Of a stretch of 64,000 nucleotides of DNA, positions 1 to 64,000 are shown one piece after another. The notes under the pieces are model-generated. The model was given only the letters and a program-made list of their open reading frames with translations, was not told the DNA's origin and did no database searches. The stretch spans positions 1 through 64,000 of the forward strand of contig JAJYSP010000014.1 of NCBI GenBank assembly GCA_021793515.1, read 5' to 3'. Each line of letters starts with the position of its first letter. Positions within the stretch are counted from its first letter, which is position 1. The translations under genes were made by a program, and so were the position numbers. Source of the stretch: Actinomycetes bacterium (lineage in GTDB: Bacteria; Actinomycetota; Acidimicrobiia; Acidimicrobiales; RAAP-2).

Positions 1-105
1 GAGTGGATAGGCAACGACCGCCGCATCCGTGACCTACTCGCCCAGATACGGACCGTTGACGCGAAAGCCGCCGAACTCATCCTGAAAGAAGACGCCAGCG
101 AGTAG
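1..105 (+). CDS. C-terminal end of an unidentified protein (partial)
   Basis: The first reading frame is open from the window edge to a TAG at 103-105 and encodes the last 34 residues of a protein that begins outside the window. The fragment is charged and probably helical (it contains DRRIRDLLAQIR and ends ILKEDASE). It has no motif I recognise, so no function is given. A 13-base gap separates it from the broken gene that follows. Confidence 0.45.
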   Translation, partial: EWIGNDRRIRDLLAQIRTVDAKAAELILKEDASE

Positions 106-118
106 GGCTTAGGTTTAA

Positions 119-625
119 TCGCAAGCTAAGGACCTTGCTCCAGCACAGTTTCAATCGAGTAGTGCCACGGGGCACACACTCTCAGCGCTGCAGGCGGCCT
201 GGGCCATCGGCTGCAGCGAGGCCGCTTGGGCGATAAAGGTCGCACCGGGCTCGGCGGCGATGTGGTGGGCCGACGTCGAGACCGGCAACAGTTGGTCGAC
301 GAACGTCGCGCTGAACCAGGCGACCATCAGCGGCATGGCGTATGAGATCGGAGCGAACGGTGCGTCGTTCGGCATCTACTCCTCGCCATCGATGTGGGCG
401 TCCATTACCGGTGCGGGATTCACCGTCTCGGGGGTGGCCGGTGACTGGCAGGCGGGGGTGACGACGTCCACGTGTCCGTCAACTGGTTTCACGCTGATCG
501 GAAACGGACTGTACGCGCCGGTGCTGGTGGCCCAGACGGGCACGCTCACGGGCGGCGGTGGCACCACCTACGACGAGGATATGGGCTGTCAGTGGCGATT
601 GATCCATCGCGTCGATCAACCATGA
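119..625 (+). pseudogene. 5'-truncated secreted glycoside-hydrolase-like protein
   Basis: The frame is open from just after a TAA at 116-118 to the stop at 623-625, but no convincing start or signal peptide lies at its head; the first ATG (260) falls inside conserved-looking sequence. The product contains ALQAAWAIGCSEAAWA, WWADVETGNSW, GIYSSPSMW and YDEDMGCQW, which resemble actinobacterial extracellular proteins with a GH25/DUF1906-like TIM-barrel region (Asp-Val-Glu strand, Gly-Ile-Tyr strand). The N-terminal half and secretion signal are missing, so I read it as a decayed fragment. A short protein initiated at ATG 260 cannot be excluded. Family assignment is by motif resemblance only. Confidence 0.5.
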
Positions 626-672
626 ACAGACGTCAGCGCTCGCGGACGTCCATTGGCGGTGACCACCTCGCT

Positions 673-1461
673 TCAGGGTACGAGGATGCGACGAAAGCGA
701 TTAGCCGCGACGCGTAATCCGACGAGGGCGAGCACGACGAGGTAGGCGATGCGCCCGAGCATCACCCACTGGAACACGCCGAGGGAGAGGCCGCGAAGCA
801 GCGCCGCGGACTGATAGAGGGGCGAGATGGCGACGATGGCGCCAAGCCAGTGCGGATAGAGCGAGATCGGAAAGAACGTCGCGGAGAAGAGGAATATCGG
901 CAGCTGGACGAGGGTGACCAGGTCGAAGTCCTGCCAGGACCGGACGTAGGTGCAGGCGGCTAGGCCGATGGCGCTGAACGTGAGGCTCGTGAGGATGGCC
1001 GCGGGCCAGCACAGCGCGACCCAGGCGCTGCCGGCGTCGCCGAGCAGCACCATGCAGACGATGAAGGACGCGCCGTAGGCACCGGCTCGTGCGAGGGCCC
1101 ACCAGACCTCACCGAGGGCGACGTCGGTCACGTCGAGCGGTGTCGAGAGTATCGCGTCGTAGGAGTGGGAGATCTTCAGTCGGAAGAACGTGTTGAAGAT
1201 CGTGTCGATCATCGCGCCGTTCATCGCCGATGTCGCGAGCATGCCGGGTGCGACGAAGGTCGCGTAGCTCACGACGTGGCCACCGACCCGCAGGGGACCG
1301 ACCAGGTGATTGAGTCCGAGGCCGATGCTGAGCAGATAGAAGAGGGGCTCAAAGAAGCCCGAGATCAACATCAACCACTGCGACCGGTAGACCGTGAGGT
1401 TCCGTTCGAAGACTCGCAAGGACCTTCGAGAGCCGAACCGGGGCAGCGTTCGGGTGAGCAC
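673..1461 (-). CDS. ABC-2 type transporter permease (distal gene)
   Basis: This is the second membrane subunit of an ABC exporter, 262 residues with about six hydrophobic segments in the ABC-2/DrrB arrangement: a charged N-terminus, a first membrane span near residue 25, a conserved loop with DAILSTPLDVTDVALGE, and a last span near the C-terminus. Members of this family form the membrane pore that moves drugs, lipids or polysaccharides outwards, powered by a partner ATPase. I chose the GTG at 1459-1461 because it shares its G with the TAG of the upstream permease (TAGTG), which indicates translational coupling. A much longer open frame upstream is only a shadow of that permease. The substrate is unknown. 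Confidence 0.85.
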   Translation of the reverse strand: MLTRTLPRFGSRRSLRVFERNLTVYRSQWLMLISGFFEPLFYLLSIGLGLNHLVGPLRVGGHVVSYATFVAPGMLATSAMNGAMIDTIFNTFFRLKISHSYDAILSTPLDVTDVALGEVWWALARAGAYGASFIVCMVLLGDAGSAWVALCWPAAILTSLTFSAIGLAACTYVRSWQDFDLVTLVQLPIFLFSATFFPISLYPHWLGAIVAISPLYQSAALLRGLSLGVFQWVMLGRIAYLVVLALVGLRVAANRFRRILVP

Positions 1462-2264
1462 TAGTCCACCAACCGGCGTCGCAGCGTCCGTCGGCCCCAG
1501 AGAACGCCGGCGACCGCGAGTGCGAGCAGCATCGTCAGGTGTCCGAGGGTGGGCAGCAGCGGCCACTCGCCGAAGGCGGCCGACCGCGCGAGGGCGACCC
1601 CGTGATAGAGCGGGACGAACTGCACGACGGGGCGTAGGTAACCGGGGTAGGCGCTGACTGGGTAGAAGGTCGCCGAGAACAGGAACATCGGGACGATCGC
1701 GAAGCGGTAGATCGCGACGAAGGACGCGTCGGACTGGACCGAGGCGGCGTAGGCGACGAATGGCGCGGCGAAGGCCAAGGTGATGAGGCCGCCGATGAGC
1801 GGCAGCGCGAGGCTCCACCACGACTGGAGTGCCCCGAAGGCCCCGATCACGATCGTGTAGACGACCCCGGTCGCGAGCGCCCTCGTCACAACCCACGAGA
1901 GCTTGCCCACGAGGATGTCGATCGGTTCGAGTGGCGTGGCGACGGCGGCGTGGTAGGACCGGACCCATTTCACGGCGGCCAGCACTGGCCAGAGCGACTC
2001 GCCTTCGCCGAGCTGCATGGTCGTGGTGGCGAGCAGGCTCGGCGCGATGAAGTGCAGGTAGGTCTGGCCGTCGACCAGTCCCGTGTGGGCCGACACGAGG
2101 TGCCCGACGCCGACGCCGAGAGCGGTGAGGTAGAAGATGGGGAACAGGACGGTACTCGCCACGGACCCGCGCCAGGTCTGGGCGTAGTACGTCGCGTGGT
2201 ACCACCAACTACGGCGCCACCTCGACCAGCCGAGTTGGGTGTCGGTCCGGGTCGCCACGGTCAA
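1461..2264 (-). CDS. ABC-2 type transporter permease (middle gene)
   Basis: This is the first permease of the three-gene ABC exporter, about 267 residues. It has the same layout as the following gene: a basic N-terminus (WSRWRRSWWYHATYYAQTWRG), a first membrane span, then a cytoplasmic loop (HAAVATPLEPIDILVGK) matching the equivalent loop of the second permease (DAILSTPLDVTDVALGE). The two therefore probably arose by duplication and form a heterodimeric pore. The start could be TTG at 2262-2264, overlapping the ATPase stop as TTGA, or GTG two codons in. Gene order ATPase-permease-permease with short overlaps shows a single transcript. Confidence 0.85.
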   Translation of the reverse strand: MTVATRTDTQLGWSRWRRSWWYHATYYAQTWRGSVASTVLFPIFYLTALGVGVGHLVSAHTGLVDGQTYLHFIAPSLLATTTMQLGEGESLWPVLAAVKWVRSYHAAVATPLEPIDILVGKLSWVVTRALATGVVYTIVIGAFGALQSWWSLALPLIGGLITLAFAAPFVAYAASVQSDASFVAIYRFAIVPMFLFSATFYPVSAYPGYLRPVVQFVPLYHGVALARSAAFGEWPLLPTLGHLTMLLALAVAGVLWGRRTLRRRLVD

Positions 2265-3187
2265 TCCACCAGGGTTCGCCCCGTGAGGCGTAAGAAGACG
2301 TCCTCGAGCGAGCTGCGCCGAACGAGGGCGCTCATCGGCGTGATCTGGTGCTCGTGGATCCGTCGCAGGGTCTCATCACCCTCGTCCACGTAGAGCAGGA
2401 CCCGATCGGGTAGCACCTCCAGGCGCTGGGCGAAGGGTGCGAGTCGGTCGTGGTAGCCGTCGTGGGAGTCGGTGTTGAAGCGCAGCTCCACGACCTCTCG
2501 GGTGGAGTGATGGGTGATCAGCTCCCTGGGGGTACCCGAGGCCACGATCGTGCCGTGGTCCATCACGACAAGGCGGTCGCACAACTGCTCGGCCTCGTCC
2601 ATGTAGTGCGTCGTGATGATCAACGTCACGCCCTCGCGCTTCAATCGGTACAACCGGTCCCAGAGCAGGTGACGCGCCTGAGGGTCGAGACCGGTGGTCG
2701 GCTCGTCGAGGATCAGGATCTCGGGCTGGTTGATGAGCGCCCTCGCGATGGTGAGTCGCCGTTTCATGCCCCCCGAGAGATCTTCCACGCGATCGTCTGC
2801 CCGCTCGCTCAACTGGGTGAAGGCGAGGAGATCGATTGCGCGTTCGCGAAGGATGGCCCGTGGGATGTCGAAGTAGCGGCCGAACATCTCCAGGTTGAGC
2901 CGCACTGAGAGCTCGAGCTCGAGCGTGTCCTCCTGGGGGACGACGCCGATCCGTCCGCGGATCTCGGGCCCGTGAGTGCGCGGGTCGAGCCCGAAGACGC
3001 TGAGGGAACCGGCGGTCGGTTGGGAGACAGCCGAGATCATCCGCATGGTGCTGGTCTTACCCGCACCGTTGGGACCGAGGAAGCCGAAGCTCTCACCCGG
3101 GTCGACCGAGAAGCTCACGCCATCGACGGCGTTGAACTCACCGAACCGTTTGACGAGGTCACGGGCCTGGAGGATCGGTTCAGTCAC
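2261..3187 (-). CDS. ABC transporter ATP-binding protein (DrrA-like)
   Basis: This is the cytoplasmic ATPase of the exporter, 308 residues from the GTG at 3185-3187, which begins VTEPILQARDLVKRF. Visible motifs are the Walker A GPNGAGKTS, the signature LSGGMKRRL, Walker B ILILDEPTTGLDP and the switch His in IITTHYMDEAE. The 80-residue C-terminal extension after the nucleotide-binding domain is typical of DrrA/NodI-type ATPases of drug or polysaccharide exporters. An in-frame extension to 3274 is rejected because it has no family resemblance. The gene leads the three-gene operon. Confidence 0.92.
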   Translation of the reverse strand: MTEPILQARDLVKRFGEFNAVDGVSFSVDPGESFGFLGPNGAGKTSTMRMISAVSQPTAGSLSVFGLDPRTHGPEIRGRIGVVPQEDTLELELSVRLNLEMFGRYFDIPRAILRERAIDLLAFTQLSERADDRVEDLSGGMKRRLTIARALINQPEILILDEPTTGLDPQARHLLWDRLYRLKREGVTLIITTHYMDEAEQLCDRLVVMDHGTIVASGTPRELITHHSTREVVELRFNTDSHDGYHDRLAPFAQRLEVLPDRVLLYVDEGDETLRRIHEHQITPMSALVRRSSLEDVFLRLTGRTLVD

Positions 3188-3270
3188 TTTGCCACCGCTG
3201 CGAGGGTAGACACCGGCCGCGCGACAAGCGTTGTGATCTCGTCCATGGTCGCTCCCCCTCATCGGTCGGG

Positions 3271-3293
3271 GCACCCGCGACGTTGGCGGGTGC
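3271..3293. other. Perfect 8-bp inverted repeat in the leader of the ABC operon
   Basis: GCACCCGC and GCGGGTGC pair perfectly around a 7-base loop. The site lies 84 bases upstream of the ABC ATPase start and about 150 bases after the next gene on the same strand. No T-run follows on either strand, so it could be a weak terminator, a leader structure or an operator. The rest of the 3188-3445 gap shows nothing else. Confidence 0.35.
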
Positions 3294-3445
3294 TCGGTGG
3301 TGGTACCGACGGATCACCGCGTCATCGACGTTGCGCACTCCGTGGTTGACCCATCGTAGGCACCACTATGGTCAGCGTCTAGGGCCGTGACCGGTTTCTC
3401 GTCGGGGGGCCGACGGGACCCCGATCTTCAGGGTCGCCGCATCGC

Positions 3446-4474
3446 TCAGTCGATGGCGCGGGTCAGCACGCGCACCAGTGATCCGATCGCACGCGGTGTC
3501 ACGAATCGATGGGACCGTACGACGAAGACCGGCCATGTCTGGTCGGGGAGGAACTTGGAGCGGAACTGGTTGATCCGCGCGAAGCGGTAGCGACGGTCGA
3601 AGTAGTTGAGCACCCGGTCGCCGAGCGGTCCGAGGGGGTGGGGCCGGTCCTCGACACCGTCGGGACGCCAGAACGGGAGTGGTCCGTTTGACGCCCAGGA
3701 GAACCCCTCATCGCGGAAGGTGTCAAGGGCGAGGGCCATCGCACCTTCGAGTGCCCCCCGGGGTGCGTTCGGGTCTCGCACGGGGTCCTGGAGATACCAC
3801 CTCGAACGGTTGACTGGCGTGCACGTGATCGACGCGACGACCCCGTTTGGGCCATCGCAGACGAAGTAGCGACGGAGGTGGGCGAGTTCGGTGAACTCAT
3901 TGCGAAGGAACGAGTCGGTCCGACGCTCGCGACGTTCCTGCTTCCAACGCTCCTCGATTCGCTGCAGTCCGTCGAAGTCCGTGCGCGAGACGAGTGGGTG
4001 CGCTTCACGCCAGGTGTAACCGAGCTTTATCGCGTGGCTCCGAGCCCAGCGCACCTTCTGGCGGCGGCCACCCTGGAGCGACCAGTGGCTCAGATCGATG
4101 AGGCATTCCGTGCCGATCCAGGTGGCGTGCATGCCTAAGGCCACCGCCGCGTCGGCCGTCGTCTGGTTGACCGGCACCGCGAATAACTGCTTGTTCAATG
4201 CGTGCGCGTGGCGCTGCAGGCGGGCGAGTAGGTCGGCCTGTTGCGATTGTGCGGCCACCGGCGAGCGCCACGAAACGAGGCAGTGTCGGGCTTCGAGGAA
4301 GGCGACGAACCCCGATCGGTCGTCGTTCCAGATCACCTGCCAGGGGTCGGGTCCGAGGACGGCGAAGTGACCGGCCTCAGCCCCGTGGCGGCAGAGCACG
4401 TGGGTCAACTCGTCGCCGACCAGCGCGGCCCAGGTGACCGAGGGATCGGGGTCCGCTCGCCGGCGAAACTGCAT
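3446..4474 (-). CDS. DUF2156 / MprF C-terminal-like (GNAT-fold) protein
   Basis: The protein is about 342 residues and resembles the C-terminal catalytic domain of phosphatidylglycerol lysyltransferases (MprF/LysX type, DUF2156). Evidence is the internal series FLEARHCLVSWRSPVAA, GTECLIDLSHWSL, RRQKVRWARS, YLQDPVRDPNAPRGALEG and a terminal FRSKFLPDQTWPVFVV, matching the usual K-x-R-R-x-x-x-A and K-F-x-P-x-W-x-P-x-Y positions. In that family the domain moves an amino acid from aminoacyl-tRNA to a lipid. This protein lacks the membrane flippase half, so the acceptor is uncertain. A GGGAGG lies 3 bases before the ATG at 4474; an in-frame ATG at 4534 would add 20 residues. The 4475-4727 gap before it holds no clear gene. 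Confidence 0.72.
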   Translation of the reverse strand: MQFRRRADPDPSVTWAALVGDELTHVLCRHGAEAGHFAVLGPDPWQVIWNDDRSGFVAFLEARHCLVSWRSPVAAQSQQADLLARLQRHAHALNKQLFAVPVNQTTADAAVALGMHATWIGTECLIDLSHWSLQGGRRQKVRWARSHAIKLGYTWREAHPLVSRTDFDGLQRIEERWKQERRERRTDSFLRNEFTELAHLRRYFVCDGPNGVVASITCTPVNRSRWYLQDPVRDPNAPRGALEGAMALALDTFRDEGFSWASNGPLPFWRPDGVEDRPHPLGPLGDRVLNYFDRRYRFARINQFRSKFLPDQTWPVFVVRSHRFVTPRAIGSLVRVLTRAID

Positions 4475-4727
4475 TGACCTCCCGTCCCTCGTCGTGGTGC
4501 ATGTCGGACAGACCCCGAGGTCCTGACGACTCATCGCACCAACGCCCCGACCGGTCTCCTATGTACCGTACCGCGACGACGGTCGAGTTCGAGGTGACCA
4601 CCTGGTGGACGAAGCCTCCGGTAGTGCCGTGAAGCGACGGGTACGTCGCGGGACTGGTGGCGTCGTGCGGACGCTACGAGGTCGACGGCGCTCGCTCGGC
4701 GCATGGAAGGCGCGTTCGTCGATCTCG

Positions 4728-6002
4728 TCAGTCGGTTGGCTCGGGTTCGATCGGCGCAGCGACGCGCGACGCTGATTCCTCCTCGGGCGGGTGGTGTCGG
4801 AAGAAACCCCAGAACGTCAACGCGTTCGCCATCTGCAGTACCGCCGCTATCTCGAAGGGTATGAGCAGGTCGGCTTCGGCGAAGAGGTAGCCCGTGAGCA
4901 GCGGGCTGATGGACATCGCGACTTGGCTCGGCAGGTTGGACAGCGCGGTGACCGAGGCGCGCTCGTTCTCGTCGGCCAGCCCGACGACGTAGGACTGGCG
5001 CAGGGGTAGGCCGATCCGTTGGACCAGCATCCGTACGAGGAACCACGAGCCCGCCAGTGTGAAGTTCGGTGACAGGACCATCGGGATAATGAGCAGGGAC
5101 TGGAGGACGCGTACGACGCTCACGGTACGAACCAGACCCCAGCGGCGTGCCCACGCGGCCGCCGAGAGGCTCGAGGCCATGGTGGCCACGTTGATGACGG
5201 CGAACAGGACACCGACCTCCGCCGGGCCGACGCCGAAGCGTCGGTAGAACCAGTAGGTGATGAACGGCCCGAACATCCCGATGGCGGCGCCGTTCAAGGT
5301 GTTCGTCACCCAGAGCCGATAGAGGAGCCACCGAGAACGCTGGGGGAACCGTGGCCGCAGATGGTGGCCGGCGAGTCGCGGCCGTCGCTCCTCGTGCAGG
5401 GCTAGGGCGATCAAGCCCGCAGCCACCGAGACGGCGGTGATCACGAGGAATGCCACACGAAAGACACCGATGGCAGCGCCCGCGTGAATGCGGCTCGTGG
5501 GTACGAGGAGGGCGAGCAGTCCGCCGATCGTTGCGCCGACCGAGGACGAGAAGGTCAGTCGACCGAAGACGGCGTTGCGATGACGAGGCTCGACCCGCTC
5601 GGTCACGTAGGCCGACTCGGCGGGCTGGTACGGGCCAATCGTTCCCGCCCCCGCGCCTGCTCCGCGCCCGAAGCTCCCGATCGCCCCGGCGAGGAACAAG
5701 ATCGCGTGTGACGTCGTCACTGCGAACAACACGCCCGCGACGGCGGTGAAGAGGGGGACGACGACGAGGAACGCTCGCCGACCTATGCGATCCGACACAG
5801 TGCCGATGGCGGTGGACAACAGTGCCGACGCACCGGCGACGACCAAGACGTAGACCGACAGTTCAACGGCGCCGAAACCCACTAAGGCGAGGTAGATCGG
5901 GGTGACGACACCGGCGAGTGCCCGGCCGATGCTCATGAAGACGCGGGCTACCACGACGATTTCGACGTCGCGGTTTGACCAGTGGGGCCGTCCACGTCGC
6001 AC
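4728..6002 (-). CDS. MFS transporter
   Basis: The product is an approximately 424-residue integral membrane protein with about twelve hydrophobic segments in two halves separated by a basic loop (HEERRPRLAGHHLRPRFPQRSR, near residue 205). It has the MFS motif A signature between spans 2 and 3 (GTVSDRIGRRAFL). Major facilitator proteins exchange small molecules using ion gradients; the pattern suits an exporter, but the substrate cannot be read. The start is uncertain: GTG at 6002 is chosen, while an in-frame TTG at 6017 adds five residues. It appears to be a single-gene unit. Confidence 0.85.
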   Translation of the reverse strand: MRRGRPHWSNRDVEIVVVARVFMSIGRALAGVVTPIYLALVGFGAVELSVYVLVVAGASALLSTAIGTVSDRIGRRAFLVVVPLFTAVAGVLFAVTTSHAILFLAGAIGSFGRGAGAGAGTIGPYQPAESAYVTERVEPRHRNAVFGRLTFSSSVGATIGGLLALLVPTSRIHAGAAIGVFRVAFLVITAVSVAAGLIALALHEERRPRLAGHHLRPRFPQRSRWLLYRLWVTNTLNGAAIGMFGPFITYWFYRRFGVGPAEVGVLFAVINVATMASSLSAAAWARRWGLVRTVSVVRVLQSLLIIPMVLSPNFTLAGSWFLVRMLVQRIGLPLRQSYVVGLADENERASVTALSNLPSQVAMSISPLLTGYLFAEADLLIPFEIAAVLQMANALTFWGFFRHHPPEEESASRVAAPIEPEPTD

Positions 6003-6344
6003 TACCCTGCCGACCAATGGCGAGGTCGCGGCGGGGACATCCTCGGCGGGACCAGGTGGTGGCTGTTCGGTGGCGACCAGGTGATTTTACCCGCTCCACC
6101 TATCGCGCCGGCTGGTCGCGGCGGTGAGGTCGAGTGAGCGGCTTGCGAATCGGTGCAAATTCGATGAGTGAACACCGGGTGTGCCACAACCAGCCGAGTC
6201 GTTCAGACCGGTCGAGCCGTGCCGTTCATCGATCTCGGCAATTGGGGCCGATGACCGTTGCGGTGCGAAGGCGTTCGGGTGATTACGGATCGCGGTCGCA
6301 CTCGTCGGGACTCGACCGTCGAACACCCGTGAGACGTCACCGGG
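6003..6344. other. Intergenic stretch with no recognised feature
   Basis: This 342-base gap lies between two minus-strand genes. Short open frames exist on both strands but none has a ribosome-binding site or recognisable residues. It should contain the promoter of the MFS gene and the end of the aquaporin transcript; no strong hairpin was seen. Confidence 0.5.
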
Positions 6345-7193
6345 TTAGGGCACGCGTGGCGTTCGGGGCTTGTGTTCGCTGGTCTTGAAAAGAGGGTCGA
6401 GCTCTCCTTGGGCGGCTTCGCTCGCGGCGAGTGAAGGCGGTCCACGCAGGATCCACGCGACACCGACCGCGATCAAGCCACCGATCAGTGGTCCGACGAC
6501 GTAGGCCCACCACGACGTCCAGTGGCCTCCGACGAGTTGGGGCCCAAACGAGCGGGCCGGGTTCATCGACGTACCGGTGATTGGGGCGGCCCAGAGACCG
6601 GCGAGGGCGATGTAGCCACCGACGGCGAGCGCGGCGTTGGCCCCGACGTTGCGGGCGCCCGAGGCGGTGCCGAGTATGACACTCACCAAGCCGAGCGTAA
6701 GCAGTGCCTCGACGATCACCACCTTGCCCGACGAGATTCCCGGGCCAGGCAGCGTCGCGCCGAGATGACCGACGTTGCCAAAGAGCGCTCGGAGCAGCAG
6801 GGATGCGGCGATGGAGCCGACGACCTGGGCACCGATGTAACCCGGGACCCGGCTCCAGGGGAAGTTGCCCCGCGCCGCGAAGGAGAGCGTGACGGCGGGA
6901 TTGAGATGAGCGCCGCTCACCATGCCCATGAAGTAGATGATGCCCATGACCATCAGTGCGGGCGCGACGACTTGCGCGTCGATCGGGACCTGGCCGTGGG
7001 AGACGGCGTCCACCACTGGCGCTCCGGCGGCGGCGATGACGAGCAAGAAAGTCCCAAAGAACTCCGAGAACAGCCGGCGCCACTCGTCGCGGAGTTCGTG
7101 CGGGTTGAGTACCCAGTGCGGCTCGCTCGAGTGCGGACCGCGTGCGAGCACACTCGGTCGCTGCAGCCCTAACTCGTCGGGGGCGCTGGTCAC
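6345..7193 (-). CDS. Aquaporin / MIP family channel
   Basis: This is a 282-residue channel protein with six membrane spans and the two pore signature boxes, SGAHLNPAVTLSF near residue 95 and GTSMNPARSFGP near residue 205. MIP channels pass water or small neutral solutes across the membrane. The second box is followed by RSFGP, as in water-selective aquaporins, but the filter residues were not modelled. A hydrophilic N-terminus of about 45 residues (with HWVLNPHELRDEWRRLFSEF) and a polar C-terminal tail are longer than in compact bacterial AqpZ proteins (about 230). The start is GTG at 7191-7193. Confidence 0.9.
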   Translation of the reverse strand: MTSAPDELGLQRPSVLARGPHSSEPHWVLNPHELRDEWRRLFSEFFGTFLLVIAAAGAPVVDAVSHGQVPIDAQVVAPALMVMGIIYFMGMVSGAHLNPAVTLSFAARGNFPWSRVPGYIGAQVVGSIAASLLLRALFGNVGHLGATLPGPGISSGKVVIVEALLTLGLVSVILGTASGARNVGANAALAVGGYIALAGLWAAPITGTSMNPARSFGPQLVGGHWTSWWAYVVGPLIGGLIAVGVAWILRGPPSLAASEAAQGELDPLFKTSEHKPRTPRVP

Positions 7194-7490
7194 CGGTCGT
7201 CACCCCAATCGGGTGCCATTGCCTTCGTGGGCACGAACTCGCGCTGAAGTGTCGCCACGTCGCCACACTACGTACAATTCACCCGCTCCGCGCGGAATCA
7301 CAAACGTGCCACCGTGCGGGTGACGGGGGTCACACCGCAGAGCACACCCAGTACCGAACGACTTGGCCCGACGCTACATCCAAGGTTCGCAGTGAGGATT
7401 CGAGCGGTGTGAGAGGCCGACCGTGACAAGGGCGATCGCCCAGGATCGGCGGAATTCAATGCTGCATTACTGGGCCTCGCGACAGTTCCT

Positions 7491-7577
7491 TGGTGGGCGA
7501 GGGGGGACTTGAACCCCCACATCCTTTCGGATACAGGCACCTGAAGCCTGCGCGTCTGCCTATTTCGCCACTCGCCC
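7491..7577 (-). tRNA. tRNA-Leu (anticodon CAG)
   Basis: The minus strand folds as a class II tRNA. The acceptor stem is GGGCGAG with CTCGCCC, the anticodon arm is CAGGC-TTCAGGT-GCCTG (anticodon CAG), a long variable arm is built from ATCC and GGAT, and the T-arm is GGGGG-TTCAAGT-CCCCC. The discriminator A and an encoded CCA lie at 7491-7494. It is divergent from fhaA; the 7194-7490 gap downstream of it holds no other clear feature. Confidence 0.96.
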
Positions 7578-7661
7578 TGGGACCTGGTTACATTAGTCCA
7601 ACTTGGCGCCCCCCGATTCCGATGACGCTTTTGACCCGCTGGCCAGTACGATTGGGAAGTT

Positions 7662-8309
7662 ATGGTGCTCAAGTCCATGGAAAACCGCCTCGAGCGGCTC
7701 TTCGAGCGGACTTTCGCGCGTCCCTTCAAGGGTGGACTGCAGCCGATCGAGATCGGGGCACGGATCATCCGAGAGGTGGACCTGACGCGCCAGCTCACGA
7801 ACCAAGGCCCTATTTCACCCAACGAGATCCACGTGTGGTTGAGCCCGGCCGACGCCGACCGTTTCGACGGATTCCAAAAGGCGTTGATCAGTGAACTCGA
7901 AGAGACGGTTCGCCAGCATGCGATCAATGAGGGGTACAACTTCGTCGGACCCGTCGCCGTCGACATCTTCGTCGACGACGACCTGCGAACAGGCGACCTC
8001 GCGGTCAAGGCTGACTTCCTCGGCGGTGAGGCGCATCCTCGACTCATCGCGGATGATGGCCGGACCTTCACCGTCGGTGATCGACCGATCGTCATCGGTC
8101 GGAACCCCGACGTGGACGTCGTGATCAACGACTCGAACGTCTCACGCCGCCACGCCGAGGTGTGGCGTACGGCGGAGGGCGTCGCCATCAGGGATTTACA
8201 GTCGACGAACGGGACCTACGTGAACGGACATCGCATCACGGCGGTTTCGCTGTCACCCCGCGACGACGTCACGATCGGGGCGCTCCACCTACGGATTGAG
8301 TTAGCTTGA
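7662..8309 (+). CDS. fhaA: FHA-domain protein FhaA (DUF3662 + FHA)
   Basis: FhaA proteins bind phosphothreonine on partners of the cell-envelope kinase PknB and influence peptidoglycan precursor flux. This 215-residue protein has an N-terminal DUF3662 domain (residues about 3-120, with LFERTFARPFKGGLQPIEI and ISPNEIHVWLSP) followed directly by an FHA domain (about 135-212, with VIGRNPDVDVVI, SRRHAEV and STNGTYVNG). It is shorter than mycobacterial FhaA because the proline-rich linker between the domains is nearly absent. GGGAAG stands just before the first ATG (7662); a GTG one codon in or the ATG at 7677 are alternatives. It heads the six-gene division cluster. Confidence 0.9.
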   Translation: MVLKSMENRLERLFERTFARPFKGGLQPIEIGARIIREVDLTRQLTNQGPISPNEIHVWLSPADADRFDGFQKALISELEETVRQHAINEGYNFVGPVAVDIFVDDDLRTGDLAVKADFLGGEAHPRLIADDGRTFTVGDRPIVIGRNPDVDVVINDSNVSRRHAEVWRTAEGVAIRDLQSTNGTYVNGHRITAVSLSPRDDVTIGALHLRIELA

Positions 8310-8761
8310 GTCTTCTCGCCGCGTCGTCAAGTTACGCCGCGGTGATCCGGCCGCTGCAAGTACTGGTCATGGTCGTGGCCCTCCTTTTCTTCGCCCGGGT
8401 GTTGCGCGTTGCGGTAGTCGAAACGCGTCCGGCCGATCAGGAGTCGGGACGCTCGCGACGAAAACGTTCGGCGCCGCTCGCACTGGAGTTCATCGAGCCC
8501 GATGAGATGGCGGGTCAACGCATCGATGTGGACCTGGCGGTCGTCATCGGCCGTGGCGCAGACTGTGACATCTCGCTAGCGGACACGTATCTGTCGACTC
8601 GACACGCGCGTATCGCGAATGACGCGGGCGACTTGTCGATAGAGGACCTCGGCTCGACCAACGGGACCTACGTCAACCAGGAGCTGCTGCGTGGACGGGT
8701 GCTACTCGAGCGGGGCGACATGATCCAAGTCGGGGGCGTCCTCTTGGAGGTGGTTCGTTGA
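8306..8761 (+). CDS. fhaB: FHA-domain membrane protein FhaB (FipA-like)
   Basis: A 151-residue protein with one N-terminal membrane span (about residues 12-33, LQVLVMVVALLFFARVLRV), a basic linker and a C-terminal FHA domain (about 75-145, with VIGRGADCDI, STRHARI and STNGTYVN). In actinobacteria FhaB/FipA binds phosphorylated division proteins such as FtsZ/FtsQ complexes. The TTG start overlaps the fhaA stop as TTGA, and its own stop overlaps the next start in the same way, so the three proteins are translationally coupled. Confidence 0.88.
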   Translation: MSLLAASSSYAAVIRPLQVLVMVVALLFFARVLRVAVVETRPADQESGRSRRKRSAPLALEFIEPDEMAGQRIDVDLAVVIGRGADCDISLADTYLSTRHARIANDAGDLSIEDLGSTNGTYVNQELLRGRVLLERGDMIQVGGVLLEVVR

Positions 8762-9984
8762 CGCGTTGGCGTTTCGCGGCCGCGACGGATACCGGCCTCG
8801 TGCGCGACACGAACGAGGACGCACTGTCCGTGGACGAGACCCTGGCTATCGTCGCCGATGGCATGGGCGGCCACGCCGCCGGGGAGGTCGCCTCGGCGCT
8901 CGCGGTCGAGGTGATCACCCGCGAGTTTCACCAGAATGAGACTGTCGAGGGCCTCTACGCCGCGGTCGAGACGGCGAACCAGGCAGTGCTCGCCGACGCC
9001 GTTGCCCACCCGGAACGGTTCGGGATGGGCACGACGATCATCGCCATCGCGCTAACCGAGGATGTGGCGGGCATCATCTCGCCCACCCTCGTCAACGTGG
9101 GGGACTCGCGGGTCTACCAACTCCGTGACGGCGCGCTGCGCCAACTCAGCGACGACCACAGCGTGGCCGAGGAGTGGGTCCGCATGGGCCGGCTCACGCC
9201 CGAGGAGGCCGCCGTCCACCCCCGGCGCCACCAGTTGACCAGGGTGCTCGGGATGGACGAGACCGTCGAGATCGACGTGGTCTCGGTGGTCGCCGAACCG
9301 GGTGATCGGCTCCTGCTGTGCAGCGACGGTCTCTCGAACGAACTCACGCCTGATCAACTCGTGCAGTTGGCGAGTCCGCCGATGCCCCTCGAGGATGCGG
9401 TGGACAAGCTCGTCGCCGCCGCGAGGGAGGCGGGTGGACGAGACAACATCACGGTCATCCTCGTCGAGTTCGACGACGTAGTCGCGACGATGACCCCCGT
9501 GAAGAAGACGATCTCAACTGCGCCGCCGGCGATCGCACCGCCTCGGACATCGCGCCGCCGTACGTCGCGTTTCACTTGGCGTGTCGCCATCGCGATCCTG
9601 GTGCTCTTGGGTGTGGCCACCGGCTTCGTCGGCATCATGCACTGGTACGCGTACTCGACCTATTACCTGGCTGACGACTCCGGTGTCATCGCCGTCTACC
9701 AGGGTCAGCCCAACGGAGTCCTCTGGTACTCGCCGCGCAAGGTCCTTGACACAACGTACCCGTCGGCTCACCTGCTTCCGGCGGACCAACGCCTCCTCGC
9801 CGCGACCATCAGTGAGCCATCGCTGGCGTCGGCACTGACCTACGCGAAGTACCTCAATCGGTCATGGCACCTCTCGAAGAGCATCGCGACTACTACCACT
9901 ACGACCACCACTACGACGACGACGTCAAAGACCACGACGACCTCGACCACGCCGGTTACCACTACGACCAAGGCGAAGGGGTAA
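8758..9984 (+). CDS. pstP: PP2C-family Ser/Thr phosphatase PstP
   Basis: PstP reverses phosphorylation by PknB-type kinases. The cytoplasmic PP2C domain (about residues 1-240) shows the metal-binding and catalytic motifs DTNEDA, VADGMGGHAAGE, MGTT, NVGDSRVY, CSDGL and GRDNITVILVEF. One membrane span follows (about 272-292), then an extracellular part of roughly 115 residues. This ends in an almost pure threonine tract with a few Ser, Lys and Pro, a likely wall-spanning or glycosylated tail. The start is TTG at 8758. The next gene begins 3 bases after the stop. Confidence 0.93.
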   Translation: MTRWRFAAATDTGLVRDTNEDALSVDETLAIVADGMGGHAAGEVASALAVEVITREFHQNETVEGLYAAVETANQAVLADAVAHPERFGMGTTIIAIALTEDVAGIISPTLVNVGDSRVYQLRDGALRQLSDDHSVAEEWVRMGRLTPEEAAVHPRRHQLTRVLGMDETVEIDVVSVVAEPGDRLLLCSDGLSNELTPDQLVQLASPPMPLEDAVDKLVAAAREAGGRDNITVILVEFDDVVATMTPVKKTISTAPPAIAPPRTSRRRTSRFTWRVAIAILVLLGVATGFVGIMHWYAYSTYYLADDSGVIAVYQGQPNGVLWYSPRKVLDTTYPSAHLLPADQRLLAATISEPSLASALTYAKYLNRSWHLSKSIATTTTTTTTTTTTSKTTTTSTTPVTTTTKAKG

Positions 9985-9987
9985 GTC

Positions 9988-11490
9988 GTGTCGCGTCGGA
10001 TGAGCGTCTTTGCGATTGTCATCGTCTTACTCTTCGCCGCGATCGCGGCCCAGGCGGTCAATATCCAGTTCTTCAGGGCACCAGGGCTCAATGCGTCGAT
10101 TCAGAACCCGAGGAACTCCCAGTCGAACACCCAATACCCCCGTGGTGAAATCATCGCCGCCGACGGGACGGTCCTGGCTAAGTCGGTGCCGGCCGCGAAG
10201 GGGTACTACCCCTTCACACGCGTCTATCCACTTGGTGCGCTGACGTCGGGTCTGGTGGGATTCGCGTCGCCGTTCTACGGGACCTGGGCGCTCGAGGCCC
10301 AATACAACCAGTACCTCATTGCCCACGCCCAGCCGCCCCAGAGCCTGGCCCAAGTCCTCGCGCCGACCTCGGCGGCGGACTCGATCTCGATCACACTCCA
10401 ACCTTCGTTGCAGCGCGTTGCCGCCAAGGCGCTGGCCGGGCGCAATGGGGCGGCCGTCGTGCTCGACCCGCGTACCGGCGCGGTGCTCGCAATGTACGCG
10501 AACCCGACGTATAACCCGGCCCCCTTCGAGTCGTCGAGCTACACCGTGGCGGCCAAAGCGTGGAAACTCGACACCACGAACAACGCCTACGGATTCCCTC
10601 CGCTCGGCGACCTGGCGATCCAACAGACCTTCCCGCCCGGCTCCACCTTCAAGATCGTGACCACGAGTGCCGTCGTGGCGAAGAAGCCGAGTCTCTTCAC
10701 GAAGTACTATCCCGTTGCCGCGACGATCCATCTGCCCGACTCGAACAAGACACTGTCCAACTACGCGTTCGTGCCCTGCGGCGGTGACATCGCTGAGATG
10801 CTGCCGCCGTCCTGTGACCAGGGGTACGCGCTCATCGGGTTAGACCTCGGTGGGAACATCCTCGCCGAGACGGCGGACTCCTACGGGTTCAACTCGATCC
10901 CTCCGATCGATCTGCCGGGCGCTCAGCCGAGTTACTTCCCCTCGGCAGCCTCGTTCGTCTATAACAAGCCGGGTCTCGCCTATTCGGCGATCGGCCAGCA
11001 GAACGTGCGTGCGACAGCGCTTCAGATGGCCCTCGTCGCCGCTGCCATCGCGAACGGAGGCACGATTATGACGCCGCACCTGCTTAATTACGTGGTAGGT
11101 CCCGACGGGTCGATCGTGAAACGCTACCAGGACACTCCCTGGAAGTCGCCGCTTACGAAGGCGCAGGCCGACCAGATTGTGCCGCTGATGCAAGCGGTTG
11201 CCCACGCCGCGAACGGCACCGCAACTGGCGTGTTCCCCGCCTGGGCGGACGCAGGGGCCAAGACGGGGACCGCGCAGGTCGGTAACGCGGCGCAGAACGT
11301 CGACGACTGGATGATCGCCTTCGCGCCGGCTACCAACCCGACGGTGGCCGTCGCGGTAGTCGTGCCGTACCAGATAACGTCGACGACTGGTAATTCGGTC
11401 GCGGGACCGATCATGCGTTGTATGGTCGAGGGTGCGCTCTCGCTCCAGGCCGGTCGACCGGTATCGGGAACGGCGACGACGTGTCCGTGA
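9988..11490 (+). CDS. pbpA: Penicillin-binding protein (PbpA-type transpeptidase)
   Basis: This is a 500-residue class B penicillin-binding protein that cross-links peptidoglycan outside the membrane. It has an N-terminal signal anchor (residues about 5-24), a PbpA-like dimerisation region (YPRGEIIAADGTVLA) and a transpeptidase domain. The catalytic SxxK is STFK with Ser at about 219, and the KTG box is AKTGTAQ near 425. The second motif reads Ser-Cys-Asp at 275-277 where the family has Ser-x-Asn. In most actinobacteria rodA/ftsW sits between pstP and pbpA; here the two genes are separated by 3 bases. The GTG start is fixed by that junction. Confidence 0.92.
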   Translation: MSRRMSVFAIVIVLLFAAIAAQAVNIQFFRAPGLNASIQNPRNSQSNTQYPRGEIIAADGTVLAKSVPAAKGYYPFTRVYPLGALTSGLVGFASPFYGTWALEAQYNQYLIAHAQPPQSLAQVLAPTSAADSISITLQPSLQRVAAKALAGRNGAAVVLDPRTGAVLAMYANPTYNPAPFESSSYTVAAKAWKLDTTNNAYGFPPLGDLAIQQTFPPGSTFKIVTTSAVVAKKPSLFTKYYPVAATIHLPDSNKTLSNYAFVPCGGDIAEMLPPSCDQGYALIGLDLGGNILAETADSYGFNSIPPIDLPGAQPSYFPSAASFVYNKPGLAYSAIGQQNVRATALQMALVAAAIANGGTIMTPHLLNYVVGPDGSIVKRYQDTPWKSPLTKAQADQIVPLMQAVAHAANGTATGVFPAWADAGAKTGTAQVGNAAQNVDDWMIAFAPATNPTVAVAVVVPYQITSTTGNSVAGPIMRCMVEGALSLQAGRPVSGTATTCP

Positions 11491-11535
11491 CAACGCAGGT
11501 ACCAGGGGTGGGCCAGGACGTAGGCTGGGGCGGGT

Positions 11536-13428
11536 ATGGAGCCCGTTAGCGATCCGCGTATCTACTCGAACCGCTATCAGGTCACGCACCTGATTGCCCG
11601 CGGTGGCATGGCCATGGTCTATCGTGCCCAGGACCTCCTGCTGAATCGCGCGGTGGCGCTCAAAATCCTTTACCCCGAGCTCTCGGATGACCCTAACTTC
11701 GTCGAACGGTTTCGACGAGAGGCCCAGGCCGCGGCCAACCTCTCACACCCCAATATCGTGCCGGTCTTCGACTGGGGCCAAGACGGCGGAACCTATTTCA
11801 TCGTTATGGAGTTGGTGGACGGCACGTCACTGGCCGAGATTGTCCGAGGCTCTCGCACGCTGACACCGTCACGAGCTGCTCAGATCACCGCCCAGGTGGC
11901 CGCAGCGCTCGGCTACGCGCACCGCACTGGTGTCGTGCACCGCGACGTGAAGCCTGGCAACATTCTCATCACCACCGACGGACAGGTGAAGGTGACCGAC
12001 TTCGGCATCGCCCAAGCCGTCGCGAGCGAGGACCACCTCGCCGAGGCGGGATCGGTCATGGGCACGGCGACCTACTTCTCGCCGGAGCAGGCCGAGGGCG
12101 CCGCCGTCGACGGTCGCAGCGACGTCTACTCGTTGGGCGTGGTGCTCTACGAACTCCTGGTTGGTCGCCCGCCTTTTATCGGTGACTCACCCGTCGCCGT
12201 GTCGAGTCAGCACGTGCACGGAACGGTGCCCTCGCCGTCGGACTTCTCGGACTCGATTCCCGCGGATCTCGAGGCGATCGTCATGCTCGCACTCGCCAAG
12301 TCCCCGGAGCAGCGTTACCAGACGGCCGACGAGCTGCGGGCCGACCTCGTGCGCTTCACCGACGGCCAACCGGTGCACGCGGCGACCCGCGACGGTGCCT
12401 ACTACGGCGCCGACGTGACCCGCGCCGTGGCGACGGTTACGCCGGGCGAACGGACTCAGGCTGTGCCGATCATGTCCGGCCCGCGCACCGACGTACGGCG
12501 TCGGCGTCGAGGGTGGAAGGGCGCCGTCATCACGATCGTGATCATCCTGTTGCTCGCCGCCGGTGGCTACGCCTACGCCAAGATCGCGAAGTCGAACTCG
12601 ACGGTCACCATGCCCGACGTCGTCGGCCAGACCGTCTCGGCGGCGTCATCGACGCTGCTGTCGGACAATCTCGTGATCGGGACCACCACCCTCGTCTACT
12701 CCTCCAAGGCGTCGGGCACCGTCGTCAAGACCGACCCCGCGTCGGGTAAGAAGGTGAACAAGGGCGACTCGGTCTCGTTGCAGGTGAGTCAGGGCCCGGC
12801 ACCCGCGAAGGTGACCGTTCCCAACGAGGTTGGCAAACCGCTCTCGACCGCGTTGAGCGCCTTGCAGCAGCTCGGCTTGATCGTCACCGTCAATCAGACG
12901 TCCGTCGCCCCGGTTGGGGGCGCCCCGAACACGGTCCTCTCGCAGACGCCACCCGGTGGCACACAGTCCCACGCGGGCGCGAAGGTCGTGCTGACCGTGC
13001 TCTCCCAGGGTGCGACCTTCCCATTGCCCGACGTCCGTGGCGATTCGTCGCTCCAGGCGGCGGCCACGCTCGGTCAGAACGGGTTGTCGGTGGGTTCGAC
13101 CACGACGGGCTGTTCGAACACCGTGGCCCAGGGCCTCGTCCTGCGCACGATACCGGCCGCCGGTCAGCCGGTTTCGTCGGGAGCGTCCGTGGAGCTGGTC
13201 ACGTCGTCGGGGGTCTGCCAGGTCTACGTGGCCAACGTCATCGGTCAAACGCCCGCTGAGGCGTCGTCGACGCTCTCGGCGCAGGGACTCAACCTCGGTC
13301 AGGTGACCGACGCACTGCCGACTGACTGCTTGACGCCGGGGACCTCGGGTCAGATCATCAGTCAGAACCCCGGACCGGGCATCTCGGTGCCCTACGACTC
13401 GAGCGTCGACGTCACCGTCTGTCCGTAG
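11536..13428 (+). CDS. pknB: PASTA-domain Ser/Thr protein kinase PknB
   Basis: A 630-residue membrane kinase that senses muropeptides or lipid II and controls growth and division. The kinase domain (about residues 14-275) has the glycine loop IARGGMAMVY, catalytic lysine in VALKIL, HRDVKPGN, DFG and the APE-equivalent SPEQ. After a juxtamembrane stretch there is one membrane span (about 330-348), followed by four extracellular PASTA repeats starting near residues 356, 425, 493 and 560. The two outermost repeats contain cysteines that may form disulfides. It follows pbpA by 45 bases. pknA is absent from the cluster. Confidence 0.95.
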   Translation: MEPVSDPRIYSNRYQVTHLIARGGMAMVYRAQDLLLNRAVALKILYPELSDDPNFVERFRREAQAAANLSHPNIVPVFDWGQDGGTYFIVMELVDGTSLAEIVRGSRTLTPSRAAQITAQVAAALGYAHRTGVVHRDVKPGNILITTDGQVKVTDFGIAQAVASEDHLAEAGSVMGTATYFSPEQAEGAAVDGRSDVYSLGVVLYELLVGRPPFIGDSPVAVSSQHVHGTVPSPSDFSDSIPADLEAIVMLALAKSPEQRYQTADELRADLVRFTDGQPVHAATRDGAYYGADVTRAVATVTPGERTQAVPIMSGPRTDVRRRRRGWKGAVITIVIILLLAAGGYAYAKIAKSNSTVTMPDVVGQTVSAASSTLLSDNLVIGTTTLVYSSKASGTVVKTDPASGKKVNKGDSVSLQVSQGPAPAKVTVPNEVGKPLSTALSALQQLGLIVTVNQTSVAPVGGAPNTVLSQTPPGGTQSHAGAKVVLTVLSQGATFPLPDVRGDSSLQAAATLGQNGLSVGSTTTGCSNTVAQGLVLRTIPAAGQPVSSGASVELVTSSGVCQVYVANVIGQTPAEASSTLSAQGLNLGQVTDALPTDCLTPGTSGQIISQNPGPGISVPYDSSVDVTVCP

Positions 13429-13465
13429 TCTTCCGGTACCGGGTGATTGGGTACCATGGACGCCT

Positions 13466-13741
13466 ATGGCATCGAGTGGGCCCAAGCGGCGAACCAGCAA
13501 AGAGATGGGGCGCTACGTCTCCGCTGAGCAGCGCGGCCGCTACACGCCGCCGCGGCCGCCCAATTCGGATCACAGTCCGCACTGGTACGGCTGGATGCTG
13601 CTCGACCTGCTGCTTTTCGGATTGATCGTGATCGTGCTCAACTACCTGCAGGTTCTACCGGGTTCGACCTCGGCGTGGTACCTCGGCATCGGACTCGTGG
13701 CGATGTTCTCGGCCTTCTATATGGCCACCCGCTATCGCTAG
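13466..13741 (+). CDS. crgA: Cell-division protein CrgA
   Basis: A 91-residue protein with a basic N-terminus and two membrane spans (about residues 43-63 and 70-88), ending in a short basic tail (MATRYR). The pair of spans linked by LNYLQVLPGSTSAW is the CrgA pattern; CrgA helps recruit PBPs to the septum and restrains FtsZ-ring assembly in actinobacteria. It lies 37 bases after pknB on the same strand. Its TAG overlaps the stop of the convergent thiolase gene (CTAG, 13738-13741), which leaves no room for a terminator between them. Confidence 0.9.
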   Translation: MASSGPKRRTSKEMGRYVSAEQRGRYTPPRPPNSDHSPHWYGWMLLDLLLFGLIVIVLNYLQVLPGSTSAWYLGIGLVAMFSAFYMATRYR

Positions 13742-14916
13742 CCGAGTCGCTCGATCACCGTCGCGTTGGCCAACCCGCCGCCCTCGCACATCGTCAGGAG
13801 TCCGTAGCGTCCGTTCGTGCGTTCGAGCTCGTTGAGCAGGGTTGCCGCCAACTTGGCGCCCGAGGCGCCGAGCGGGTGACCAAGCGCGATGGCTCCGCCG
13901 TTCACGTTCACCTTGGACAGGTCGGCGTGGTGTTCGCGTTGCCAGGCGAGCACCACCGAGGCGAAGGCCTCGTTGATCTCCACGAGGTCGATGTCCTCGA
14001 GCGTGAGTCCGGCCTTCGCAAGAACTTTGGCCGTGGCGGGGATGGGGCCAGTGAGCATCGTCACGGGGTCTACGCCGGCGAGCGCGAAGGCGTGGAAGCG
14101 CGCGCGAGGCGTGTAGCCGAGGGAACGGGCGCGCTCTTCGGACATGATGAGCACGGCTGAGGCGCCGTCGGTGATCTGTGAGGAGTTGCCCGCGGTGATC
14201 GAACCGCCCTCTTGGAACGCGGGCTTGAGGTTGGCGAGGATCTCGAGTGAGGTGTCGGGACGGATGCCCTCGTCCGTCTTCAGCCATTCCTCGGTGTCGC
14301 GGCCCTCGTCGTCGCGCACGGGGACCGGCACGATCTCGCGCTCGAAGCGACCCTCGGCAGTGGCGCGCGCGGCGCGACGATGGCTCTCGAGGCTGAAGGC
14401 ATCGAGCTCCTCACGACTGATGCCCCACTGGTCGGCGATCATCTGAGCGCCGATCCCCTGGTTGCGCAATCCACCGACGGGCTCATAGCGCTCGGTCACA
14501 CGCGGTCCGAAGGGGAAGCCCGAGTCCTTGCCGATCGATGAGCCCATGGACACGCGCGTCATGACCTCGACGCCCGCGGCCACGACGACGTCGTAGGCGC
14601 CGGCTATCACGCCCTGGGCGGCGAAGTGCATGGCCTGCTGGCTCGAGCCGCACTGGCGGTCGATCGTTGTCGCCGGCACCGACTCGGGCCAACCGGCGGC
14701 GAGCACGGCGTTTCGCCCGACATTGAAGGCTTGCTCACCGGTCTGGGAGACGCAACCCATGATGACGTCGTCAATCAGCGACGGGTCGAGGTCGTTCCGG
14801 CTGGCGATGGCTCGCAGGGCCTCGGACGCGAGGTCCACCGCGTGCCAGTTGCGCAACTTGCCGTTACGACGCCCACCGGGGGTGCGCAGTGCGTCAACAA
14901 TTACCGCTGTCGTCAT
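13738..14916 (-). CDS. Acetyl-CoA acetyltransferase (thiolase)
   Basis: A 392-residue thiolase that makes or cleaves 3-ketoacyl-CoA. The acylated cysteine lies in DRQCGSSQQA (about residue 89), the catalytic histidine in GGAIALGHPLGASGA and the second cysteine in LLTMCEGGG. Full length and no missing residues. The ATG at 14916 is chosen because GAGAGG lies 7 bases upstream; an in-frame start at 14931 has no such site. Whether it works in beta-oxidation or in acetoacetyl-CoA synthesis cannot be told from sequence alone. It is divergent from a hot-dog thioesterase. Confidence 0.93.
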   Translation of the reverse strand: MTTAVIVDALRTPGGRRNGKLRNWHAVDLASEALRAIASRNDLDPSLIDDVIMGCVSQTGEQAFNVGRNAVLAAGWPESVPATTIDRQCGSSQQAMHFAAQGVIAGAYDVVVAAGVEVMTRVSMGSSIGKDSGFPFGPRVTERYEPVGGLRNQGIGAQMIADQWGISREELDAFSLESHRRAARATAEGRFEREIVPVPVRDDEGRDTEEWLKTDEGIRPDTSLEILANLKPAFQEGGSITAGNSSQITDGASAVLIMSEERARSLGYTPRARFHAFALAGVDPVTMLTGPIPATAKVLAKAGLTLEDIDLVEINEAFASVVLAWQREHHADLSKVNVNGGAIALGHPLGASGAKLAATLLNELERTNGRYGLLTMCEGGGLANATVIERLG

Positions 14917-14996
14917 GACCGATCCTCTCATTACCGGGCAGTAACCCGTCGTGCGAATCCTACTGGCGCGCGAATCCGTCCCGGTAGTCTCGGTCC

Positions 14997-15419
14997 GTGA
15001 TCGCGAGCGCGGAGCAGTGGCTGGTCGAGCACACGCCCGCGGTGGTGGCTGCGCTCGGGGGTTCGTTCACGCGCTGTGGCGTCGACGGCGAGGACCTCGG
15101 ATGGGTGGACGGGACCTTCACCCCGGCTGCGCTCGCCGGTGAACCTGACAGAATCGTGCCCGGTGGGGTTCTCGCCGTGGTGCTCGGCGCCGCGATGACC
15201 GTGGCGGTCGACGTGGTGGCGATGGCCGATGGGTCATCGGCCACGGTCACCGCGATGACCGTGGCGGTTACACGAAGTCCACGGTGCGCCGAAGCGCTCA
15301 CGCTGCGCGGAGAAGTCGCGGCGCTACATCGAACCGGTGGTTCGGCCGAGGCGACGCTCGTCGACGCCGACGGCGCACTCGTCGCTCGCGCGACGGCCAC
15401 GCTGTCGCGTCGTCGGTGA
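14997..15419 (+). CDS. PaaI-like hot-dog thioesterase
   Basis: A 140-residue single hot-dog-fold protein. The family pattern is seen as GWVDGTFTPAAL, a central Gly-Gly helix start in IVPGGVLAVVLGAAMTVAVD and the strands VTRSPRCAEALTLRGEV and EATLVDADGALVARATATL. Such enzymes hydrolyse acyl-CoA or aryl-CoA esters; the substrate is unknown. The catalytic Asp/Glu usually found in the central helix is not obvious, so activity is uncertain. It starts with GTG and its TGA abuts the stop of the convergent pirin gene (TGATCA). Confidence 0.7.
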   Translation: MIASAEQWLVEHTPAVVAALGGSFTRCGVDGEDLGWVDGTFTPAALAGEPDRIVPGGVLAVVLGAAMTVAVDVVAMADGSSATVTAMTVAVTRSPRCAEALTLRGEVAALHRTGGSAEATLVDADGALVARATATLSRRR

Positions 15420-16376
15420 TCAGATGTGCTCGGCGGGCACCTGACCGAGACGACCCGCGTGGTAGTCGTCGAAGGCCTGCTGTAGTTCGTCTCGCGTATT
15501 CATCACAAAGGGGCCGTAGGCCGCGACCGGTTCGCGGATGGGCTGGCCCCCGAGCACGAGCACCTCGAGCGCGCTCGTGCGCGAGTCCTGGTGTTCGTCG
15601 GCGTCGAGCAGCACGAAGTCACCGTCGCGGTGCACCGCCAGCTGCCCGTCGTGGATGGGACGTCGGTCGAGGCCGACCGTGCCCGTTCCGGCAAGGACGT
15701 AGGTGAGCGCGTTGTAGGCGCGGTTCCAGGGCAACGCGAGGCGAGCGCCGGGCAGCAGTGTCACGTGCACCAACGTGATGGGCGTGTGGGTGTCGCCGGG
15801 GCCCGCGTAGTCACCGAGTTGGCCCGCGATCACGCGGATGATCGCGTCGCCGGTCTCGTTGGTGAGCAGTGACACGGCCAGCGCCTCGATGTCTTGGTAG
15901 CGCGGCGTGACCATCTTGAGTGCCGCGGGCAAGTTGACCCACAACTGAATCCCGTGGAAGAGCCCACCCGTGTCGATCAGCTCGTCCGGGGGGCGCTCGA
16001 TGTGCAAGATGCCGCCACCGGCGGTCATCCACTGGGTCGCGCCGTTCTGGATCACGCCGCCGCCACCGATGGAGTCCTGGTGGACGAAGGTGCCTTCGAT
16101 CATGTACGTGACGGTTTCGAAGCCCCGGTGGGGGTGCCACGGCGTGCCCTTGGGCTCACCGGGTCCGTAGTCGACCTCGCCCATTTGGTCCATGTGGACG
16201 AATGGGTCAAGGTCAGCGAGGTCGACACCGGCGAAGGCCCGGTGGACGGGGAATCCCTCACCTTCGAGACCGCGCGGGGCGGTGGTGATCGAGGTCACTC
16301 GTCGCGGACGGTCGCTCACCAGTGGCGCGACGAGACCCGGGAGTTCCAAGGGGTTTTTGACGGTAATGGCGGGCAT
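15420..16376 (-). CDS. Pirin-family bicupin protein
   Basis: A 318-residue protein with the two cupin domains of the pirin family. The N-terminal metal site is visible in GTPWHPHRGFETVTYMIEG (two His and the later Glu), with FVHQDSIGGGGVIQNGATQWMTAGGGILH carrying the remaining ligands. The C-terminal cupin holds WNRAYNALTYVLAGTG. Some bacterial pirins have quercetinase activity and others bind regulatory or metabolic partners; nothing here discriminates. Start is ATG at 16376. Confidence 0.88.
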   Translation of the reverse strand: MPAITVKNPLELPGLVAPLVSDRPRRVTSITTAPRGLEGEGFPVHRAFAGVDLADLDPFVHMDQMGEVDYGPGEPKGTPWHPHRGFETVTYMIEGTFVHQDSIGGGGVIQNGATQWMTAGGGILHIERPPDELIDTGGLFHGIQLWVNLPAALKMVTPRYQDIEALAVSLLTNETGDAIIRVIAGQLGDYAGPGDTHTPITLVHVTLLPGARLALPWNRAYNALTYVLAGTGTVGLDRRPIHDGQLAVHRDGDFVLLDADEHQDSRTSALEVLVLGGQPIREPVAAYGPFVMNTRDELQQAFDDYHAGRLGQVPAEHI

Positions 16377-16385
16377 GGCCGGATT

Positions 16386-17147
16386 CTATGGGTGCGACTG
16401 GACACGTTGCGCGTGGGCGGCGCCGGCGACGCCGAGCGCGATCAGCCCGGTCAGCACGAGGGCGAGCGTCCCTGGTCCGGCGTTGAGGCCACCGCGGGCG
16501 TGACTCACGCCGACCCAGTCGGCGAACGAGGCACCGAGGGGACGTGTGAGCACGTAGGCCGTCCAGAACGAGGCGACGGGGTGACGCCGCGCGAGGCCGA
16601 AGTAGAGCCCCGGGGCGATGAACAATACGAGGAACAACACCGCCGAATCCCGGTAGCCGAGTCCGACGACGTAGGCGGCGTAGTCGCCGGCCGCCGTGCC
16701 GAGCGCGAAGGTGGTGGTGATCGCCGCCCAGTAGAAGAGTTCACGTCGAGTCGTGTCGATGGTGTGGATGGAGAGGGTCCCTTCGATCCGGTACCAGAGA
16801 CTGAAGACGGCCGCGAGGGTCAGCGCGAAGGTGACCGTGGAGACGAGGTAGGGCACGCCGAGGGCGACGTGGACCACGTCGGCGCACATCGTGCCAAAGA
16901 CACTCACCATCACCACGGCGCTCCAGTAGGTCGCGACGAGGTAGCGCGGGCTGCGCAACTGCAGCCACAGTACCCCGGCGAAGACGGCGGCACCGGCCAG
17001 CACCGCGAGCTCGGGGTTGAAGCGGTGGACGAGGAAGTCCGACGTCGACTCGCCCATCGCCGTCGTCAGGAGCTTCACGTACCAGAACCGGAGGTCGACC
17101 TCGGGCACCTTGACGGCGCGGAAGTGTCGGTGAAGTCGCAGGCGCAC
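16386..17147 (-). CDS. COG4705-type membrane protein
   Basis: A 253-residue protein with about seven membrane spans. It begins with the family hallmark VKLLTTAMGESTSDFLVH, and a second related element, TTTFALGTAAGDYAAY, occurs near residue 150, which suggests an internal duplication. COG4705 proteins are conserved in bacteria with no firm biochemical function. The GTG start follows the upstream stop without a gap (TGAGTG), so it is co-transcribed with the thioesterase and aminotransferase. A link to amine or acyl metabolism is only an inference from this context. Confidence 0.78.
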   Translation of the reverse strand: MRLRLHRHFRAVKVPEVDLRFWYVKLLTTAMGESTSDFLVHRFNPELAVLAGAAVFAGVLWLQLRSPRYLVATYWSAVVMVSVFGTMCADVVHVALGVPYLVSTVTFALTLAAVFSLWYRIEGTLSIHTIDTTRRELFYWAAITTTFALGTAAGDYAAYVVGLGYRDSAVLFLVLFIAPGLYFGLARRHPVASFWTAYVLTRPLGASFADWVGVSHARGGLNAGPGTLALVLTGLIALGVAGAAHAQRVQSHP

Positions 17148-17789
17148 TCAGTGCGACTCGGGTTGATCGAGGAAGATCGTCGCGTCCACCGTAATGAAGA
17201 GCGCCTCGGCGTCAGCGACGCGGACGTCGCCCGCGGAGACCGTGGCGCCGATGGTGAGTTTTCGACCGTCACGGCGCTCGAGCCACGCGCGCGCTTCGAC
17301 GGTCTCGCCGATGGGCGCGGCCGCGCGGTAGGTGACGACGAGTCGGGCCGTCAACGCGAACAGGCCATGCAAGCCGAGCACGAAGCCCATCGTCTCGTCG
17401 ATCAGGGTGGCGATGATGCCGCCGTGACTCCGCCCCGGGGCGCCCTCGAAGGCCTTGCCGATGACGGCCTCCATCACGGCGACGTCACCATCACGCCAGT
17501 GTCGTGCGCCCAGGCCCATCGGGTTCGCACCACCGGCGACGACCGAGTCGCTCACGAGGTATTCGTGCAGGTAGCTCACGGTGTCGAGGCGCTGGGCCGT
17601 GAAGGCCTCGACGAGGTCGGGGTCGATCGAGACGGTGCGCGGTCCGCCCGACTCGACCCGGGCGAGTAATGCATCGACGTCAACGACCAGATGGTCCAAC
17701 TCGTCGTCGCTCAATTCACGGTCGACGAAGGTGTGGCCGAGGGCGCGCAATCGCGTCGCGACCGCAATACGGCGCTCGTCGTTGGTCAC
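17148..17789 (-). CDS. Hot-dog thioesterase (PaaI/THEM4-like)
   Basis: A 213-residue protein with an N-terminal helical region of about 90 residues and a C-terminal hot-dog domain containing GAPGRSHGGIIATLIDETMGFVL, the usual His-Gly-Gly and Asp-Glu around the active-site helix of acyl-CoA thioesterases. The GTG at 17787-17789 overlaps the aminotransferase stop as GTGA, which fixes the start against a longer in-frame extension. It is the middle gene of a coupled three-gene unit. Confidence 0.8.
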   Translation of the reverse strand: MTNDERRIAVATRLRALGHTFVDRELSDDELDHLVVDVDALLARVESGGPRTVSIDPDLVEAFTAQRLDTVSYLHEYLVSDSVVAGGANPMGLGARHWRDGDVAVMEAVIGKAFEGAPGRSHGGIIATLIDETMGFVLGLHGLFALTARLVVTYRAAAPIGETVEARAWLERRDGRKLTIGATVSAGDVRVADAEALFITVDATIFLDQPESH

Positions 17790-19129
17790 GACCCGGTGTA
17801 GTAGCGGTCCGCCGTCGCGAGTGCTCGGTCGAGGCGGGCGAGGCCGTCGCGCAGATCCGCCTCGTCGATGATGCACGGCGGCACGACGTGGAGCCGATTG
17901 AAGTTCGCGAAGATCAGCAGCCCTTCGTTGCGACAGGCCGCGATGACCTCGTTCATCGCGGGCGAACTCGATCCGTAGGGCGCCAGCGGCTCGCGCGTCG
18001 CGCGGTCGCTCACCAGCTCGACTGCGTGCATGACGCCGATGCCGCGCACCTCGCCGACGCTCGGGTGACGTTGGGCAATGGCGGCCAGCTCGGGAGCGAT
18101 GATCTCGCTTCCAACGCGCGCCGCGTGCTCGATGACGCCGTCGCGCTCCATCACCTCCATCGTCGCCACGGCTGCGGCGCAGGCGAGCGGATGGCCCGAG
18201 TACGTGAGCCCACCCGGGTAGACGCGGTCGTCGAAGGAGTGACTGATGGCCTCATTGATGACGACACCGCCGAGGGGGACGTACCCCGAGTTCACGCCCT
18301 TGGCGAAGGTGACCAGGTCCGGTCGCACGTCGTAGTTCTGGTAGGCGAACCAGGCGCCGGCTCGGCCGAATCCGGCCATGACCTCGTCGGCGATGAACAC
18401 GATGCCGTAGCGGTCACAGATCTCGCGCACGCCGGCGAGGTAACCGGGCGGTGGCAACAGGACACCGGCCGTGCCGGGGACCGTCTCGAGGATCACCGCC
18501 GCGATGGTGGACGGGCCCTCGAAGCGGATCGTCTCGTCGAGGCTCGCGAGCGCGCGCTCAGCCTCTTGCTCAGGGGTCGTCGAGTGGTACGACGACCGGT
18601 AGAGGTACGGACCGAAGAAGTGCACGACGCCCGACGACCCCTGCTCGTTCGGCCAGCGGCGTGGATCGCCGGTCAGCGTGATCGACGTCGAGGTCGCACC
18701 GTGGTAACTGCGATACGCCGCGACGACCTTGTAGCGTCCCGTGTGCAGGCGCGCCATTCGAACGGCGTGTTCGACCGACTCGGTACCGCCGTTGGTGAAG
18801 AAGACCTTGGCCGCGCCGTCAAAGGAGTGGTCGAGGATCATCTCGGCGGCTCGGTACCGAGACTCGTACCCGTGCTGGGGGGCGATCGTGCACAGCGTCG
18901 CGGCCTGGGCCTGGATGGCGGCGACCACGTCGGGGTGCTGGTGACCCAGGTTGGTGTTGACGAGTTGGGATGAGAAGTCGAGGTACGTGGTGCCGTCCTC
19001 GAGGGTCACGGTGACCCCCGACGCGCTGCGAACCATCAGCGGATTGATGGAGGCTTGCGCCGACCACGAATGGAAGACTGACGCTCGTTCGCGCTCGACG
19101 CTGCTCAGTGTGGATCGGTCCTCGGCCAT
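17786..19129 (-). CDS. Class III (omega) aminotransferase
   Basis: A 447-residue pyridoxal-phosphate enzyme that transfers an amino group from an omega-amine or amino acid to a keto acid. Family marks are FTNGGTESVEHAVRMAR (phosphate cup), AAYRSYHGATS, FIADEVMAGFGR (the Asp that contacts the PLP nitrogen) and the Schiff-base lysine in TFAKGVNSGYVPLGG. The start region with FHSWSAQASINPLMV resembles taurine- and beta-alanine-type transaminases, but substrate choice cannot be settled by motif reading. First gene of the unit with the thioesterase and COG4705 protein. The 228-base gap upstream holds no gene. Confidence 0.9.
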   Translation of the reverse strand: MAEDRSTLSSVERERASVFHSWSAQASINPLMVRSASGVTVTLEDGTTYLDFSSQLVNTNLGHQHPDVVAAIQAQAATLCTIAPQHGYESRYRAAEMILDHSFDGAAKVFFTNGGTESVEHAVRMARLHTGRYKVVAAYRSYHGATSTSITLTGDPRRWPNEQGSSGVVHFFGPYLYRSSYHSTTPEQEAERALASLDETIRFEGPSTIAAVILETVPGTAGVLLPPPGYLAGVREICDRYGIVFIADEVMAGFGRAGAWFAYQNYDVRPDLVTFAKGVNSGYVPLGGVVINEAISHSFDDRVYPGGLTYSGHPLACAAAVATMEVMERDGVIEHAARVGSEIIAPELAAIAQRHPSVGEVRGIGVMHAVELVSDRATREPLAPYGSSSPAMNEVIAACRNEGLLIFANFNRLHVVPPCIIDEADLRDGLARLDRALATADRYYTGS

Positions 19130-19357
19130 GATTATCGTCCTCGTCGCTCTTGTTACGACGCTAACGCACAGACCGCTCGTCGCGCGAGGTGACGCCCGTC
19201 TTCGGGCGTGTCACGATGCCGTGGCGTGGGCAAAGGTGACAACATGCACGGTGGCTCGGGCGCGAACTCTTATCGATGATTTAGCGCTCGTTGTGTGCGC
19301 ACTCACCTGGGTCCGGCACGCTGGGTGTGATCGAGTCTGCCGACGTAGAGGAGCCCC

Positions 19358-19870
<513 letters not shown>

Positions 19871-19936
19871 AAAGGGGCGGTACCGTGACGTTCACGGACA
19901 GTGCCCAATCCACGGCGCCCGTGCCCGTGCGACCGT

Positions 19937-20245
19937 TCAGACGATGAGCTGAAGGACAGCGCAGGTGACGATGGCGACGATGAAGACGGTGACGAGCGAG
20001 GCCTTGAACCGCATGGCGATAGCCCCGGCGCCGACGCCAGCGAGCACCGGCCAGTCCACGCCGTAATGACCGTTGGCATCAAAGAGGCCCGTCACGATGA
20101 GGGCGGTGAGCATCGCCGGTGGGAGTAGGTACGCCGTTCGTTGGACCCGCGGATGATTGAGGACGGATTGGGGCAGAGAGACCCCGGCGAGCTTGAGACC
20201 GTAACTCCCAAGTGAGGTCAGCACCACCATGATCCAGAGTGACAT
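19937..20245 (-). CDS. azlD: Branched-chain amino acid transport protein AzlD
   Basis: A 102-residue protein with three to four hydrophobic segments, the small partner of AzlC in branched-chain amino acid or azaleucine export. AzlD features include the N-terminal span VVLTSLGSYGLKLAGV and the central LLPPAMLTALIVTGLF. Its ATG overlaps the azlC stop by one base (TGATG). The 66-base gap to 19870 contains a short CCGTGA/TCACGG hairpin. Confidence 0.85.
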   Translation of the reverse strand: MSLWIMVVLTSLGSYGLKLAGVSLPQSVLNHPRVQRTAYLLPPAMLTALIVTGLFDANGHYGVDWPVLAGVGAGAIAMRFKASLVTVFIVAIVTCAVLQLIV

Positions 20246-20985
20246 CACGATTCCTTTCGAGTTGCGTGCGACTTGGCCGGCGTCGCACCGACGACCACCG
20301 CCACGACTGCCGCGGCGAGGATCGGCACCCCCGGAGGGGTGAGTGGAATGAGCACGAGGGTCACCAGCGCCGCCACGATAGCCACGGTGGCGGCCCCGTC
20401 ACGCGAGAGCTGGGGCCAGAGGAGGGCGAGGAAGATCGCCGGAGCGGCGGCGGACAGACCGAAGGCGGCGGTGTTGATGCCACTGCCGATGAGCGCTCCG
20501 GCCAACGTCCCTATGGTCCAGAGCGAGTACAGGCTTACGCCCGTCGCCCAAAAGGCGTAGCGACCGGCCCGCGAGTCGCGTTGGGCGACGGCCATCGCGG
20601 TCGTCTCGTCGATGACGAAGTGGGCGGTCCAGAGTCGCTGCAACCCCCGAGGTTGCACGACCTGGGTCACGGGTACGCCGTAGAACATGTTTCGCGTACC
20701 CAGTAAGAGGGCCGCGGACAACCCCGCGAGGGGTGATCCACCGGCGGCGACGACACCCACGAAGGCGAACTGTGACGCGCCGGTATAGGCGACGACGCTC
20801 ATGAGGAGGGCCTGGAGGACGGTGAGGCCGGACGCGATGGCGATTGCCCCAAACGTGACGCCGAATGCGCCCGCGTAGACGCCGATTCCCACTGCGGCGC
20901 GCGTAATCGCGGCCCGCTCGGGGAAGTCAGTGTCCGTCACTCGTGCGTCGCGATCACGAGGTGGAAAGCGCGTAGTCTCACTCAT
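20245..20985 (-). CDS. azlC: Branched-chain amino acid permease AzlC
   Basis: A 246-residue membrane protein, the large subunit of the AzlCD exporter. The family signature is present as VGVYAGAFGVTFGAIA-like and AYTGASQFAFVGVVAAGG (spans 1-3), then LGTRNMFYG and the HFVIDETTA loop. Start at ATG 20985 rather than the GTG two codons before. It is transcribed away from an Lrp/AsnC regulator, the common arrangement for Lrp-controlled amino-acid exporters. Confidence 0.9.
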   Translation of the reverse strand: MSETTRFPPRDRDARVTDTDFPERAAITRAAVGIGVYAGAFGVTFGAIAIASGLTVLQALLMSVVAYTGASQFAFVGVVAAGGSPLAGLSAALLLGTRNMFYGVPVTQVVQPRGLQRLWTAHFVIDETTAMAVAQRDSRAGRYAFWATGVSLYSLWTIGTLAGALIGSGINTAAFGLSAAAPAIFLALLWPQLSRDGAATVAIVAALVTLVLIPLTPPGVPILAAAVVAVVVGATPAKSHATRKES

Positions 20986-21067
20986 GTGCACAATATTAAG
21001 TTGCTATTGGCGCAGTGAAATAGCGAATATAACGGCTTGAAGCGTATGGAGTGCAATAATCGAGCGT
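20986..21067. promoter_or_regulatory. Divergent azlC / Lrp control region
   Basis: This 82-base intergenic stretch is markedly AT-richer than its surroundings and lies between divergently read azlC and an Lrp-type gene. Short repeated elements (TTGCTATTGG, AATAGCGAATAT, GTGCAATAAT) could be operator half-sites for the regulator. The role is inferred from position and composition. Confidence 0.5.
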
Positions 21068-21517
21068 ATGGACGAGATTGACAGAAGGATAATTGCGGAA
21101 TTACAGCGTGATGGACGGCTGTCGAACGTCGAACTCGCCGAGCGCATCGGTCTGACTCCGGCGCCGTGTCTTCGCCGGGTGAAGCGCCTGGAGAGCGACG
21201 GGGTCATTCTCGGATACAGCGCGCGGATCAGCCCCATGGCCATCGGGCTTGGATTCGAGGTGCTGGTATTCGTGGACCTCACGCACAAGGACCGCGCCAC
21301 GTTCGAGGCCTTCGAGGCGGGGGTCGCTAGCTTCGATGAGGTCATTGATGTGCGTCGGATGTTCGGGCTGCCCGACTACATTCTGCGCGTCGCGACCGAC
21401 AGCATCGAAAGCTACGAAGCGCTCATCTCCTCACGCCTCGGCGACGTGCCCGGTGTGGATAAGCTCGACTCGCACATGACGATGAAACTCGTCAAGTCGT
21501 CCGCGCACGGTCGCTGA
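21068..21517 (+). CDS. Lrp/AsnC-family transcriptional regulator
   Basis: A 149-residue regulator with an N-terminal winged helix-turn-helix (MDEIDRRIIAELQRDGRLSN, then LAERIGLTPAPCLRRVKRLE) and a C-terminal RAM ligand-binding domain (about 65-140, with VLVFVDL, FGLPDYILRV and DKLDSHMTMKLVK). Lrp-type proteins sense amino acids and control their metabolism and export. Because it is divergent from azlCD, it most likely regulates that exporter. Confidence 0.93.
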   Translation: MDEIDRRIIAELQRDGRLSNVELAERIGLTPAPCLRRVKRLESDGVILGYSARISPMAIGLGFEVLVFVDLTHKDRATFEAFEAGVASFDEVIDVRRMFGLPDYILRVATDSIESYEALISSRLGDVPGVDKLDSHMTMKLVKSSAHGR

Positions 21518-22469
21518 ACGCGATCGGCTCGGGTCGTGCACCGCACCGGCCAGCGCGACGCACGGACGGATCGTTGGCTTATGTCGTACGGGCCGATGTG
21601 GGCATGAGTGTGATGCGTAAGGGGTGTCGCACGACTCGGCGCCTCGCGAGGCCGGTGGTTGACGTCGTGATGGCGTTCATCGTTGACAATTTCGATGGTG
21701 TTAACGCGTCACGCCAAGAGTGTCGCCTGGGCGACCCAGCGCAGGGATAACGAACTGGTTTCGCACGAATCGAACTCACGGCCTCGTCGTTATCAGTCGG
21801 CCTCTAAATCGGCAGAGCCTGATCAAAGCATGGCGACGGGTCAGCGGGGTGTGTCGAATCCCGTGGTTCTCGAAGTTCGGGTGACCCCCTTCGACAACCA
21901 ACGATGCCTTTGGGCGGGGGGAATTTAGTTTCGAAGGTATGTTCGCCAATTCGTGGCGGTCGACTTCATCGAAAGTCTCTCTCACATTGCGTGTGGACAC
22001 CATCTACAAGACTCCGGGCCACGAAGGTGTCTGGTCGTTGTTCGCGGCGCTAGGGCTTCATCGGATAACCGTACGGAGCAGGCTGACGTTTCTAGAAAGT
22101 TCGTCGATGAACTTCTGACCATCGCGCGTGAGGCCGGTCGTCTTGAGCGTGCCTAACGGCTCGCGCGCGTTTTGATTCGGTCAACACATCGGATCGTGCA
22201 CCATTCGTTTAAGTTCATTCGAGCGCGTGGCGGGAACGCAGAATTCTGAGGAGCCAGCTCTTCGGAATCCACTCGCGACTCGTCGACCTACCATCCAGCA
22301 TCTTCACTGTTCGCCGAAGGGGGAGTACCAATGCGACGTAAGTACTCAACATCGGAACCACACGATGATGAATCGACCACTCCTTTCGAAAGCGACGAAA
22401 AGGGAACTCTATAGTTTCGTACGAATGCGTGATAGGTAAGCGAATGTTTATATTGGTCATGGCGAACGT
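21518..22469. other. Low-coding region at the left edge of the presumed island
   Basis: About 950 bases with no confident gene; GC content falls noticeably after 22.2 kb. It contains the degenerate tRNA-Ile (21753-21822). A short plus-strand open frame ending at 22156 (SRKFVDELLTIAREAGRLERA at its end) looks like a protein tail but has no start or family. I regard the stretch as decayed mobile DNA. Confidence 0.5.
21753..21822 (-). pseudogene. Degenerate tRNA-Ile copy (pseudo-tRNA)
   Basis: The minus strand reproduces much of the tRNA-Ile at 37772-37848. It shares CTGATAA (anticodon loop), GACGAGG, the T-arm core GAGTTCGATTCG and a D-arm-like GCTC...GAGG. The longest near-identity covers roughly 30 bases with three mismatches. 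The acceptor stem does not pair, the anticodon stem is broken and no CCA is found, so it cannot be a working tRNA. Same orientation as the intact gene 16 kb away. Confidence 0.65.
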
Positions 22470-23945
22470 GTGCCCCCATTGGTGAATTCCGGCTCTGCCC
22501 TGGGCGTCCCTAAAAGAACCTGGCGTTCGGTGAGCCAGAAGAAGAACCTGGGAGTCCTTCTCCTCGTTGCCCTCTATGTGGGATGGTTCATTCACCTGAG
22601 CCTGAAGATGTACTACGGCTACGGAGAACCCCCCTTCGACCTCGCGATCTTCGATCAGGGCACGTGGCTTATTTCCCATTTCCACGAGCCCTTCGTGACA
22701 ATTATGGGACGAAATCTTTTCGGCGACCATACGTCGTTCGTGCTGTTGCTGGTTGCGCCGTTCTACCGATTTCTCCCCGAGCCGCAGGGACTCCTCGTCC
22801 TGCAGACGTTGTTGCTCGCTAGTCCCGCCGTCCCGATTTACCTACTGGCTCGCAAATACATCAAGAGCGCCCTCATCGCGACGTCACTCGTCGCCACGTA
22901 TCTGTTGAACCCCGTCTTAGAGCAAGGCAACCTCAACCAGTTTCACCCCGAGGCATTCCAAGTGCTCTTCATTAGTCTGGCAATTTACGCTGCCATCGAG
23001 CGTCGGTCTGTACTACTCGTCGTTATGGTGATTCTTTCGCTGATGGTGAAAGAGGACGCGGCATTAATGGTTGTTCCTTTAGGCATCTGGGTTGCTGCTC
23101 GGCGTAATCGCTGGTTGGGGATAACGATCGTCGTCGGGTCGGTGCTTTGGGCCATGGTGGCTAACTGGCTGATCATTCCGTGGTTGCTCGGCTCGTCGAG
23201 TATCTATTCCTCGCGAATCCCGTTCGGTGGCGTTTCAGGTCTGCTCGGCACTCTCCTACGTAGGCCCGAGCAACTCTGGTCCTATCTAGTCTCGCAGGGG
23301 CGCCCCTTTTATCTCTGGCAACTCGGGAGCTCCGTCGGCTTTGTCTTTCTGCTTGCTCCGGAGATCGCCCTAATCGGAGTCCTTGTGGTCGCCGAGACCA
23401 TCATCAGCAATGACTCCTACATGCATCAGATTCCCTATCAGTACTCGATGCCGTTGGCGCCCGTGTTGGTGCTGGGGACGGTCTACGCCATCGCCAAACA
23501 GCCCCACATCTGGCGCAGGAGTGTCTTGACGGCGGTGGCCCTGATTGCGGCGGTATGGTCATGCTCCCTGTGGGGTTTCGCCCCATTTTCAGTTAATGAG
23601 GTCAACACGGGCTGGGTGCCACCGCGTTCCATCGATGCTCTTAATTATCTCGAGAAGGAGTTACCACCAAACGCCGTCGTCTCGGCGTGGTATCCCTTGG
23701 TGTCGCATATCGACCACCGTAAACAGATCTATGTTTGGCCGACTCCGTTTTACGCCTCAAATTGGGGTCTCTTAAATGACACCGGGGTCAGGCTCTCCGT
23801 CGCGAGCCAGGTGCAGTATCTGCTCCTGCCGATTCCGCTCAGTCCCGCTGACAACCCAGCAGTGTTGAGCCAGATTGTCAGCGGCTACCGCATTGTACAA
23901 AGTCGAGCGGGATTCGGCCTCTACGAGAGGAAAGCCTCCCCGTAG
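22470..23945 (+). CDS. DUF2079 family multi-pass membrane protein
   Basis: A 491-residue integral membrane protein with roughly ten spans. It starts with a basic cytoplasmic segment and carries the DUF2079 signature PPFDLAIFDQGTWLIS, then FVTIMGRNLFGDHTSFVLLL and a C-terminal soluble stretch (VNTGWVPPRSIDALNYLEK, PNAVVSAWYPLVSHI). DUF2079 proteins look like polyprenyl-phosphate-dependent glycosyltransferases of the GT-C type, but activity is unproven. Base composition is lower in GC than the flanking core genes, fitting acquisition by transfer. The GTG start is uncertain; a later GTG near 22530 is possible. Confidence 0.8.
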   Translation: MPPLVNSGSALGVPKRTWRSVSQKKNLGVLLLVALYVGWFIHLSLKMYYGYGEPPFDLAIFDQGTWLISHFHEPFVTIMGRNLFGDHTSFVLLLVAPFYRFLPEPQGLLVLQTLLLASPAVPIYLLARKYIKSALIATSLVATYLLNPVLEQGNLNQFHPEAFQVLFISLAIYAAIERRSVLLVVMVILSLMVKEDAALMVVPLGIWVAARRNRWLGITIVVGSVLWAMVANWLIIPWLLGSSSIYSSRIPFGGVSGLLGTLLRRPEQLWSYLVSQGRPFYLWQLGSSVGFVFLLAPEIALIGVLVVAETIISNDSYMHQIPYQYSMPLAPVLVLGTVYAIAKQPHIWRRSVLTAVALIAAVWSCSLWGFAPFSVNEVNTGWVPPRSIDALNYLEKELPPNAVVSAWYPLVSHIDHRKQIYVWPTPFYASNWGLLNDTGVRLSVASQVQYLLLPIPLSPADNPAVLSQIVSGYRIVQSRAGFGLYERKASP

Positions 23946-24089
23946 TTATGGTCGTGGTCGGACTCAGCACTTGGATATCTGGGGACGGCCTCTGTTCATG
24001 GTCCCGTGCGATCAGGGGAAGGCTGGCTGTGGACACGAGGGAACTTCGCCCTTCGCTCGAGACGGAGCAAGGAAAGGAGTGGTGCCGGC

Positions 24090-24269
24090 CTGCTCGATGT
24101 TCGTAGTCACGTCCTTCGCCACGCGGCAGCGTTGGCCACGCTCGCCGCACAACCGGACGTGCTGACGGTGTCTCGCGTGTTGGGACTCCAGTCCGTCAAC
24201 GCCGACCCTCAGTCGCTACGGGAACATCATGGTCAGGACGTCGTTCGCGTTATTGCGGCGGTCGAAGGA
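24090..24269 (+). pseudogene. Tyrosine recombinase (integrase) C-terminal remnant
   Basis: A 60-codon stretch inside a longer meaningless open frame reads as the end of a phage-type integrase. It has LDVRSHVLRHAAALATLA (the H-x-L-R-H box), VLTVSRVLGLQSV (the L-G-H region with His lost) and LREHHGQDVV, where the catalytic Tyr would be expected. The N-terminal two-thirds and the tyrosine are missing. It lies directly beside the tRNA-end-like sequence at 24312-24360, the normal place for an island integrase. Assignment rests on the pattern alone. Confidence 0.45.
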
Positions 24270-24311
24270 ATGGGCTGTTGGGGGAGAAGCACGAAGGGAC
24301 GAGGGAAACCA

Positions 24312-24360
24312 TTGTCCAAACGGTCGAGGGATCTTTGTCCAAACGGTTCAGTTGGTGGGG
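24312..24360 (+). repeat. Attachment-site-like sequence (similar to the 3' flank of tRNA-Ile)
   Basis: Two direct copies of TTGTCCAAACGGT begin at 24312 and 24335 and are followed by TTGGTGGGG at 24352. Next to the intact tRNA-Ile the same order occurs: TTGTCCGAACG at 37733, TTGTCCGAAT at 37756 (again 23 bases apart) and TTGGTGGGG, the tRNA 3' end, at 37771. The shared spacing and motif order suggest a copied att site. Confidence 0.45.
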
Positions 24361-24841
24361 AAGTTGTAGGGCGACGCATTCGATGACCAGCAACTCCCGC
24401 TGAAGCGCCACTCACCGTGATGATGCATTGAGGCACCGTTGGTGGTTGCGTTGTCGCTTCGGGCGGTGAGAGCGTGGGGTGTCCAAGAAAAGGAACCCTG
24501 CTAACTAGCGAACCTTTCGACCAGGCGCGACACATCAGAACTTGGTGAGGTGGCCCGCCACGCGCAGTGTGGCACCCTCTCCATCGGCCTATCTCGCGGT
24601 TCCTCCGGGGGCAGCCCAGCGTCGCGTCGATGATTGTCGCAGCGTTCGTCAATCGGGGCTAGCCTTTCGAGTCCGGGATGCCCGACACGCTGGTGCTGGG
24701 AAGTCGGCGGTAGCGCACCCGACACCGACCGGGCAGATCGACCGCGAGCGTGCTCACCGGCGCTGATCCTCTCACGCTGGCCCGCAGGGCCGATTCGACA
24801 ACTCAGTGTCGGATAGCCCCCAGCCAATCCCCCAACAGTGG
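24361..24841. other. Intergenic stretch, probably decayed coding DNA
   Basis: No supported gene. Several short open frames overlap on both strands with no ribosome-binding site and no recognisable family. It lies downstream of the small gene at 24842-25000. Confidence 0.4.
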
Positions 24842-25000
24842 TCAGTCTCCGCCGGCCGACTTGGTCAAATTGCGGAATACGTCGGGGTCGGGGCTCTGCT
24901 CAGTATTGCGCACGCGTCGCATCTCTTCGAACGCGCGGCTCCACATCGACGGCTCACGAGCGGTCTGCTGCTCCTCAATTGTGGCGTGGTGTGCGTGCAT
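24842..25000 (-). CDS. Small hypothetical protein (52 aa)
   Basis: A 52-residue hydrophilic protein starting MHAHHATIEEQQ and ending NLTKSAGGD, with a central Trp-Ser-Arg-Ala-Phe-Glu-Glu helix. An excellent ribosome-binding site, AAGGAGA, lies 6 bases before the ATG. The start lies 12 bases after the stop of the upstream membrane-protein gene, so the two form an operon. I know no family for it. The strong initiation signal and operon position are the case for its being real. Confidence 0.6.
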   Translation of the reverse strand: MHAHHATIEEQQTAREPSMWSRAFEEMRRVRNTEQSPDPDVFRNLTKSAGGD

Positions 25001-25012
25001 GGACTCTCCTTC

Positions 25013-25483
25013 TCAGATCATACCGGTGACGAGGAGCAGCACTGACGCAGCCAGGGTGCTGGCTGCGCCCACCACCCACTGCGCCTTGTGACGAAGACGC
25101 GCATCGTTGCGTTCAGCTGCCGCTACGTCGGCACGCAGTAAAACGTCCTCGGTAAGTTGAGCATCGTCTGACGCGAGTATCTCCGCCAAGAGCTCTTGAG
25201 GCTGTCGCGGTTCACGTCCTGGTCGCCGGAGTATCAGGGCCACTACGGCGAGGACCACTGAGAGTCCGGCTCCAGCAACGCCCAGTCGGCCGAGGTTCTT
25301 TGTCGTTAGGTGTGGAACCACACCGGCCAGAGTCGTTACCACCCCACCGAGTCCGGCGAGCACCCCCGCGGAGGCGTTGAGCGAGTCGCCGCGCGTGATC
25401 TGGTCGAGCAGAAGCGTGTCAAAGACCTTGGTTGCGATGCGATGCGCCTCACGACCGTCGGCTCCGGTTCTCGCGTCGTCCAT
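25013..25483 (-). CDS. Hypothetical membrane protein with a coiled middle region
   Basis: A 156-residue protein starting at ATG 25483 (MDDARTGADGREAH). It has two adjacent membrane spans (about residues 35-55 and 65-85, ASAGVLAGLGGVVTTLAGVV and LGVAGAGLSVVLAVVALIL), a charged helical cytoplasmic stretch (PQELLAEILASDD through RNDARLRHK) and a third span at the C-terminus. The pattern resembles small two-plus-one membrane proteins found near effector or defence genes, but that is only an impression. It is followed by the 52-residue gene. Confidence 0.55.
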   Translation of the reverse strand: MDDARTGADGREAHRIATKVFDTLLLDQITRGDSLNASAGVLAGLGGVVTTLAGVVPHLTTKNLGRLGVAGAGLSVVLAVVALILRRPGREPRQPQELLAEILASDDAQLTEDVLLRADVAAAERNDARLRHKAQWVVGAASTLAASVLLLVTGMI

Positions 25484-25564
25484 GGCCCAACACCGTAGGA
25501 CGCGGGTGTTACGTGGTGGCGACACCATCGGTTATGAGGAGCCATGGATCAACTTCCGCGCGAG

Positions 25565-25837
25565 GGTCCCGCGCGAGTGAACGCGCTCCCGTCAGACCCG
25601 AACACGCTCGCAGTGATGCTCGCCGCCGGAGAGATCGCTCCGGACGGGACCGTGTCCTCCACTACACAGAGCCGCCCCGTCGGCGCGAGCTCCTCGGGTA
25701 GTGGGCGCAGCTCGTTTCAGCAGGTCCAAGTCATCGCTCGGCTCGACGCTCGACACGTAGCGGCCGGTCTGGCGGGGACGATTTTGATCGGCACCGTGTC
25801 CACACCGCTCGGGGCTGCGGGTACGTCGCTCAGCGTG
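25565..25837 (+). pseudogene. Broken partial copy of the ECF-associated gene at 27496-28623
   Basis: This segment matches 28175-28479 almost base for base at its start: CGCGCGAGTGAACGCGCT, then RVNALPSDPNTLA, MLAAGEIAPDGTVSST and the GASxSGSG stretch. It then loses about eleven codons and ends abruptly after LGAAGTSLSV. Cysteines of the parent (SCPVG, GCSP) are changed to Arg. The rest of the parent gene is not present around it, so it is a non-functional internal fragment of a duplicated copy. Confidence 0.75.
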
Positions 25838-25985
25838 ATCGACTACCCGCCGAAGAGGGCGTGGCACCGGCCCACCCGTGAAGGAGCGTGTAGGTGCCCA
25901 CCCACACAATGTCGACAACCAGGAGTGCGGCGGCCGTTATGAAGCTGTAGACAGCGCCGTGTCGTACCACCACCGCACCAGCCAA
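25830..25985 (-). CDS. Possible membrane-protein fragment (51 aa)
   Basis: An open frame from a TTG at 25985 encodes one strongly hydrophobic segment (VYSFITAAALLVVDIVWVGTY) followed by TLLHGWAGATPSS. It looks like the C-terminal span of a membrane protein, but no ribosome-binding site or upstream part is found. It adjoins the duplicated fragment, so it may be another decayed piece. Low confidence. Confidence 0.25.
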   Translation of the reverse strand: MAGAVVVRHGAVYSFITAAALLVVDIVWVGTYTLLHGWAGATPSSAGSRSR

Positions 25986-26144
25986 CTCCGTTGGATCCTC
26001 TCACCTAGCACAGCGGGCACCGTGCTTGTGCCCTCTAGCGCGGCAATGAGCCGCATTCGCGAACTGAGCCTCGTGACTCACACACTGCGACGGCCCTGAA
26101 AGCGAACTCGTGCGCTCGCAGCCGGCGCGGGTACGTTGGAAAGA

Positions 26145-26774
26145 ATGGACAACGCAAACGACACGCCGGATAGCTCTCCAGCGTTCGGTGCTCAAGATGG
26201 CATCGGTGTGGTCGTCAAGTCCAATGTTGTCCGCCGACTGAGGCGCTCACTACTTGTTGGCGCGGCGGCTCTTGTAGTGGTGCTGTTCGTTGCGGCCAGC
26301 CGATACCAGCCACTCTCGATCTCGCCCGGGATGGCGACGTGGAAAGACCGCGGCTCCTCGACCGAGGTCACCGTGGGTCTCAGTACCACTCTGTCGAACA
26401 GCGGCCCCTTCGGTGTGGACATCGCAGCACTTCACCCCACGGTGTACGCCGACCCACCACTCGTGGTCACCTCACTTCGGCCGTGTTTCGAGTACTTCAA
26501 AGGCCAGCACTGGTGTCCCCAGGACAAGAACGGGTACTTCACTGGTGACAAGTTCCATCCTTTCGTCATCACTGGTGGCAACACGATCCCCGTCGTTTGG
26601 CGGTACTCCTTCAGCTGCCGGCGCTACGACACGGGCGCGTCCTACTTGTCGGGACCCGTGGAAGTGCGAGTGCTGTACCGGTTCGGCTTCTTCACTCACG
26701 AAGTCCTGTTGGTATTGTCCGGAAGCGAAGCAACTCCGCCCAGTTCAACGGGGCCCTGCGCACCAACCGGGTAG
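26145..26774 (+). CDS. Membrane-anchored hypothetical protein
   Basis: A 209-residue protein with a short cytoplasmic N-terminus, one membrane anchor (about residues 33-52, SLLVGAAALVVVLFVAAS) and an extracellular beta-rich domain. That domain holds four cysteines (CFEYFKGQHWC, SCRRY, GPC) that could form two disulfides. The layout (LSNSGPFGVDIAALHPTVY ... VEVRVLYRFGFFTHEVLLVL) looks immunoglobulin-like, as in many secreted actinobacterial proteins. Start is ATG 26145 or TTG 26136. No family recognised. Confidence 0.6.
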   Translation: MDNANDTPDSSPAFGAQDGIGVVVKSNVVRRLRRSLLVGAAALVVVLFVAASRYQPLSISPGMATWKDRGSSTEVTVGLSTTLSNSGPFGVDIAALHPTVYADPPLVVTSLRPCFEYFKGQHWCPQDKNGYFTGDKFHPFVITGGNTIPVVWRYSFSCRRYDTGASYLSGPVEVRVLYRFGFFTHEVLLVLSGSEATPPSSTGPCAPTG

Positions 26775-26983
26775 CACTCGAGGTTGACGAAACGCAATGT
26801 GTTGCGTGCGGCTCAGTGCGCGTTGCCCCGGCCGGGCGCGCGCGACGTGCCGCAGCGGCGTCAGAGCCACGAAGCTCAGGGTAAGAACATTGGCAATCGA
26901 AAGGCGCAGTTCAAGAACCCCTGAACCGAGACGGACCCCCTGTTGCTGTAATGACGACAGGCGCGCGTGACGTATAGAGAGTG

Positions 26984-27499
26984 ATGGTGACAATCAGGCC
27001 AGTGGGCAACGACGAGCGATTCGAGGAGTTCTTCCGTACGCACTACGGGCGCGTTCGGCGCTACGTCGCGCGGCGCACGTCCGCTGGTCTGGTCGATGAC
27101 GTGACGAGTGCAGCCTTCACCGTGGCCTGGCGCAAGTTCGACACCGTTGACGAGCCCTCGATCGCCTGGGTAATCCGCATTGCCAGCCTCGAGTTGGCGA
27201 ACGTCCGTCGTAAGGAGCTGCGGCGACGGGGCCGCGAGCGTTCGTGGTTAGAGCGCCCCGCCGCGCCGGTGGCGGCGACTGACCACGAGATGCTCGCCGC
27301 CGCACTCGATGACCTCTCTGACACCGACCGCGAGATCGTGCGTCTAGTCCACTGGGACGAGCTGGCACGCGGCGAGATCGCCGAGGTCCTCGGCATCAGT
27401 GTGGGTGCGGTCAACGTCCGCTACCACCGTGCCCTGAGCCGGCTGGAGGCTCGACTTCACGCTCACGAGACAACCACAACACAGGAGGTTCCCCGATGA
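26984..27499 (+). CDS. ECF-type RNA polymerase sigma factor
   Basis: A 171-residue sigma factor with region 2 (FEEFFRTHYGRVRRYVARR, VDDVTSAAFTVAWRKFDTV) and region 4 (ALDDLSDTDREIVRLVHWDELARGEIAEVLGISVGAVNVRYHRALSRL). It resembles actinobacterial ECF factors paired with a membrane protein encoded directly downstream. Its TGA overlaps the next start (ATGA, 27496-27499). A GTG one codon earlier is possible. It probably directs its own operon; no conserved promoter was identified in the 206-base gap upstream. Confidence 0.9.
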   Translation: MVTIRPVGNDERFEEFFRTHYGRVRRYVARRTSAGLVDDVTSAAFTVAWRKFDTVDEPSIAWVIRIASLELANVRRKELRRRGRERSWLERPAAPVAATDHEMLAAALDDLSDTDREIVRLVHWDELARGEIAEVLGISVGAVNVRYHRALSRLEARLHAHETTTTQEVPR

Positions 27500-28623
27500 C
27501 GCATGACCTGGACCGCATGATCCGCGAGATCGACCCCGCGCGGTCACTCGACACTGGTGACGTCGACGCCGCCTGGCGCGACCTGACGAGTCGCGTCGCC
27601 ATTGCGGCGCCCACACGACGCCGGCGCACTCGTCCGCTCATCGCCGTCGGGTCCATTGGCACACTGGTGGCCGCGGGGGTCCTGTTGGTGAGCACTCTCA
27701 CGACTAGTCCGCTGTCGGCTGCGGCGGCGACACTGTCGCGCGCCGCCCACCTGGACGCGGCAGCCGCAGCTTTGCCCGCGCTCTCGCCGGGCCAGTCCTA
27801 TCACCAGCTCGAGTCCGTCGCGGCGACCTGCCAGTTCGCGTCGCCCACGATGCCCGCGGGGTCGGCGCCGATCACCTACCACTCAACGGGCACGGTCGAA
27901 AGTTGGACGAGTGCGAGCGGCGTGACGCACGTCATCATCACCCCGTCGCCTGTCGCCCTGAACGGTGGGTTCGCCTCGGCGACCGACCTGGCTCGCTGGG
28001 AGTCACTGGGTCGACCCTTCATTCCTTGTGCGCTGGGCGGTAGCGACAACACGCTCAACGCCAATCCGGCGAACGCGAACCCGGGCGCGTACGGAGGCTT
28101 CTCGACCTCCGTGGTGGGCTGGTCGGGCTTCGGATTCAACCTGGGCTCGAGTGTGTCCTCGATCACTCAGGACGTCGCGCGAGTGAACGCGCTGCCGTCT
28201 GACCCGAACACGCTCGCGACGATGCTTGCCGCCGGAGAGATCGCCCCGGACGGGACCGTGTCTTCCACTCCACAGAGCTGCCCCGTCGGCGCGAGTGCCT
28301 CGGGCAGTGGTTGCAGCCCGGTTCAGCAGGTGCAAGTCATCGCCCAACTCCTGCAGCTGCCCGACGCCTCGGCCAAGCTCGGCTCGGCGCTCTACCAGGT
28401 AGCGGCCGGTCTGCCGGGGACGAGTTTGATCGGTACCGTGACCACACCGCTCGGGGCTACGGGTACGGCGCTCAGCGTGCCCCTCTCCTCGACCGAGACC
28501 CTGGAACTAGTCATCGATCCAATGACTGGCGCGTTGCTGGAGGCTTCAGCCTTCAGTGGCAGCACTTCGTTGGCCTCGATCAACTACGGCGCGATCACCG
28601 TCGGAGGAAACCGGCCGTCGTAG
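27496..28623 (+). CDS. ECF-associated membrane-anchored protein (CU044_5270-like)
   Basis: A 375-residue protein with a cytoplasmic N-terminus (MTHDLDRMIREIDPARSL, about 50 residues), one membrane span (about 52-70) and a long extracellular region of alternating helical and beta segments. The start of the cytoplasmic part resembles CU044_5270-type proteins that accompany SigJ/SigE-like ECF factors in actinobacteria and may hold or release the sigma factor. No zinc-binding anti-sigma motif (H-x3-C-x2-C) is present. Translationally coupled to the sigma gene, which argues for a regulatory partnership. A broken partial copy lies at 25565-25837. Confidence 0.7.
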   Translation: MTHDLDRMIREIDPARSLDTGDVDAAWRDLTSRVAIAAPTRRRRTRPLIAVGSIGTLVAAGVLLVSTLTTSPLSAAAATLSRAAHLDAAAAALPALSPGQSYHQLESVAATCQFASPTMPAGSAPITYHSTGTVESWTSASGVTHVIITPSPVALNGGFASATDLARWESLGRPFIPCALGGSDNTLNANPANANPGAYGGFSTSVVGWSGFGFNLGSSVSSITQDVARVNALPSDPNTLATMLAAGEIAPDGTVSSTPQSCPVGASASGSGCSPVQQVQVIAQLLQLPDASAKLGSALYQVAAGLPGTSLIGTVTTPLGATGTALSVPLSSTETLELVIDPMTGALLEASAFSGSTSLASINYGAITVGGNRPS

Positions 28624-28676
28624 TCGAGATCGAGTGCCGGGATGCACTGTGGCTGGAAAGGGCCACCCAGATACCC

Positions 28677-29438
28677 TTAAAGGCTCTGGGCGGTCACGGG
28701 TCCGTACACAACCGGGATGCCCACCGGCCACCACGGCGGGGCAACCTCTTTGTCTACGGCTGCAATCTCCTCATTGACGAGGCGGGTGGCGACAGCGACG
28801 TGGTCGTCCAGGGTGTTAGGTGTCCGAATGATGAACGGCTCGGCCTCGCGAGCGAACCCGTTCTCTTCCATGAGACTGACGAGCGGCTCGAGATACAACC
28901 CTATGCCAGTGACAGCGCCGACAGCACCTACGGCGAGACGATGGTCGAGAGGATGAATGGCGTTGACGAGTGGTGTGACCTTGTCGCCGTCGCAGATCAA
29001 CTCGACGTGTAGAAGGCGAGGACCCTGCTCGTTGTGCTCGGCGAGGAGAATGCCAAACGTGAGGTCGGGGACTGCGGCACCAGTGAGTTGGCGAGTGGCC
29101 TTGAGAATCGAAGGAACAACTGGTGCCAAGAAACCAGAGAACTGAACCACTGCTTCCTCCAGTGAGGTAGCGGCATCTAGTGCGCTCGAGAGCTCGGCGA
29201 GGCAGTCGATGTTGTCGTACGAGAGGACACCAGTCAGCGCTCCCAGTCTGGTGCCTCGTCGGATGATCTTGCCGAGGTGCTTGCTCGTGTTGCCGCGGAG
29301 ATCGACGTTGCAGGCATCGGTAGCCAAGGCAACGTGCTGATGGCTGATCACTCCCACGGCGACACTCACCGGGACAGTCTGGCGCAGGAATCTCCAGCGC
29401 CGGGGCATGCCTACGGAGGCGTCGAGGACGAGTCGCAT
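28677..29438 (-). CDS. Proteasome-beta-like Ntn-hydrolase-fold protein (Ser at position 1)
   Basis: A 253-residue protein of no named family. Residues 25-66 follow the N-terminal pattern of proteasome beta subunits. Ser25, Asp41 (in ALATDACN) and Lys57 (in KHLGKII) have exactly the spacing of Thr1, Asp17 and Lys33, and the next strand RLGALTGVLSYDNID matches the following beta hairpin and helix. About 24 residues precede Ser25, like a short propeptide. If real, nucleophile Thr1 is replaced by Ser. The C-terminal part (LLHVELICDGDKVTPLVNAIHP) fits further strands. Start is ATG 29438 or 29408. Neighbour to a RecB-like nuclease gene on the same strand. The fold is inferred, not shown. Confidence 0.5.
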   Translation of the reverse strand: MRLVLDASVGMPRRWRFLRQTVPVSVAVGVISHQHVALATDACNVDLRGNTSKHLGKIIRRGTRLGALTGVLSYDNIDCLAELSSALDAATSLEEAVVQFSGFLAPVVPSILKATRQLTGAAVPDLTFGILLAEHNEQGPRLLHVELICDGDKVTPLVNAIHPLDHRLAVGAVGAVTGIGLYLEPLVSLMEENGFAREAEPFIIRTPNTLDDHVAVATRLVNEEIAAVDKEVAPPWWPVGIPVVYGPVTAQSL

Positions 29439-29530
29439 GACGACAGTATCGGCACGCTGGTCCAGATCCTTGAGGCGCTCAGCCGAGACACTCAGCTACC
29501 ACTCGAACGGCGGTGCGAGCGTCTCGCTTT

Positions 29531-30496
29531 TCACAGCAGCGCGCGAAGGATCACCTCGAAGTCGCGGCGAGCATCATCCGCACTCACGGGCCGGCCAGAC
29601 ATCAGCGAGAGGAGATCGGCCAGTGGCCAGACGACTTGCACTCCGTGTCGCGAGTAGTAGATCCCGACCTCGTCCACGGCATACGAGCGGTCGAGGTCGA
29701 GTAGCGCGTAGCCGATGATCTGCCAGAGGTCGACGCGCTCGATCTGGGAGGCGGTGACGGTCTTGACGTCGATCAACCGGTGCCCCGCGATCACGTCGGC
29801 GTCCGCACCGCCGACGAGATGACTGCCGGCGAATGTCGGGTTTGGCACGATTGGAGATGCGAGTTGGGCGCCCTGGGTCATCGTCAGATGACGAGCCAGG
29901 GCCGCGAGATCAGCGCGGGCCGACTGGCTCGCAAGCGTGAGAACGGTGTCGAGATCGGTCAAAGGACCGAGGTCCTCGAGGGGTGATCGTCCCGCCCCAC
30001 CCATTCGAAAGTACTCCTCGTAGAGGGCGAGCGCGAAGCACAGAGCGCCCAACTGGTGCTCGAACTCGGGATCGCCACGTAGTGCGGGCTCCTGATGGCG
30101 CAGCTCGAGCAGGCGATCTTCCAACTCTTCGTAGGCGCGCGAAACGTTGGAGGCCGCACCCCATGAGTTGCCAAGCCTCTCCGCTCCGATTCGCGCGACT
30201 CGATGATCACCGTCGCTCGGCGCGAAGAAGAAGCGCACTCGATAGTCGAAGGCGACCCCGATGGTGGACCAGCGATACGCCCTGCGGTCTTCGAGGTCAG
30301 GGGTTACGACGGGCTCGCCGAGTCGCCAGGCGGCGCGCTTTGGAAGATCTTCGGACGCCAGGTAGCGCCCGAGCACTATCCCTGGATCATCGGTTGGAGA
30401 GAGGGAAGCACGCGCGGCGCTGACGTTGGTGAAGCGCTCAGCGAAAAAACGGCTGACGGGGCTCGACGTGTCCTTCAGGTGGCTCACGAGCGACAT
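29531..30496 (-). CDS. RecB-family PD-(D/E)XK nuclease-like protein
   Basis: A 321-residue protein. Near residues 220-260 it carries the three motifs of RecB/Cas4-type nucleases in order: GGADADVI (metal-binding Asp), LIDVKT (the D-x-K core) and DLWQIIGYALLD (the Q-x3-Y motif). The first 200 residues are helical with no known domain. RecB-type nucleases act in recombination, CRISPR adaptation and phage defence. Start at ATG 30496 rather than 30526. It is divergent from the zinc-ribbon gene (66-base gap) and followed 92 bases later by the proteasome-like gene. Confidence 0.6.
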   Translation of the reverse strand: MSLVSHLKDTSSPVSRFFAERFTNVSAARASLSPTDDPGIVLGRYLASEDLPKRAAWRLGEPVVTPDLEDRRAYRWSTIGVAFDYRVRFFFAPSDGDHRVARIGAERLGNSWGAASNVSRAYEELEDRLLELRHQEPALRGDPEFEHQLGALCFALALYEEYFRMGGAGRSPLEDLGPLTDLDTVLTLASQSARADLAALARHLTMTQGAQLASPIVPNPTFAGSHLVGGADADVIAGHRLIDVKTVTASQIERVDLWQIIGYALLDLDRSYAVDEVGIYYSRHGVQVVWPLADLLSLMSGRPVSADDARRDFEVILRALL

Positions 30497-30562
30497 GGTC
30501 GAAACATACCTCGCTCGGCGCGGCACGGTCAGATGTCACCGGCGCGCCCTATTGTCAGGAGT

Positions 30563-31318
30563 ATGGCTCCGCTGTTTGGCCGCGGTCATGATCCCGAGAC
30601 CTTTCGGACCCCTCCGCCACTCAAACGATCCGAGGTAGAGGACCGCCGGGTCGCCGCCTGCCCCTATTGCGGCGTTGTACTGAAGAAGGTGCCGGGTGCC
30701 GCCACGACATGCCCATCGTGCCGTGAGACGATGTTCGTGCGGACGAATCAGCGCAGCCGCGTGCGCATGGTCGTGACCTGGGCTGAAGCCGACGAGATCG
30801 ACGACGTGAACGAGGCGATCACCACGGGCAATCTCGACGCCTATGACGCCCGCGTCACTCGTTGTCGCGACGACCTGCGCAGTACCGGCAAGTTCGGTCC
30901 GTCGCCCGCGTACGCGGACGTACGGTGGCGGATGCTCAACGAGGATGTCGCGGGCGCCCTCGCGACGAAGGATCCCGTGGCGCTCTTGTTCGCGCATCGC
31001 AGGATGCTCGAGGTACTGCGCCGGCGTCGCGCGACGGACCAAGCGCTCGAGCTCGCCCTCACGGTGTTCTATCTCGAGCAGTGCGGCGAGCCGGTGCGCG
31101 GCTATGACATCGATCGCGGGGGTGCGGACACAGTCACGTGGCAGCCGCTCGCCACACCCTCGCAGGGTTCACTGACGGCGTGGGTGGGGCGCGAGTGCGA
31201 GGGACTCGGGGTCAGCGTCGAAGAAGCGGCCCGCCGCTTCGATGCGAGGGCCGACGGACTGCGGCGAGGCTTCGGATTGCCTCTGAGCTGGGCACGAATC
31301 CGGCCCGAGTGCGTGTGA
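30563..31318 (+). CDS. Zinc-ribbon protein of unknown function
   Basis: A 251-residue soluble protein. Near residue 30 it has a two-knuckle zinc ribbon, CPYCG ... CPSC, within a basic N-terminal segment. The remainder is predicted helical (VRWRMLNEDVAGALATKD, ALLFAHRRMLEVLRRRRATDQALELALTVFYLEQ) and may be repeat-like. Zinc ribbons of this type usually bind nucleic acid or partner proteins. AGGAG lies just before the ATG at 30563. A longer in-frame extension from 30203 overlaps the divergent nuclease gene and is rejected. The 176-base gap after it contains only an imperfect CACCTCG/CGAGGTG hairpin. Confidence 0.6.
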   Translation: MAPLFGRGHDPETFRTPPPLKRSEVEDRRVAACPYCGVVLKKVPGAATTCPSCRETMFVRTNQRSRVRMVVTWAEADEIDDVNEAITTGNLDAYDARVTRCRDDLRSTGKFGPSPAYADVRWRMLNEDVAGALATKDPVALLFAHRRMLEVLRRRRATDQALELALTVFYLEQCGEPVRGYDIDRGGADTVTWQPLATPSQGSLTAWVGRECEGLGVSVEEAARRFDARADGLRRGFGLPLSWARIRPECV

Positions 31319-31494
31319 ACGCTGCGAGCCAGCGAGGTGGGCCCCGTCTCTAAACGCCTGTCGAATGTGGTGGGACACCTCGCGGGCAACTTCGCCTCGA
31401 GGTGAGATGACAGAGAGGATCGATTCCAGGCGTATCGGGGGTCTCGAGGACGTAAGAGGGCGATGTCCTTCTCACTCAGAAGGCTGACTCGGTG

Positions 31495-31809
31495 TTACGC
31501 AGCGACCTGCCGGCCCCGCTTAGCGTGTAGCTCGAGTGCGAGCTCGTAGTCAGAGTGCGGGATGATCCCTGACAGGTGGCCGGTATGGACCGTCTGCCAC
31601 ACGAGCTCAGTAGACACCGCGTCCGCTAGTTCGCTGAGCCAGAGGGATGGATCACGGGTGGGCTCAAAGACGGGCAACTCCACATAGAGCTGAACAGCGA
31701 GCTCGGGAGTGATGTATCCGTAGTGACGCCACGCGGCGATGTCACTGACCTTATGGGGTCCGGGCGGCACCACCGACCGGTCGCTGACTGGTGTGCGACT
31801 GGAGTTCAT
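31495..31809 (-). CDS. Hypothetical protein (104 aa)
   Basis: A 104-residue protein with no recognised domain. It contains a segment that could be a helix-turn-helix-like or adaptor region (VSDIAAWRHYGYITPELAVQLYVELP) and ends in a basic stretch (LHAKRGRQVAA). Start is ATG 31809; an in-frame GTG/ATG two codons earlier is possible. It lies in the accessory region beside a frameshifted gene on the same strand. Confidence 0.45.
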   Translation of the reverse strand: MNSSRTPVSDRSVVPPGPHKVSDIAAWRHYGYITPELAVQLYVELPVFEPTRDPSLWLSELADAVSTELVWQTVHTGHLSGIIPHSDYELALELHAKRGRQVAA

Positions 31810-31832
31810 TGTCACGTGACGGTGCGTGACAC

Positions 31833-32182
31833 CTACTCGTTGTCAAGGAGCCGCTCTACGAACCATGCGGGACCGAAGACGTCAGGGGGCATCCCGATGG
31901 AGGGGATGTGCTGCGCGTCGCCGCTACGAGCGAGATCCGCCAGTCCAGAACCGGCGAGTGTTGCCCGCATAGGAAGCAGAACGGCAGTAAGCCGTTCCAG
32001 TTGAGCACCGGCAAGAGCCATTCGGCTGGTTGACCACACGCCTCGACTCGCCCGTCGGGAGGAACATGGCAGCCCACGTTCTTGAAACTTGGGCAGCAGC
32101 ACCGTACCGGTCGTTCGTTGTCCCAAAACACGGCGTAAGAGTACTTCGCCGTGGTGCCGTCGACGTGGTCTTGCCGTGGTGG
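31833..32182 (-). pseudogene. Frameshifted cysteine-rich protein gene
   Basis: Two overlapping frames together read like one protein. The first gives YAVFWDNERPVRCC, NVGCHVPPDGRVEACGQPAEWLL and PFCFLCGQH (several Cys/His pairs, suggesting zinc binding). The second continues with GSGLADLARSGDAQHIPSIG and ends FGPAWFVERLLDNE. A single frameshift near 31960-31990 would join them. No start codon with a ribosome-binding site exists before the first part (a TAG stands at 32183-32185). I therefore call it a decayed gene of unknown function. Confidence 0.4.
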
Positions 32183-32338
32183 CTATACATGGTTGAGGCT
32201 TGCTTCGCTTGGGGGAGGGGTGCCTTTAGGGCGGACAGGCGCCCAACAAATCGACTGCCCTGACCTCAGTCTTTGTCACGGCAAGCGCAGTCCGTGGTGT
32301 ATCTCGGGGACCGGGGATGAAGTTAACTCGCCACAGCT

Positions 32339-32830
32339 CTACCTCGAGCGAGCCTCATCGCGGAGTAGTTGGCGCAGACGAAGTGAACTCTCTTGAAGTC
32401 GGTCGACGGCAATGTTCATGCCGTTGAACGCGTCGATCCTCGCCGGCCCGATTTCGGCTCTGTCAATCGCCCCGCAACTTGAAAGGAGTTCGCTCCACAG
32501 GCCGTTCGTTGCCTCCATCGCGGTTTCCACCCTCTCGGGGAGGAAGAGTGAGACCATGGCGTCGACGTCCGGATTTTGGATGTCCGAGTGGTCCTCTCGC
32601 ACGATGAACTCGGTGCCGAGTCGGTAGCGAGCGACCAGAGCTTCCGCTGTCTCCAGCTGGCGGGACCTCTGGCGCTCGAGAAGAAGACAGGCCTCACGAC
32701 GGCTCGCATAGTCACGGTCCTCACGGGCGTCAGTGGCACGTTGGTGGCGATCACGCGCCGCACCTGCGTAGGTGAGGCCGCCGCCCGCCAGGGCGGAACC
32801 GGCACCGATGAGCACGTCGATCCAGGACAT
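32339..32830 (-). CDS. Hypothetical protein with N-terminal membrane span and coiled coil
   Basis: A 163-residue protein from ATG 32830 (MSWIDVLIGAGSAL). A glycine-rich N-terminal span (about residues 3-22) is followed by a highly charged helix (RDRHQRATDAREDRD ... LLERQRSRQLETAEALVARY), likely a coiled coil, and more helix to the end. Such single-span coiled proteins are common in phage and defence-associated accessory regions but have no defined role. The 148-base gap downstream shows nothing. An in-frame extension to 32911 is rejected for lack of a start signal. Confidence 0.5.
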   Translation of the reverse strand: MSWIDVLIGAGSALAGGGLTYAGAARDRHQRATDAREDRDYASRREACLLLERQRSRQLETAEALVARYRLGTEFIVREDHSDIQNPDVDAMVSLFLPERVETAMEATNGLWSELLSSCGAIDRAEIGPARIDAFNGMNIAVDRLQESSLRLRQLLRDEARSR

Positions 32831-32969
32831 TGCTATCGATTCTGCCCGATAGCTGTGACGTTTGCGGGGAGTTCGGTGGGTGGTGGGCGGTTCCCACCAG
32901 GAGATATTCACCGAGCCGGCCTAAAGTGGCTCGACTGCGGCCGAGAGGTGTCACGAGCACTGTAGAGGC

Positions 32970-33866
32970 GTGCCCCAGAGAGATTCCCGGTCGACCGCAG
33001 CGATCATCGAGACCTACAACCCCGCCATCGGGCGTCACCACTTGGTGAGCCCGGCGGAGTGGCGAGCGGTCGCGAACGTAGTGCGAGAGGCGGTCGCACC
33101 CTTCAGCCACCTTCGCGGCGAGCAGATTCGCGACTACCTGCGCTCGATGACGAAGCTGGCGGCATTCGTCCGGCGGCTCGAGGGCGAGATGAGCATTGCG
33201 GCGGTGCTCGCCCCGGCAAGCATACGAGGGTTCTTGCGTAGCCAGCCGGCGGGCGTACGCGACGAAGAGCCGTACTTGTGGCGCCTGGCCCGAGCCCACG
33301 GCACGGTGCCGGTGGACGAGTCGGTGCACCACCAGGTGGGCCGGCACGACCTCAAGGCGCCCTATACGACCGAGGAGATCGAGTCTCTCCTGCTGGCCGC
33401 TCACAGTCAGCCCACCGAACTGCGCCAGCTCAACGTGCTGGCCATCGTCGTCCTCGGCGCAGGTGCCGGGCTGGTGCGCGAGAGCTCGCGCGACGTGTGC
33501 GCGAGCGACGTCCACCGGCACGAGGATGGTGTGTTCGTGCGAGCCCGTGGTCGGTGCGCCAAGGTCCTCCCCGCATTCGAGGCCGAGCTCGAGGAGTTGG
33601 TACGGCGACGTCCGAAGGGTCGGCTGCTCGGCACCGCTCAGTCCCGCTTCATCACCGCCCAGGCCCACCGGTGGCTCGACGACCGCCGTGGGGTCCCGCG
33701 GCTCTCGGTGGACCGGCTGCGCGCGAGCTACCTCATCGACCTCATGCGTCGGGGTCACACGCTGGTTGAGGTGATGGCCTGGTCGGGGCTGAAGACGACC
33801 GACACGCTGTGGCGCCTGGCTTCGCACTTGCCCGTGCCATCGACTTGTCCGAGAGACGACGGGTGA
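32970..33866 (+). CDS. Tyrosine-recombinase-fold protein, catalytic residues incomplete
   Basis: A 298-residue protein whose C-terminal half follows a tyrosine recombinase. It shows LAIVVLGAGAGLVRESSRDV in place of the G-L-R-x-x-E box, then RLSVDRLRASYLIDLMRRG in place of H-x-L-R-H and VEVMAWSGLKTTDTLWRLASHL in place of L-G-H ... Y. The arginines remain, but the first box-II His is Asp and no tyrosine occupies the nucleophile position. Its N-terminal part has a helical SAM-like region. It may therefore bind DNA without cutting it. The gene starts GTG at 32970 and its TGA overlaps the transposase start (GTGA), so the two are made together. Confidence 0.6.
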   Translation: MPQRDSRSTAAIIETYNPAIGRHHLVSPAEWRAVANVVREAVAPFSHLRGEQIRDYLRSMTKLAAFVRRLEGEMSIAAVLAPASIRGFLRSQPAGVRDEEPYLWRLARAHGTVPVDESVHHQVGRHDLKAPYTTEEIESLLLAAHSQPTELRQLNVLAIVVLGAGAGLVRESSRDVCASDVHRHEDGVFVRARGRCAKVLPAFEAELEELVRRRPKGRLLGTAQSRFITAQAHRWLDDRRGVPRLSVDRLRASYLIDLMRRGHTLVEVMAWSGLKTTDTLWRLASHLPVPSTCPRDDG

Positions 33867-35506
33867 GCGCGCTTAGTCTCACCGAGAGCCTGCGCGAGGC
33901 CGAGCGCCTGGTGGACTCGGCACTCGTCGACGGCGTCGCGGTGCACGAATACCTCGAAAGGTTGCTCGCCGAGAGTTGCCCGCGTCGCGGTCGCCCGCGG
34001 GGACTATCGGTGCGCACCCTGCTCGTCGCGATCCAACTCGGCGCCTTCGCCGGTCGCTTCTTCCTCACGGAACTAACCGATCTGCTGGGTCCCCTGGGTC
34101 CGGCCACGCGGGCCCGGCTCGGACTGAAGCGCCGCGGCGAGCCCGTGACGTACCGACAGATCTGCTACCTGGTGACGCGTATTGACGACGTGCTGCGCGC
34201 GAGCTTCCGCTACGAGGACGGTCGACTGGTCGAGGGACTGGCCACGTTCGACGGGGTCTTCAACGCGCTGGCAACGTCCGGGGCCCACGCCGGGGCCGCG
34301 GTGGCGTCCTCGATCGCCATCGACGGTTCGGATATTCCCACGTGGGGCACCTCCTCGCCACGCGAAGAACTCGCGTGGCGAGAGGACGAGGAGGGACGAC
34401 ACCACATCGTGCGCGACGAGGACGGTGGCGCGCACTGGGAGAAGGCGCGCGTCGTCACCGACACCGACGCCGCCTGGCGGGGCAGTCGCGAGGTCGAGGG
34501 CAAGCCCGCGCACTTCGGCTACAGCCTGACCGTCGCGATCTCCGCGCGCGAGGAGAACGGTCCCGACGTTCCGCGCGCGGCGCTGGCGGCACGACTGCGT
34601 CCGGTAACGGTGCAGGACAAGATGATGGGCCTGGCCTGCGCAGGAGAGGTCGCCGAGCGCCGTGGGCAGCTCGGAGACGTCTTGGTCGACCGGGGCTACA
34701 CCAACTCGTTGGACGGGCGGGACTTCCTGCTGCCGATCCGGGCGATGGGCGGTGAACCGGCCTTCGACCTGACGGCCTACCAGGTGGGGCCCCAGGGAAC
34801 GCTGCGCGGGGCGATCATCATCGTCGGACGTCCCTACTCACCCTCGACGCCGAGGTCGCTGCACCGGATCGATCGTCCGACCGGCGCCCAGAACGGAACG
34901 TACATGCCCGCTCACCGAGCGGTGCGCGAGTACCAGGAGAAGATCGCGGCGCGCGAGATCTACGCGCTCGTGCCCCATGGCTCAGTGCGGCCGAATCTGA
35001 CCCAGGTCTTCCAGTGTCCGGGTGCGGCGGGCAAGTTGGACTGCCCACTGCGACCCGCGCGACGGGGGCTGCGCGAGGGTGCCCTGCCCGTCCTCAACGC
35101 TCCGGCGCATCCAGCGGCCGACAGCGTCTGTGCGACGGCCTTCACGACCTTCAGCCTGGAGGAACTGCCACTCTTCCAGCGTCACGTCCACGGCTCACGG
35201 GCCTGGTTCGGGAGCTATGCACGGCGCCAGACCAGCGTCGAGACCTACTTCGCGAACATCAAGGACGCCGCCGGTGAGAACTTCGCGCGCGGACGCATCC
35301 GCGTGATGGGCATCGTCAAGATCGGCCTCTTCGTCGCGGCGACGCTCGCGAGCGCCAACCGGCGCCTGGCCCTCTCCTTTGACCCCGAGCGCATCGCGAA
35401 GCGTCGCGCGCAGCGCCGACCGGGACGTCCGACACGGCATCGGCGTCTCACCTACCGCCAGGTGGTCGAAGACGCGACGGCGTCCAAGGTCGTGATTCGA
35501 ACTTGA
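33863..35506 (+). CDS. DDE transposase
   Basis: A 547-residue transposase from GTG 33863. The likely catalytic acidic residues are Asp in SIAIDGSDIPTWG (about residue 155), Asp in DVLVDRGYTN (about 275) and Glu in TSVETYFANIKD (about 475), the order of IS4/IS1182-like RNase H-fold enzymes. Basic N- and C-termini would contact DNA (RAQRRPGRPTRHRRLTYRQ near the end). Coding is intact and GC-rich like the host. Translational coupling to the upstream integrase-fold protein is unusual. A perfect hairpin follows 32 bases after the stop. Confidence 0.75.
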   Translation: MSALSLTESLREAERLVDSALVDGVAVHEYLERLLAESCPRRGRPRGLSVRTLLVAIQLGAFAGRFFLTELTDLLGPLGPATRARLGLKRRGEPVTYRQICYLVTRIDDVLRASFRYEDGRLVEGLATFDGVFNALATSGAHAGAAVASSIAIDGSDIPTWGTSSPREELAWREDEEGRHHIVRDEDGGAHWEKARVVTDTDAAWRGSREVEGKPAHFGYSLTVAISAREENGPDVPRAALAARLRPVTVQDKMMGLACAGEVAERRGQLGDVLVDRGYTNSLDGRDFLLPIRAMGGEPAFDLTAYQVGPQGTLRGAIIIVGRPYSPSTPRSLHRIDRPTGAQNGTYMPAHRAVREYQEKIAAREIYALVPHGSVRPNLTQVFQCPGAAGKLDCPLRPARRGLREGALPVLNAPAHPAADSVCATAFTTFSLEELPLFQRHVHGSRAWFGSYARRQTSVETYFANIKDAAGENFARGRIRVMGIVKIGLFVAATLASANRRLALSFDPERIAKRRAQRRPGRPTRHRRLTYRQVVEDATASKVVIRT

Positions 35507-35538
35507 CGGTTAGCTGAGCTCGCCGCCGGGTGCCGGAT

Positions 35539-35564
35539 GACCCCCGCACGTGCGTGCGGGGGTC
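35539..35564 (+). terminator. Perfect 12-bp palindromic hairpin after the transposase
   Basis: GACCCCCGCACG and CGTGCGGGGGTC pair perfectly around two bases, 33 bases after the transposase stop. There is no T-run; it may end transcription or be part of the element end. Confidence 0.6.
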
Positions 35565-35640
35565 TCGTCGTGTTCGCAACGCGGTCTCAGTAGCGACTCG
35601 GCTCGATCGACAGTGTGAGAGAGGACAAGAGAGTGAAAGC

Positions 35641-35671
35641 CCCGGTTCGAACGGCTCGAATCGGGACTTTT
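35641..35671 (+). terminator. Rho-independent terminator-like hairpin
   Basis: CCCGGTTCGA pairs with TCGAATCGGG (one G-T pair) around ACGGC, followed by ACTTTT. It is the second stem-loop in the 374-base gap between the transposase and the BNR-repeat gene; the rest of that gap shows nothing coding. Confidence 0.6.
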
Positions 35672-35880
35672 GTGAACTGCTGGGGGCCACTTTCGTGACT
35701 TCCCCTTGGTGGGGGATTTTGACAAAGGCTGAGTTCCTGATCAACGGCAGTGTCAAGTACCACCCAGGCCGGCTCCTCACCAGCGCGAACTGATCTCGTC
35801 ACCACGAAAATGGCGCGTCATCACCAGCGAATTGACAAACGCCTTTCAGTTCGTCGTGCAGGATTTTCGACGATGCAACT

Positions 35881-37233
35881 TCAGCGCGAGACTGTGCCCG
35901 GGATGGCGACGCGATACCAGGTGCGTCCACCGTCTCGCGTGATCATTACGAGGTAGCCGTTACCGGTGAACCAACTCATCCAACCGAACGACGGCGTCGT
36001 GAAGTTCAGCGTCGCCGGAGCGCCCGAGTCGTAGCGCTGCGATCGTCGAACCACCGACGATGAGAATGCGTCGTCGCTTAGTCCCGTCCATGACGCACCG
36101 GCATCGTTCGTGGCGAGCAATTGGTCGCGATAGGCGAGTCGCCAGACGGTTGGGCTCACGATGTCTACCGCCCATGGATGCGCTGGGCCAGGCGGGTAGA
36201 CCGGCGAAAAGGAGTGGCCACCGTCGTGGGTGACGTAGACGAGACTGGCCGTGCCATCAGCGAAGGCCACGGCGCCAGCCTTACCCGACAGCACGACCGG
36301 ACCGGTGAATTCGGCGCCGCCGGGTAGAACCGGGGCGGGCTGTGTGAGTGTGACGGCCGACCAGGTGCGTCCGGCGTCAGCACTGCGATAGAGGCTGGCG
36401 TGACTCGCGTTGCACCAGAACTTCGCCCAGACCACGTTGTCCGCGGTCATTGAGAATTTCTTGTCACAGGTATAGGGCAGACCGCCGTCACCCACGTAGG
36501 ATCCCCCGCCTGCGAAGCCCCCGGTGTTGTCAAAGGTCTTGGTCCACGATCGGCCGCCGTCGTCGGTCACATACAGCGCGAGCGGTGCCGCATTCCCCGC
36601 ACCGAGGGAGGAAGCACAGATCCCGTCGCTGGCGGAAGAAAAACTTGGCGTGCACGTGGCTGAGGGAACCATACCGGCGGTCGACCAGGTGCGTCCGCCA
36701 TTGTCGGTTGTGAGGAGTCGAGCGCTCGGTTGATTGGCACTTGTTGTCGAGTCCACTACCACCCACGCGCGCCTCGCTGACAAGGCGATGAAGGCGCCTA
36801 ACGGACGTTGGCCAACGGTGGTGCCGTAGCCCGACGGTGTGGCGTTGCGCCACGTGCGACCGCCATTATTGCTCCACTCGACGACCTGGGTGTTTCTAGT
36901 CAGCGACGTCACGTTCATCGTGAACACCCACGTCGACTCTCCACCGACCGGCCACACGGACTGGACCGATTGACCCCCGGGGACAAAGGGTGTCACCGCA
37001 TTGTGGCCGCCAGAGACTCCGGACCTCGAGAATGGCTGGGACTGAGCCGTCGTCGACTTCGGTGGACTCTGCTTGCCGCCACCCACGATCGCCAGTGTCA
37101 CCGTGACGACGGCCAGCAGAATAAGACCAATGGTCCATCGACGTCGCCGAGCCCGTTTTCGAGCCTCTTTGATCAGAAGCTCGTCGTCTCGAGGTGACAC
37201 GGGGGCTCGACTCGGTGTCTCGACTGTTGCCAT
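35881..37233 (-). CDS. Membrane-anchored BNR-repeat beta-propeller protein
   Basis: A 450-residue protein with a basic cytoplasmic N-terminus, one membrane span (about residues 33-50) and an extracellular sialidase/Ycf48-like beta-propeller. At least seven Asp-box-like repeats are visible: SNNGGRTWR, TDNGGRTWS, TDDGGRSWT, SADAGRTWS, THDGGHSFS, TNDAGASWT and TRDGGRTWY. Propellers of this type bind ligands or scaffold complexes; sialidase catalytic residues were not identified. GGAGG stands 6 bases before the ATG. It is divergent from a GntR regulator across a perfect palindrome, so it is probably under its control. Confidence 0.8.
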   Translation of the reverse strand: MATVETPSRAPVSPRDDELLIKEARKRARRRRWTIGLILLAVVTVTLAIVGGGKQSPPKSTTAQSQPFSRSGVSGGHNAVTPFVPGGQSVQSVWPVGGESTWVFTMNVTSLTRNTQVVEWSNNGGRTWRNATPSGYGTTVGQRPLGAFIALSARRAWVVVDSTTSANQPSARLLTTDNGGRTWSTAGMVPSATCTPSFSSASDGICASSLGAGNAAPLALYVTDDGGRSWTKTFDNTGGFAGGGSYVGDGGLPYTCDKKFSMTADNVVWAKFWCNASHASLYRSADAGRTWSAVTLTQPAPVLPGGAEFTGPVVLSGKAGAVAFADGTASLVYVTHDGGHSFSPVYPPGPAHPWAVDIVSPTVWRLAYRDQLLATNDAGASWTGLSDDAFSSSVVRRSQRYDSGAPATLNFTTPSFGWMSWFTGNGYLVMITRDGGRTWYRVAIPGTVSR

Positions 37234-37263
37234 TAGGTCCTCCGCGACAGTGAACCGTAGTTG

Positions 37264-37282
37264 GTACTATGTCGGATAGTAC
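37264..37282. promoter_or_regulatory. Palindromic operator between BNR gene and GntR regulator
   Basis: GTACTAT and ATAGTAC form a perfect 7-bp inverted repeat with GTCGG between. The site ends one base before the chosen GntR start and lies 30 bases upstream of the divergent BNR gene, ideal for autoregulation and co-regulation. It overlaps the earlier in-frame ATG at 37269, which argues against that start. Confidence 0.7.
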
Positions 37283-37283
37283 T

Positions 37284-37637
37284 ATGAGTTTTCGTCGCGT
37301 CAATAAGGTTGAGTCCATGGCGGTCTACCAACAGGTGGCCGCCGAAATTCGTCGAGCCATCGCCGAAGGCGAAATCTCGGAGGGCGAGCGCCTGCCACCT
37401 GCGGTGGACCTAGCCGCAATTCTCGAGGTGAACAAGAACACGGTCATTCGCGCACTCCATGTTCTGCGCGACGAGGGGATGCTCGACTTCACCCGGGGAC
37501 GCGGGATTCGGGTCGTGGGAACACCCCAGCGTGGCGCAGTCCTCTCTCAAATCGACGAACTCCTCGACTTCGCCCGACGTCAGGGAATTCGACGAGACGA
37601 TGTCGTTGAACTCATACTGGCTCGCCCCAACACGTGA
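37284..37637 (+). CDS. GntR-family regulator (YtrA-like, short)
   Basis: A 117-residue regulator with a GntR winged helix (VYQQVAAEIRRAIAEGEISEGERLPPAVDLAAILEVNKNTVIRALHVLRDEGML) and only a short helical C-terminus, as in the YtrA subfamily that usually controls neighbouring transporter genes. ATG 37284 leaves the usual 12 residues before the first helix; with the palindrome ending at 37282 the message may be leaderless. Other possible starts are 37269 and 37317 (AAGG upstream). Confidence 0.85.
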   Translation: MSFRRVNKVESMAVYQQVAAEIRRAIAEGEISEGERLPPAVDLAAILEVNKNTVIRALHVLRDEGMLDFTRGRGIRVVGTPQRGAVLSQIDELLDFARRQGIRRDDVVELILARPNT

Positions 37638-37743
37638 TCGCGAGAGAGCAACGTTGGCGCGTGTTTGAGTGCGACAGTTCCAACGTAGAAGATGGACGCG
37701 GTGCTCGTCGGACGTCGGATTCATCCAAACGTTTGTCCGAACG

Positions 37744-37765
37744 ATTCGGACCTATTTGTCCGAAT
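37744..37765 (-). terminator. Hairpin downstream of tRNA-Ile
   Basis: ATTCGGAC and GTCCGAAT pair perfectly around a 6-base loop, 7 bases past the tRNA 3' end on the minus strand. It may end the tRNA transcript, but it also overlaps the repeated TTGTCC motifs discussed as integrase sites. Confidence 0.55.
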
Positions 37766-37771
37766 ACCTCT

Positions 37772-37848
37772 TGGTGGGGCTAGTAAGAATCGAACTTACG
37801 ACCTCGTCATTATCAGTGACGCGCTCTAACCGACTGAGCTATAGCCCC
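37772..37848 (-). tRNA. tRNA-Ile (anticodon GAT)
   Basis: Cloverleaf with acceptor GGGGCTA/TAGCCCC, D-arm GCTC-AGTCGGTTA-GAGC, anticodon arm TCA-CTGATAA-TGA with anticodon GAT, T-arm GTAAG-TTCGATT-CTTAC, discriminator A and encoded CCA. Its 3' side faces the accessory region, the usual integration target geometry. Confidence 0.96.
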
Positions 37849-37884
37849 AAGGCCATCCAATCTACACCAGCGGGCTTCGGGCCC

Positions 37885-38679
37885 CTACGGGGCCTCCCAC
37901 AGTTTGGTGGCGAGCGACTGGCTCGCGGTCGCGAGGAGCGTGCCTGACTCGCTCCACAAGAACGCCGTCCCTTGAGCGAAACCACCGGTGAGCGCGTGCA
38001 TGTGGATCTCGCAGAGCACCCATTCCGTGGGTTCGAGGGTGGCGATGCGAATCGTGTTGTCAAGACTGCGGCTGCGGGTGCGACGCCCGAGCGGGTCCAT
38101 CGCTCCGCCCGAGACGAAGTCGCCGAGGATCGCTATCGTGGCCGCCGAGGGGTCGAGGTGACCGGGGATCCTTGCCCACAGCGCCGTGACCGGTGATCCG
38201 GGTGTGCCGTCGATCTGTGCGAAGCGCCGACCGATCGCGAGACGGGTCTCCAAGTGGTCGAAGATCGAGTTCTGATACCAGCTCGGCAGATTGCGTTTCG
38301 GGCAGTCGAGGGGTGCCGCGACCGGAGGCCGAACGGTCCACGGAGGGGCGGTGAGTGAACCGGTGCCGAGCGCGGCGTTGACGGTGAGGACGGCGGTGTC
38401 GTCGACCGTCGCGGTCGCCCGGGCCTGGGTGACGTGGCCACCGACGACCGCGAGTTCCGTGGTCACGAGCACCTCGGCACCCTCGGGGGCGTAGGACAGG
38501 TACTGCGCAGTTGCCCACACCGTCGGTCGGCCACTGGCGGCTTCGAGCGCGACAACCCCCGCGGCGAGTGCGCAGCCCCCGAAGAGGAACCGACCCGGCG
38601 TCATCACGCGCTCGTTGACGCGTAACGACCACGTGTGCTCGTTACGTTGTTCGAGCCCGAGGAATTCGGCGGTGTTCAC
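37885..38679 (-). CDS. Acyl-CoA thioesterase II-like protein (TesB, double hot dog)
   Basis: A 264-residue protein with two hot-dog domains as in TesB/acyl-CoA thioesterase II. The first contains RFLFGGCALAAGVVALEAAS and VWATAQYLSYAPEGAEV. The second contains LGDFVSGGAMDPLGRRTRSRSLDNTIRI, where the Asp and Gln/Thr-type catalytic site is expected, and ends HALTGGFAQGTAFLWSESGTLLATASQSL. It would hydrolyse acyl-CoA esters. The start is GTG at 38679. This marks the return to core-like genes right of tRNA-Ile. Confidence 0.82.
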   Translation of the reverse strand: MNTAEFLGLEQRNEHTWSLRVNERVMTPGRFLFGGCALAAGVVALEAASGRPTVWATAQYLSYAPEGAEVLVTTELAVVGGHVTQARATATVDDTAVLTVNAALGTGSLTAPPWTVRPPVAAPLDCPKRNLPSWYQNSIFDHLETRLAIGRRFAQIDGTPGSPVTALWARIPGHLDPSAATIAILGDFVSGGAMDPLGRRTRSRSLDNTIRIATLEPTEWVLCEIHMHALTGGFAQGTAFLWSESGTLLATASQSLATKLWEAP

Positions 38680-38734
38680 GCGGGTTCAGGATAGTGCCGG
38701 TGCCGTCGTCGCCACGCTGGGGCAGACTGGTCGT

Positions 38735-39343
38735 GTGATCGATCCGCGCTTCGTGTATCTGGCTGCGGTGATTTCGATCATCGGCACGGTCGGCTACGTC
38801 CGGGACACGTTGCGCGGCGTGACGACACCGAATCGAGTGACGTGGGGGCTGTGGGGTGTCGAGGGGATCCTCGCCTTCGTCGTCGAACTCCAGCAAAACG
38901 TCGGTCTCGCGGCGTTGATGACCCTCATGTTCGGTCTCATACCGCTGTTGATCGTCACGGTGTCCTTCCGCGGCCACCACGGAGTGTGGCGGATCGGACC
39001 CTTCGATGTGCTCTGCGGGTCACTCTCGATCGCCGGCGTCGCGTTTTGGGCCTTCGTACACGAACCGACGGTGGCGCTGATCTCCTTCGTAGTGGCCGAC
39101 CAGCTGGCGGGCCTGCCGACAATTCGAAAGTCCTGGCTGATGCCGTCCTCTGAGACCGCGTGGACCTTCTTCACCGGCGTGATCAACACGCTGATCACGA
39201 TCATGTCACTACGTCACTTCACGACCGAAGGTGTGCTGTTCCCGGGGGCAATCTTCGTCACCGACCTCGTAATCTGGGCGTTGGTGGCCTTTGACATCGG
39301 TCCAAGATTCCGCGGCGAGCGGACGGTGGTCGGCGCGACGTGA
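38735..39343 (+). CDS. Conserved membrane protein (PQ-loop-like, six to seven spans)
   Basis: A 202-residue integral membrane protein from GTG 38735. It contains GTVGYVRDTLRGVTTPNRVTWGLWG near its start and ADQLAGLPTIRKSWLMPSSET in the second half. The repeated Pro-Asn/Pro-Thr helix-break elements suggest a duplicated three-helix bundle of the PQ-loop/SWEET kind. Function unknown. Its stop overlaps the next start (GTGA), so it is coupled to the DUF2252 gene. Confidence 0.7.
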   Translation: MIDPRFVYLAAVISIIGTVGYVRDTLRGVTTPNRVTWGLWGVEGILAFVVELQQNVGLAALMTLMFGLIPLLIVTVSFRGHHGVWRIGPFDVLCGSLSIAGVAFWAFVHEPTVALISFVVADQLAGLPTIRKSWLMPSSETAWTFFTGVINTLITIMSLRHFTTEGVLFPGAIFVTDLVIWALVAFDIGPRFRGERTVVGAT

Positions 39344-40707
39344 GTGCCGTGCGCGCCGGCGTCGACGCGGAACGCGAACGTGGCCGCGCCGGCCGCGCCA
39401 CAGTCCCACGTCGTGCGCATGCCACACTCGCCGCACGGTCCGTCGACGACGATCCGGTGGGCCGACTGCTCGAGCAATCCAGTCACCGGTTGGTCGACCT
39501 CACACCACTGCGGTTCTCACGCATGGTGGTGAGTCCCTTCGCGTTCCTGCGCGGAGCTGACCTGTTGATGGCCGCGGACCTCAAGGCGTCGCCGAGCACC
39601 GAGTTGATCGTGCAACTCTCCGGTGACGCGCACCTCAAGAACTTCGGCCTCTTCGCGTCGCCCGAACAACGGTTGGTCTTCGACGTGAACGACTTCGACG
39701 AGACCGCACCGGGTCCCTTCGAGTGGGATCTGAAGCGACTGTGCGCGTCGCTGTCGATCGCGGCGGACCTGGGCGGACTGGACGAGGCGCGACGACTGCA
39801 CATCGTGCGGGGCTGTGTCGGCGTCTATCGCTCGTCGATGAGACGGTTTTCCACGATGAACCGACTCGACGTCTGGTACGCGTCACTCGAGGTGGCCAAC
39901 GTATTCAAGGACCTCGGTGGCTTCTTCACCGACGCCGCGAAACGCAACGTCGACGATCTGATCGGACGTGTGCGTACCCAGTCGACGAGGTCGAAGTTCG
40001 ACGACCTGATCGAGCGGACACCCGACGGCCCGCGGATTCGACTCAGCCCGCCGCGCATGGTGCCGTTGCGCGACCTCGGCTCTACGGCCGATGAGAGTCG
40101 CGCGATGGTCGACGCCGTCCTCGAGGGGTATCGCGACTCACTGGTGAGCGACCGTCGATTCCTGCTCGACCAGTTCCGCGTCGTGGACGTCGCTCGCCTC
40201 GTCGTTGGGGTGGGGTCAGTGGGCACCGAAGGCTACGCCGTGCTGCTCACCGGTCGTGACGATGACGACCCCTTCTTCCTCCAGATCAAGGAGGCCCGTG
40301 GGTCGGTGCTGGCGTCACTGGAAGATTCGTCCAGCAATCCCGGTGACCGGGTCGTTCGCGGCCAGCGACTCATGCAGGCGACGCCCGACGCGTTCCTTGG
40401 CTGGTACCGCGCGAGTAGTGACCGGGGTTTCTACGTTCGCCAGCTTTACGACCGCAAGGCGTCCGTTGACGTCGAACGGCTCGGGGCCAAGCAACTGATG
40501 ACCTACGGGCGGGTGTGCGCATGGGTGCTCGCGCGCGCCCACGCCCGCTCGGGCACGGCGGCAGCGATCTCGGGTTACCTCGGCGGCGGGGACTCGTTCA
40601 TTGAGGCGGTCGGTGAGTTCGCCGAGGCGTATCGGGCCCGCAACCTCGCCGACTACCGTGCGCTGCGCGCGGCGGTGGACGACGGTCGCGTGCCGGTCGT
40701 GCCGTGA
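39340..40707 (+). CDS. DUF2252 family protein
   Basis: A 455-residue protein with the DUF2252 markers PFAFLRGADLLMAADL, QLSGDAHLKNFGLFASPEQRLVFDVNDFDET (kinase-like GD-x-H-x-x-N and Asp), FEWDLKRLCASL and, near the end, AHARSG and AEAYRARNLADYRAL. The GDAHLKNFG/DVNDFD pair resembles the catalytic loop of aminoglycoside-phosphotransferase-like kinases, so a small-molecule kinase role is plausible but unproven. The 92 bases after it lead to tRNA-Ala. Confidence 0.9.
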   Translation: MSAVRAGVDAERERGRAGRATVPRRAHATLAARSVDDDPVGRLLEQSSHRLVDLTPLRFSRMVVSPFAFLRGADLLMAADLKASPSTELIVQLSGDAHLKNFGLFASPEQRLVFDVNDFDETAPGPFEWDLKRLCASLSIAADLGGLDEARRLHIVRGCVGVYRSSMRRFSTMNRLDVWYASLEVANVFKDLGGFFTDAAKRNVDDLIGRVRTQSTRSKFDDLIERTPDGPRIRLSPPRMVPLRDLGSTADESRAMVDAVLEGYRDSLVSDRRFLLDQFRVVDVARLVVGVGSVGTEGYAVLLTGRDDDDPFFLQIKEARGSVLASLEDSSSNPGDRVVRGQRLMQATPDAFLGWYRASSDRGFYVRQLYDRKASVDVERLGAKQLMTYGRVCAWVLARAHARSGTAAAISGYLGGGDSFIEAVGEFAEAYRARNLADYRALRAAVDDGRVPVVP

Positions 40708-40799
40708 TGGGCACCACCGCCACGTCGCGCCCACGATCCCGGGGACGTTCGGTCCACACGGGGTCGCCGCCGGTCCATTGCTAGGCTGGGTCTCCTTCG

Positions 40800-40875
40800 G
40801 GGGACGTAGCTCAGTTGGTAGAGCGCGGGCTTTGCAAGCCTGAGGTCGTGGGTTCGAGCCCCATCGTCTCCACCA
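40800..40875 (+). tRNA. tRNA-Ala (anticodon TGC)
   Basis: Acceptor GGGGACG with CGTCTCC, D-arm GCTC-AGTTGGTA-GAGC, anticodon arm GGGCT-TTGCAAG-type loop with anticodon TGC, T-arm GTGGG-TTCGAGC-CCCAT, discriminator A and encoded CCA. Confidence 0.96.
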
Positions 40876-40914
40876 TCGTTGCCGGGCGGTTGGCCGCGGT
40901 CTCGCACGGGTTCT

Positions 40915-41838
40915 TCAGGTACGCAGCACGACGTTGCGCGGCTCGTCACCCCGCCCGATCCGGTCGATCTGATCGGCGAGCAGTCGCGCCATGCGCGGGA
41001 GCATCGCCGATGTCGCGCCACCGACGTGGGGCGAGATGAGCACGTTTCGCAATGCGAAGAGCGGGTGGTCGTCGGGCAGGGGCTCGGGGTCCACGACGTC
41101 CAGGGCGAGCCGGAGCCGGCCGGACTGCGCGTGGCGCACGAGCGCTGCGGTGTCCGCCACGGCGCCCCGCGAGACGTTCACCACCAGCGCGCCGTCGGGC
41201 AGTGCGGCGAGGAACGTCTCGTCGATCATGTGATGGGTGGCCTCGGTGAGCGGGACGACGACGATCACGATCTCGGCCGACGGTAACAGCGCGGGTAGGT
41301 CGGCGACGCTGAAGACCTCGCCGAGGTCGTCTCGACGAGCGTGGGTCGCCACGCGCACGATGTCGACCTCGAAGGGCGTGAGGCGTTCGGCGATCGCGCG
41401 GCCGACGCCCCCGGTCCCGACGAGCAGGATCCGGCGATCGGCGAGGCTCGGGTAGTCCCGAGGTCGCCACCGGCCGTCGAGAGCGTCGCGAACGAACTGG
41501 TCGATGCCGCGTTGGGCGGCGAGGATGAGCCCGACGGTCAACTCCGCAGTCGACGCCTCGTGCACGCCCGCCGCGTTGGCGTAGACGTGACCCGGGGGCA
41601 GGACGTCGGCGACACCGTTGTAACCGATCGACTGACTTTGCACCAGGCGCGTCGAGAGACCGGCCAGGTTCGCCAAGCGCGACACGGTCCCCATATAGGG
41701 CGGCACCACGATGTCGACGTGGTCGAGGTCGAGGGGCCCGTCGAGGTCCCAGGTGATGACCTCGATCGGGGTCTCGGTCGCCGGAAGGGCGTCGCGCAAC
41801 GTCGTCGAGGGGACACTGACGAGCAGGGGGGCGGTCAT
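40915..41838 (-). CDS. D-isomer-specific 2-hydroxyacid dehydrogenase
   Basis: A 307-residue NAD(P)-dependent dehydrogenase that interconverts 2-hydroxy and 2-keto acids. It has the Rossmann motif RILLVGTGGVGRAIAE (about residue 135), the catalytic Arg region VVNVSRGAVADTAALV, the Asp/Glu region LDVVDPEPLPDDHPLF and the catalytic His in ISPHVGGATSAM. The substrate-binding loop YNGVADVLPPG near 75 does not point to a particular keto acid. The stop lies 39 bases from tRNA-Ala on the opposite strand. Confidence 0.9.
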   Translation of the reverse strand: MTAPLLVSVPSTTLRDALPATETPIEVITWDLDGPLDLDHVDIVVPPYMGTVSRLANLAGLSTRLVQSQSIGYNGVADVLPPGHVYANAAGVHEASTAELTVGLILAAQRGIDQFVRDALDGRWRPRDYPSLADRRILLVGTGGVGRAIAERLTPFEVDIVRVATHARRDDLGEVFSVADLPALLPSAEIVIVVVPLTEATHHMIDETFLAALPDGALVVNVSRGAVADTAALVRHAQSGRLRLALDVVDPEPLPDDHPLFALRNVLISPHVGGATSAMLPRMARLLADQIDRIGRGDEPRNVVLRT

Positions 41839-41858
41839 TGAGTCGATGATAGGACGGG

Positions 41859-42899
41859 TCAGCGGGCGGCGAGGGGCGCACCGAGGGCGCGCTCGACCTC
41901 GGGGAGCACCTCGGTCGCGAGCAACTCGACCGCGGCGGCGGTGTCCGCGAAGGGCAGACCGCCGAGTCCGACCTGGGCGAGGAATCGGTCGTGGCCGAGC
42001 AGGTCGTGCTCGAAGAGGATCTTGTCCACGATTTCAGCCGGACTGCCGACGAAGAGTGCACCCTCGGGCGCGGCCCAGGACTCGAAGGCGTCGCGACCTA
42101 GTGGGTTGCCTCGCGCGGCTGGCATGTTCTGGCCGATGTAGCGCGAGTAGTAGGGGTAGAAGGTGTCGCGCGCCTCTTGGGAGGTTCTCGCGACGTGGAC
42201 GTGGCTGGTCACGCCGATGCGAAGGTGCTCATGGCCGGCGTTCGCGCCGGCGGCACGGTACCGGTCCGCGAGGTCGACGAATCGACGGGGTTGACCGAGG
42301 ATGGCGAGGTAAAGCGCCAGTCCGTGGTGTCCGGCCCGCTCGGCGCTCGCCGGCGTACCGCCCACGGCGATCCAGATCGGCAGGCGGTCTTGTGACGGCC
42401 GCGGGTAGACGCCCACGTTCTCGATCGGCGGGCGGAACCGCCCCGACGAGGTGACCCGCTCGGACTCATTCAGTCGCTCGAGCAGAGCGAGCTTCTCGTC
42501 AAAGAGCGCGTCGTAGTCGTTGAGGTCGTACCCGAAGAGAGGAAAGGACTCGACGTAGGCGCCTCGACCGACCGTGATCTCCGCTCGCGCGTTCGAGAGC
42601 AGGTCGAGGGTGGCGAAGTCCTGGAAGACCGTGACCGGATCGGCAGTGGAGAGCACGGTCACCGTCGAGGTCAGTCGGATCCTCGTTGTGCGCGCCGCGA
42701 CCGCGGCCAACACCACGGCTGGTGAGGCGATCGCGAAGTCGGGGCGATGGTGCTCGCCAACGCCGAAGACGTGCAGGCCGGCCTCGTCGGCGATACGCGC
42801 GAGCTCGATGAACTCGCCCAGGCGCGTGGCGGGGTCACGCAGGCGTTGCGTGAGTGGGTCGGTCGTGAGCTCTCCGAAGGTGAAGAGCCCGATCTCCAT
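41859..42899 (-). CDS. Luciferase-like flavin-dependent oxidoreductase
   Basis: A 346-residue TIM-barrel protein of the luciferase-like monooxygenase family, beginning MEIGLFTFGEL. Family residues include ELARIADEAGLHVFGVGEHHRPDFAIASP, VTVLSTADPVTVFQDFATLDLLSNARAEITVGRG split over two strands, and LPIWIAVGGTPASAERAG. Members use FMNH2 or F420 to oxidise or reduce organic substrates. The ATG at 42899 leaves an 17-base gap after the esterase gene; an upstream in-frame start would overlap it. Confidence 0.88.
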   Translation of the reverse strand: MEIGLFTFGELTTDPLTQRLRDPATRLGEFIELARIADEAGLHVFGVGEHHRPDFAIASPAVVLAAVAARTTRIRLTSTVTVLSTADPVTVFQDFATLDLLSNARAEITVGRGAYVESFPLFGYDLNDYDALFDEKLALLERLNESERVTSSGRFRPPIENVGVYPRPSQDRLPIWIAVGGTPASAERAGHHGLALYLAILGQPRRFVDLADRYRAAGANAGHEHLRIGVTSHVHVARTSQEARDTFYPYYSRYIGQNMPAARGNPLGRDAFESWAAPEGALFVGSPAEIVDKILFEHDLLGHDRFLAQVGLGGLPFADTAAAVELLATEVLPEVERALGAPLAAR

Positions 42900-42916
42900 C
42901 GCGGGCCGGGTCGTGG

Positions 42917-43534
42917 TCACGATCGGGTATGCGTGGTGATCCACTGGCGCAAGCTCGGCAGGATCGACTGGCTGATCTCGTGGCCGCCGGGGTGGCGATG
43001 GGTGACCGCGAGCGCGCCGGCCTCGCCACTGAGGTAGGCCCAGGTCTGCTCGAGCAGGTCACGGGGGATGACCGTGTCATCGGTCGCCTGGGCGTGAAAG
43101 ACGGCGAGACCATCGAGTCGGTCGGGTTCCGTCGAGACACCGGCGTCAAAGGGCATCGTGCCGTAGAGCACCGCGACCCCGGCTAGGCGGTTGGGCCGGT
43201 CTAGGGCCAGGCCGCCCGCGAAGGCCGCGCCGCCCGAGAATCCGATCACGATGACGGGTCGGTCGTCGGCGATGTCGTCGAGCCACTCCCAGAACCAGTC
43301 GAGCTGGGTGCGCAGCGACGCGACGGTGGGTCGTCCGATACCGCGGTTCTCGAACCACGCGTAGCCGTCGCCACCGAGGTCGATTGGTCCGCGCACGGCG
43401 GCGTAGGCGGGCCCGATGGGCAAGACGTCGGCGAGACTGGCGATCTCGCGCTCGTTCGACCCCCGGCCGTGCAGCAGCACGACGATCGGGGCGGTCGGGT
43501 CCGGTGACCCGCGCCAGAGGACGGTCGGCTCCAC
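42917..43534 (-). CDS. Carboxylesterase/phospholipase-like alpha/beta hydrolase
   Basis: A 205-residue alpha/beta hydrolase of the phospholipase/carboxylesterase (YpfH/YtpA-like) group. Visible are the oxyanion strand VVLLHGRGSNERE, the nucleophile elbow VIGFSGGAAFA (Ser about 100), the acid in ATDDTVIP and the catalytic His in RHPGGHEISQ. The substrate is an ester, otherwise unknown. The GTG start follows the dioxygenase stop by one base, showing a shared transcript. Confidence 0.87.
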   Translation of the reverse strand: MEPTVLWRGSPDPTAPIVVLLHGRGSNEREIASLADVLPIGPAYAAVRGPIDLGGDGYAWFENRGIGRPTVASLRTQLDWFWEWLDDIADDRPVIVIGFSGGAAFAGGLALDRPNRLAGVAVLYGTMPFDAGVSTEPDRLDGLAVFHAQATDDTVIPRDLLEQTWAYLSGEAGALAVTHRHPGGHEISQSILPSLRQWITTHTRS

Positions 43535-43535
43535 G

Positions 43536-44312
43536 TTACGCCCCCACCACGTAGGAGGTCATCGAGAGCGAGCCCATCGTGCAACCGTCGACGAGGACGC
43601 TCGTCGCGTCACCCCGGGCGTCCGCGACACCGCAGAGGTAGGCGAGGGGGAGGAAGTGGTCGGGCGTCGGCGCCGCCAGTCGGTAGTCGGTCGAGCCCAC
43701 CAGTCGGCCGATCGCCGTGGGGTCGTCCGCCATCTGGCTACGCACGTCGTCATCGAAACGGTGGGCCCAGTCGAACCCCTCATCGGTCGCGTGCCAGTCA
43801 ATCGCGCGTAGGTTGTGCACGACGTTGCCGCTCGCGATGATCATGATGCCGTCGTCGAGTAGTGGCGCGAGGCGCCGACCGAGGTCGATGTGGTAGTCGA
43901 GCGATTTGGTCCCGTCGATCGAGAGCTGGACGACGGGGACGTCCGCCGCGGGAAAGACGTGGGCCAGTACCGACCACGTGCCGTGGTCGATGCCCCAGGT
44001 CCGGTCGTCGAGTGCGACCGAGACGGGCTTGACGATCTCGGAGACCTGCGCGGCCACGTCGGGTGCCCCCGGCGCCGGGTAGTCGAAGTCGAACAGTTGC
44101 TGGGGAAAGCCGTAGAAGTCGTGGATCACCGGGGGGTTCGCCATCGAGGTCACGGCGGCGGTGTCGATATACCAGTGCGCGGAGATCGCGAGCACCGCCC
44201 GAGGGCGGTCACTCAGTAGGCCGAACGTCGCCCACGCGTCGGTGAAGTGGTTGTGTTCGAGGGTATTCATAGGGGTGCCGTGTCCGATGAACGCGGCGGG
44301 CATGGGGGCCAT
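43536..44312 (-). CDS. DODA-type extradiol ring-cleavage dioxygenase (LigB fold)
   Basis: A 258-residue class III extradiol dioxygenase of the 4,5-DOPA dioxygenase type. Metal and catalytic histidines lie in AFIGHGTPMN, AISAHWYID, GIDHGTWSVL and GNVVHNLRAI. Such enzymes open catechol rings, although several bacterial homologues have unknown substrates. ATG 44312 has GGGAG 6 bases upstream; a longer frame to 44546 crosses the divergent MarR gene and is rejected. Transcribed with the esterase and oxidoreductase; divergent from MarR. Confidence 0.88.
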   Translation of the reverse strand: MAPMPAAFIGHGTPMNTLEHNHFTDAWATFGLLSDRPRAVLAISAHWYIDTAAVTSMANPPVIHDFYGFPQQLFDFDYPAPGAPDVAAQVSEIVKPVSVALDDRTWGIDHGTWSVLAHVFPAADVPVVQLSIDGTKSLDYHIDLGRRLAPLLDDGIMIIASGNVVHNLRAIDWHATDEGFDWAHRFDDDVRSQMADDPTAIGRLVGSTDYRLAAPTPDHFLPLAYLCGVADARGDATSVLVDGCTMGSLSMTSYVVGA

Positions 44313-44390
44313 GGTGTCTCCCAACGGTCGAGGTGACTCCAGTGTAGTGGCAAGTAGGTGACATATCAACAAATTTGCTAGGCTGGAACC
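44313..44390. promoter_or_regulatory. Divergent promoter region of the dioxygenase operon and marR-type gene
   Basis: A 78-base intergenic stretch with a local AT-rich core (ACATATCAACAAATTTG) amid GC-rich DNA. Position between a catabolic operon and a divergent MarR regulator suggests the operator lies here. No perfect palindrome was seen. Confidence 0.5.
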
Positions 44391-44852
44391 ATGAGTGAAA
44401 TCAACTGGCTCGCGGCCGACGAACTGGCGGCCTGGAAGGGCATGGCGCTGATGAACTTGCAGTTGAGCGCGACGCTCGGCCGCGCGCTCGCGGCCGACGG
44501 TCTCTCGTACCCGGACTACCTCGTGTTGACCACCTTGTCGGACCACGAGGACAATCGGTGCCGGGTGGTCGGGTTGAGTGACGAGCTCGGGTGGGAGAAG
44601 AGCCGAGCGTCACACCACGTGGCCCGCATGCGCGAGCGCGGTCTCGTCGAGAAGCAGCGATGTCCCACCGATCAGCGTGGCGCCTACGTGGTCCTGACCG
44701 ACGCGGGCCGTCGAGCGCTTGACGCCGCGGCACCGGGACACGTGGCGACGGTTCGCCAGAACTTCGTGGACCTGCTCACGTCCGAACAGTTGAACGCGGT
44801 GGCGACGATCTCGTCGGTCGTGCTGACACACCTCGCCAACGCCCGCGACTGA
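44391..44852 (+). CDS. MarR-family transcriptional regulator
   Basis: A 153-residue regulator with the MarR winged helix: YPDYLVLTTLSDHEDNRCRVV, LSDELGWEKSRASHHVARMRERGLVEK (recognition helix) and RGAYVVLTDAGRRALDAAAPGH (wing). MarR proteins usually repress nearby catabolic or efflux genes until a phenolic or similar ligand binds. Divergence from the DODA-type dioxygenase gene suggests control of that operon by an aromatic compound (inference). A strong bidirectional hairpin follows. Confidence 0.92.
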   Translation: MSEINWLAADELAAWKGMALMNLQLSATLGRALAADGLSYPDYLVLTTLSDHEDNRCRVVGLSDELGWEKSRASHHVARMRERGLVEKQRCPTDQRGAYVVLTDAGRRALDAAAPGHVATVRQNFVDLLTSEQLNAVATISSVVLTHLANARD

Positions 44853-44868
44853 CCCGCGACTGACCAGA

Positions 44869-44912
44869 CAACGACAGAACGCCGGGCCAAGTGGCCCGGC
44901 GTTCTGTCGTTG
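44869..44912. terminator. Bidirectional terminator (20-bp perfect stem)
   Basis: CAACGACAGAACGCCGGGCC pairs perfectly with its complement at 44893-44912 around AAGT. It lies between the converging marR-type gene and cytochrome operon and can end both transcripts. Confidence 0.85.
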
Positions 44913-44918
44913 AAGGCG

Positions 44919-45860
44919 CTACGCGCTGTAGTGCTCGCGCCAAATCAGTCGATAGACCTTCACCTTGCGCGGGATGGACCGCAAACCCGGGATGAAGGGC
45001 AGCAGTAGGAGCAGAATCGAGAGCAACCCCATCAAGGCCGAGACCTGCACGTCGGCGTTGGAGCTGGAGTTGAACGGTGGCACCTGGTACCAGAAGGTGT
45101 AGAGCCACAGCCACGCCTGGCCCGGGTAGCTCCCCGTCTCGTTCATCATCCCCCACTGGCTGCCCAGGAGATGCTGCTTCTGGGCCAGGTTGGCGAGGTA
45201 CGTCCCGTCAGCTACGAACAACAACGGCTTGGTGTAGTTCGTCGTGTAGAAACCGCCCCCCGTCACGAGCGCCTGGTCGAGCGCGCCCGATCGGGCCATC
45301 GAGGTGAGCTTGTTGATTAGCTCCGGCACTGGCCCGGCGTTGGTCGCGGGTACGTTGATCTGGCCGTTGCTCCAGGTCATCTTGGAGGCGCCCGCGGTGT
45401 AGTTCGACACCCACGACTTCTGCTGGGAGGCGCTCGCGCTCTTCCACTCGGTGAGCGCCGCGCTCAGTGGCTTGTCGTAGGGCAAGCTCGAGAGCGGGTT
45501 GATGACGAAGTCTCGGACCGTGTTGACGGGAATCGTCACGCCGGCGAACTGCGCCAGCCGCAGGGGACCGAGGTTCTGACCAGGCGCCGCGGTGTTGTAT
45601 GGTGCCCCGTACTTGGCGGTTACGGTCGACCCGTTCAGCTCGCCGAGCGCGGTGGTCGCGAAGTCGATCGGATCGGCGTTCGACCACGCTTTGACCGTGA
45701 TCGCGCGTTCGTCGGGCGAGCCGAAGAGCGTGGCGAGCAGGACCACGAGCAGTCCCACCACGATGATCGCGATGGTGCCTTCCTTGATGATGTCGTAGGG
45801 GACGTATTTACCCTTGTACTCGGGCGCGTCGACGTCGGGGCGAAATGGCTTCGTGCTCAC
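44919..45860 (-). CDS. Membrane partner of the b6-type cytochrome (large exterior domain)
   Basis: A 313-residue protein with one N-terminal span (about residues 28-46), an exterior domain of about 230 residues and a C-terminal span (about 277-296). The end reads LLLLLPFIPGLRSIPRKVKVYRLIWR, like the tail of cytochrome b or subunit IV. The exterior domain has no cysteine, so it carries neither a Rieske cluster nor a c-type haem. It contains helical segments (SAALTEWKSASASQQKSW, GPVPELINKLTSMARSG). I infer a structural or quinone-site subunit replacing the second half of cytochrome b. The GTG start overlaps the cytochrome stop (GTGA). No named family. Confidence 0.65.
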   Translation of the reverse strand: MSTKPFRPDVDAPEYKGKYVPYDIIKEGTIAIIVVGLLVVLLATLFGSPDERAITVKAWSNADPIDFATTALGELNGSTVTAKYGAPYNTAAPGQNLGPLRLAQFAGVTIPVNTVRDFVINPLSSLPYDKPLSAALTEWKSASASQQKSWVSNYTAGASKMTWSNGQINVPATNAGPVPELINKLTSMARSGALDQALVTGGGFYTTNYTKPLLFVADGTYLANLAQKQHLLGSQWGMMNETGSYPGQAWLWLYTFWYQVPPFNSSSNADVQVSALMGLLSILLLLLPFIPGLRSIPRKVKVYRLIWREHYSA

Positions 45861-46483
45861 TTGGTGGCTCCGTTCTGCTCTTCAAACGGGGGAACGACAC
45901 CCTTGACCCGCACCATCAAGACGTGGATAGTCGTCAGGAGCACGGCGGCGAGCGGTAGCAAGACGATGTGCCACATCAGCATCTGACCGAGGTTCAACAC
46001 GTTGAAGATCGACCCCGCGCCGGTGGCGTTGATGCCGTCCTTGGCCTGCGTCGAGATCCACTGCGAGTCGAAGTTGGTCTGCGAGACGTACCCCGTGAAG
46101 GCAGTTCCGACCGACGCGAGGAACGTGACGACACCGGTCACCCAGGTGAGTGACCGTCCGCCGCGCCACGCGGCCATGAAGAATTTGCCCCACAGGTGCA
46201 CGATCATCGCGAAGAAGAAGATCTCCACGCTCCAGAGGTGCGTCGAGTTCACGAAGTGACCGATCGACGACGAATGCCACCACTGCGGGCCGCGGATCGC
46301 GAGAATGATCCCCGACAGGATGACCAACATCAGCGCGGCGAGGGTCGTCACACCGAAGACGTAGATCCACGAGGAGACGTACGCCGGCTGGGTGTCCGGG
46401 AGCAGCTTCTCGGGGGGGAGGTGGCCGGTCGCGCGCTTGCGCAGGCGCGTCGTCCACTGCCGTTCGATCTCAGCGGTACTCAT
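45857..46483 (-). CDS. Cytochrome b6-type membrane cytochrome (N-terminal half of cytochrome b)
   Basis: A 208-residue protein with four membrane spans and two pairs of haem-ligand histidines. In span 2, HLWSVEIFFFAMIVH has 13 residues between the His; in span 4, HIVLLPLAAVLLTTIH has 14, the spacing typical of cytochrome b6 rather than mitochondrial-type b. It also has the GxxxA-type loop WRGGRSLTWVTGV and TGYVSQTNFDSQW. It should bind two b haems and move electrons across the membrane from quinol. No Rieske or c1 gene lies beside it. ATG overlaps the preceding stop (ATGA). Confidence 0.85.
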   Translation of the reverse strand: MSTAEIERQWTTRLRKRATGHLPPEKLLPDTQPAYVSSWIYVFGVTTLAALMLVILSGIILAIRGPQWWHSSSIGHFVNSTHLWSVEIFFFAMIVHLWGKFFMAAWRGGRSLTWVTGVVTFLASVGTAFTGYVSQTNFDSQWISTQAKDGINATGAGSIFNVLNLGQMLMWHIVLLPLAAVLLTTIHVLMVRVKGVVPPFEEQNGATK

Positions 46484-46662
46484 CGGCTCTCCTTACGGCG
46501 GCTGCGACCGGGGAACGGCAGGAACAGCGCTGCGATAAAGGCGATGATCATGAGCACGATGACGATGAAATTCGCCAGCGAGATGTCAATCACGCCCCAG
46601 TGGATGTAGTGCCCGTAGTTATTGAGCGGTATCAGGGCCGCTAACGACCAAAAATAAGCCAT
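46480..46662 (-). CDS. Small single-span membrane protein of the cytochrome operon
   Basis: A 60-residue protein with a hydrophobic N-terminal part (AYFWSLAALIPLNNYGHYIHWG), a membrane span (about 28-50, ANFIVIVLMIIAFIAALFLPF) and a basic tail. It is the first gene of the cytochrome unit and its TGA overlaps the cytochrome start. Likely a small assembly or stabilising subunit like those of bc and oxidase complexes. GGAGG lies 12 bases before the ATG. Confidence 0.7.
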   Translation of the reverse strand: MAYFWSLAALIPLNNYGHYIHWGVIDISLANFIVIVLMIIAFIAALFLPFPGRSRRKESR

Positions 46663-46762
46663 GGCTTGCTCGTTCCTCCCAACTAGATCCGAGGTGCCTC
46701 GTCTCGCAGCACGAGTGTCGTGACCGTGAGGCTACTTGGCAACGACGCGCGACGCGGACTAG

Positions 46763-47692
46763 TCACGCCACCGTTTTAGTTCCTGGCACGCGGTCGCGCG
46801 CGGTCTGACGCAGGTGAAACTGAGTAACACCTATGCAAAGCGACACCGCGCCAGCGATATGCAGTTCGACGAGGACGACCGGAACGTGGGTGACGTACTG
46901 GACAAAGCCAATGATCGCCTGAATGAGCGCGATGACCACGAGCCGACGCACTCCTAGGCGCAGCGCGTCGGGGACGCCGCTTCGCCAGATCGCGAAGACG
47001 AGCCCGGTCACCAGTCCAAGGAAGAGCACGGCCAGCACCGAGTGGACCCAGGCGGCGTCGGCGAAGGCGAACGGCAGTCGCCGAGCCACGAGCTGGCCCT
47101 GCGCCGCACCAGCGTGGGGACCTGAGCCGGTAGTGGCGGTGCCCGCGAACAGGACGAGGACGAACGGGATCCAGAGCAAGCGCGCGATGAGACGGAAGTG
47201 CGGGTCGCGCACGTCGGCGCGAGCGCCAGGGCCGTAGACGTACTTCGAGCGGTGATAAAGGATGGCCCCGACGACGACCATCGCGAGTGACAGGATCATG
47301 TGCAGTGAGACCAGCCACGGATTGAGTTTGGAGTAGACGACGAAGGCGCCGAGGATGGCGTCGGCGACCACACCGAGCACCAGCAGACCGGAGAAGCCGA
47401 TGAGGTCACGTCGCCGCTCGGTACGCAGCCACGCCGCGACGAACGTCACGCCGGTCACGATCACGAGGACGATGGTGACGATCCGGTTCGTGTATTCGAT
47501 CAGGGGGTGGATCGACCACGACCCGGTTATCTGATGGCTGTAACAGGTGGGCCAGTCGGGGCAGCCGAGCCCCGAACCGGTCAGGCGAACCGCGCCGCCG
47601 GTGAGCACGATCACGATCATTGAGAGGAACGAACTGAAGGCGAACCAGCGGAACTTCGGTGGCGGGACACGGAATCGGGGCGTCGAGGTCAC
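46763..47692 (-). CDS. ctaA: Haem A synthase CtaA (COX15)
   Basis: A 309-residue membrane protein with about eight spans that oxidises haem O to haem A for aa3-type oxidase. Family marks are RLTGSGLGCPDWPTCY near residue 40, HPLIEYTNRIV (His ligand), SLHMILSL, ADAAWVHSVLAVL and VELHIAGAVSL, giving the four haem-coordinating histidines of the duplicated four-helix bundle. A second cysteine of the extracytoplasmic pair seen in many CtaA proteins lies in the PDWPTCY loop. Divergent from ctaB with a 41-base gap, so they share a control region. Confidence 0.94.
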   Translation of the reverse strand: MTSTPRFRVPPPKFRWFAFSSFLSMIVIVLTGGAVRLTGSGLGCPDWPTCYSHQITGSWSIHPLIEYTNRIVTIVLVIVTGVTFVAAWLRTERRRDLIGFSGLLVLGVVADAILGAFVVYSKLNPWLVSLHMILSLAMVVVGAILYHRSKYVYGPGARADVRDPHFRLIARLLWIPFVLVLFAGTATTGSGPHAGAAQGQLVARRLPFAFADAAWVHSVLAVLFLGLVTGLVFAIWRSGVPDALRLGVRRLVVIALIQAIIGFVQYVTHVPVVLVELHIAGAVSLCIGVTQFHLRQTARDRVPGTKTVA

Positions 47693-47733
47693 CCCCGCAG
47701 CCTACGTAAGGCGGCACTTCTAGACTGCCACCT

Positions 47734-48648
47734 ATGACCATTGAGGTGTCGAAGGGCTTTTCGACCACGGACGTGCTGAAGGGCTACCTCGCACTCACCA
47801 AGCCACGGATCATCGAGCTCCTGTTGGTGACCACGATTCCGACGATGGTCGTCGCGGCAAACGCCATCCCCGGGCTCTGGCTCGTGGTCGACACACTGAT
47901 CGGTGGGACACTCGCCGCGGCCGGGGCCAACGCGTTCAACATGGTCATCGATCGCGACATCGACGCCATCATGGAGCGCACCAAACGTCGCCCGCTCGTG
48001 CGCGGCGTCATGAGCCCTCGTGCCGCGACGATGTTCGCGGTGGCACTCGAGGTGGTCGCCTTCGCGGTCCTCGCCGTCTGGGTGAACCTGCTCGCGGCGT
48101 GGCTCGCGGTCGCGGCGATGCTCTTCTACGTGTTCGTCTACACGATCTGGTTGAAGCGACGTAGCAAGCAGAACATCGTCATTGGCGGTGCCGCGGGCGC
48201 GGTGCCCGTGCTCGTGGGTTGGGCTGCCGTCACGGGCAGCCTCTCGTGGACGCCCGTACTGCTCTTCCTCGTGGTCTTCATCTGGACGCCACCGCATTTC
48301 TGGGCATTGGCCGTGCGTTACCGCGACGACTACAGCGCCGCCCACGTGCCGATGATGCCGGTGGTCGCGTCACTTCGCCGCACGACCCTCGAGATCCTCG
48401 TCTACACCGTCATCATGTGGGTGCTGACAGTGCTCATCGGACCCGTCGCCCATTTGGGATGGATCTACGCCGTCTCGTCGATGGTGCTCGGCGGGTTCTT
48501 CACCTTCTACGCGATGCGGCTCTTTCGCCACGCGGTCCACAACCGCGCCGACGCGGGGGAGGCCATGCGACTCTTCCATTTCTCGATTACCTACCTGACG
48601 GCCCTCTTTGTACTCATGGCGGTGGATGTCCTTGTCAAAGCTCGTTGA
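47734..48648 (+). CDS. ctaB: Protohaem IX farnesyltransferase CtaB (COX10)
   Basis: A 304-residue UbiA-family prenyltransferase that makes haem O. It has nine spans and the two Asp-rich motifs NMVIDRDIDAIMERT (about residue 75) and YRDDYSAAHVPMMP (about 195), plus LTKPRIIELLLVTT at the N-terminus and FIWTPPHFWALAV. Together with CtaA it supplies haem A, implying that the organism has an aa3-type terminal oxidase elsewhere. Confidence 0.95.
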   Translation: MTIEVSKGFSTTDVLKGYLALTKPRIIELLLVTTIPTMVVAANAIPGLWLVVDTLIGGTLAAAGANAFNMVIDRDIDAIMERTKRRPLVRGVMSPRAATMFAVALEVVAFAVLAVWVNLLAAWLAVAAMLFYVFVYTIWLKRRSKQNIVIGGAAGAVPVLVGWAAVTGSLSWTPVLLFLVVFIWTPPHFWALAVRYRDDYSAAHVPMMPVVASLRRTTLEILVYTVIMWVLTVLIGPVAHLGWIYAVSSMVLGGFFTFYAMRLFRHAVHNRADAGEAMRLFHFSITYLTALFVLMAVDVLVKAR

Positions 48649-49189
48649 AAAGTGGCGGCGGGGGCACCCCTCGCCGATGATGTTCGTCTCGTTGGGCATC
48701 GGCACCGCAGTCGCGGTCGTGCTGATCGTCGTGGTCTCGCTCTTGACTGGTGGTCGTTCGCCGGTCAACGCTCTGGTCGGCACCGAGGCGAGCTCCTTCA
48801 CGTTGCCCTCGCTCGCGGGCGGCTCGTTGATAGCCCCGTACACGAAGGGTCATCCCACCGTGGTGGTCTTCATGGCGAGTTACTGTGCGCCGTGTCGTGC
48901 GGAACTCCCACACCTGGTCGCCTACCTGTCCGACCACTCGACCGGTTCGGTGCGGGTGATCGGCGTCGACACGGGCGACCAACGCCGTGCCGGGCTCACC
49001 TTCGTGCACCACGACGCCGTACCTTTCCCCGTAGCGTTCGACCCGAACAGCACGGTGGCGGCCTCGTTCCAGCTGCAGGGCATCCCCGACACCGTCTTCG
49101 TGAACGCCCAGGGAAAAGTCACCAACGTGGTCATCGGCAAGATCACTCCCGCGCAGTTCGCGAGTGACGTCGCGGCAATCAACAGCTAA
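48626..49189 (+). CDS. TlpA/ResA-like thiol-disulfide oxidoreductase
   Basis: A 187-residue membrane-anchored thioredoxin-like protein. It has a basic start, one span (about residues 22-42) and an exterior thioredoxin fold with the active site SYCAPCRAELPHL (C-x-x-C), a cis-proline region GIPDTVFVN and FPVAFDPNSTVAASF. Such proteins reduce apocytochrome c or oxidase copper-site cysteines. The ATG at 48626 overlaps the end of ctaB by 23 bases, consistent with a haem/copper oxidase maturation operon. Confidence 0.85.
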   Translation: MSLSKLVEKWRRGHPSPMMFVSLGIGTAVAVVLIVVVSLLTGGRSPVNALVGTEASSFTLPSLAGGSLIAPYTKGHPTVVVFMASYCAPCRAELPHLVAYLSDHSTGSVRVIGVDTGDQRRAGLTFVHHDAVPFPVAFDPNSTVAASFQLQGIPDTVFVNAQGKVTNVVIGKITPAQFASDVAAINS

Positions 49190-49218
49190 CGATCCACGGA
49201 GCGTGCCCCGACGCCGGA

Positions 49219-49950
49219 TCAGTCGAAGCGGAAGGTCCGGGCGGCGAGCAGCGGCGCGCCGCACGCCCAGAGTACGAGTGAGAGCCAGTCACCGCCGGTC
49301 GGATTGAGGCCGAGTCCGAGAATCCGGTGTAGGGCTTCAGCGAGGGCCCCCGAGGGGAGCGCAACCGCGATGCGGCCGACGAGGCTCGGCAGCGACGTCA
49401 CCGGTACGACGATGCCCGAGAGCAGCAGGAGCACGAGGTAGAGCCCGTTGCTCGCGGCGAGGTTCACCTCGGCGCGCAGCCAGCCGGCGAGGCCGAGTCC
49501 GATACCGGCGAGGCCCATGGAACCGAGCAGGATCACGAGGACGACGGTCATGGCACCGTGCGCGCCGCCGTGTGGCCGCCAGCCGAGCCCGACCGCGACC
49601 GCGGTGACGACGACGACCTGGATGACTTCGGTGACCAGCACCCCGGCGATCTTCGCGCCGATCAAGCGACGACGCCCGAGGGGGGTCACGTAGAGGCGGC
49701 GCAGCACACCGAAGGAACGCTCGAACCCGGTCGCGATCGAGAGCGCCACCATGGCGGTCGAGAGCACGGACAGGGCGATGATCCCCGGAGCGATGAAGTC
49801 CACCCGGTGCACGGTGGGACTCGCGGTCACCCGGGCCAGTGAGAAGAAGACGAGCAGTAGTACCGGGATCGCGATGGTCAGCAGCAGCGTCTCACCGCGG
49901 CGAACCGTCATGCGTACCTCGGCGCGGGTCTGGGCCCACCACGCCCTCAC
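49219..49950 (-). CDS. ABC-2 type transporter permease
   Basis: A 243-residue membrane protein with six spans. It starts VRAWWAQTRAEVRMTVRRGETLLLT and contains RLYVTPLGRRRLIGAKIAGV, the conserved coupling loop of ABC-2 permeases, and SGIVVPVTSLP before the last spans. The GTG at 49950 overlaps the ATPase stop (GTGA), which settles the start against a longer arginine-rich extension. With the ATPase it forms an exporter of unknown substrate. Confidence 0.88.
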   Translation of the reverse strand: MRAWWAQTRAEVRMTVRRGETLLLTIAIPVLLLVFFSLARVTASPTVHRVDFIAPGIIALSVLSTAMVALSIATGFERSFGVLRRLYVTPLGRRRLIGAKIAGVLVTEVIQVVVVTAVAVGLGWRPHGGAHGAMTVVLVILLGSMGLAGIGLGLAGWLRAEVNLAASNGLYLVLLLLSGIVVPVTSLPSLVGRIAVALPSGALAEALHRILGLGLNPTGGDWLSLVLWACGAPLLAARTFRFD

Positions 49951-50852
49951 GGGAGGCTCCGTTCCTCGGCGATGAGCTCGAGGTAGCGCTCCTCGAGCGA
50001 GGCGCGCGTGCGTAGTGAGACAAGTTGGACACCCCGCTCGACGAGCAAGGCGCTTACTAGGGCCACGCGTTCGGGGCTGGACGCGATGCGACAGCGCAGT
50101 CGCGTGGGTGACTCGTTGGTGACGACGCACCCGAGTCGTTGCGCGAGTGACGCCGCATCGACCGGGGCACTCGTCTCGATGACGAGTTCGGGTTCGCCCG
50201 CTAGCTCGTCAAGGGTCCCCTCGGCGACGACCGAACCGCGGTGCATCAACACGAGGCGGTCCGCCATGCGCTCGGCCTCGGTCAACTCGTGGGTGGTGAT
50301 CAAGATTGCACAGCCGCGTTCGGCCTCGGCGGCGATGATCGATCGGATCACCTGTCGGCCCTCGGGGTCGACGGCGGTCGTCGGCTCGTCGAGCACCAGG
50401 ACTCGGGGCCGGGCTATGAGGGCCAACGCGAGCAGTGTGCGTTGCTGTTCGCCACCCGAGAGTCGTCGCCAGGGCGTCGCGGCGCATCGGCGCAGGTCGA
50501 GCAGGTCGAGCAGCTCCTGGGGGTCGCGTGGCGCGTCGTAGTAGGTCGCGGTCAGGGCCAGCACCTGCGAGGGGGTCATGGGGAACCAGACCCCACCTCG
50601 CTGCAGGAGTGCCCCGGTGCGTACGACGACCTCGTCGTGGTCGCGCCGCGGGTCCAGGCCGTGGATCCGAACCGTCCCGTCGTCGGGCTCGCGGAATCCG
50701 AGGAGCGTCTCGACGAGCGTGGTCTTGCCCGCGCCGTTCGGTCCGAGCAGGGCCAGGACTTCGCCGTAGTCGACCGTGAGGCTCACGCCGTCGACCGCGT
50801 ACTGCCCGTCGAACGCGACGCGTAACCCGGTGACCTCGACGGCGTGACTCAC
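49947..50852 (-). CDS. ABC transporter ATP-binding protein
   Basis: A 301-residue ATPase starting VSHAVEVTGLRVAF. It shows Walker A GPNGAGKTTL, signature LSGGEQQRTL, Walker B VLVLDEPTTAVD and the switch region ILITTHELTEAE, then a C-terminal domain of about 90 residues as in DrrA/CcmA-type exporters. The next gene on the other strand (serS) begins 69 bases away, so the promoters may be shared. A longer in-frame extension overlaps serS and is rejected. Confidence 0.92.
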   Translation of the reverse strand: MSHAVEVTGLRVAFDGQYAVDGVSLTVDYGEVLALLGPNGAGKTTLVETLLGFREPDDGTVRIHGLDPRRDHDEVVVRTGALLQRGGVWFPMTPSQVLALTATYYDAPRDPQELLDLLDLRRCAATPWRRLSGGEQQRTLLALALIARPRVLVLDEPTTAVDPEGRQVIRSIIAAEAERGCAILITTHELTEAERMADRLVLMHRGSVVAEGTLDELAGEPELVIETSAPVDAASLAQRLGCVVTNESPTRLRCRIASSPERVALVSALLVERGVQLVSLRTRASLEERYLELIAEERSLP

Positions 50853-50920
50853 AACCAACGAAACTACTGGGACGGCGAGGTCAGCGTGGCCGACCAATCG
50901 GGCCTCGGTAGGCTCAAGAC

Positions 50921-52225
50921 GTGATCGATCTCGCACAACTGCGCCGTGAACCCGACGTCGTCAAGGACGCCCTGGCCCGTCGGGGGGTGGCGCCGTCGAC
51001 CCTGGATGACGTGGCGTCCCTGGACACCGAGCACCGTCGCTTGCTCCAAGAGACTGAGCGGTTGCGCGCCGATATCAAGTCGCTGTCGCGTCAGGTCGGT
51101 GAGGCACGTCGTCAAAAGGACCTCGCCCGGGCCGAGGAGCTGGCGGCCATTAGCCGCGACCTCGGTGATGAGGAGCGCCAGGCGTCGGCGTCGGTCGAGC
51201 TGGTGGCCGGTCGTCTGCGAGACCTGCTGCTGCAGCTGCCGAACCTCCCGGCGCCCGAAGCACCCGACGGCGCAGACGAGCACGACAACGTCGTGTTGCG
51301 CCAGTGGTGGGTCGCGATGGACGACGGGGCACCCTTCCCGACCTTCGACGAGCACCAGCGGGTCCCGCACTGGGAGATTGGCGCACAACTGGACATCTTG
51401 GACCTCGAGTCGGGGGCCAAGCTCGCGGGATCGATGTTCCCACTCTTCCGCGGTATGGGTTCGCGGCTCGTGCGCGCCCTGGGCGCCTTCGCGCTCGATC
51501 GGCACACGCCGGACTACGAGGAGATCCGTCCTCCGACATTCGCCTTGACCGAGACCATGACCTCGACGGGCCACCTGCCCAAGTCGGCCGACGACATGTA
51601 CGCCATCGAGCGCGACGGGCTGTGGGCGATACCGACGGCCGAGGTGCCGCTCACCTCGATGCTGCGCGGCGAGATCATCGACGAGTCCCGACTCCCGATC
51701 CGCATGACCGCGCTCACCGCGTGCTTCCGACGCGAGGCCGGTGCCGCCGGTCGAGACACCCGCGGACTCCTGCGCGTGCACGAGTTCGACAAGGTAGAGC
51801 TCTTCGCCTACTGCACGCCCGATCAGGCGGCCGACGCGCACGCCGACATACTCGCGCGCGCGGAGTCGTTGCTGCGCGAGCTCGGCCTCACCTATCGGGT
51901 GCTCGACCTATGCGCCGGCGACCTCGGGACCTCCTCGGCGCGTACCTTCGACCTGGAGGTCTACAGCCCGGGCGTCGATCGATGGCTGGAGGTCTCGTCG
52001 GTGAGCTGGTTCCGTGACTATCAGGCCCGGCGAGCCAACGTGCGTTACCGCCGCGATGACGGATCGACTGCCCTGGTGCACACGGTGAACGGCTCGGCGC
52101 TCGCGTGGGCGAGGATCTGGGCCGCGCTCGTTGAGACCTATCGTCAACCGGACGGTTCAATCGAACTGCCGTCGGTGCTCGCGCCCTACCTCGGTTCGAC
52201 GACGATCAGCCCTCGTCGCGGCTGA
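50921..52225 (+). CDS. serS: Seryl-tRNA synthetase
   Basis: A 434-residue class II aminoacyl-tRNA synthetase that charges tRNA-Ser. The N-terminal long coiled coil (about 30-105) that grips the tRNA variable arm is present, followed by the catalytic core with motif 2 (TACFRREAGAAGRDTRGLLRVHEFDKVE) and motif 3 (NGSALAWARIWAALVE). Full length, no missing motif. The start is GTG at 50921. Its end overlaps the convergent regX3-type gene by 20 bases. Confidence 0.97.
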   Translation: MIDLAQLRREPDVVKDALARRGVAPSTLDDVASLDTEHRRLLQETERLRADIKSLSRQVGEARRQKDLARAEELAAISRDLGDEERQASASVELVAGRLRDLLLQLPNLPAPEAPDGADEHDNVVLRQWWVAMDDGAPFPTFDEHQRVPHWEIGAQLDILDLESGAKLAGSMFPLFRGMGSRLVRALGAFALDRHTPDYEEIRPPTFALTETMTSTGHLPKSADDMYAIERDGLWAIPTAEVPLTSMLRGEIIDESRLPIRMTALTACFRREAGAAGRDTRGLLRVHEFDKVELFAYCTPDQAADAHADILARAESLLRELGLTYRVLDLCAGDLGTSSARTFDLEVYSPGVDRWLEVSSVSWFRDYQARRANVRYRRDDGSTALVHTVNGSALAWARIWAALVETYRQPDGSIELPSVLAPYLGSTTISPRRG

Positions 52226-52925
52226 CCTCGAACCGATAGCCGACGCCGCGCACGGTGGTGATGTAGCGAGGCGTCTTCGGCTCGGTCTCGATCAGGCTCC
52301 GGAGCCGCTTGATGTGGACGTCGAGGGTCTTGGTGTCGCCAACGTAGTCGTGACCCCACACGCGATCGATCAGGACCTCGCGGGTCAGCACGCGGCCCGG
52401 GTTCTCCATGAGCAGGCGCAGCAGGGCGAACTCCTTCTTGCGCAACTTCACCTCGTTGGTCCCGATGAAGCAGCGCCGGGCGTCGATGTCCAGTCGCACC
52501 GGTCCGCGTTGGATCGAGGACTCCTCGCTGTCGAGGTCGACCGGGTGCTCACGCCGGCGCAGGACCGCGCGCATCCGCGCGACGAGCTCGCGCAATCGGT
52601 AGGGCTTGGTCACGTAGTCATCGGCCCCGATCTCGAGGAGCAGGACCATGTCGACCTCTTCGCCCTTCGCGCTGACGATGATGATGGGCACGTCACTGCT
52701 CAGGCGGATCTCGCGGCACAGGTCGAGCCCGCTCATCTTGGGCAACATGAGGTCCAAGAGCACGATGTCGAACTCGCCGGCGGCGAAGCGCGCGGCGCCT
52801 TCGGCGCCGTCGCGCGCGACCGTCACGTCGAATCCTTCGCGGGCGAGTCCGACGCTCAGCGCGTCGATGAAGGACTCCTCGTCCTCGACGAGGAGCACCC
52901 GAACCACGGGCTGCGACGCGGTCAC
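52206..52925 (-). CDS. regX3: RegX3-type response regulator
   Basis: A 239-residue OmpR-family regulator with a receiver domain (VLLVEDEESF with the acidic pair, phosphorylation Asp in IVLLDLMLPKMSG near residue 57, Lys in YVTKPY) and a winged-helix DNA-binding domain (about 140-235). The latter contains RVLTREVLIDRVWGHDYVGDTKTLDVHIKRLR, nearly the sequence known from mycobacterial RegX3. RegX3 governs phosphate-starvation genes and often cyclic-di-GMP or virulence traits. Its start overlaps the kinase stop. Confidence 0.85.
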   Translation of the reverse strand: MTASQPVVRVLLVEDEESFIDALSVGLAREGFDVTVARDGAEGAARFAAGEFDIVLLDLMLPKMSGLDLCREIRLSSDVPIIIVSAKGEEVDMVLLLEIGADDYVTKPYRLRELVARMRAVLRRREHPVDLDSEESSIQRGPVRLDIDARRCFIGTNEVKLRKKEFALLRLLMENPGRVLTREVLIDRVWGHDYVGDTKTLDVHIKRLRSLIETEPKTPRYITTVRGVGYRFEVSRDEG

Positions 52926-54217
52926 GGGTTCACCGGGAGCTCAAGGGTGAACGTTGACCCCTCCCCCTCGCGTGACTCCACGACGACGGTCCCACCGTGG
53001 TTTTGCGCGACGTGGCGCACAATACTCAGCCCGAGACCGGTGCCACCAGTCTCACGGGCCCGACCAGGGTCGACGCGGTAGAACCGTTCGAAGATCCGTT
53101 CGAGGTCCTTGGCGGGGATGCCGACGCCCTCGTCGGTGATGGCGATGCGCACGACGCGGGATTCGACGGCGCCCTCGTCACTGAGGCGCTCCTCGTGGCG
53201 TTCCACGGTGATGGTGACGTGTCCGCCGCCCGGTGAGTAGACGACCGCGTTCTCGAGCAGTGCGTGCACGGCCGAGACGAGTTGGCGCCGGTCCCCCACG
53301 ATGACGATCGACGTGGCGGGCTCGACGAAGTCGATGGTCACCCCGTGCTGCTCGGCTGAGGTGCGGATCCGCTCCATGGCCTCGGATACGAACAACGCGA
53401 CGGGCACCGGCTCTCGCACGGGTGAACCCTCACCTTCGATCCGCGAGAGGTCGAGCAGGTCCTCGATGATCCGGTTGACTCGGAAGGCCTCGGTGTTTAT
53501 GCGTTCGGCGAGGCGCCGGGCTATCGAGGCGTCCGGTTCGAACTGCAGCGTCTCAGCGAGCAGGCCGAGCGCCCCCATCGGCGTCTTCAGTTCGTGGCTC
53601 ACGTTGGCGATGAAGTCACGGCGCACGTCCTCGAGCCGTCGACGTTCGCTGGTGTCCTCGATGACGGCGAGCACGCCCAGTGGCCGTCGGCCGTCGTCGA
53701 TGACCGACGCGCGCACGCTCAGCGTGCGCCGGGGCGGTCCGTAGATCTCGATTGTCCGGTCGGCCACGCCGCTCGACCAGCCTTCGGCCAAGCACTCGGT
53801 GACCGCCTGGGCGGCGATCGCCTCGCCGTAGCGGCTGGTCATGAGTGATTCGGCCAGGCTGTTGCGGTAGACCACCGCACCACCCTCGTCACAGAGCACG
53901 AGCCCGAGGGGCAGTGAGTCGAGCGATCGGCGAAGCCGCGTCGACTCGGCACTGGACTCACTCACGGCGGTGGTGGCGGTCCCGGTGACCTCTTCGAGGT
54001 AAGCGAGCGCCGCCTCGACCCGACCGGTGTCGCCGTGGGGCTCGACGCCGAGGCGTGCCCCCAACGCGTTGAGTCGTTGGGCGAGCGATCGGTGGTCGCG
54101 GTACCGATTGATCAGGTAGCCGAGCAGTGTGCCGACGATGAGCACCCCGACGCCGACGGCGTAGACGGCGGCGGGTGCCCAGTGGGCGACGGGATTGACA
54201 ACGGCGGGAACGATCAC
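52922..54217 (-). CDS. senX3: SenX3-type sensor histidine kinase
   Basis: A 431-residue kinase with one hairpin of N-terminal membrane spans (about residues 10-35), a PAS domain (SLDSLPLGLVLCDEGGAVVYRNSLAE), and a dimerisation helix with the phospho-acceptor His in FIANVSHELKTPMGAL. The ATPase domain has N-box LVSAVHALLENAVVYS, G1 DEGVGIPAKD and G2 GGTGLGLSIV. The pattern is SenX3/PhoR, the phosphate-sensing partner of RegX3. I chose GTG 54217. phoU, the usual neighbour, is not here. Confidence 0.85.
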   Translation of the reverse strand: MIVPAVVNPVAHWAPAAVYAVGVGVLIVGTLLGYLINRYRDHRSLAQRLNALGARLGVEPHGDTGRVEAALAYLEEVTGTATTAVSESSAESTRLRRSLDSLPLGLVLCDEGGAVVYRNSLAESLMTSRYGEAIAAQAVTECLAEGWSSGVADRTIEIYGPPRRTLSVRASVIDDGRRPLGVLAVIEDTSERRRLEDVRRDFIANVSHELKTPMGALGLLAETLQFEPDASIARRLAERINTEAFRVNRIIEDLLDLSRIEGEGSPVREPVPVALFVSEAMERIRTSAEQHGVTIDFVEPATSIVIVGDRRQLVSAVHALLENAVVYSPGGGHVTITVERHEERLSDEGAVESRVVRIAITDEGVGIPAKDLERIFERFYRVDPGRARETGGTGLGLSIVRHVAQNHGGTVVVESREGEGSTFTLELPVNP

Positions 54218-54292
54218 GGATTCATTCTCGCAGACCTGGCCGTAATGGCGGGGACCGCGACCGTTGCGAAGTCCCAGGGAGAAAGGTCCTCG

Positions 54293-54577
54293 ATGCAAAT
54301 CCTCGCTGTTTCACTTAGTCCATCACTCACGGCGCTGCCCGGCAGCGCCGTGCTTATGCAGATCGCCAACGGTCTCGCGGCGTGGAGCCTCATCGGAGCG
54401 CTCGTGGCGCTCCTGCTCGGTGCCGCCCTTTGGGCGATCGGCAGCCACACCCAGAACATGCATCAGTCGATGACCGGTCGGCGCGCGGTGATGACGTCGC
54501 TCGTTGCGGCGCTATTGATTGGGGCTGCCCCGCACCTGGTGGACTTCTTCTTCAAGGCCGGACAGTCGGTGCACTGA
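54293..54577 (+). CDS. DUF6112-like small membrane protein (VirB2/TrbC-like pilin position)
   Basis: A 94-residue protein with two membrane spans (about residues 22-47 and 67-88) and the ending PHLVDFFFKAGQSVH. Length, LPGSAVLMQIANGL start and the NFFxxAGxxV-like tail match the DUF6112 proteins that open SCO6880-type conjugation clusters in actinobacteria. They occupy the VirB2/TrbC pilin slot in gene order. AAAGG precedes the ATG. First gene of the secretion-like operon; the stop overlaps the next ATG by one base. Confidence 0.7.
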   Translation: MQILAVSLSPSLTALPGSAVLMQIANGLAAWSLIGALVALLLGAALWAIGSHTQNMHQSMTGRRAVMTSLVAALLIGAAPHLVDFFFKAGQSVH

Positions 54578-55686
54578 TGGGTATCGGCTGTCTACTCTCA
54601 CCCCTGGGCTGTGCGACGACCTCTGTCGCCAAGGCCACGCTCGGTGACATCTTCAACGCGATGACCTCCTGGGTGCTCGCGAGTGTGTCGTGGGTGCTCA
54701 GCACCACCGGTCACGTCCTGACTTCGACGGGGGACCCAACCAGCGTGGTGCACGCGGCGTCGGGTGAGTATGCGTCGCTCGTGACCCTGGCGCCGGTGCT
54801 GCTGCTCGTCGGTCTTGTCGTCGCCACGGTTCACGGCGTGGTGCGCAACGACCCCGGCTCGCTGTGGCGCGTCTATCTCGGCATCGCGCCGGCCGCGGTC
54901 CTCGCCGTCGCGAGCGCTCAGCCCATCGCGAGGATGATCCTCGCGGCGACCGACGAGCTGACGACCGGTGCGTCGGCCTCGGTCGCACGGCACGTGCCGG
55001 TGCTCGGCGCTCAGGTCGCGGTGCTCGCCGGGTCCACGCCGGGCTTCGGTCTCTTGTTGGTGGCACTCGCCGTCGCGCTCGGCGGGTGGCTCCTGTGGTG
55101 TGAACTCGTGGTGCGGGCGGTCGTCTTGACGCTGCTCATCGTCCTCGTGCCCGTCGTCGTCCCCCTCGTGACGGTGCCCGCCCTACGCCGTGTCGGGTGG
55201 CGTCTGTTCGAGACGTTCATGGCCGTCGCGTTGAGCAAGGTCCTGATCGTGATCGCACTCAGCGTGGGCTTTGGCGAGTTGCGCGGTGGTTCGGTGACGG
55301 CGGTCGTGACCGGGGCGGTGACGATCGTGCTGGCGACGTTCAGCCCGTTCGTGCTCTTGCGGATCGTTCCGATCATGGAGCAGTCCGCCATGCAGCACGT
55401 CGCGGGGTTGCGCCAGCGCTTCACCCAGTCGGTCCAGGCATTGCCGTCGTCGCCGCTCGCCGCGGCCGCGCGAGCGATCGGACCCGAGCCACCGCTGCCG
55501 CCGGCACCCGAGCGGCCCGAGGATCTGGGGTTCGGCCTCTGGGAGGGCGACGGCGAGATGCCGATGCCGCCCCAGGGGGGCGAGCCGGCCAAGGCCCCCG
55601 TCGGCCAGGCCCGACGTCGTGGTGGTCACGTCGCGTATTACAGCGACGGTCGTGGCCCGGTCGTGGGCTGGCACTTCGATGAGTGA
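54577..55686 (+). CDS. TrbL/VirB6-like channel membrane protein
   Basis: A 369-residue polytopic membrane protein. After a short cysteine-containing start (MGIGCLLSPLGC) it has about six to seven spans between residues 55 and 265, then a soluble C-terminal tail rich in Pro and Glu (PLPPAPERPEDLGF). Multi-span proteins in this position of type IV secretion operons form the inner-membrane channel (VirB6/TrbL). The TGA overlaps the next ATG by 8 bases. The assignment is by topology and gene order, not a sequence motif. Confidence 0.65.
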   Translation: MGIGCLLSPLGCATTSVAKATLGDIFNAMTSWVLASVSWVLSTTGHVLTSTGDPTSVVHAASGEYASLVTLAPVLLLVGLVVATVHGVVRNDPGSLWRVYLGIAPAAVLAVASAQPIARMILAATDELTTGASASVARHVPVLGAQVAVLAGSTPGFGLLLVALAVALGGWLLWCELVVRAVVLTLLIVLVPVVVPLVTVPALRRVGWRLFETFMAVALSKVLIVIALSVGFGELRGGSVTAVVTGAVTIVLATFSPFVLLRIVPIMEQSAMQHVAGLRQRFTQSVQALPSSPLAAAARAIGPEPPLPPAPERPEDLGFGLWEGDGEMPMPPQGGEPAKAPVGQARRRGGHVAYYSDGRGPVVGWHFDE

Positions 55687-57883
55687 GCCGCTCGGCCCGG
55701 GGCCCGCGGATGTCGCCGCGCGCTGGATCGGGGTGCGTCGCCATCAGGCGGTGCTCGCCGTGCTCGGCGTCGTCGCGTTGGGTGACGGGCTACTGCGAAC
55801 GCGCTCGGTGCTGGAGGTGACGTTGGCGGTGCTGCTCGGCGCGGGCGCGCTGCCCCTCGGTGCCGAGACGCTCGGGGGCGTCGTCGCAGCGGCGATCGCC
55901 TTCTCGCTGCGCCGTCGGTGGTCGCGACTCACGGTCGCGCGTGCCGGGGACCGGGTCGTCGTCGAGAGCCGCGAGGTGCTCGGCGTCAATGCGTTTGTCC
56001 TGCAGCACCGGGGCCGGCTCGACCTCAACGGTCAAGACCACCTGGTCGCGGCCCGTCTGGCCGCCTCCATCGACGCCGCCGCCTCGGCCGATCGCCACGA
56101 TCGACGGATTGGGGTTCACGTGTGTCGCGACGGCGCTCGGGCGTCGACGGTCCTCGTGACCCCCGCCGACGGTGTCGCGCCGGCCGGATGGGACCGCGAC
56201 GACGACGCCCTTTTCACCGCCGCCTCGGCCCGCCGCGGCACGTCGTGGTGGCTCGAGCGGTGGTGGTACCTGCGCACCAGCGACCACGTCACCTGCGTCT
56301 TGCGGGTGGGCGACCTTCGCGGTACGTCCCACGACGCGCTGCTCGCCGGACTCCAGAACCTCGGCGAGCGAGTCACGCTCTCGATACAGGTCACCGCGAT
56401 CGGCGGGACCGAACGCGCCCGTCGCGTCGCCGAACGCGCCGTGCACCGCCAGCGCAGCGACCGCGCCACCACGGTCGCGGCCGGGTTCCGTTCGACGGCC
56501 CGGACCCAACTGGTTGAGGCCCGCGCGGAGCGGCGCGAACTCGACGTGGCCTCGGGGCGCTCGCTCATGCGCCTGCGCGTGTACGTGACCGTGCGCGCGT
56601 CCTCGTGCTCGGCGCTGCGCGACGCGCGCGAGGCCGCTCGACGCCGCGCGCTCGACGCCGGCGTTCGCCTCGACCGTGGCGGCGGTCGCCAGTGGCTCTG
56701 GTTCATCGACCAGCTCACGGGGTCGACCCCCCGGGCCGCGACGCACTGGATCACGAGCGCGGACCTGGACGCGTTGCGGGTGCCGTCCCATGACGCCGGC
56801 AGCGGCCTCGACGGGCGAGCGCTCGGGACGGTCGCGGGGGGCGCCCCATTCGCGCTCGACCCGTTCGACCTCTACGGCGCCGGGCTCGTCGCGAATCCGA
56901 ACGTCGTGGTGGCCGGGGCGATCGGCGTCGGCAAGAGCACCGTCGTCAAGATGATGGTGGACCGGGCACTCGCCCGCGGCCGACGGGCGGTCATCGTTGA
57001 CCCCAAGGGCGAGTACGGCGACCTGGCGCGGCGGTACGGCTGCCGCTCGGTCGCCCTCGGGCGTGACGGCTGGTGTGACCCGTTCCTCGACGCCACCGAC
57101 GCGTCCGCCCTCGCTCGCGCCATGATCGCCTCGGCCCAGGGTCAACCGCTCACCGACGAACAGCACTTCGCCTTTGACGAGGCGTGGGAGGCCCTCGGTC
57201 GAGACCGCCCCACTCGGGTCATGCGAGCGCTCTTCGAGTCGACGCGCCCGGCCCTCGACGGGCAGGCCTCACCCTCGCGTTCCCTCGCCCTCACGCTGCG
57301 TCGGTTCGTCGACGGGGACCTCGCCGGCCTCTTCGACGGGCCGGGCGAACCCGTGACCCTCGACGGCGACCTGGTCGTGCTCGATCTCTCGGCCCAGTGG
57401 TCCGGAGACGCGATGGCGGTGGCGGCGCTCAGTGCCGTGGCCGCCGCCCAGCGAGTGGCCGCGGCGGCGGGCGCCGGCTACGTCGTGCTCGACGAGGCGT
57501 GGGCGCTGCTCTCGGACCCGAACGCCCTGGCGTGGCTGCGTGGCTCGTGGAAGCTGGCGCGATCGCTCGGCGTGAGCCACGTGCTGGTCCTGCACCGGTG
57601 GGGTGACGTCGCCGCGGTCGGAGACGAGGGCAGCGCGCAGCGCGAACGGGCGCGGGGCCTGCTACGCGAGTGTGAGACGGCGTGGCTCTTCCGCCAACCA
57701 CCCGACGAGGCGAACGACGTGGCGACGGCGCTCGCGTTGAGCACGCTCGAGCGCCGTACCCTGAGCGATCTTCGGCGAGGCGAGGCGCTGGTGCGCTACG
57801 GGGCCCACCGCTCGGTCGTGCGCGTCACGCCCGACGCCGCCGACCATCAGATCATCGACACCGACGCCGCGATGCGCGTATGA
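55679..57883 (+). CDS. SCO6880/VirB4-like conjugation ATPase
   Basis: A 734-residue protein. The first part has two spans (about residues 20-70) and a beta-rich SCO6880/PrgI-like region (RLTVARAGDRVVVESREVLGVNAFVL). The second part is a VirB4/HerA-type ATPase with Walker A AGAIGVGKST (Lys about 419), DPKGEYGDLARRYG, Walker B YVVLDEAWALLSDP (about 600-612) and an Arg-rich end. In Streptomyces-type clusters these functions are often on two proteins, so this looks like a fusion. It should energise assembly or transport of a type IV-like channel. The start overlaps the previous stop. Confidence 0.75.
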   Translation: MSEPLGPGPADVAARWIGVRRHQAVLAVLGVVALGDGLLRTRSVLEVTLAVLLGAGALPLGAETLGGVVAAAIAFSLRRRWSRLTVARAGDRVVVESREVLGVNAFVLQHRGRLDLNGQDHLVAARLAASIDAAASADRHDRRIGVHVCRDGARASTVLVTPADGVAPAGWDRDDDALFTAASARRGTSWWLERWWYLRTSDHVTCVLRVGDLRGTSHDALLAGLQNLGERVTLSIQVTAIGGTERARRVAERAVHRQRSDRATTVAAGFRSTARTQLVEARAERRELDVASGRSLMRLRVYVTVRASSCSALRDAREAARRRALDAGVRLDRGGGRQWLWFIDQLTGSTPRAATHWITSADLDALRVPSHDAGSGLDGRALGTVAGGAPFALDPFDLYGAGLVANPNVVVAGAIGVGKSTVVKMMVDRALARGRRAVIVDPKGEYGDLARRYGCRSVALGRDGWCDPFLDATDASALARAMIASAQGQPLTDEQHFAFDEAWEALGRDRPTRVMRALFESTRPALDGQASPSRSLALTLRRFVDGDLAGLFDGPGEPVTLDGDLVVLDLSAQWSGDAMAVAALSAVAAAQRVAAAAGAGYVVLDEAWALLSDPNALAWLRGSWKLARSLGVSHVLVLHRWGDVAAVGDEGSAQRERARGLLRECETAWLFRQPPDEANDVATALALSTLERRTLSDLRRGEALVRYGAHRSVVRVTPDAADHQIIDTDAAMRV

Positions 57884-59079
57884 CGCGCGGCCTTCGCCTC
57901 GGACGCCGCGTCGTCGCCGGTTTCGCCCTCGGGAGGTCGGTGCGACTCGAACATCGCCACTCGCTGCTCGTCGTCGGGCCAACCCAGGCGGGCAAGACTT
58001 CCTCGCTCGTCATCCCCTCAATCCTGTCGTGGCCGGACGCACTGGTCGTCACCAGTGTGAAACGCGACGTCGTCGCAGCGACCCAGCCCTGGCGCTCGGC
58101 GCTCGGCGAGGTCCAGGTGCTCGACCCCGGCGCCCCGGATGGTCTGACCTGGGACCCCCTGGAGGGCGTGAGGACGATGCGCGACGCACTGCGCGTCGCG
58201 CGCGACCTCACGTTACGTTCGTCGGGTCACGGTGACACCGAGTTCTGGAACACCCTCGCGGTCAAGTTGCTCGGCGCGCTCTTCGTGCGCGCTCTCGAGC
58301 GTGGCCAGACGGTCGTGGACGTGGCACTCGTGCTCGAGTCGCGTGACTTCGACGGGTGGACCGACGATCCCTCGAGCGTCGCGGCGCGCGTCGTCGCGGA
58401 CTTCCTCAGTCACGAGGCTCGCACGATCGACGGCGTGATCACGACGGCCGAGACCATGCTCCTGCCGTGGCGATTCGATCAGCCGCGCGCCCGGGTCCGC
58501 CGCGTCGTCGACGGCGCCCACACGCTGTATCTCTGCAGTCCACGTGGCGAACAGGCCCACTACCAGTCGCTCTTCGCGGGGGCACTGCGTAGCGTGCTCG
58601 ACGAGCAACAACGCCGCGTCGAGCACGGCACCGCGCGGCCGCTCCTGTTGGTGCTCGATGAGGCCGCCGTGGTGGCACCCCTCGACGAGCTCGACGAGTT
58701 GGCCGCGACGCTCGCCGGACTCTCGGTGACCTTGATCACCGTCGTCCAGGACTTCGCCCAGCTGGTGGCGCGGTGGGGTCCGCGGGCCTCGACCATCGTC
58801 AACAACCACGCGACACGACTGGTGTTGGCCGGCCTCGCTGATCCAACGGCTGCGACCTACGTGCCCGAGGTCGTCCCGCCGGCCAAAGCGTCGAGTTCGA
58901 GGTCCACCTCGTCGAGGCCGGCGCCGTCGATGCGTGAACGGCCCCGAGGGACCGCGCTCGTCGTCGCGGGTAACCGTCGGCCCGTCACAGTCCGTATCCG
59001 CCCGTGGTGGCGCGACGGGCGACTGCGGGTGCGCGGCGTACGACGGAGCGAGCGACGGATCACGCGCAATGCGCGATGA
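57880..59079 (+). CDS. TraG/VirD4-like coupling ATPase lacking membrane spans
   Basis: A 399-residue ATPase with Walker A VVGPTQAGKTSSL (about residues 31-43), a TraG-type VTSVKRDVVAAT and LDPGAPDGLTWDPLEG region, Walker B LLLVLDEAAVVAP (about 256-268) and a sensor segment TLITVVQDFAQLVARWG. VirD4/TraG proteins hand DNA or protein to the secretion channel. The usual N-terminal membrane spans are missing; the protein starts directly at the ATPase. ATG overlaps the VirB4-like stop (ATGA). Last gene of the four-gene unit; no relaxase follows. Confidence 0.75.
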   Translation: MTRGLRLGRRVVAGFALGRSVRLEHRHSLLVVGPTQAGKTSSLVIPSILSWPDALVVTSVKRDVVAATQPWRSALGEVQVLDPGAPDGLTWDPLEGVRTMRDALRVARDLTLRSSGHGDTEFWNTLAVKLLGALFVRALERGQTVVDVALVLESRDFDGWTDDPSSVAARVVADFLSHEARTIDGVITTAETMLLPWRFDQPRARVRRVVDGAHTLYLCSPRGEQAHYQSLFAGALRSVLDEQQRRVEHGTARPLLLVLDEAAVVAPLDELDELAATLAGLSVTLITVVQDFAQLVARWGPRASTIVNNHATRLVLAGLADPTAATYVPEVVPPAKASSSRSTSSRPAPSMRERPRGTALVVAGNRRPVTVRIRPWWRDGRLRVRGVRRSERRITRNAR

Positions 59080-59114
59080 TCGAAATCCCGCGACGTGGTA
59101 AGTACGATTCGCGG

Positions 59115-59867
59115 ATGGCCATCGCGCGCAAATCGAACGAGGCGATCTTCGCCGTCGACGTCGGTGCGACCAACATCAAGTTCGCAGTGGTCGACGACGA
59201 TGGCAACTTCCTCAACCCTGTTCGTCGCCGACCCACCCCCTACCCACTCGCACCGGTCAGGCTCGTCCGCTTGATCGCGAGCCGCGCCGGGCGAAGCGGC
59301 TGCACCAGGGTGGGCGTCGGGTTCCCCGGAGCCTTTCGTGACGGCCGCGTGATCGCGCCGGGCAACCTCGCCCGACCGGGCGGGGTAGGGACCGAGGTCG
59401 ATCCGGACCTGGATCGGCAGTGGCGTGGTTTCGCATTCCAGGACGCGCTGTGCGCGGCGACCGGGCTCGACGTGCGCGTCGTCAACGACGCGACGCTGGC
59501 TGCGCTCGGCGCGAGCACGGGTGAGGGCGTGGAGGTCGTCTTGACGCTCGGGACGGGTCTCGGGCTCGCCCTCGTCGTGGACGGCGTACCGACGCCGGTG
59601 CGCGACGTGGGTGCCGAAGTGCGAGCCGACGGGCGAACTTACGACCAGTCGTTCGGTGAGTCGGCCCGATCCACCGATGAGTTGCGCTGGCGCGCCGACC
59701 TCGGACGGGTCATCGAGGAGTTCGTCACCGAATTCGGACCACGGGTCGTTCACCTGGCCGGGGGCAACGCACGTCGGGTCGACCCCACGTGGTTCTCGTC
59801 GATCGGCGTGCCCGTGACCATCGAGGGCAACGAAGCGCCGCTGCGCGGCGCCGCCCGCCTGTTCTAA
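59115..59867 (+). CDS. ROK-family sugar kinase (polyphosphate glucokinase-like)
   Basis: A 250-residue kinase of the ROK/PPGK group with the phosphate-1 loop AVDVGATNIKFAVVDDDG, VGFPGAFRDGRV, the adenosine-region VNDATLAALGAST, LTLGTGLGLALV and VHLAGGNARRV. The catalytic Asp lies in VVNDAT. The ROK zinc motif (C-x-C-G-x-x-G-C) is absent, as in polyphosphate glucokinases. The substrate is probably glucose or a related sugar. Start ATG 59115; it follows the secretion operon by 35 bases and its stop overlaps the convergent amidohydrolase gene. Confidence 0.75.
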   Translation: MAIARKSNEAIFAVDVGATNIKFAVVDDDGNFLNPVRRRPTPYPLAPVRLVRLIASRAGRSGCTRVGVGFPGAFRDGRVIAPGNLARPGGVGTEVDPDLDRQWRGFAFQDALCAATGLDVRVVNDATLAALGASTGEGVEVVLTLGTGLGLALVVDGVPTPVRDVGAEVRADGRTYDQSFGESARSTDELRWRADLGRVIEEFVTEFGPRVVHLAGGNARRVDPTWFSSIGVPVTIEGNEAPLRGAARLF

Positions 59868-61042
59868 ACGCCGGCGAGGGCGATCGCGCTCTCGCTGAGC
59901 ACATGGGCCATCACCGGGACCGACGCGTCTTCGACGGCGAAGTCGGGCCCGTGGTGCGAGCCGCTGGTGCCGTCGGCGAGAGCGCCCCCCACGAAGATGT
60001 AGCAACCGGGTACGCGGTTCAAGAGCTCCGAGATGTCGTCACTGGCCGGCGTCGGGGGCATCGTCAGCACGTGCTCGTCACCGAGGACGCGTCGAGCACT
60101 GGCCATCACCGTCTCGAAGACGGCGGGGTTGTTGACGACCGCCGGCGTGCCACCGGTGAAGGACAACGCGCAGTGCACGGCGAAGGCGCGCTCGACGTCG
60201 TCGAGGAGATTGCCGAGCCGAGCCGTGGCCTCGGCCAGTTGGTCGCCCGTGAACGTGCGTAGGCTGCCACGTAACAATGCCGTGCGCGGTACGACGTTGT
60301 TCGCCGTCCCGGCCTGGATGATCCCGGCCGAGCAGGCACAGTTGACGCCGTCGAGCGCGAGACCCTCCACGACGTCGCCGAGTCGACTGGCGAGGTGACT
60401 GACGGCGAGCACCACGTTGCCCTCGGCGCCGGCCATGGCGCCGTGCCCGCCTCGTCCCTCCAGATCGACCCGCCACGCCGTCGCCTGACTCATCGCCGTT
60501 CCGGCTCGCGAGCCGACGAAGCCCGTGGGGGCGAGCGACGTCACGTGGCCGCCGATGACGACGTCGGCCGGGTGTCGGGTAAGCACACCGTTATCGATCA
60601 TGGCGCGCGCACCGCCGAGTCCCTCTTCGGCGGGCTGGAAGAGCAGGGTGTAGGAGCCGGGCAGGTCGGTGACGTGCGCGAGCACGTCGGCGACCCCGAG
60701 GAGGGCCGCCGTGTGGACGTCGTGGCCGCAGGCGTGCATCACGCCGTCGATGGTCGACCGGTAGGGCAGGTCGCGCTCCTCCTGGACCGGCAGGGCGTCG
60801 ATGTCGGCGCGCACCAGGACGCGACGCCCCGGGCGACGCCCCGTCAGGGTGGCGATAGCGCCGGTCTCGGTTGGGCTCGGGGCCACCGTCCAACCCAGCG
60901 CCAGCAGACGGTCGCGGATGACGGCGGTCGTGCGGTGCTCGGCGAAGGCGAGTTCGGGGTGGGCGTGCAGGTCGTGGCGCATCGCCACCATGGCGGGGGT
61001 CGCGCGTTCGATCAGTGGTGCGAGGTCGGTTCGCTGGTCCAT
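59864..61042 (-). CDS. M20-family amidohydrolase (hippurate/IAA-amino-acid hydrolase type)
   Basis: A 392-residue metallopeptidase-like amidohydrolase. It shows RHDLHAHPELAFAEHRT at the start, the metal site VMHACGHDVHTAALLG, FQPAEEGLGGARAM (catalytic Glu pair), a dimerisation domain with GRGGHGAMAG and the last ligand in SGSHHGPDFAVED. These enzymes cleave N-acyl amino acids. Full length. ATG at 61042. Confidence 0.93.
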   Translation of the reverse strand: MDQRTDLAPLIERATPAMVAMRHDLHAHPELAFAEHRTTAVIRDRLLALGWTVAPSPTETGAIATLTGRRPGRRVLVRADIDALPVQEERDLPYRSTIDGVMHACGHDVHTAALLGVADVLAHVTDLPGSYTLLFQPAEEGLGGARAMIDNGVLTRHPADVVIGGHVTSLAPTGFVGSRAGTAMSQATAWRVDLEGRGGHGAMAGAEGNVVLAVSHLASRLGDVVEGLALDGVNCACSAGIIQAGTANNVVPRTALLRGSLRTFTGDQLAEATARLGNLLDDVERAFAVHCALSFTGGTPAVVNNPAVFETVMASARRVLGDEHVLTMPPTPASDDISELLNRVPGCYIFVGGALADGTSGSHHGPDFAVEDASVPVMAHVLSESAIALAGV

Positions 61043-61097
61043 GTACGCATGGTAGGGCCGGTTCAGCGACGGGCTAGGATGGGTGGCCAGTATTACT

Positions 61098-61174
61098 GCG
61101 GCTGTAGCTCAGCGGATTAGAGCATCGGTCTACGGAACCGAGGGTCGGGGGTTCGAATCCCTCCAGCCGCACCA
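61098..61174 (+). tRNA. tRNA-Arg (anticodon ACG)
   Basis: Acceptor GCGGCTG/CAGCCGC, D-arm GCTC-AGCGGATTA-GAGC, anticodon arm TCGGT-CTACGGA-ACCGA with anticodon ACG, T-arm GGGGG-TTCGAAT-CCCTC, discriminator A and encoded CCA. A34 is normally edited to inosine. Confidence 0.95.
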
Positions 61175-61254
61175 AATCACCGCGTTGCCCGGGGCGTTCG
61201 CACGGCGTCGCGTGGCCCCGTATCCGTGCTGAGAGCCGGTCGTCGTCTCGCCGG

Positions 61255-61476
61255 TTACGTCTCGTCGCGTGCGGTGACGGAGCGCCGAAGGGCGATCCCC
61301 GACCAGATGAGCTCGACGGCCCCGAAGGGCCAAGCGCCCGAGAGGAAGCCGTAGAGGCTCGAGAGTAGACAACCGACGGCGAATCCGACGATGAACCGGC
61401 GACCCCGGTGCTCGAGGGCGTACATCACCATCATGAAGGTGACCGCGCACACGCCGTAGACGGTGACGACGCTCAC
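61255..61476 (-). CDS. Small two-span membrane protein
   Basis: A 73-residue protein with two or three hydrophobic segments (VSVVTVYGVCAVTFMMVMYAL and FIVGFAVGCLLSSLYGFLSGAWPFGAVELIW) ending in a short charged tail. Its GTG overlaps the stop of the CDF-like gene (GTGA), so it is co-expressed with it. No family or function recognised. The region between it and tRNA-Arg is uneventful. Confidence 0.6.
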   Translation of the reverse strand: MSVVTVYGVCAVTFMMVMYALEHRGRRFIVGFAVGCLLSSLYGFLSGAWPFGAVELIWSGIALRRSVTARDET

Positions 61477-62060
61477 GTCGACTCGTGCCTCATGATGGCG
61501 AAGAACTCGCGCAGCGCGTAGTACACGAGCACGAAGCCAGCGACCGGATCGGCCCACCACCACCCGAGGGCGGCGTTGAGAATGAGACCGGCGAGGACGG
61601 CGGTGGCGAGGATGCCGTCGACCAGGGTGACCCTGCCCTCGGTCTCGAGCACGACGTTGCCGAGCGCCCGACCCGTCTTCGCCTTGCCCCACGCGAGCGC
61701 GAACATGGCGACCGCCGTGAGTGCCGTCCAGGCGATGCCGGCGACGCTATGGCCGGCGTGATGTCGAACCGCGAGCACGACGGCCCCCTGGATGAGGAGG
61801 TAGAGCGCGAGTAGGGCGAAGGCGCCACCGATGAGGCGTAGGGCTCGACGCTGGCGCTGTACGTCGACGCCGGTCAGTTCCCAGACAACCACGATCGACG
61901 CCCCAATCTCAATGAGCGAGTCGAGGCCGAACCCGGCGAGAGCGACCGAACGCGCCGCGAGCGCCGACCACGCGAGCACGACGAGGCCGACGACGTTCCA
62001 CGCGAGCGTCGTGTATTCGAGGTGAAGTCCCCGGCGCAGCATCGGCGAGTACATCGTCAC
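61473..62060 (-). CDS. CDF-like cation transporter, transmembrane domain only
   Basis: A 195-residue membrane protein with six spans. It has GFGLDSLIEIGASIVVVWEL in the position of the CDF S-x-x-L-x-D metal site (the first helix site carries Asp and Glu), and GRVTLVDGILATAVLAGLI with WWWADPVAGFVLVYYALREF in the second half. The C-terminal cytoplasmic metal-sensing domain of CDF exporters is absent, as in TMEM163-like proteins. Divergent from the ArsR gene (77-base gap), so it is probably metal-regulated. Confidence 0.75.
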   Translation of the reverse strand: MTMYSPMLRRGLHLEYTTLAWNVVGLVVLAWSALAARSVALAGFGLDSLIEIGASIVVVWELTGVDVQRQRRALRLIGGAFALLALYLLIQGAVVLAVRHHAGHSVAGIAWTALTAVAMFALAWGKAKTGRALGNVVLETEGRVTLVDGILATAVLAGLILNAALGWWWADPVAGFVLVYYALREFFAIMRHEST

Positions 62061-62137
62061 GGGTGCGAGTATCGCAGGTGGCGTACGTGCTCGACTGGAA
62101 CGTTCGACGAGGGCAACGGCGCGCTACCATTACCTGC

Positions 62138-62542
62138 GTGCCTACGCAGATAGATAGATACCCGACGGATCGACAAGTCGACCTCGCCACCGGCACGCTC
62201 AAACTCCTCGCCGATCGGACACGACTGCGCATCATCTGGGCGCTTTTGCACGGCGAGCACTCCGTCAATGAGCTCGCAGCGCACCTCGAAGTGAACCCGG
62301 CGGGCGTCTCGCAGCATCTAGCCAAGCTGCGACTCTCGCGACTGGTCACCGTGCGCCGGGAGGGCAACCGCGCCTACTACGCCGTGGAGAGTCCCCACGT
62401 GCGAAAGCTCGCCGAGGAGGCGTTGTTCCACGGCGACCACCTCGTCGGTGGCCCACTGACCCACGGGGACGACATCGAGACCGTCGCGGACGACGCCGAC
62501 GGGGTGATTCGAGTCGGGGGTAACCGTGCACGGGGTCGATGA
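62138..62542 (+). CDS. ArsR/SmtB-family metal-responsive regulator
   Basis: A 134-residue repressor with the ArsR winged helix (LKLLADRTRLRIIWALLHGEHSVNELAAHLEVNPAGVSQHLAKLRLSRLV split by the turn, then REGNRAYYAV). The last helix holds His residues in SPHVRKLAEEALFHGDH, arranged like the alpha-5 zinc/cobalt sites of SmtB/CzrA/NmtR. It sits between two CDF genes, which it probably represses until zinc or cobalt is bound. GTG 62138 is chosen; a longer frame has no support. Confidence 0.85.
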   Translation: MPTQIDRYPTDRQVDLATGTLKLLADRTRLRIIWALLHGEHSVNELAAHLEVNPAGVSQHLAKLRLSRLVTVRREGNRAYYAVESPHVRKLAEEALFHGDHLVGGPLTHGDDIETVADDADGVIRVGGNRARGR

Positions 62543-63446
62543 GTGCCAGTCGGGCGAGCCGCTGCCCCCGGCGCAGGTCGCCCGAGAGGTACTCGACCGT
62601 GGTGACGCACACCGGGCGATCGCCGTCTCGGCGATCGGGCTGGGCGCCGCTGGACTGATTGAGCTCGCAATCGCGGTGCTCGGCGGCTCGGTGGGGCTGC
62701 TGAGCGACGCGCTACACAATCTGGCCGATGTCAGCACGTCACTGGTCGTCTTCATCGGCCTGCGGGTCTCGAGGCGACCGCCGAGCGACTCGCACCCCTT
62801 CGGGTGGGAGCGCGCCGAGGACATCGCCGGTTTGGGGGTCGCCCTCGCGATCTGGGTGAGCGCGGCCCTCGCCGGGTACCTCAGTATCCACAAACTCTTC
62901 ATCCACGGCTCGACGACCCACGTCGGTTTCGGCATCGCCGCGGCCGCCATCGGTGTGATCGGTAATCAGGTCGTCGCGCGATACAAGTTGCGCGTGGGTC
63001 GGCGCATCCAGTCAGCGACGCTCGTCGCTGACGCCCAGCACTCCTGGCTCGACGCACTCTCCTCGGCCGGCGCCATGATCGGGCTGATCGGCGTCGCCGC
63101 GGGCTGGTCGTGGGCTGACGCCCTCGCCGGACTGCTCGTGACGGGTTTCATCTGCCACGTCGGTTACGAGGTCACTAGTGAGCTCATCAGACACTTGATT
63201 GACGCGGTCGAGCCGGGCGTGGTCGCGACCGCGGTCGTGGCGGCGACCGCGGTCGAAGGGGTGTCGCACGCGCACGTGCGCGCACGCTGGATGGGTCGAA
63301 CCCTCCTCGTCGAGGTCGAGGGATTTGTCGACCCCGCTACGAGACTCGACGCCGCTCAAGCCACGGGTCGCGCGGTCGAGGCGGCCGTGCGTGCGGCCGT
63401 GCCCGAGGCCCGTGTCGTGCGCTGGACACCCAAGCCAATTGACTGA
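62526..63446 (+). CDS. Cation diffusion facilitator (CzcD-like metal exporter)
   Basis: A 306-residue CDF exporter. It has the two metal sites in spans 2 and 5, LSDALHNLADVSTS (H-x-x-x-D) and DAQHSWLDALSS, the HPFGWERAED loop, and a C-terminal cytoplasmic domain (about 225-306, SHAHVRARWMGRTLLVEVEG). Zn2+, Co2+ or Cd2+ leave in exchange for protons. The start GTG overlaps the arsR-type gene by 17 bases. Complete, unlike its divergent relative at 61473-62060. Confidence 0.92.
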   Translation: MHGVDECQSGEPLPPAQVAREVLDRGDAHRAIAVSAIGLGAAGLIELAIAVLGGSVGLLSDALHNLADVSTSLVVFIGLRVSRRPPSDSHPFGWERAEDIAGLGVALAIWVSAALAGYLSIHKLFIHGSTTHVGFGIAAAAIGVIGNQVVARYKLRVGRRIQSATLVADAQHSWLDALSSAGAMIGLIGVAAGWSWADALAGLLVTGFICHVGYEVTSELIRHLIDAVEPGVVATAVVAATAVEGVSHAHVRARWMGRTLLVEVEGFVDPATRLDAAQATGRAVEAAVRAAVPEARVVRWTPKPID

Positions 63447-63579
63447 GTGACGGACCGGGGGACGGGTCCCGATTGGTCGACCATCGTCATCGGTTGCCAT
63501 TGCGGGGTGTTCGATACGATGGCCGAAAAGACGGTGGGGTGCCGTCTGGTCACGACCGGCAGAAACGGGAAGCGTATCG

Positions 63580-64000
63580 ATGACTTCGAGTGTCGGCGAC
63601 GAGTCGTTCATCGACTTCCTCGAACGCCACCCCCTGACGTGGGAACGGCTCTTGAACGTGTTGCCCGACGGCGTCGCCTTCGTCGACGACACCGGGATCA
63701 TCCGTCACGCGAACGCCGTGTTCACCACCTTGACCGGTTACGAATTGGCGGATCTCGTCGGGCGCTCGATCGAGGACATCGTGCCGCCGAGCGCACGGGC
63801 TAGACACGTCGAGCAACGCCGTCGCTTCGTCGATGGTGGGCGGGTACGTACCATGGGTCGCCACCTCAACCTGTCGTTGCTGCGTCGCGACGGGAGTGAG
63901 CTCGCCGTCGACATCGCGTTAGCGCCAATCGTGCTGGGCGGTCGGCCCTGGACGATCACGCTCGTGCGTGACGACAGCGCAGAACGCTCGGCCTCGCGCG
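63580..64000 (+). CDS. PAS-domain protein (N-terminal part, runs off window)
   Basis: The frame from ATG 63580 (GGGAAG 7 bases upstream) is open to the window end, at least 140 residues. Residues about 17-137 form a PAS domain (LLNVLPDGVAFVDDTGIIRHANAVF, LTGYELADLVGRSIEDIVPP, LLRRDGSELAVDIALAPI). PAS domains sense ligands or redox state for kinases, diguanylate cyclases or regulators; the effector domain lies outside the window. The 133-base gap before it shows nothing. Confidence 0.85.
   Translation, partial: MTSSVGDESFIDFLERHPLTWERLLNVLPDGVAFVDDTGIIRHANAVFTTLTGYELADLVGRSIEDIVPPSARARHVEQRRRFVDGGRVRTMGRHLNLSLLRRDGSELAVDIALAPIVLGGRPWTITLVRDDSAERSASR

Follow-up and report, generated by a model that had tools for sequence, protein, structure and literature searches.

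A DDE transposase and a protein with a predicted, degenerate tyrosine recombinase fold form the core of an actinobacterial transposon family found at tRNA and tmRNA 3' ends

Genomic islands at the 3' ends of tRNA genes are usually credited to phage-type integrases. The nearest precedent for the gene pair described here appears to be TnsF of the Tn7-like transposon Tn6022, an inactivated tyrosine recombinase domain that serves as site selector for comM (Faure et al. 2023, PMC10293859, available part of the text). The same source describes Tsy, a transposon with a TnsF-like protein that is moved by active tyrosine recombinases (PMC10293859). Elements of the IS1202 family, ISAjo2 group, insert 5 bp from XerC sites and generate 5-bp duplications, and their authors suggest that IS1202-type elements may touch the host XerC at dif (PMC10132070, available part). 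Furthermore, Tn7-like elements and CASTs reach tRNA genes via TnsD/TniQ or guide RNAs (PMC10293859, PMC11406308, available parts), the insertion of CyCAST taking place 30-33 nt downstream of the tRNA.

The gene pair examined here is located in the window, by which we mean the whole analysed stretch of 64,000 nucleotides, and comprises an upstream gene (hereafter gene 1), predicted to encode a tyrosine-recombinase-fold protein, and a DDE transposase gene (Table 1). As far as the available parts of these sources allow a comparison, it resembles Tn6022 in that an inactivated recombinase domain and a DDE transposition system would together choose the site. However, Tn6022 employs TnsA/B/C and TniQ, whereas the transposase here stands alone with no sign of TnsC or TniQ: none of the 17 window frames scanned gave a Pfam hit for TnsA/B/C or TniQ, and 18 two-ended elements lack room for them. 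TnsF carries N-terminal zinc fingers and targets comM, whereas the gene 1 protein of the window, the one family member inspected for this, contains no CxxC pair and the elements target tRNA and tmRNA ends. The likeness to Tsy lies in the TnsF-like protein, but here a DDE transposase is combined with a recombinase fold devoid of the catalytic set. The IS1202 elements share the fixed orientation, the 5-bp duplication and the position next to the binding site of a recombinase-fold protein (XerC); they consist, however, of a single transposase gene with TGT/ACA tips at dif or pdif beside the XerC site, whereas the present elements encode a recombinase-fold protein of their own, lie at tRNA or tmRNA ends and have tips reading GGGG or GAGG. 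With tRNA-targeting Tn7-like elements and CASTs the family has in common that tRNA genes are attachment sites of DDE transposons, yet its insertions abut or cover the CCA end instead of lying 30-33 nt past the tRNA. Weak similarity links the transposase to IS1182 (NCBIfam NF033551), whose 26 profile loci lack gene 1. In the open-access papers searched, no description was found of a stand-alone DDE transposase that is encoded together with a recombinase-fold partner and located at tRNA ends, and none of them combined "catalytically inactive", "tyrosine recombinase" and "DDE transposase".

Table 1. Coordinates of the gene pair and of the tRNA-Ile locus in the window
Feature	Position	Strand	Remarks
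Aminotransferase class III gene	17786..19129	-	Ancestral neighbour of tRNA-Ile
E1 right end	24311..24351	+	Repeats ATTGTCCAAA (24311) and TTTGTCCAAA (24334); left end not found
TTGGT copy and GGGGAAGT, tentative left end of main element	24352..24364	+	8 bp inverted repeat left; clean in G367 sister at L280:16056
Main element E2, about 11.3 kb	24357..35705	+	Gene pair at tRNA-proximal end, cargo on the left side; left boundary tentative
Divergent 190-aa frame	32339..32911	-	Function not assigned; within block conserved with G367 element
Gene 1, proposed target selector	32970..33866	+	Open frame, 298 aa; predicted tyrosine recombinase fold lacking the Arg of box I, the His of boxes II and III and the Tyr nucleophile
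DDE transposase gene	33863..35506	+	547 aa; D154/D276/E460 kept
GTGA overlap of gene 1 stop and transposase start	33863..33866	+	Stop TGA 33864-33866; in-frame GTG at 33863
Right-end direct repeats ACTTTTGTGA (35666) and ACTTTCGTGA (35689)	35666..35698	+	23 bp apart
Right tip of main element	35699..35705	+	Last base 35705; similar tRNA-Ile end in L075, L255/L282, L268/L281, L272/L273
TTGGT, copy of tRNA-Ile 3' end (5-bp duplication)	35706..35710	+	Full TTGGTGGGG match reaches 35714
E3, second element, cargo-only	35711..37770	.	Between E2 and tRNA-Ile; ends GGGGGATTTTGACAAAG / TTTGTCCGAA twice (37732, 37755)
tRNA-Ile (GAT)	37772..37848	-	Target of the whole array

An earlier sequence-only reading of the window had described the two genes as a translationally coupled pair, and both the GTGA overlap and the pair as a real unit were recovered. 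The pairing is not due to chance, since the window genome harbours two further, divergent GTGA-overlapping pairs and the exact four-base NTGA overlap recurs in 54 of 67 non-redundant pairs, the would-be start being CTG in 4 of those 54. The two further pairs are 23-29% identical to that of the window and lie near tRNA-Ser(GGA) and tRNA-Arg(TCT), at distances of 210 and 277 bp, respectively. Among the transposase-profile matches starting within the first 15 profile positions, 29/31 have gene 1 directly upstream, a count made from the transposase-profile search, for which the profile had been constructed from copies that are paired. Gene 1 is missing in G061 (L238) and G499 (L241), whose near-complete-looking transposases (608 and 496 aa) lack a recognised gene 1 and both lie at tRNAs. 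The value of 58/59 for full-length transposases in the final table is biased, because gene 1 had served to retrieve some of the loci. For 18 of the 85 loci no gene 1 was assigned by the script, most of those transposases being truncated. The apparent fusion of both genes in L023 was rejected, since it had arisen from a long frame called mechanically. A stable pairing of gene 1 with the DDE transposase is thus supported.

The same pair, which the earlier reading had proposed to look for in other actinobacteria, was indeed found there with a patchy distribution: gene 1 was detected in 20/198 genomes of the order, 31/395 of the class and, with a narrower profile, 13/396 of the phylum, the own genome being counted each time. 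A scan of a bacterial and archaeal genome collection with two short peptide patterns, which reach close relatives only, yielded 48 loci on MAG contigs labelled Actinomycetes, Acidimicrobiaceae, Acidimicrobiales, Solirubrobacterales, Streptosporangiaceae and similar. Few matches came from plasmids, among them distant copies from Streptomyces and Rhodococcus; in four annotated plasmid stretches of these genera both proteins are named "hypothetical protein", and no tRNA adjoins the four plasmid copies with a complete pair. Phage records gave no transposase match. The transposon family built around this gene pair was seen here in actinobacteria only.

The family libraries alone barely register gene 1, neither Pfam nor NCBIfam giving a significant match. 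When a profile built from 21 gene 1 proteins was searched against PDB sequences, it matched the archaeal XerA 4a8e with an E-value of 4.3e-7, the match of a second, narrower profile being weak (0.044). An AF2 model based on an alignment of 26 sequences (pLDDT 82.5, pTM 0.62) aligned with XerA 5hxy over 237 residues (VIA Z 14.8, rmsd 15.3), and its C-terminal, catalytic half alone with HP1 integrase over 151 residues (Z 13.7, rmsd 3.8). Further structural matches included the P2, Tn1549, Cre, XerH and lambda integrases as well as the recombinase-fold phage regulators MrpR/YopR and SroF (Z 11.4-12.4). Gene 1 is therefore predicted to encode a protein with the core-binding and catalytic domains of the tyrosine recombinase fold; the integrase-like framework seen in the earlier reading and its proposed comparison with XerD and lambda integrase hold up in this respect, XerA and lambda integrase being among the structural matches.

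The catalytic residues are a different matter. Boxes I and II were positioned via the alignment to XerA, box III and the nucleophile by the usual spacing. At the Arg-His-Arg-His/Trp-Tyr positions the window protein carries V, D, R, L and L, so that Val replaces the box I Arg, Asp the box II His, Leu the box III His and Leu the nucleophile. The earlier statement that the Arg residues are kept thus applies to box II (61 of 62 gene 1 proteins, a set that includes an L098 row apparently misassigned by the script), but not to box I, where Arg occurs in 7/62. The absence of the box II His, as stated in the earlier reading for the window protein, holds for the whole set, and neither this residue nor the box III His or Trp was found in any of the 62 proteins. 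The supposed lack of a nucleophile Tyr is valid for the window and 52/62 proteins but not for the remaining 10/62, and in L082 and L083 a Tyr is located one residue away. Arg, Arg and Tyr occur together in 4/62 (L076, L110, L109 and L235). Judged from these sequences, the family as a whole is degenerate, the full set of an active tyrosine recombinase being absent from all 62 proteins, that of the window included, yet it is not uniformly devoid of the nucleophile.

The transposase appears intact, in line with the earlier reading: D154, D276 and E460 are invariant in 21/21 and 20/20 aligned sequences, as expected for a DDE transposase with an RNase-H-like core. Its similarity to the IS1182 profile NF033551 (23.6 bits, E 2.1e-5) remains far below the curated cut-off of 270 bits and does not place it in IS1182. 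Since a Foldseek search with the AF2 model (pLDDT 73.8) gave no match under E 0.001, the best being the P element at E 0.035, the core is supported by these residues together with weak IS1182/DDE_Tnp_1_6 matches. RNase H and retroviral integrases were listed by Foldseek at insignificant values.

In a comparison of flanks, unrelated pairs were found to adjoin the same chromosomal neighbours (by eye dnaX, smpB and FhaA-type operons), and according to ARAGORN the shared flanks are explained by a tRNA or tmRNA gene residing there. After collapse at 97% identity the final table holds 85 transposase loci, without L281 and L282, which had been fetched via the tRNA-Ile flank; 6 have too little flank, leaving 79 assessable. 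An intact tRNA or tmRNA gene follows 71-277 bp past the transposase stop in 50/79 loci (median 211.5), at 160-240 bp in 42 of these 50, and the orientation is convergent in 50/50, the transposase end facing the 3' end of the tRNA or tmRNA. The targets span 14 isotypes and tmRNA (Leu with 12 loci, Ser with 7, Arg and tmRNA with 6 each, Met with 4, and ten other isotypes represented once or twice). A tRNA 3' fragment is present at 6/79 loci, two of them cut by the contig end; the fragment at L288, which lies in the wrong place, was counted as none. Neither tRNA nor fragment was detected within 400 bp at 23/79 loci, comprising 4 plasmid copies, 7 truncated genes, 7 unexplained loci and 5 for which nesting or a short fragment is the probable cause (the window, L088, L090, the first L097 pair and L124). 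At 18 loci where no tRNA had been called, an Rfam search for other structured RNAs returned no match.

As a control, IS1182-profile loci of the same class were near a convergent tRNA in 1/24 cases and lacked gene 1 in all 26 loci, although this set (26 loci fetched, 15 over the curated cut-off, one without downstream flank) is small and not independent, with 9/26 loci from one genome and with L164 and L178 also scoring weakly with the transposase profile of the family. In a second control, 5/238 mechanical frames of at least 250 aa in 13 stretches were tRNA-adjacent, family members included.

The elements bear inverted terminal repeats, doubled at the tRNA end. Just before the tRNA, two direct repeats with at least 8/10 bases alike were detected in 44/53 right ends as compared to 11% in shuffles, and they are spaced by 22-23 bp in 41/44. 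Inverted repeats sought inside the window alone gave noise only, the ends becoming visible only by comparison, and a left-end search by local alignment succeeded in few elements, most left ends not being found. In 18/34 gene-1-bearing loci of one clade (L100-L159) both ends, which are GAGGTCTTCACGTTTG/CAAACGTGAAGACCTC-like, lie 2.84-3.31 kb apart and therefore leave room for the two genes only. An exact 5-bp duplication flanks 4/15 delimited elements as opposed to 2/210 mismatched pairs and, where both element ends are clean, covers the CCA end. The sister of the window element in G367 (about 9.6 kb) is located between two GTGGT copies as GGGGATTCACGAAAGT ... ACTTTCGTGACTTCCCC, the right GTGGT copy being the tRNA-Ile end itself; as the duplicated bases lie over the CCA end, the tRNA is left whole.

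Similar features were recognised at the tRNA-Ile gene of the window. At the empty sites L283 and L284 the aminotransferase gene lies about 75 bp from tRNA-Ile, whereas the window has 18.6 kb of inserted DNA, carrying ends of three elements, between the two genes. The tRNA-Ile end TTGGTGGGG occurs in three exact copies in the 64 kb, all on one strand (24352, 35706 and 37771), compared with a mean of 0.33 copies in shuffles and three copies in 1/100 of them; these copies delimit E1, E2 and E3. Filled tRNA-Ile sites were also found in sister genomes (L282, L075, L281), and in G882 (L282) the right part of E2, 95.8% identical over 2121 bp, lies directly on tRNA-Ile without E3. L273 (G881) has two tandem cargo-only elements on tRNA-Ile with ends of the same type, and a sigma/anti-sigma pair of one of them is 93% identical to window positions 26936-28603; by their sequences these cargo-only elements look like non-autonomous relatives. 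Members of the family thus combine the NTGA pair, a convergent tRNA or tmRNA, the doubled repeat and the 5-bp duplication, as does the window after allowing for the nested E3. The window furthermore holds relics of a recombinase and of a tRNA-Ile 3' end, and in G879 (L257) a normal-looking tyrosine recombinase gene also uses tRNA-Ile.

As the best explanation of these observations we consider it likely that the pair constitutes the transposition module of a DDE family at tRNA and tmRNA 3' ends, with gene 1 directing the choice of target. The earlier reading had left the upstream protein as either a target-choice or an end-binding subunit; target choice has gained strong indirect support from the tRNA and tmRNA 3' ends and the single orientation, whereas the part of gene 1 itself, the assignment of the proteins to the repeats and the order of events are inferred. 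The fixed orientation, the near-constant offset and the intact target are marks of a dedicated target selector, and gene 1, which combines an integrase fold devoid of chemistry with coupling to the transposase, in elements at classic integrase targets, is the natural candidate. The transposase would bind the terminal inverted repeats, one end having two copies spaced by two helical turns, and would insert over the CCA end with a 5-bp stagger, so that the tRNA stays intact and always faces the transposase-gene end. Gene 1 would be a disabled phage-type integrase whose old recognition of tRNA attB now steers the transposase, and coupled translation may keep both proteins in step. Since the target would be regenerated, later elements could enter between earlier ones and the tRNA and thus build arrays. 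On balance it also seems probable that a phage-type integrase gave up catalysis and was taken over as target selector by a lone DDE transposase, that tRNA islands can arise by DDE transposition and that the family is new; it would then represent a two-gene counterpart of TnsD/TnsF targeting outside Tn7, whose members have switched between at least 14 tRNA isotypes and tmRNA as targets.

Changes of target between relatives were observed for L115 (Met) and L120 (Arg), with a transposase identity of 0.79, and for L130 (Thr) and L141 (Ser), with 0.76. Among 35 elements with 26 same-target pairs, gene 1 was no more similar in same-target pairs than predicted from transposase identity (permutation p 0.55); among closer pairs only (9 same-target, 38 different) gene 1 identity showed a slight trend with shared target. 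This negative test is consistent with the strongest alternative, in which the target is picked by the transposase, or by a host factor present at tRNA genes, while gene 1 only binds the element ends and helps synapsis. The right-end direct repeats, 22-23 bp apart, would make a plausible recombinase-like dimer site, the transposases of L238 and L241 reach tRNAs without a recognised gene 1, and IS1202 elements reach dif sites without an encoded selector, as described in the available part of PMC10132070. However, one orientation and a near-constant offset over 14 isotypes and tmRNA are what dedicated Tn7-like selectors give, the IS1182-profile loci without gene 1 are mostly away from tRNAs (1/24), and gene 1 may have disappeared from the solo transposase copies once they had inserted; we regard this alternative as rather unlikely.

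That gene 1 encodes an active or residual recombinase resolving cointegrates or excising the element might be suggested by the 4/62 proteins with Arg-Arg-Tyr and the 10/62 with Tyr at the nucleophile position, plus 2 with Tyr a residue away, but with both His absent from 62/62, the box I Arg from 55/62 and the Tyr from 52/62, the window included, it seems very improbable. Equally little speaks for gene 1 as a repressor of the transposase: its structural likeness to the regulators MrpR/YopR and SroF (Z 11.4-12.4) and its coupled upstream position would fit, but such a role leaves the tRNA-end specificity unexplained, and the conserved repeats are found at the opposite end, past the transposase gene, and not at the promoter. 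The idea that ordinary phage or ICE integrases built the tRNA islands and that the pair is passenger DNA, for which the recombinase gene at tRNA-Ile in G879 (L257) and the two relics in the window could be cited, was already disfavoured and has next to nothing left in its favour, given elements of about 3.1 kb with two ends, inverted repeats and room for two genes only, the exact 5-bp duplication in 4/15 and a nearly uniform distance from element to tRNA.

The family places DDE transposons at integrase-type tRNA sites, with an apparently non-catalytic integrase relative alongside. Should gene 1 be the selector, the pair would represent a minimal two-protein system for site-specific insertion that leaves the tRNA intact, and the change of target between relatives could be followed in L115/L120 and L130/L141. 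Since some members keep Arg-Arg-Tyr, the route from recombinase to target selector becomes testable.

In a PADLOC comparison, one cargo gene of the main element (E2) in the array at the tRNA-Ile gene matched the PD-(D/E)XK protein of a DRT defence system (2.2e-11), and the sister element in genome G367 holds a stretch that is 70% identical to this gene. Further cargo consists of an ECF sigma factor and its neighbouring gene, a pair for which a 93% identical counterpart was detected in a cargo-only element of genome G881 (locus L273). The two genes of a small cargo-only element at the latter locus, which were named by eye from the sequence, possibly represent a toxin-antitoxin pair. The ends of E3, the cargo-only element of the array, are similar to those of E1 and of the tRNA-Ile elements in loci L264 and L267.

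Features of the window and of the fetched loci L273 and L117
Feature	Position	Content
Sigma factor cargo	26981-28623	ECF sigma factor and neighbouring gene
Putative defence-related cargo gene	29531-30526	PD-(D/E)XK protein match
E3, cargo-only element	35711-37770	BNR-repeat gene, GntR-type regulator
Small cargo-only element	L273:16467-18112	Xre-type regulator, nucleotidyltransferase-like gene
Degenerate tRNA-Ile copy	21758-21800	3' part of the tRNA
Recombinase relic	23960-24300	C-terminus of an ordinary tyrosine recombinase
Adjoining element ends	L117:3500-3736	right end, CAACG, left end

The degenerate tRNA-Ile copy is probably the leftover of a phage- or ICE-type integration into the same tRNA. 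The recombinase relic, read by eye, lies immediately left of the right end of E1, and in genome G879 (L257) a 378-aa recombinase frame adjoins tRNA-Ile.

Among the ARAGORN calls no tRNA gene was found to adjoin the plasmid copies of the family in Rhodococcus and Streptomyces (L286-L289). Downstream of one ordinary IS1182 transposase (L166), at 97 and 198 bp, lie two tRNAs in convergent orientation.

In loci L096, L098, L229, L232, L233 and L235 at least two consecutive frames resembling gene 1, which encodes the recombinase-fold protein without the catalytic set, were observed ahead of the transposase gene. At a contig end in L117 the two element ends directly adjoin each other across the sequence CAACG, an arrangement that would reflect either a tandem copy or a circular form of the element.
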